Source: an uncultured Roseburia sp. (GTDB lineage Bacteria; Bacillota_A; Clostridia; Lachnospirales; Lachnospiraceae). From it: DNA of 13,099 nucleotides. The stretch spans positions 1-13,099 of the forward strand of contig CAAEAE010000004.1 of assembly GCA_900753715.1 (NCBI GenBank), in the 5' to 3' direction. Of this stretch, positions 1 to 13,099 are shown in pieces. The notes beneath the pieces were generated by a model, which saw only the letters and a list, made by a program, of their open reading frames with translations, did not search any database and was not told where the DNA came from. The first letter of the stretch is position 1; each line of letters starts with the position of its first letter. A program made the position numbers and the translations under genes.

Positions 1-66
1 GCTGGTTTTAATCTGGTATCATAACCGGCTGAACTGCAAATATTTAAAATAAATTTTGACCAGAAC

Positions 67-101
67 GGAAAACGCCTGCCAGAAGTTTCCCCTGACAGGC
101 G
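67..101 (-). terminator. Intrinsic terminator after the oleate hydratase gene
   Basis: Arms 73-82 and 92-101 pair over 10 bp (one G-U in the minus-strand RNA) around a 9-nt loop, followed on the minus strand by a short run of four T. It lies about 25 bp past the oleate hydratase stop codon. The T run is short, so termination may be incomplete. The first 66 bases hold nothing else I can identify. Confidence 0.6.
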
Positions 102-125
102 CAAATAAGACACTACATTTGTTTT

Positions 126-1919
126 CTATTCAATCAGACCGCTCTCCCGCAGAAGAAGCTCAATGTCCGTTCCGTGAACCTTTCGCAGCAAAACTTTTAA
201 CATTTCCTTTTCCTTAAACGAAAGTTTTACATCTGTGATTGGTTTCTTGTCGATGGCATAATAGCAGGCACGTAAGAGTTCTCTCACATCGTACTTGCTG
301 CCCCAGACCTCCGGCACACCGCGGTCAATATCAAGCAGCGTGTATACCGATTCCATACCGGTACGCATTGAGTACTCGATGGTAAAAATGGTGTCGCGCG
401 GCGTTTCCGCAAACTGTCCCAAAAATGCAAAGTTCACTGCGCCATCCGGCACGACGTGCGGACGGTCCTCATTTTTACGCGGCTGGAAAAAGGCATTGAT
501 ATACGGCATGAAGCAGGTCGTCGTGTTGCAGGCATCCTTTGCAAGCTTATCAATTTCATTTTCCGGGATTCCGATATGGTAAAGCCACTCGCGGCAGACC
601 TCCTCACCGGTGCAGTCCCGCATCGCCTTTTTCACGTAATTTCCTTCCCGGTTCGTATTCAGAGAATACAGCCAGACGAGAACCATATTCTTATCCTGTG
701 ATTTAAACTGCGGCTGGCGGTTAATCGTCCAGGAAAGATACCAGTTGTCAGTGCTGTCCTTGACCGTCACAATTCCTCCGGTTGTTACTTTTCCTGCACG
801 CGGGTCACGCTTACAGATTTTCATGATGTGCTCAATCACTTCTTCATTTGATGTTGCAACCGTCGCACTCATCCAGTTTGTCGCATCAATATTGCTGCAA
901 AATGCATCCGGATTTCCGAATTCGCCATGCTCTGCCTGCGCTGCAATTGCCTTCCACATATCCCAGGACTCGCCATATCCATCCTTTAACTTTGATAAAT
1001 CCGGCTGATGCGTCTGGTCTCCATAGCAGGAAGAATCCGTACAGCAGCCATTTGTGATAAAGACCAGATCATCCTCAATCAAATCAATTGCCTGCTCTTT
1101 CCCGTCCTTCACATACAAAATCTGCTTTGCAATCTTTTTGTCACCGACCGTCTCAATGATGACATTTTTTACATCCATGCCATACTCAATCTGAACACCA
1201 TGAGATTGCAGATAGTTTACAAGCGGCAGAATCAGGCTCTCATACTGGTTTAATTTTGTAAAACGGAGCGCACTGAAATCCGGCAGTCCGTCAATATGAT
1301 GGACATAACGGCACAGATACCGCTTCATTTCCAGGGCACTTGACCAGCGCTGGAATGCAAACATCGTCTGCCAGTAAAGCCAGAAATTCGTTTTCCAGAA
1401 AGAATCCGGAAGTACATCCGAAATCTTTTTGCCCTCCAGCTCTGTTTCCGGTGTAATAAAAAGTCTCGAAAGCGCCTGCGCCGACTCCTTATCCAGGTTG
1501 AATTTCTTGTCAGTGTGCGCATCTTCCCCGCGTTCCACCGTGGCACGGCAGAGGGAATAGTTCGGGTCATGCTTGTTCAGCCAGTAATATTCATCCAGCA
1601 CGGAAACGCCCGGGGTCTCTAACGACGGCACATCGCGGAACATATCCCACATTACCTCAAAATGGTTGTCCATCTCACGTCCGCCACGCATAAAGAATCC
1701 TTTCGTGACGTCCTTCCTGCCATCGCAGCTGCCGCCGGCAAGTTCTAACTTCTCAAGAAGATGAATATGCTCCCCTTTCATCTGACCATCGCGGACAAGG
1801 TAAAATGCTGCCGTTAAACCGGCAAGTCCTGTACCGATGATGTATGCTGATTTTTTGTCCACATCCTTTGGTTTTTCCGGGTGTGCGAATGATTCGTAAG
1901 TTCCTGCAGAATAGTACAT
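126..1919 (-). CDS. ohyA: Oleate hydratase (FAD-dependent, myosin-cross-reactive antigen family)
   Basis: Adds water across the cis-9 double bond of oleic and related unsaturated fatty acids to give 10-hydroxy fatty acids; in gut Firmicutes and staphylococci this detoxifies host or dietary fatty acids. The 597-residue length is normal for the family. A Rossmann FAD motif, IIGTGLAG, lies at residues 27-34. The GGREMDNHFE segment at 79-88 contains Glu82, matching the catalytic glutamate of staphylococcal OhyA, and Tyr201 also falls at the position reported as functional there. No signal peptide or membrane segment is seen, so it should be cytosolic or peripherally membrane-bound. The ATG at 1919 has a GGAGG 8 bases upstream. 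It is on the same strand as the TetR gene, from which a strong hairpin separates it, so it probably has its own promoter. Identification is very secure; the exact substrate range is not visible. Confidence 0.95.
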   Translation of the reverse strand: MYYSAGTYESFAHPEKPKDVDKKSAYIIGTGLAGLTAAFYLVRDGQMKGEHIHLLEKLELAGGSCDGRKDVTKGFFMRGGREMDNHFEVMWDMFRDVPSLETPGVSVLDEYYWLNKHDPNYSLCRATVERGEDAHTDKKFNLDKESAQALSRLFITPETELEGKKISDVLPDSFWKTNFWLYWQTMFAFQRWSSALEMKRYLCRYVHHIDGLPDFSALRFTKLNQYESLILPLVNYLQSHGVQIEYGMDVKNVIIETVGDKKIAKQILYVKDGKEQAIDLIEDDLVFITNGCCTDSSCYGDQTHQPDLSKLKDGYGESWDMWKAIAAQAEHGEFGNPDAFCSNIDATNWMSATVATSNEEVIEHIMKICKRDPRAGKVTTGGIVTVKDSTDNWYLSWTINRQPQFKSQDKNMVLVWLYSLNTNREGNYVKKAMRDCTGEEVCREWLYHIGIPENEIDKLAKDACNTTTCFMPYINAFFQPRKNEDRPHVVPDGAVNFAFLGQFAETPRDTIFTIEYSMRTGMESVYTLLDIDRGVPEVWGSKYDVRELLRACYYAIDKKPITDVKLSFKEKEMLKVLLRKVHGTDIELLLRESGLIE

Positions 1920-1958
1920 AATGAAAACCTCCTCGTCTCAGATTTCTGTTCTGATTTC

Positions 1959-1964
1959 ATTATA
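1959..1964 (-). promoter_or_regulatory. Putative -10 box for ohyA
   Basis: A perfect TATAAT on the minus strand, 39 bp upstream of the oleate hydratase start codon and downstream of the hairpin at 1994-2032. I do not see a good -35 box at the usual distance, which suggests either a weak promoter or one that depends on an activator. Confidence 0.4.
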
Positions 1965-1993
1965 TCCAGATTCGCAGAGTTTACTATAAACAG

Positions 1994-2032
1994 AAAGAAC
2001 TGCCTGATAAAAGACTTATCAAACAGCTCTTT
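1994..2032 (-). terminator. 17-bp hairpin between the TetR gene and ohyA
   Basis: Arms 1994-2010 and 2016-2032 pair along all 17 positions (three G-U pairs in the minus-strand RNA) around a 5-nt loop, starting 12 bp after the TetR stop codon. The 3' arm is T-rich and runs into more T, as in an intrinsic terminator. It would uncouple ohyA from the TetR gene. The inner part (2016-2039) also forms a separate inverted repeat, TTATCAAA/TTTGATAA, so an operator role cannot be excluded. Confidence 0.6.
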
Positions 2033-2043
2033 TTGATAAAAAT

Positions 2044-2598
2044 TCAGACTTTAAAGCGGGACAGTGCCTTCGGAATAGAACCTTTTATTAAAACGGCAAG
2101 CCGCTCCACAATGTCCTCCGGGTTCTCCTTCATGTCATCCTTAATCCAGTCCAACATCAGCCCGACAAAAATATACGAGTACACCTGTGCAATAAATTCG
2201 CGGTCTTCTTCCCGCACCGTAATTCCTTCCGCTTCCTCATTAATCACGCCAAGCAGTAGATTGTCCACAAGCGGCTTTAAATATTTTTCCACCTGTTCTC
2301 TGTGAACGCAGCGGTACACGTTCATGATAAACGGCTTATTCTCCAGCACGGCCTCAAATATCTGCAAAAATCCCTGCTGCCAGGTATCATACGTTTTCTT
2401 TTCTTCCAGTGCCTTGCGCGCATCCTCCAGGCACGACCATTCCACCAAATCATAAATATCCTTGAAATGGTAATAAAATGTCATGCGGTTTATCCCGCAA
2501 TCCTCTGTAATATCGTTGATGGTAATCTTCGTCAACGGCTTTTTTAACAGCAAATTTTTTAATGACTGCTCAAGTGCACGCTTTGTAATCTGCGACAT
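2044..2598 (-). CDS. TetR/AcrR-family transcriptional regulator
   Basis: A ligand-responsive repressor type with an N-terminal TetR helix-turn-helix at about residues 20-48; INDITEDCGINRMTFYYHFKD is characteristic, with the recognition helix around GINRMTFYYHF. The rest is an all-helical ligand-binding and dimerisation domain, and total length is 184 residues. The start is placed at the ATG at 2598 because AAGGAG lies 9 bases upstream; a longer frame beginning with GTG would start inside that ribosome binding site region. The gene is directly upstream of the oleate hydratase gene on the same strand, and TetR proteins often sense fatty acids or acyl-CoA, so control of ohyA is a reasonable inference, but no matching operator pair is established. 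The C-terminal domain resembles the DhaS-like subgroup, which is a weak guide to ligand. Confidence 0.88.
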   Translation of the reverse strand: MSQITKRALEQSLKNLLLKKPLTKITINDITEDCGINRMTFYYHFKDIYDLVEWSCLEDARKALEEKKTYDTWQQGFLQIFEAVLENKPFIMNVYRCVHREQVEKYLKPLVDNLLLGVINEEAEGITVREEDREFIAQVYSYIFVGLMLDWIKDDMKENPEDIVERLAVLIKGSIPKALSRFKV

Positions 2599-2635
2599 TG
2601 GTGTGCTCTCCTTCCGTTTCACCGTCCATAAAATT

Positions 2636-3376
2636 TCAGCAATTATCTGCTTCTAAATTCTCAATAATATGTATCAAATCCTTAATAGATTCTCCCGCTT
2701 CAAGAATTTCCTTTAACTTCATTTCTACCTTTAAATAGGATATCTGTTCCGGAATCATGCCATCGGCGACACCCGGATATTGATTTTTGAGATTATCAAT
2801 CATTGTCTTTACAATGCTCTTATTGATTACTTTTGCATAATTCGTTCTGCAATAATCCTCTATGTCTGTTATGACTGTCTCATAAAAATGCTTATCATCC
2901 GGTTCCACAACACCATGGAACACGGTTTCGCCATACACTAAAATCCGGTATGAATTCTTTTCCAGATTACAATTGTCTCTAAATCTGAGTATCGGGAGAA
3001 GAAGTCCGTTTTCTCTCGCCAGCCGCTTTCTGCTTTCCTGAACGAGCGAAGTCTTTAAGCCTTCACAAATCAGTTCCACCAGTGTCTCAGAAAACTCGAT
3101 TACCAACGGTTCTGCAATCAAATTTGTTTTTATTTCTGCATCTTCCATTGGATTGCCGCTTTCTACCACCTTTTCCGAAATTCCCAATAAGGTGTCTGCA
3201 CTTATTTCCAATACGGAACAGATTCCTTCTATGAGTGAAACGTCCGGCAATCCGTTGCCTCTTTCCCACTTACTTACCGCTTGTGGTGTCACTCCAAGTC
3301 TTGATGCAAATTCATCCTGTGTCATTTTCCTGCTCTGCCTGTACTGGCAAATCACTTCACCTAAATCATAGCCCAT
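2636..3376 (-). CDS. XRE-type HTH protein fused to an FlhA (FHIPEP) C-terminal-like domain
   Basis: 246 residues. Residues 5-62 form a classic Cro/CI helix-turn-helix (MTQDEFASRLGVTPQAVSKWERG at 18-40). From about residue 90 the protein matches the cytoplasmic domain of the flagellar/type III export protein FlhA: a segment with RFRDNCNLEKNSYRI at 131-145 corresponds to the conserved IRIRDN-x-L-x(3)-YRI stretch, and a helical end with ESIKDLIHIIENL at 229-241 corresponds to the VSIRDL-x-x-IL-x-x-L stretch. The membrane half of FlhA is absent and a middle part of the cytoplasmic domain appears to be shortened. No membrane segments are seen. The ATG at 3376 has GGAGG 8 bases upstream. The TetR gene starts 37 bp after its stop, so the two may be co-transcribed. 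The HTH call is secure; the FlhA relationship is from recognised motif pattern. Its role (ligand or partner sensing by the FlhA-like part) is unknown. Confidence 0.8.
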   Translation of the reverse strand: MGYDLGEVICQYRQSRKMTQDEFASRLGVTPQAVSKWERGNGLPDVSLIEGICSVLEISADTLLGISEKVVESGNPMEDAEIKTNLIAEPLVIEFSETLVELICEGLKTSLVQESRKRLARENGLLLPILRFRDNCNLEKNSYRILVYGETVFHGVVEPDDKHFYETVITDIEDYCRTNYAKVINKSIVKTMIDNLKNQYPGVADGMIPEQISYLKVEMKLKEILEAGESIKDLIHIIENLEADNC

Positions 3377-3459
3377 AAATCAGTCCTCCAATCATTTTTT
3401 GTAATTTCATGATACCAATACATAGACTCTGCGTAAAGCAACCGACTGTTGGCATACGC

Positions 3460-4005
3460 TCAACGAGCATTTATCGCAGTATACTTATCCATTTCTTTTC
3501 TATCTATACTGCATATTACCATATCATTTCTTTCTCCTGTAAGAAAATTCATTCTTCTGCCTCTTAAAACAGCCTCTTTTTTAAATCCCAATCTCTGTAA
3601 TATTTGCTCTGATGCTTTATTACTCGCATTGTATTTGGCTTCAATCAGGTACATGCCATATTCTGTAAAATATATATGCAAAAGATATTTGAGTGCTTCA
3701 TATGAATATTTATTTCCCTGGTATTTTTCACCAATAACATACCCCACTTCGCCCACTTTCAATGGTTCATATGGTATGTCAAATGTAACATATCCCACGA
3801 TATCATTACTTTCTTTTTCAACGAGAACCCACGCATTTTTTTGTCTGGACATACTTTCAACAAAATTTTTCATTTGGACAATATCCGTCATAGGGTAACC
3901 TATTATGTACCTTCCCAGATTCGTGTCTTTGCCCCAGCTTTCCATACACTTTTCCACATCATCCGGTAAAAAATGTCGCATTATAAGCCTGTCTGTTTCA
4001 TACAC
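3460..4005 (-). CDS. GNAT-family N-acetyltransferase (RimJ/RimL-like)
   Basis: Transfers an acetyl group from acetyl-CoA to an amine; the substrate is not visible. The protein is 181 residues, typical of this family. It opens with ETDRLIMRHFLPDD (3-16), the usual N-terminal strand of RimJ/RimL-like enzymes. The acetyl-CoA pyrophosphate-binding motif A is around YVIGEKYQGNKYSYEA (89-104). The closing motif with Asn129, Ser132 and the Gly-Phe pair at 140-141 is also present. The start is probably the GTG at 4005 with GGAG 11 bases upstream; an ATG at 4001 is out of frame. It stands alone on the minus strand between the XRE gene and the membrane protein gene. Possible roles include ribosomal protein or small-molecule acetylation, including drug inactivation. 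Confidence 0.9.
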   Translation of the reverse strand: MYETDRLIMRHFLPDDVEKCMESWGKDTNLGRYIIGYPMTDIVQMKNFVESMSRQKNAWVLVEKESNDIVGYVTFDIPYEPLKVGEVGYVIGEKYQGNKYSYEALKYLLHIYFTEYGMYLIEAKYNASNKASEQILQRLGFKKEAVLRGRRMNFLTGERNDMVICSIDRKEMDKYTAINAR

Positions 4006-4058
4006 TATTTTATTATCTCCTCAAATTCCCTTGCAAATTTCTCGGATGTATAAATGCG

Positions 4059-4802
4059 TCAATTGTAAGAATGATATACTCCATTTATCCCAATCTGATA
4101 CAGGTCCGCCAACGACTCCGTCCAGCTTAAAAACATTTCCCAGCCATCATTTAATATGTCTGAACGAAATACAATCTTATCGTCTCTGGTCTTTAATACC
4201 AGTTCCTGGCGTTTCTTCTTTGTCACATAGTGATGCTCTATGCTCCTTACCTCACTCCATAAAATATTCTTTTTCCGAAAAACGCCTGATACGACAATTT
4301 TAGTTCTCGTGTAATACACCTTATAACCACAGTACCGAAAAATCACGTATATACTGTAAACATGAAATACGACTGCATACACAAAAAAACCAAGCGCGGT
4401 CTTCCTATCCTGCATCAAATCTGCTATCAAAGCCTGTGGATTTTCCTGATATTCGGGCCACGACATCACAACCATCATAATATCGATAAGAATCGTGGCA
4501 ATTGGCAGCATAAAATAAAGAGGACTGCACTTTAACAGCTGATAGGTTTCACCTGCGAAGCAATCCGTCTCATTTTTCCTGTCCCATATCTTTTTTTCGA
4601 TTCCCGTACAGCAATCGACTAATATCAGAAGCACAGAATTGACCAATACTATGATTCCTGTTTGCATTGCAATTTTTTTTACCATCGCTGCATCTTCACC
4701 CATGGCTGCCATGGCAATGGCAAATGCTACATTTGCGATGACAAATACAATCACAAAGAGTAAAATCAGACTCCCTGTTGAAACATTATGATTACGGTTC
4801 AT
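4059..4802 (-). CDS. Four-helix membrane protein with C-terminal PH-like domain, function unknown
   Basis: I do not recognise a named function. From the ATG at 4802 (AAGGA about 9-10 bases upstream) the protein has 247 residues. Four hydrophobic segments lie at about 11-33, 46-63, 94-113 and 136-156. The remaining 90 residues are soluble, beta-rich and charged (YYTRTKIVVSGVFRKKNILW around 163-182, then a Lys-rich turn and EMFLSW), like bacterial PH-like domains that follow membrane helices. The frame extends 20 codons further to 4862, but that start lacks a usable ribosome binding site and a TATACT-like -10 box lies there on the minus strand. Position suggests it is chromosomal flank left of the tuf-tail array. 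DUF6560-like membership is possible but not verified. Confidence 0.65.
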   Translation of the reverse strand: MNRNHNVSTGSLILLFVIVFVIANVAFAIAMAAMGEDAAMVKKIAMQTGIIVLVNSVLLILVDCCTGIEKKIWDRKNETDCFAGETYQLLKCSPLYFMLPIATILIDIMMVVMSWPEYQENPQALIADLMQDRKTALGFFVYAVVFHVYSIYVIFRYCGYKVYYTRTKIVVSGVFRKKNILWSEVRSIEHHYVTKKKRQELVLKTRDDKIVFRSDILNDGWEMFLSWTESLADLYQIGINGVYHSYN

Positions 4803-4923
4803 TGGCTTTTCCTTTTCGTCTTTTGCATCTACTGTTGACAGTTCACTTTCTAAGTATAACATAACCTTTGTTGTTCTGCATTATGGAGTTTAGGATACCG
4901 GTAGGCATATCAACGCAACACGT

Positions 4924-4953
4924 AAAAAAGCTCCCAGTGAAAACCCTGGAAGC
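4924..4953 (-). terminator. Intrinsic terminator linked to tuf tail copy 1
   Basis: On the minus strand, GCTTCCAG pairs with CTGGGAGC (one G-U) around an 8-nt loop and is followed by six T. It sits 25 bp past the tuf stop codon of copy 1, the arrangement expected for the natural end of a tuf transcript. Confidence 0.75.
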
Positions 4954-4969
4954 CTTAATTTTACTGGAT

Positions 4970-5004
4970 AATATTTAATTACTCGATAACGGCAGCAACA
5001 CAAC
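4970..5004 (-). repeat. tuf 3'-end fragment, copy 1 (probable att remnant)
   Basis: On the minus strand, 4979-5004 reads as the last seven residues CVAAVIE plus stop, close to the EF-Tu ending RVATVIE. The 21-bp stretch 4970-4990 is identical to 11011-11031 at copy 2, including 9 bp beyond the stop codon. Homology stops after 26 bp of coding sequence, so this copy is shorter or more decayed than the other two. It is the leftmost of three and probably marks the outer end of the accessory region. Confidence 0.65.
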
Positions 5005-5045
5005 TGTCAATGTCACAAATTGTATTGTTTTTATTAATTCTAATG

Positions 5046-5071
5046 ATGTATTATTTTATGTAATAATACAT
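5046..5071. repeat. Perfect 10-bp inverted repeat upstream of the DUF6061-like gene
   Basis: ATGTATTATT at 5046-5055 and AATAATACAT at 5062-5071 with a 6-bp spacer, ending 91 bp before the start codon of the following gene. It is entirely AT except for one G-C pair, so as a hairpin it would be weak. It could be an operator or a recombination-related site at the inner left end of the element. Confidence 0.45.
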
Positions 5072-5162
5072 TTTGTGATTATTGTATCTATTTTCAAAAT
5101 TTTTCAAGCCCCCAAAAACCATGGACTTTTTACCTCCAATTCAAATGAAAGGACTTGTATCA

Positions 5163-5402
5163 ATGAAATTGATACACACAAGATATAACCCGATGCACAA
5201 CAGCATCGACATTAACTGCTATAACGGCTACCTCCTCCAGATTGACTGTAATCAGGTAAAAGCCGAGATACGACCCACTCCTAATTCACAGAGATACCTA
5301 AATGCTCTAGCGATTGATAATCCGCTGGAATATGCCAGGCTTACGCTGGATGGCGAGATGCAGGTATGGGTGGATGCAGAGGATAGTTTGGAAGCGTTTT
5401 AA
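5163..5402 (+). CDS. Small DUF6061-like protein, function unknown
   Basis: 79 residues beginning MKLIHTRYNPMHNSIDINCY. The pattern of an opening YNP segment, a 'DG/NG-x-x-x-x-IDC' strand (NGYLLQIDCNQVKAEIRPT) and a late NPLEYARLTLDGEMQVW segment is like the small clostridial DUF6061 family. The ATG at 5163 is chosen over the ATG at 5082 because AAAGGA lies 9 bases upstream of it and the family begins there. It has its own terminator and faces the Cys/His-OB gene convergently. No enzyme motif, signal peptide or membrane helix is visible. These small proteins are common on clostridial accessory DNA; I have no evidence for a role here. Confidence 0.75.
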   Translation: MKLIHTRYNPMHNSIDINCYNGYLLQIDCNQVKAEIRPTPNSQRYLNALAIDNPLEYARLTLDGEMQVWVDAEDSLEAF

Positions 5403-5409
5403 TGCACGA

Positions 5410-5454
5410 ATATCGGATACTCATTTTAAGAAGTATCCGATATATTCTTTTCTT
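5410..5454 (+). terminator. Intrinsic terminator of the DUF6061-like gene
   Basis: ATATCGGATACT (5410-5421) and AGTATCCGATAT (5432-5443) pair perfectly over 12 bp with a 10-nt loop, followed by a T-rich tract. It starts 8 bp after the stop codon. It lies between two converging genes; the minus-strand exit lacks a good T run, so it mainly serves the plus strand. Confidence 0.85.
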
Positions 5455-5486
5455 ACTGTATCATATCTTTTACAATTTCCCGCCAG

Positions 5487-6368
5487 CTACATTTGTTGAC
5501 CAGATTCTCCATGCACAATTTGCTTGTACGTTTTATTATTTACTAAAACTCGATTTGGTGAAATAACTGAAACATTAACCCCATTTTTATCCCTCTTCTT
5601 TTTTGTTATGTCTCCGTATGCAATAACAAAAATTTTATCAGGGTATTTTTCTACTAATTCTTTTATCTTTGATATGTATATTTCAAATTCATCCATCCCA
5701 GCTGACAATTCATTCGAATAGAATGCCTCTGGAAAAGCAATGTTTACGGTACTATGCTTTGTTGCCAAGTTAAAATATGCATATTTTCTCTTATTCTTAT
5801 CCTCTTCTAACTGAACATTACTTATAAATCCGTAAACCGATTTTCTACATCCAATATCATCAGTACTTATATATTCAGCATCCTCATAGTGAATTCTTGG
5901 CATACATTCACTCTTGTTGCCGTTTTCATCACTTTCAAATACTGCAGCTTCATCCTCGCCAATTACATCGACCTCCATACTACCATTTGGTGGATCAATT
6001 ATATCTTCGTCAGAATATTGTCTAAGTAATCCCTCCATTTTTCTTTGTAATCGGCGCAAAATAGTTTCTTCACTCAGTTCTATGCTTTCATAATAAGCAC
6101 TAAGCTTTTTTCTTCCCATTTTGCCCTTATAATCAACATGATAAGGACAACCCTCTTTGTGTAAGTGCCCCTCTTTATTCCATGTGCTAAAGAATTTAAC
6201 ATTATTTTTTCTTTCTGTAAATTTGATTTTAGCCGGACAACCCTTTATACAAGTCAAATACCCTTTGTATTTGGTTTCATAGTCATTTTTATCTAAGTCT
6301 CCGCAATAAATTTCCTTTTTAAAATCTCCTTCGACATTTGACTTTGCAAACATAATTTTTTTTGCCAT
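5487..6368 (-). CDS. Cys/His-cluster protein with C-terminal OB-like domain, linked to IetAS
   Basis: I cannot assign a named family. From the ATG at 6368 (AAAGGAG 10 bases upstream) it has 293 residues. Residues 37-80 hold a probable zinc site: Cys40-x3-Cys44, then His68/His70, Cys74 and His77, spaced like CoiA-type or zinc-ribbon nucleic-acid modules. A Lys/Arg-rich helix (RRLQRKMEGLLRQY, 105-118) follows, then an acidic linker. From about residue 177 a beta-rich region (VYGFISNVQ, KYAYFNLATKHSTVNIAFPE, FVIAYGDI, NVSVISPNRVLV) looks like an OB fold. No signal peptide is seen. It follows the protease gene on the same strand after 121 bp with no terminator between them, so it may be co-transcribed. 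A role in recognising nucleic acid for the ATPase/protease pair is a guess based on context and architecture. Confidence 0.7.
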   Translation of the reverse strand: MAKKIMFAKSNVEGDFKKEIYCGDLDKNDYETKYKGYLTCIKGCPAKIKFTERKNNVKFFSTWNKEGHLHKEGCPYHVDYKGKMGRKKLSAYYESIELSEETILRRLQRKMEGLLRQYSDEDIIDPPNGSMEVDVIGEDEAAVFESDENGNKSECMPRIHYEDAEYISTDDIGCRKSVYGFISNVQLEEDKNKRKYAYFNLATKHSTVNIAFPEAFYSNELSAGMDEFEIYISKIKELVEKYPDKIFVIAYGDITKKKRDKNGVNVSVISPNRVLVNNKTYKQIVHGESGQQM

Positions 6369-6489
6369 GCACCACAAACTCCTTTCTCCCACAAAATTGT
6401 TACTCACAATTTTTGATTTGTAATAACATTCTTAATAAGTTACGCACTTTTGTTTATTACACACCTATAATAACGCATAACAATTCTAA

Positions 6490-8730
6490 TTATTCAAACG
6501 TAATCTCTTCCTCGGCTTTAACATAAACATCAACCTGTGTATGCACATCAAGTCTGGAAACAACCCATCCTCTCATCATACACATCTTTATAAAGTCATC
6601 TATTCTGTTTTCACCATTCATTTCTCGCAAAGTTACAACAACACCAAATTGCAGTCCTCTTCCGGCTTTCGGATCAAGTCTTTCTTTTGTTTTAATACTT
6701 AGTCCCCACATTCCCGATTGATACGCCTTGCGTGGACGACCATTCTCTTTCAACGCTTCGCTAATATGCTTGACATTATCCCACTTACGATACAATTTTC
6801 TCGCATCTTCTTCGTAGATTGTATTGAGACCTTCTTCTGCTTGTTTATTATAATCTATAGCTTTAATTACTGCTTTTCCCTTCTGCTCCGCAATTCTTCC
6901 AAAATGAATATCCATCTCCGTTGATGTATAATCAACACCTTGGTTTCGATCGCTTTGCGGAAAATAAGCAAGTGTAGCCTTTGCGAAGAAAGGATGTGCA
7001 TTCATATCTTGTGGAACCGGAATATTATAAGTATATACTTCATACTCATCTATGCTTCCAGACATAATAAATCTTATCTCATCCTCTCGAGAATACAAAA
7101 TGTCCTCTATCCTTCTTGGTACAATGCCATATCCTTTTTCATATTTAATAGTATCTTGTCGATCCCATCCTGCCGCAGAATCAATTATTAAAGCTTTTGC
7201 CACTTCACGACTTAAACCCATAACATGTATAAGATACGCCATTTTACGAGTTATCCAAGGTGCCGCAAACGACGTTCCGGTTACAGCTGCCTTACCCAAA
7301 GGTTCACAAACAACAATTTTGTCAGGACCATCTCCACCATAGTAACAAACATCAGGCTTATAGAAGAAAGATAGTACTGGACCTCTACGTGTATAAGATG
7401 CCGGTTTACCGTTAAAATCCACCGCATTCACAACCAATGAATTAAGCGAATCTGCCGGAGCGCCAATTTTATCAACATCCGAGTTCTTCTTTTTATTTGT
7501 ACCTGCAACTATAAAAACCACATCATACTCGTATTGAATTCTGTCCAATTCAGCAGCTTCAGGGGATATGAAATTTGCATCAATTTCCATTGCAGAACCC
7601 AATGATAAATTCCACACTTTTATATCACGATTCTTTCGAACAATATCACGGATTTGCTTTAATATTGCGAACGAACTAAATCTGCCTGCTGTAGCTACTC
7701 CAAAATGACGAACCCTGAAATTACCACAATTATCTTGCAAGTTTGGATTGAAAGACGGACCGTCAACAATAATAGATGTTACAGCCGTACCATGAAAATA
7801 ATCTTCTGTATGCAATTCAATATCATCACTGATACATCTATGATACTCTACCCAGTCACCAAAATATACTTTCTTATCAAACTGGGTATCGATAACTCCT
7901 ACAATTGGCTCATTTCCAGGCTTTCCAATCGATAATTGTTCTTCATTGCCCTTACTATCTGTAATATCATAGTCAATCTCTGCAAAATCCTTAACACTCA
8001 TTGCAATCAAATAAGGAGCTTTATCACATAAAATGTCTATCTCTTCTTTTTCCATTCGCAAAGTTGTTTCATCTATCATTTTAGCATTAATCATATTAAT
8101 ACCTAATCTGCCTAACAACTCTGTTGTGTCAACACCTGTTTTATATATAGTTACAATAGACTGCTCTCTCGCTGTCTTAGTTGCACAATCAATACGAAAA
8201 TTCTCCACATAAAAACAATCTACAAGTGTTTTCAGAAACGAACTTTTACTCATAATGCTATCATTATATATGCCTGAATTAATACGTTCTGTATCATCAC
8301 TTGAAATATTTCCATTATAAAAATTTTGGATAGTAGCTGCACACTTATCCAAAAGCACGATTGATTTCTCCAAAGAATCAATAGCAAGAAAGTAGGTAAA
8401 TACATGCTTTTTTACCCATTCATTCTTATCATTATAGCCCTCCGAGAACTTTGAGCCTCTTACAGATTGGTTAGGATGTTTTCCTCCATCTGACAGCAGA
8501 AGTTGAATTCTATTACTTTTTGCTACAACTTTTCTGTAATGTACACTAACCAGGGCTCCATTGATTGTCTTTTCCTTATTCCAAAATGAAATAATATCTT
8601 GTAACTGATTTTCCAATTTCAAAACATGCTCTGCACTAACAGATTTCCCCTTTTGTATATTAACCGGTCCAAAACCACTAGGTGCCTTTCGCTTTTGAAA
8701 TTGACCTTTTAATTGCAAAATATTATTCAT
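6490..8730 (-). CDS. ietS: IetS-type subtilisin-like serine protease (S8 peptidase)
   Basis: A cytoplasmic subtilase that partners an AAA+ ATPase; ATPase-subtilase pairs of this layout are the IetAS system, first described for plasmid exclusion in Agrobacterium and later as anti-phage defence. From the ATG at 8730 the protein has 746 residues. Numbering from an upstream in-frame GTG (8736), the catalytic Asp283 is in VGVIDTQFD, His315 in the FHGTAVTSI segment, the oxyanion Asn414 in VAGTNKKKN, and Ser489 in GTSFAAPW; the active site is therefore complete. The N-terminal 275 residues and C-terminal 200 residues are family-specific. No secretion signal is present. The ATG at 8730 is 10 bases from AAAGGAG, whereas the GTG is only 4 bases away. 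It overlaps the ATPase gene by 8 bp, implying translational coupling. Subtilase identity is secure; the defence role is inferred. Confidence 0.88.
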   Translation of the reverse strand: MNNILQLKGQFQKRKAPSGFGPVNIQKGKSVSAEHVLKLENQLQDIISFWNKEKTINGALVSVHYRKVVAKSNRIQLLLSDGGKHPNQSVRGSKFSEGYNDKNEWVKKHVFTYFLAIDSLEKSIVLLDKCAATIQNFYNGNISSDDTERINSGIYNDSIMSKSSFLKTLVDCFYVENFRIDCATKTAREQSIVTIYKTGVDTTELLGRLGINMINAKMIDETTLRMEKEEIDILCDKAPYLIAMSVKDFAEIDYDITDSKGNEEQLSIGKPGNEPIVGVIDTQFDKKVYFGDWVEYHRCISDDIELHTEDYFHGTAVTSIIVDGPSFNPNLQDNCGNFRVRHFGVATAGRFSSFAILKQIRDIVRKNRDIKVWNLSLGSAMEIDANFISPEAAELDRIQYEYDVVFIVAGTNKKKNSDVDKIGAPADSLNSLVVNAVDFNGKPASYTRRGPVLSFFYKPDVCYYGGDGPDKIVVCEPLGKAAVTGTSFAAPWITRKMAYLIHVMGLSREVAKALIIDSAAGWDRQDTIKYEKGYGIVPRRIEDILYSREDEIRFIMSGSIDEYEVYTYNIPVPQDMNAHPFFAKATLAYFPQSDRNQGVDYTSTEMDIHFGRIAEQKGKAVIKAIDYNKQAEEGLNTIYEEDARKLYRKWDNVKHISEALKENGRPRKAYQSGMWGLSIKTKERLDPKAGRGLQFGVVVTLREMNGENRIDDFIKMCMMRGWVVSRLDVHTQVDVYVKAEEEITFE

Positions 8731-9772
8731 CTTCACTCATCTCCTTTAACTCTCTAGCAACACTGCTCTTAGGTATTTTACTCAAAATTTCAATTTCTCT
8801 TATGGTGAATCTCTGTTCTTGCAGCTTTTTAATATCTTCTGGTTTTTCACCTGTAATTGCATAGTACAATCTTCTAAAATAGTCCAATCCATCATCAGGA
8901 TTACTAAATGCTACTGCTGTTTTTATCAAGTTCTTCAAATCTCCCGGATATGGTAATGGTGACAGCAACATCATTATTTTTCTAAATAATCTTATATCCT
9001 TCTTCGCCAAGTTAAATTTGGTTAGAAACTTATTCAAATATTCTTCCGAAATATCTATTAAATCATCTTGGGAATATCTATTAAAATCAATAACCGAATC
9101 GAATCGTCTAATCAATGCTTTATCAAAATAGTCATATAGATTTGTGGTTGCCACCAATACTATTCTTTCATCCATACGATCCATACTCTTAAGCAATGAA
9201 GATGTTGCTCGTCCCATCTCTCGTAAATCATTGACATTTGTTCTATCTAAAGCAACGGCATCTATCTCGTCAAACAATACTATGACTTTTTCCGGATGAA
9301 CAAAGCTATTTATCTCCTTAAACAGTTCAGACATATTCTTCTGTGTCTGGCCCAATTTACTGTCAATAATGGCTGAAAAATCAACCATATATATTTCTCT
9401 TTCTAAAATTCGCGCTAGCTGTTTAACAGCCTCCGTCTTACCTGTTCCCGGTGCTCCCTGAAATAAAAATTTATTTATTCCTGCATTATGCGCTATTGCA
9501 TGCACAATTCCTAATAAATCCTGAGTGATGTCATCAGGCAACCATAAAGGCTCGCCTATTTTTTCAACTTTTTCAAACATGGCAGATTCATTCTCGCTCA
9601 TTTGTGGAATAAATGTATTGGCATTTGACATCAATGCCATAATATATTCGGCAAGTTGATAGTCTCCTGCTTGGTCAAAATCTTTTGCTATTTCATAAGC
9701 TTCACTTCGAAAACCAGCATCATTATTCTCCGCATGATATTTAATTAAATTAATAACGCTCTTCTTTTTCAT
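8723..9772 (-). CDS. ietA: IetA-type AAA+ ATPase
   Basis: 349 residues with one AAA+ module: Walker A GAPGTGKT at 106-113, Walker B VIVLFDEIDA at 163-172 (Asp168, Glu169), sensor 1 ATTN at 208-211 and an arginine-finger segment IRRFD at 221-225. An alpha-helical N-terminal part (1-75) precedes it. The last 30 residues (FTIREIEILSKIPKSSVARELK, 322-343) look like a small helix-turn-helix, possibly for binding DNA or the partner. The ATG at 9772 has AGGAG 8 bases upstream. The stop overlaps the protease start by 8 bp. In IetAS systems the ATPase is thought to recognise the trigger and control the protease; here that is inferred from the pairing. It could instead be an unfoldase-like chaperone for the protease in another pathway. 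Confidence 0.88.
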   Translation of the reverse strand: MKKKSVINLIKYHAENNDAGFRSEAYEIAKDFDQAGDYQLAEYIMALMSNANTFIPQMSENESAMFEKVEKIGEPLWLPDDITQDLLGIVHAIAHNAGINKFLFQGAPGTGKTEAVKQLARILEREIYMVDFSAIIDSKLGQTQKNMSELFKEINSFVHPEKVIVLFDEIDAVALDRTNVNDLREMGRATSSLLKSMDRMDERIVLVATTNLYDYFDKALIRRFDSVIDFNRYSQDDLIDISEEYLNKFLTKFNLAKKDIRLFRKIMMLLSPLPYPGDLKNLIKTAVAFSNPDDGLDYFRRLYYAITGEKPEDIKKLQEQRFTIREIEILSKIPKSSVARELKEMSEDE

Positions 9773-9805
9773 ATGATCCGCTCCTAATTTCTTTTTGTTA
9801 TGTAC

Positions 9806-9834
9806 ACTTTAACATATTGGGACATTTTTGTCAA
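9806..9834 (-). promoter_or_regulatory. Promoter of the ietAS operon
   Basis: On the minus strand a perfect -35 TTGACA (9829-9834) and a -10-like TAAAGT (9806-9811) are separated by 17 bp. Transcription would begin near 9799, giving a leader of under 30 nt before the ATPase ATG. One direct repeat lies in the spacer and overlaps the -35 box. Confidence 0.65.
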
Positions 9835-9845
9835 TATTGGGACAT
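9814..9845. repeat. Two 12-bp direct repeats over the ietAS promoter (putative operator)
   Basis: ATATTGGGACAT occurs at 9814-9825 and again at 9834-9845, start to start exactly 20 bp, about two helical turns, so both copies face the same side of the DNA. One copy fills the -10/-35 spacer and the other abuts the upstream edge of the -35 box, a layout typical of repression by a cooperative DNA-binding protein. The cognate regulator is not evident in the element. Confidence 0.6.
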
Positions 9846-9908
9846 ATATTCATCTTGACTTTTAATATTTCTGATGCTATATTGGTTATAGGAACACAAA
9901 ACTCCAAT

Positions 9909-9949
9909 AAAAAAAGAAACCAGCATCTAACGAATAGAATACTGGTCTC
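9909..9949 (-). terminator. Strong intrinsic terminator ending the small RNA
   Basis: Stem of about 14 bp with one bulge (9949-9916) and a seven-T run at 9915-9909 on the minus strand. It has no such run on the plus strand, so it acts leftward, toward ietA but upstream of the ietA promoter. Confidence 0.75.
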
Positions 9950-9971
9950 CTGCGTACAAATGTACTATCCC
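9909..9971 (-). ncRNA. Putative ~63-nt small RNA upstream of ietA
   Basis: A self-contained transcription unit on the minus strand. A promoter at 10007-9978 would start RNA near 9971. The RNA would contain a small hairpin GUAC-AUUU-GUAC and then a long hairpin with arms GAGACCAG (9949-9942) and CUGGUUUC (9923-9916), extended inward by UAU/AUG and CUA/UAG pairs with one bulged U and a UUCGU loop, followed by seven U. The 63 nt have no ribosome binding site and no convincing reading frame. It could be a free small RNA, an antisense-type regulator, or a leader whose terminator is sometimes read through into ietA. Family not recognised. Confidence 0.5.
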
Positions 9972-9977
9972 GAGAAT

Positions 9978-10007
9978 ATTGTATCACAGATTAGTTCCTA
10001 TACTCAA
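9978..10007 (-). promoter_or_regulatory. Promoter of the putative small RNA
   Basis: On the minus strand TTGAGT (10002-10007) and TACAAT (9978-9983, five of six consensus bases) are 18 bp apart, with TG three bases upstream of the -10 box. It is divergent from the DUF3892-like gene. Confidence 0.5.
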
Positions 10008-10084
10008 GCAGAACATTTATTCGTTACGGTTTCTCTATTATTGTTTACATAGATTACAATATTATTTTAAAAGGAGAAACAAAA

Positions 10085-10360
10085 ATGATAGCAACAACAA
10101 TCAAAATGAAAACCGGTTGTGCCAATTCAACCAAAACAACAGAAATCGATCAAATTTATATCGAGGACTGTACAAATCCTGGATATTATAAAAAGGCCGA
10201 TGTATATGACCATCTCAAGTCTCATCCCAACAGTATTTATGTTAATATTCCACCTTATCCGGATTTAATCCCTGCATTAAGTTCTAATTATGAAAAATAT
10301 GTTCGTTCCGAACCTAATGACACGCCATCAGATAATCTTCTCAAATTACCGAGAATCTGA
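10085..10360 (+). CDS. DUF3892-like small protein
   Basis: 91 residues. The C-terminal end KYVRSEPNDTPSDNLLKLPRI fits the DUF3892 signature (Tyr-x-Arg-[ST] followed by SDNLL-x-LP), and the start MIATTIKMKTG and the middle (a short helix containing VYDHLKSHP, then NSIYVN) agree with its small alpha-beta layout. The usual central Gly-rich tract is less clear. GGAG lies 8 bases before the ATG and a textbook terminator follows, so it is a real, independently transcribed gene, divergent from the small RNA and ietAS. No signal peptide or membrane helix is visible. The function of DUF3892 is unknown; position inside the element makes it cargo, possibly associated with the defence operon. Confidence 0.8.
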   Translation: MIATTIKMKTGCANSTKTTEIDQIYIEDCTNPGYYKKADVYDHLKSHPNSIYVNIPPYPDLIPALSSNYEKYVRSEPNDTPSDNLLKLPRI

Positions 10361-10395
10361 TACTAAATGGTTACATCATAAGCATGTAAACAAAG

Positions 10396-10427
10396 GAAGT
10401 AGATGCCCAACACATCTACTTCTTTTT
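10396..10427 (+). terminator. Intrinsic terminator of the DUF3892-like gene
   Basis: GAAGTAGATG (10396-10405) and CATCTACTTC (10413-10422) pair perfectly over 10 bp around a 7-nt loop, followed by five T. It lies 35 bp after the stop codon. Confidence 0.88.
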
Positions 10428-10446
10428 CTTATATCCCGATACTCAC

Positions 10447-10760
10447 TCATATTCTTTTGTAACCTATAACGAACGAATTCAAGATATTCATATATTTTGT
10501 CATACTTAATTCTATTTTATCTTCGCCGAACCACCCATGTATTAAATTACTAGCTGAACAAAACTATTGAGATGTAATTCAAAAAATCTCATTTTTTATT
10601 GTTTCAACATGATCAACAAAATACATCTCACAAATTGAACGTAGCCCAAATAATTATACAAGACACCTATTGCATAGTATTTCTATATTTACTGGAGAAT
10701 CTTTTCTACTAAACAATTGAATAGCATACTTGTATTCTCCTTCACGGAAATGCATTCCGC
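10447..10760 (-). pseudogene. Decayed coding remnant with in-frame stops
   Basis: Reading one minus-strand frame from about 10758 down to a TGA at 10447 gives protein-like stretches (FREGEYKYAIQLFSRKD; YFVDHVETIKNEIF; IHGWFGEDKIELSMTKYM) interrupted by three stop codons but no frame change. The first part resembles a TPR-like helix, which is weak evidence. No ribosome binding site or start is visible. I read it as a dead gene between the DUF3892 terminator and tuf copy 2, but a chance frame in AT-rich DNA is possible. Confidence 0.3.
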
Positions 10761-10780
10761 ATATCTACCTTTCCATATAA

Positions 10781-10951
10781 ACCCGTTATAATACTTATAC
10801 ACCCGATGTGACTGCCCCGACAGAACCGTTGGAAAAACCAAAGCCACAGGGCACAAAGTTCAAAGTTGTAAGTCCAAAGTATAAAACAAACCCACAGCAA
10901 GTCCACGAGAATGACCTAAGCCTGTGTACCAGCTTTTCCGGACGCACATAA
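10781..10951 (+). pseudogene. Possible C-terminal gene fragment, Pro/Lys-rich
   Basis: An open plus-strand frame of 56 codons without a start, ending in TAA at 10949-10951. It reads like a real C-terminus (PTEPLEKPKPQGTKFKVVSP) and is clearly richer in G+C than the DNA around it. It ends directly against the terminator of tuf copy 2. It could be the cut-off end of a mobile-element gene whose front was lost. Family not recognised. Confidence 0.3.
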
Positions 10952-10986
10952 AAAAGCTCAACCCTTTGTAAACAAGGAGTTGAGTC
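10950..10986 (-). terminator. Intrinsic terminator linked to tuf tail copy 2
   Basis: On the minus strand GACTCAAC-type and GTTGAGC-type arms pair (core CTCAAC/GTTGAG, continued imperfectly inward) and are followed by six T. It lies 34 bp after the tuf stop codon of copy 2 and is unrelated in sequence to the terminators of copies 1 and 3. Confidence 0.75.
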
Positions 10987-11010
10987 CATGAATTCATTTA
11001 ATATGCAAAA

Positions 11011-11072
11011 AATATTTAATTACTCGATAACAGTAGCAACACGACCTGAACCTACAGTACGTCTACCCTCAC
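11011..11072 (-). repeat. tuf 3'-end fragment, copy 2 (probable att site)
   Basis: On the minus strand 11072-11020 encodes EGRRTVGSGRVATVIE plus stop, the EF-Tu C-terminus with one Gly-to-Arg change. It matches copy 3 at 50 of 53 positions; two of the three differences are synonymous. Homology to tuf stops abruptly at 11072, and the following DNA is unrelated to the EF-Tu coding sequence. Confidence 0.85.
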
Positions 11073-11146
11073 ATTTGTGAGATCCTTAAAATCTCATTAT
11101 TTTCTTATAAATTTTCCACGCTATATTTCTATTATCTTCATTTTTT

Positions 11147-11164
11147 TAGTATCAAAATAGTATC
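11147..11164. repeat. Paired 7-bp direct repeats, integrase arm-site candidates (copy 2)
   Basis: TAGTATC at 11147-11153 and 11158-11164, start to start 11 bp, one helical turn. They lie 74 bp from the tuf tail on the side expected to be element DNA. Tandem short repeats beside the core are typical of tyrosine-integrase arm-binding sites. Apart from these, the stretch 11073-11253 holds only a weak GAGAT/ATCTC inverted repeat. Confidence 0.5.
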
Positions 11165-11253
11165 ACAACCAGATTTCTAACTATTATAACCAAAACATGC
11201 GTCCCACTATAATAGCAGGCGTTTAGTCTTTCTCCAGAAAGTCTTGTCCGCGG

Positions 11254-12615
11254 TTATTTTCCAACCCGAATTTTCTTAAAACTTACAGCAAAGAACAGCG
11301 TTTCCGCAAGTCCTGTAATTCCCCATGAGAAGATATACAGAAGATACAGTGATGAAATTGTCTGAAAATGTGCAAATACTGTATAAATCCAGATAATACG
11401 GAAGACGCAGGAACCCAGGATAACGATGATGGTAGGCGGGATGCTTTTTCCGATACCTCGGGATGCGGCGATGCTGCCGTCCATAAAGCAGCTGAATGCA
11501 TAGCTGAACCCCATGATACGGATTCTCTGCATACCGGCATCAATCACTGCCGGTTCCGTAGCAAACAGAGAAAGAAACTGCGGGCCAAGTACAAGGAGCA
11601 GTCCGCCCAGGATTGCGCCGGAGATGAAAGCATATGTAAGACTGACTCCATAAGATTTCAACATTCGTTTTTTATTTTGGGCACCCCAGTTCTGACCGAT
11701 AAAACTTGCACATGCAGTATAAAAAGCAAACATAACGTTATAAATCAGGGAATCAGCATTTGCAGCAGCTGCATTTCCGGAAACCATCACTGCGTCAAAA
11801 GAGTTGACGCCAGTCTGCACAAACAGGTTTGCAATGGCAAAGATTCCGTTCTGAAGACCGGTAGGGATACCAAGCATGAGAACTGCTTTGCATGCCTTGG
11901 GGTGCAGGCGGATTTTTCGCAGAGATACTTTGCATTCATCGGTTCTTCTGAGAAGATGGATCATCACCAGAGAAGCAGAGACATACAGAGAAATTGCACT
12001 GGCTGTTGCAACCCCTGCGGCTGCCATACGACAGACAATAACAAAAAACAGATTCAGAAGAACATTAATCACACCAGCGATGGAAAGATAGATTAATGGT
12101 CGTTTCGTATCGCCCCGGGCACTTAATACGCCGTTGCCGAAATTGTATACGGCCATTGCAGGCATTCCCAGGGAATAGATTTTCATATATAAAATAGCCT
12201 GATCAATAAACTCCGGCTTTGTGTTCATCATGGACAGCATCTGCTCTGAAAACAGAAGGCAGATGGCACAGACGAGCAGACCTGTGATTGCGCACAAAAG
12301 AAGAGAAGTATGAATCGTTTCTTCTGTGCCTCTCTTATTTCCGGCACCCAGTTCGTGAGCTATGCGGACATTGACACCGGCACCCATTCCAATGAGGATT
12401 CCGGTAAACAGAGTAACCAGTAAAGTTGTGGACCCGACGGCACCTAGTGCCAGGTAATCTGCAAACCTTCCCACAACGGCAACATCGCTTAAGTTAAAAA
12501 GAACCTCCAACACCTGTGAACCCATAAGTGGAAGGCTGAAGAGGAGTATATTTTTCCAGAGAGAGCCTGTCGTCATCTCTATGGAGCGGGATTTCTTTTC
12601 TTTATTTTCACACAT
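11254..12615 (-). CDS. MATE-family efflux transporter
   Basis: A 453-residue, twelve-helix multidrug and toxin extrusion protein of the inner membrane, which exports cationic or aromatic compounds in exchange for Na+ or H+. Length is standard. The opening MTTGSLWKNILLFSLPLMGS (14-33) and the following LFNLSDVAVVGRFADYLALGAVG, together with the GIGMGAGV-like loop (GILIGMGAGVNVRIAHELGAG), are characteristic of the NorM/DinF-like group. The second half repeats the pattern around GIPTGLQNGIFAIANLFVQ and FIGQNWGAQN. The ATG at 12615 has GAGG about 8 bases upstream and a perfect TATAAT lies 43 bp upstream. Its base composition is less AT-rich than the ietAS genes, in line with a separate origin. 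It is the only gene between tuf tail copies 2 and 3. Substrate cannot be told. Confidence 0.93.
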   Translation of the reverse strand: MCENKEKKSRSIEMTTGSLWKNILLFSLPLMGSQVLEVLFNLSDVAVVGRFADYLALGAVGSTTLLVTLFTGILIGMGAGVNVRIAHELGAGNKRGTEETIHTSLLLCAITGLLVCAICLLFSEQMLSMMNTKPEFIDQAILYMKIYSLGMPAMAVYNFGNGVLSARGDTKRPLIYLSIAGVINVLLNLFFVIVCRMAAAGVATASAISLYVSASLVMIHLLRRTDECKVSLRKIRLHPKACKAVLMLGIPTGLQNGIFAIANLFVQTGVNSFDAVMVSGNAAAANADSLIYNVMFAFYTACASFIGQNWGAQNKKRMLKSYGVSLTYAFISGAILGGLLLVLGPQFLSLFATEPAVIDAGMQRIRIMGFSYAFSCFMDGSIAASRGIGKSIPPTIIVILGSCVFRIIWIYTVFAHFQTISSLYLLYIFSWGITGLAETLFFAVSFKKIRVGK

Positions 12616-12657
12616 AAAATTGCCTCATAAAATTTATAAAAAATCTCTTTATCCGGA

Positions 12658-12663
12658 ATTATA
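12658..12663 (-). promoter_or_regulatory. Putative -10 box of the MATE gene
   Basis: A perfect TATAAT on the minus strand 43 bp before the MATE start codon. No good -35 is visible 16-18 bp upstream; a TTTACA is present but 22 bp away. Confidence 0.4.
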
Positions 12664-12713
12664 CAATACTCTGTTAAAAAAGATTTGTAAAGATGGGAAA
12701 TGGCGAACATACA

Positions 12714-12747
12714 GAAAAAAACCCCGGAAACCTAACGGTCCCGGGGT
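12714..12747 (-). terminator. Intrinsic terminator linked to tuf tail copy 3
   Basis: On the minus strand ACCCCGG pairs with CCGGGGT, with an inner ACC/GGT pairing, and is followed by seven T. It lies 65 bp past the tuf stop codon of copy 3. A short AGACAC/GTGTCT inverted repeat sits between the two. Confidence 0.85.
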
Positions 12748-12811
12748 ATCTTGCACTTAGACACACAGTGTCTTACAGCACTAATTTTATATGATTATCT
12801 GTAATCAGTGA

Positions 12812-12865
12812 TTACTCGATAACGGTAGCAACACGGCCTGAACCTACAGTACGTCCACCCTCACG
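12812..12865 (-). repeat. tuf 3'-end fragment, copy 3 (probable att site)
   Basis: On the minus strand this encodes REGGRTVGSGRVATVIE plus stop, the standard EF-Tu C-terminus of Gram-positive bacteria. The upstream EF-Tu codons are missing: beyond 12865 the DNA no longer encodes EF-Tu. It is thus a tail only, like copy 2, and not the end of an intact gene. Confidence 0.88.
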
Positions 12866-13099
12866 TTATTTGAATACCGTGTTTCTGCATATTTTCTATG
12901 CTTTTGGGTGGCAAAATCCGCATAAAACTGCTGTTTTTACACAGTGTATTTTTATTTGCTTAAGTTCTTGGCACCGTTTTGGCACCGTAGGTACTTCATC
13001 TTCCTTTACTACTATAAACTTGAATTGAGATTTCATGTATTCCAAGGGATTTAATAATTGTTATATTTTATTATCAAATATCTCTCAAGCCTTTGAAAA
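12866..13099. mobile_element. Left end of a third tuf-integrated element (inferred)
   Basis: DNA to the right of tuf copy 3 has no gene I can support. It contains the paired repeats at 12968-12987 and AT-rich sequence to the window edge. By analogy with copy 2 this is the inner end of another element whose body, and perhaps its integrase and the intact tuf gene, lie beyond the window. Confidence 0.4.
12968..12987. repeat. Paired 9-bp direct repeats, integrase arm-site candidates (copy 3)
   Basis: TTGGCACCG at 12968-12976 and 12979-12987, start to start 11 bp, about 100 bp to the right of the tuf tail. Same spacing and side as the pair near copy 2 but a different sequence, as expected if the two elements use different integrases. 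Confidence 0.55.

Follow-up and report, generated by a model that had tools for sequence, protein, structure and literature searches.

According to the available sections of PMC5357655, integrative mobilizable elements (IMEs) of streptococci target the 3' ends of rpsI, rpmG and rplL. The elements described there share with those considered here a tyrosine integrase, the 3' end of a conserved translation gene as target and a mean size of about 10 kb, as well as tandem accretion with decayed elements and an integrase that is either adjacent to the target or located at the other end. Tandem accretion of elements is already known. For tuf, the EF-Tu gene, as attachment site of such elements we found no report in the literature searched, which gives a partial view and leaves room for a catalogue entry: tuf is not mentioned in the available parts of PMC12904643, PMC5704250, PMC6563490, PMC5357655 and PMC12884075, and those of PMC3189940, PMC10654056 and PMC3956370 treat it only as a duplicated or marker gene.

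We analysed a window of 13,099 nucleotides (the whole stretch of DNA presented above) from an uncultured Roseburia sp. Very likely it belongs to a tandem array in which decayed integrative elements have accreted at the 3' end of tuf. The anatomy of the elements, their position, an element-borne tuf end (in one element), the arm repeats and a link between integrases and target were observed directly. In the proposed mechanism a tyrosine integrase encoded by the element would recombine attP with a tuf site located where the final 51 nt of the gene begin. EF-Tu would stay intact because the element would bring a new coding end (16 codons and the stop) and a terminator, and the old tuf end with its terminator would be displaced to the far side of the element. 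The regenerated tuf end could then receive later elements, so that the leftmost tail would be the oldest. Strand exchange, excision and transfer of the elements are steps that we infer, and intact tuf itself should lie beyond the right edge of the window.

Tuf tails in the window

The initial annotation had described three fragments in the same orientation that encode the EF-Tu C-terminus and stop, none of which continues into the rest of tuf. Pattern search, direct repeats and an alignment with genome G092 confirmed this, with all three tails on the minus strand and none running on into tuf. A degenerate pattern for the EF-Tu C-terminus matches tail 2 at 11020-11075 and tail 3 at 12812-12867, and the direct repeats D1/D2 point to the same places. 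As none of 200 dinucleotide shuffles matched the pattern, we rejected a chance origin of the tails. Both are orphan tuf 3' ends of the full 51 nt, i.e. 16 codons and the stop (tail 2: 11020-11070, tail 3: 12812-12862). The minus-strand reading of tail 3 is EGGRTVGSGRVATVIE*, and tail 2 carries a single missense change, a Gly-to-Arg codon. Only tail 1 falls short of the original description: its tuf-like part is eroded to ~26 nt (4979-5004), about 8 codons and the stop. Judged from the alignment it is a short yet genuine remnant, since together with its terminator it matches the intact tuf end and terminator of G092 at 81% over 86 bp (E 1e-16). Tail 1 is probably the original chromosomal tuf end.

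The terminators had been called unrelated. Among themselves they do differ, but for each of them similar DNA is found behind tuf elsewhere. The one after tail 3 (12715-12748, minus strand; terminator scan and alignment) is of the kind that stands behind tuf in many Blautia-like genomes. A hairpin with a T run (10950-10982, minus strand) comes after tail 2; it was recognised by eye and is absent from the terminator-scan list. G034 (L110) has an intact tuf end to which the region 10932-11072 aligns at 86% over 141 bp. After tail 1 there is a native-type tuf terminator (4925-4957, minus strand; by eye) that is similar to those of L177, L178 and G092.

The surroundings of tails 2 and 3 also align with distal ends of elements in relatives. 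The tail 3 region 12717-12990 matches the F1 distal ends of L058, L037, L120 and L127 at 75.6-76.4%, and the tail 2 region 11019-11176 matches the F3 distal end of L004, L055 and L062 at 74%. Each of the two is accompanied by an arm-type direct repeat of period 11 on the minus strand, detected in the repeat scan. The repeat of the element to the right of tail 3 (12968-12988, length 10) has the motif of the complete Blautia-type elements, here called family F1; it is located 126 bp before the core with none of 200 shuffles as good, and its repeat CGGTGCCAA recurs at 124-125 bp in L116, L120, L121, L123, L126, L127, L129 and L149. The F3-type repeat upstream of tail 2 (11147-11165) is located 95 bp before the core; here 2% of 200 shuffles were as good. 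We read tail 3 as the putative distal attachment site of the element to its right.

A tRNA scan of the window found no tRNA gene and we rejected a tRNA gene as integration target on these grounds. Profile scans of the window found no integrase or relaxase, and no intact tuf is present in it either.

Cargo segments and flanking DNA

The DNA between the tails had been predicted to be cargo. This holds for an IetAS and a MATE segment, though neither has an integrase and both look decayed; we read them as probable decayed remnants because the window is without an integrase. The sole recognised gene between tails 2 and 3 encodes a MATE-family efflux transporter (11254-12615, minus strand; PF01554 6.8e-51; TIGR00797). 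This segment has both cores and the distal arm, the integration and transfer genes are gone, and no arm 8-mer was detected at distances of up to 800 bp from the proximal core. In the other segment we identified two predicted defence genes on the minus strand, an IetA-like AAA ATPase (8723-9772; IetA 4.5e-38; NCBIfam IteA 99 bits) and an IetS-like subtilase of the S8 type (6490-8736; IetS 3.5e-66; NCBIfam IteS 176 bits). The two ORFs are adjacent with a 14-base overlap and both have PADLOC matches; the NCBIfam equivalog cut-offs are not reached (176 of 900 bits for the IetS-like and 99 of 510 bits for the IetA-like protein). For the product of the third gene of the block (5487-6407, minus strand) profile searches found no family, and a homologue with 85% amino acid identity lies beside IetAS in G092. 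Neither end of the IetAS segment showed a recognisable arm repeat. Taken together, we read the window as a putative record of three integrations: the IetAS segment between tails 1 and 2, the MATE segment between tails 2 and 3, and an F1-like element that has its distal end to the right of tail 3.

The whole IetAS block (5415-10564) is 90% identical to DNA directly downstream of intact tuf in G092, where no orphan tail was found within 20 kb behind tuf and the block. Homologous recombination may therefore account for part of the spread, unless the far end was lost. This case, together with Blautia sp. P3087, where the stretch after the stop differs from that of an otherwise 99% identical element and was seemingly swapped between cores, makes homologous exchange at tuf ends probable. 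It also lends something to the view that no site-specific integration took place and that the tails are partial tuf duplications, products of homologous recombination or of slippage during replication. We give this view a minimal probability: it is made unlikely by the integrase-target link and by a 99% identical element found in two genera with its boundary at the core, and it sits poorly with the base triplet before most tails, the recurring flank families and the fixed distance of the arms in most cases tested, all described below.

To the left of the array, the minus-strand genes at 126-4862 (oleate hydratase, TetR, XRE, GNAT and an uncharacterised protein; profile searches) are taken as chromosome, though they may be the remnant of an older element. 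In G255 the oleate hydratase gene is on the strand of tuf and 16.3 kb downstream of it, but in G386 and G056 it is not near tuf, so the comparison hints only faintly at synteny of the left flank. The nearest genomes by oleate hydratase are G386 and G068 (88% amino acid identity). No relative of the uncharacterised protein (4059-4862) was found in a scan of genome contigs, nor in 10 genomes with a related oleate hydratase in a search run without positive control.

Elements and integrases at tuf in relatives

A tail-only scan of genome contigs gave 81 stretches, mostly from records titled Lachnospiraceae, Blautia and kin. The first codon of the tail was fixed by the search pattern, thus tails of other lengths would have escaped. 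All 35 pattern-found tails that share a contig with tuf are downstream of it and on its strand, a count that excludes 10 of 45 tail rows whose contigs differ from that of tuf; in 40 fetched stretches all of the 38 orphan tails observed share the strand of tuf. CGT, which the pattern does not demand, precedes 79 of 85 tails, and the flanks beyond the tails sort into recurring families. A fixed spacing with the same cargo, which the initial annotation had set against its own reading, was not seen: the distance from tail to tuf ranges from 1.3 to 37.7 kb and the cargo varies, including restriction-modification and other defence-like genes. Comparing the DNA downstream of tuf, as had been suggested for finding empty sites, showed a low occupancy, with orphan tails in 2 of 60 genomes of a broader draw and none in the stretch read of the other 58. 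Where tuf was found it was single-copy in 38 of 39 genomes.

Complete elements show a common order: tuf end and terminator, XRE, tyrosine integrase, primase-like gene, Mob_Pre relaxase, TnpV, cargo, arm repeats and orphan tail. The integrase of L131 (8765-9982) matches PF00589, PF14659 and PF14657, and the L131-type relaxase matches PF01076 (Mob_Pre, 2.1e-13); integrase, AAA_25, Mob_Pre and TnpV were assigned by Pfam on one representative each. No conjugation apparatus was seen in complete relatives such as L131 among the genes scanned (part of the ORFs). By their gene content they look like IMEs, small and with a Mob_Pre relaxase. The period-11 arm repeats occur 123-126 bp before 21 of the 31 distal cores tested, and in 15 of these 21 elements the same motif is present near the proximal end; for the remaining 10 cores the script did not detect a repeat where one was expected.

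The main entrants could also be temperate phages instead of mobilizable elements. The viral contig L001 has an F2-type flank with a tuf tail at its end and ORFs that by eye resemble phage tail, lysin and serine recombinase genes, and MT839393 is filed as a phage. However, what recurs in the elements is a backbone of integrase, primase-like gene, relaxase and TnpV. Inspection of MT839393 by eye revealed no structural phage gene, and the L001 record has no PF00589 match, so we consider phages very unlikely in this role. Serine integrases as general drivers were rejected, as serine-recombinase matches occur in few stretches.

That an element restores tuf with its own copy is shown at base level for one element that occurs in two genera. 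It is 9.4 kb long and 99.3% identical over 9,930 bp in Blautia luti and Coprococcus comes. Their tuf genes agree at 168 of 200 positions before the core (16% different), whereas from the core onwards the agreement is 240 of 240. Upstream tuf thus differs while the final 16 codons and the terminator are identical, so the element carries the tuf end. Five other element pairs were compared; one (L123/L126) has a step at the core and four have none.

An absence of integrases near tuf would have counted against the initial annotation; 34 of the 37 integrases at least 50% identical to that of L131 are located downstream of tuf on its strand, 1.0-40.6 kb away, compared to only 1 of 62 below 50%. A tree places 16 of 17 other integrases in one group (support 89/92), apart from 26 tuf-linked integrases. 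The tree needs 2 changes, and the one-change grouping that a single origin of the tuf-linked integrases would call for appears in 8% of the bootstraps. The recombinase at 12414-13772 of L129 was first counted as a tuf integrase and then set aside due to its very long branch. Successive entry at the tuf 3' end, as originally proposed, is supported by the anatomy of the relatives, the position of the tails and this integrase-target link. The comparisons also support the predicted role of the tuf 3' end as a recurrent docking site for defence and transport genes in Lachnospiraceae relatives.

Segments that lack an integrase might be mini-elements mobilised in trans by the tuf-specific integrases of neighbours, forming an integron-like cargo array. 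Small segments of three relatives would fit, in which neither of two recombinase models found a match: L114 (1.4 kb between cores, a maltose acetyltransferase-like protein), L150 (2.2 kb between cores, a Schlafen/AlbA protein) and L136 (2.5 kb, a sigma factor, with the arm motif at both ends). Both window segments likewise have no integrase. On the other hand, the MATE segment of the window is without a proximal arm, L114 and L150 have no convincing repeats, and in L121 a 3.8-kb segment has kept F1 cargo genes and the distal end but not the F1 integrase and relaxase, which gives it the look of a deletion product. We regard such mini-elements as unlikely and prefer decayed elements.

Implications and comparison with known systems

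Should the array be what we propose, tuf, which is essential and single-copy in nearly all genomes examined, would join the list of recurrent integration sites in gut commensals, and a group of integrases tied to this site would be added. The orphan 51-nt tails would provide a signature for finding mobile cargo, and for commensals that are difficult to engineer the integrases and their 51-nt site could become insertion tools. tuf serves as a marker gene, and its 3' end and terminator can be foreign in origin. It is a long shot that the tuf 3' end is a docking port throughout the Lachnospiraceae, where tail-bounded cargo without integrases is captured and shuffled in trans by a tuf-specific group of integrases in an integron-like manner, with continued rewriting of the last codons of EF-Tu and its terminator.

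With the IetAS anti-phage system the pair in the window shares an AAA ATPase adjoining an S8 protease and PADLOC matches to both; it differs in scores under the NCBIfam equivalog cut-offs and in the third gene, which is conserved beside the pair in G092. Casposons are a different class of element. According to the available parts of PMC6563490, thaumarchaeal casposons in the EF-2 gene likewise target the 3' region of a translation elongation factor gene, but their hosts are archaeal and the target is EF-2. CIMEs (cis-mobilizable elements), as far as the accessible text of PMC5704250 describes them, are att-bounded segments that stand in tandem with other elements and have lost the genes for integration and transfer. 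The segments of the window resemble them, but on the MATE segment the proximal arm was not recognised, so that a pair of functional att sites is only putative there. Finally, unlike the streptococcal IMEs in the available sections of PMC5357655, the present elements target tuf in Lachnospiraceae and kin, and integrases that are at least 50% alike are found at tuf, with weaker ones elsewhere.

Tuf ends in the window and in related genomes

The initial annotation had described three EF-Tu tails in the window, here numbered 1 to 3 from left to right. All three are minus-strand tuf ends, but only tails 2 (11020-11070) and 3 (12812-12862) hold the full 51-nt end (the core, 16 codons plus stop), with one missense codon in tail 2; tail 1 (4979-5004) retains roughly 8 codons plus stop, the rest being eroded. 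A degenerate pattern for the EF-Tu end matched tails 2 and 3 and found nothing in 200 shuffles. We read tail 1 as a true tuf end because the terminator continuing directly from it resembles the intact tuf end of the relative G092 (81% over 86 bp). Tail 2 and the DNA to its left match the intact tuf end of G034 at 86%. Neither a tRNA gene nor an integrase was detected in scans of the window.

To survey relatives we used a tail-only pattern, built to leave out intact tuf, which returned 1 stretch in viral contigs and 81 in genome contigs, several of them from one and the same genome; tails with other codons (e.g. G056) or other lengths escape this pattern and the counts are lower bounds. Record titles name Lachnospiraceae, Blautia, Coprococcus, Roseburia, Eubacterium, Dorea and similar groups, and a few read merely 'bacterium', Clostridia or Clostridiales. 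Of the 85 tails read (one phage record added), 79 are preceded by CGT, which is not part of the search pattern, and past it the flanks form recurring families by eye. EF-Tu was found in 39 of 50 tail genomes searched, in a single copy except for one genome with two. These 39 genomes have 45 tail rows: in all 35 sharing a contig with tuf the tail lies downstream on the same strand, at 1.3 to 37.7 kb, and the other 10, on a different contig or one not shown to be shared with tuf, are no test of position. At the tail locus of G008, no tuf is seen at the place it would have to occupy. The 40 fetched stretches showed 38 orphan tails, every one on the same strand as tuf.

The proposal that an integrating element restores tuf with its own copy was borne out by a 9.4-kb element that is 99% identical in B. 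luti, C. comes and Blautia sp. P3087. When the first two of these are compared, the 40-base windows before the core agree at 34, 34, 36, 34 and 30 of 40 positions, whereas all six windows from the core onward agree at 40 of 40. Judged from this step in identity, the tuf end is brought by the element. Among five other element pairs, one (L123/L126) steps from 192/200 before the core to 240/240 at the core; in the other four the DNA past the stop differs and there is no step at the core. In P3087 the DNA just past the stop codon differs from the other copies and, behind the proximal tuf end, has distal-type sequence (L134 in G017, oriented 260-410), which suggests a later exchange between the tuf ends, after integration. 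In 30 comparisons, intact and orphan ends of the same genome differ on average at 4 of 51 nt; in 21 of these both ends encode the same amino acids.

Integrases, occupancy and element anatomy

Integrase matches at E 1e-40 were detected in 31 of 36 genomes with known tuf position. As the initial annotation had anticipated, integrases of relatives lie near tuf: 34 of the 37 that are at least 50% identical to the integrase of L131, a complete element, are downstream of tuf on its strand (1.0-40.6 kb), and the contigs of the remaining three have no tuf. Below 50% identity the same was true for 1 of 62. Most genomes in this survey were picked for carrying tails, and it tests location, not prevalence. 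The tree separates 26 tuf-linked integrases from a group of 16 of the 17 others, without proving a single origin.

For occupancy, an even draw of 120 family genomes gave 87 tuf rows in 86 genomes. We dropped 15 rows (G013, G027 and G056, which all carry orphan tails and had been fetched earlier, and 12 partial or near a contig end) and fetched 60 of the remaining 72, several as short stretches. Two of the 60 had an orphan tail, and in two more a tuf-type integrase came shortly before the end of the contig; the other 56 gave one weak integrase match (23 bits), 12.6 kb off. Applied to the opposite strand and to shuffled sequence, this motif search returned 0 matches. Given these low counts, most of the tuf sites read look empty, as had been sought in related genomes, and occupancy is patchy, as expected of mobile elements.

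In tuf orientation, complete elements commonly consist of the tuf end, a terminator, an XRE regulator, a tyrosine integrase, an AAA_25 primase-like gene or a zinc-finger and VapE pair, a Mob_Pre relaxase, TnpV, cargo, the distal end and the orphan tail (Pfam assignments from one representative of each backbone gene). Three elements (L006, L041, L064) depart from this order, their integrase being ∼130 bp ahead of the orphan tail. L115 and L143 (oriented ∼640-1210 and 8240-9490) show a second layout, in which the integrase adjoins the orphan tail and the gene set is different.

Of 31 distal ends tested, 21 carry period-11 direct repeats at 123-126 bp ahead of the core, though 6-12% of shuffles match the repeat in three of the 21; in 15 of these ends the motif recurs close to the proximal end of the element. 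For the remaining 10 our script found no repeat at that distance, and in three, all elements of flank family F3, a shorter one can be made out by eye. Tyrosine integrases have arm sites, and we infer this expected role for the repeats. Distal ends of family F1 (Blautia-type) align with the window DNA right of tail 3, where the F1 arm motif lies at 126 bp, and F3 distal ends align right of tail 2, with the F3 motif at 95 bp.

Two further loci were noted. A 2.5-kb segment of G010 (L136, oriented 7368-9820) encodes a sigma factor and a hypothetical protein of 446 aa. Each of its ends bears the same arm motif, and no recombinase was found in it, which makes it the best candidate for a trans-mobilisable mini-element. 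On IMG/VR contig 3300010280_000419 (1-11575), ORFs resembling phage tail and lysin genes by eye, then two to three serine recombinases, lead into a distal flank of F2 type that ends with a tuf tail, which places a phage or its remnant within or next to such an element.

Cargo

Between tails 1 and 2 the window encodes an IetA-like ATPase, an IetS-like protease and a third gene. This block, third gene included, also lies directly behind the intact tuf of G092 (L206, 1249-5562; 90% identical, 5.15 kb). The IetA proteins of the two are 97.7% identical but their oleate hydratases just 59%, so the block, at tuf in both organisms, has probably moved between hosts. In G092 a 20-kb search revealed no orphan tail. 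The third gene (window 5487-6407) encodes a 306-aa protein for which no family was found; it has an 85% homologue beside IetAS in G092 and may be a further part of this defence block. A MATE transporter is the sole gene recognised between tails 2 and 3; as neither a proximal arm nor an integrase was recognised there, we read this segment as a decayed element. Separately, the middle part of an XRE-type regulator (2636-3376) gives an odd match to Pfam FHIPEP (67.8 bits, cut-off 29.1) and falls far under the NCBIfam FlhA cut-off.

Across the fetched stretches, from tuf to the outermost tail, we tallied 108 cargo proteins (180 aa or longer, with one taken from each family) and compared them with PADLOC and Pfam. 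Among the first 25 families, tallied by family rather than per protein, are type II methyltransferases, Vsr, TIR, Schlafen/AlbA domains and glycosyl hydrolases. L122 carries a BsuBI/PstI-type restriction enzyme, and several stretches encode distant relatives (20-24% identity) of the window MATE transporter.

Relation to known elements

Decayed att-bounded elements are named CIMEs (PMC5704250), and PMC6563490 describes thaumarchaeal casposons that target EF-2. Among the open-licence papers listed by our literature searches, none reports tuf as such an integration site. In streptococci, according to PMC5357655, IMEs and decayed elements accrete in tandem at the 3' ends of rpsI, rpmG and rplL, whereas the elements studied here target the 3' end of tuf. 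Because such accretion at gene 3' ends is already known and the papers listed by our searches do not report the tuf site, we count these elements as an addition to a known kind.
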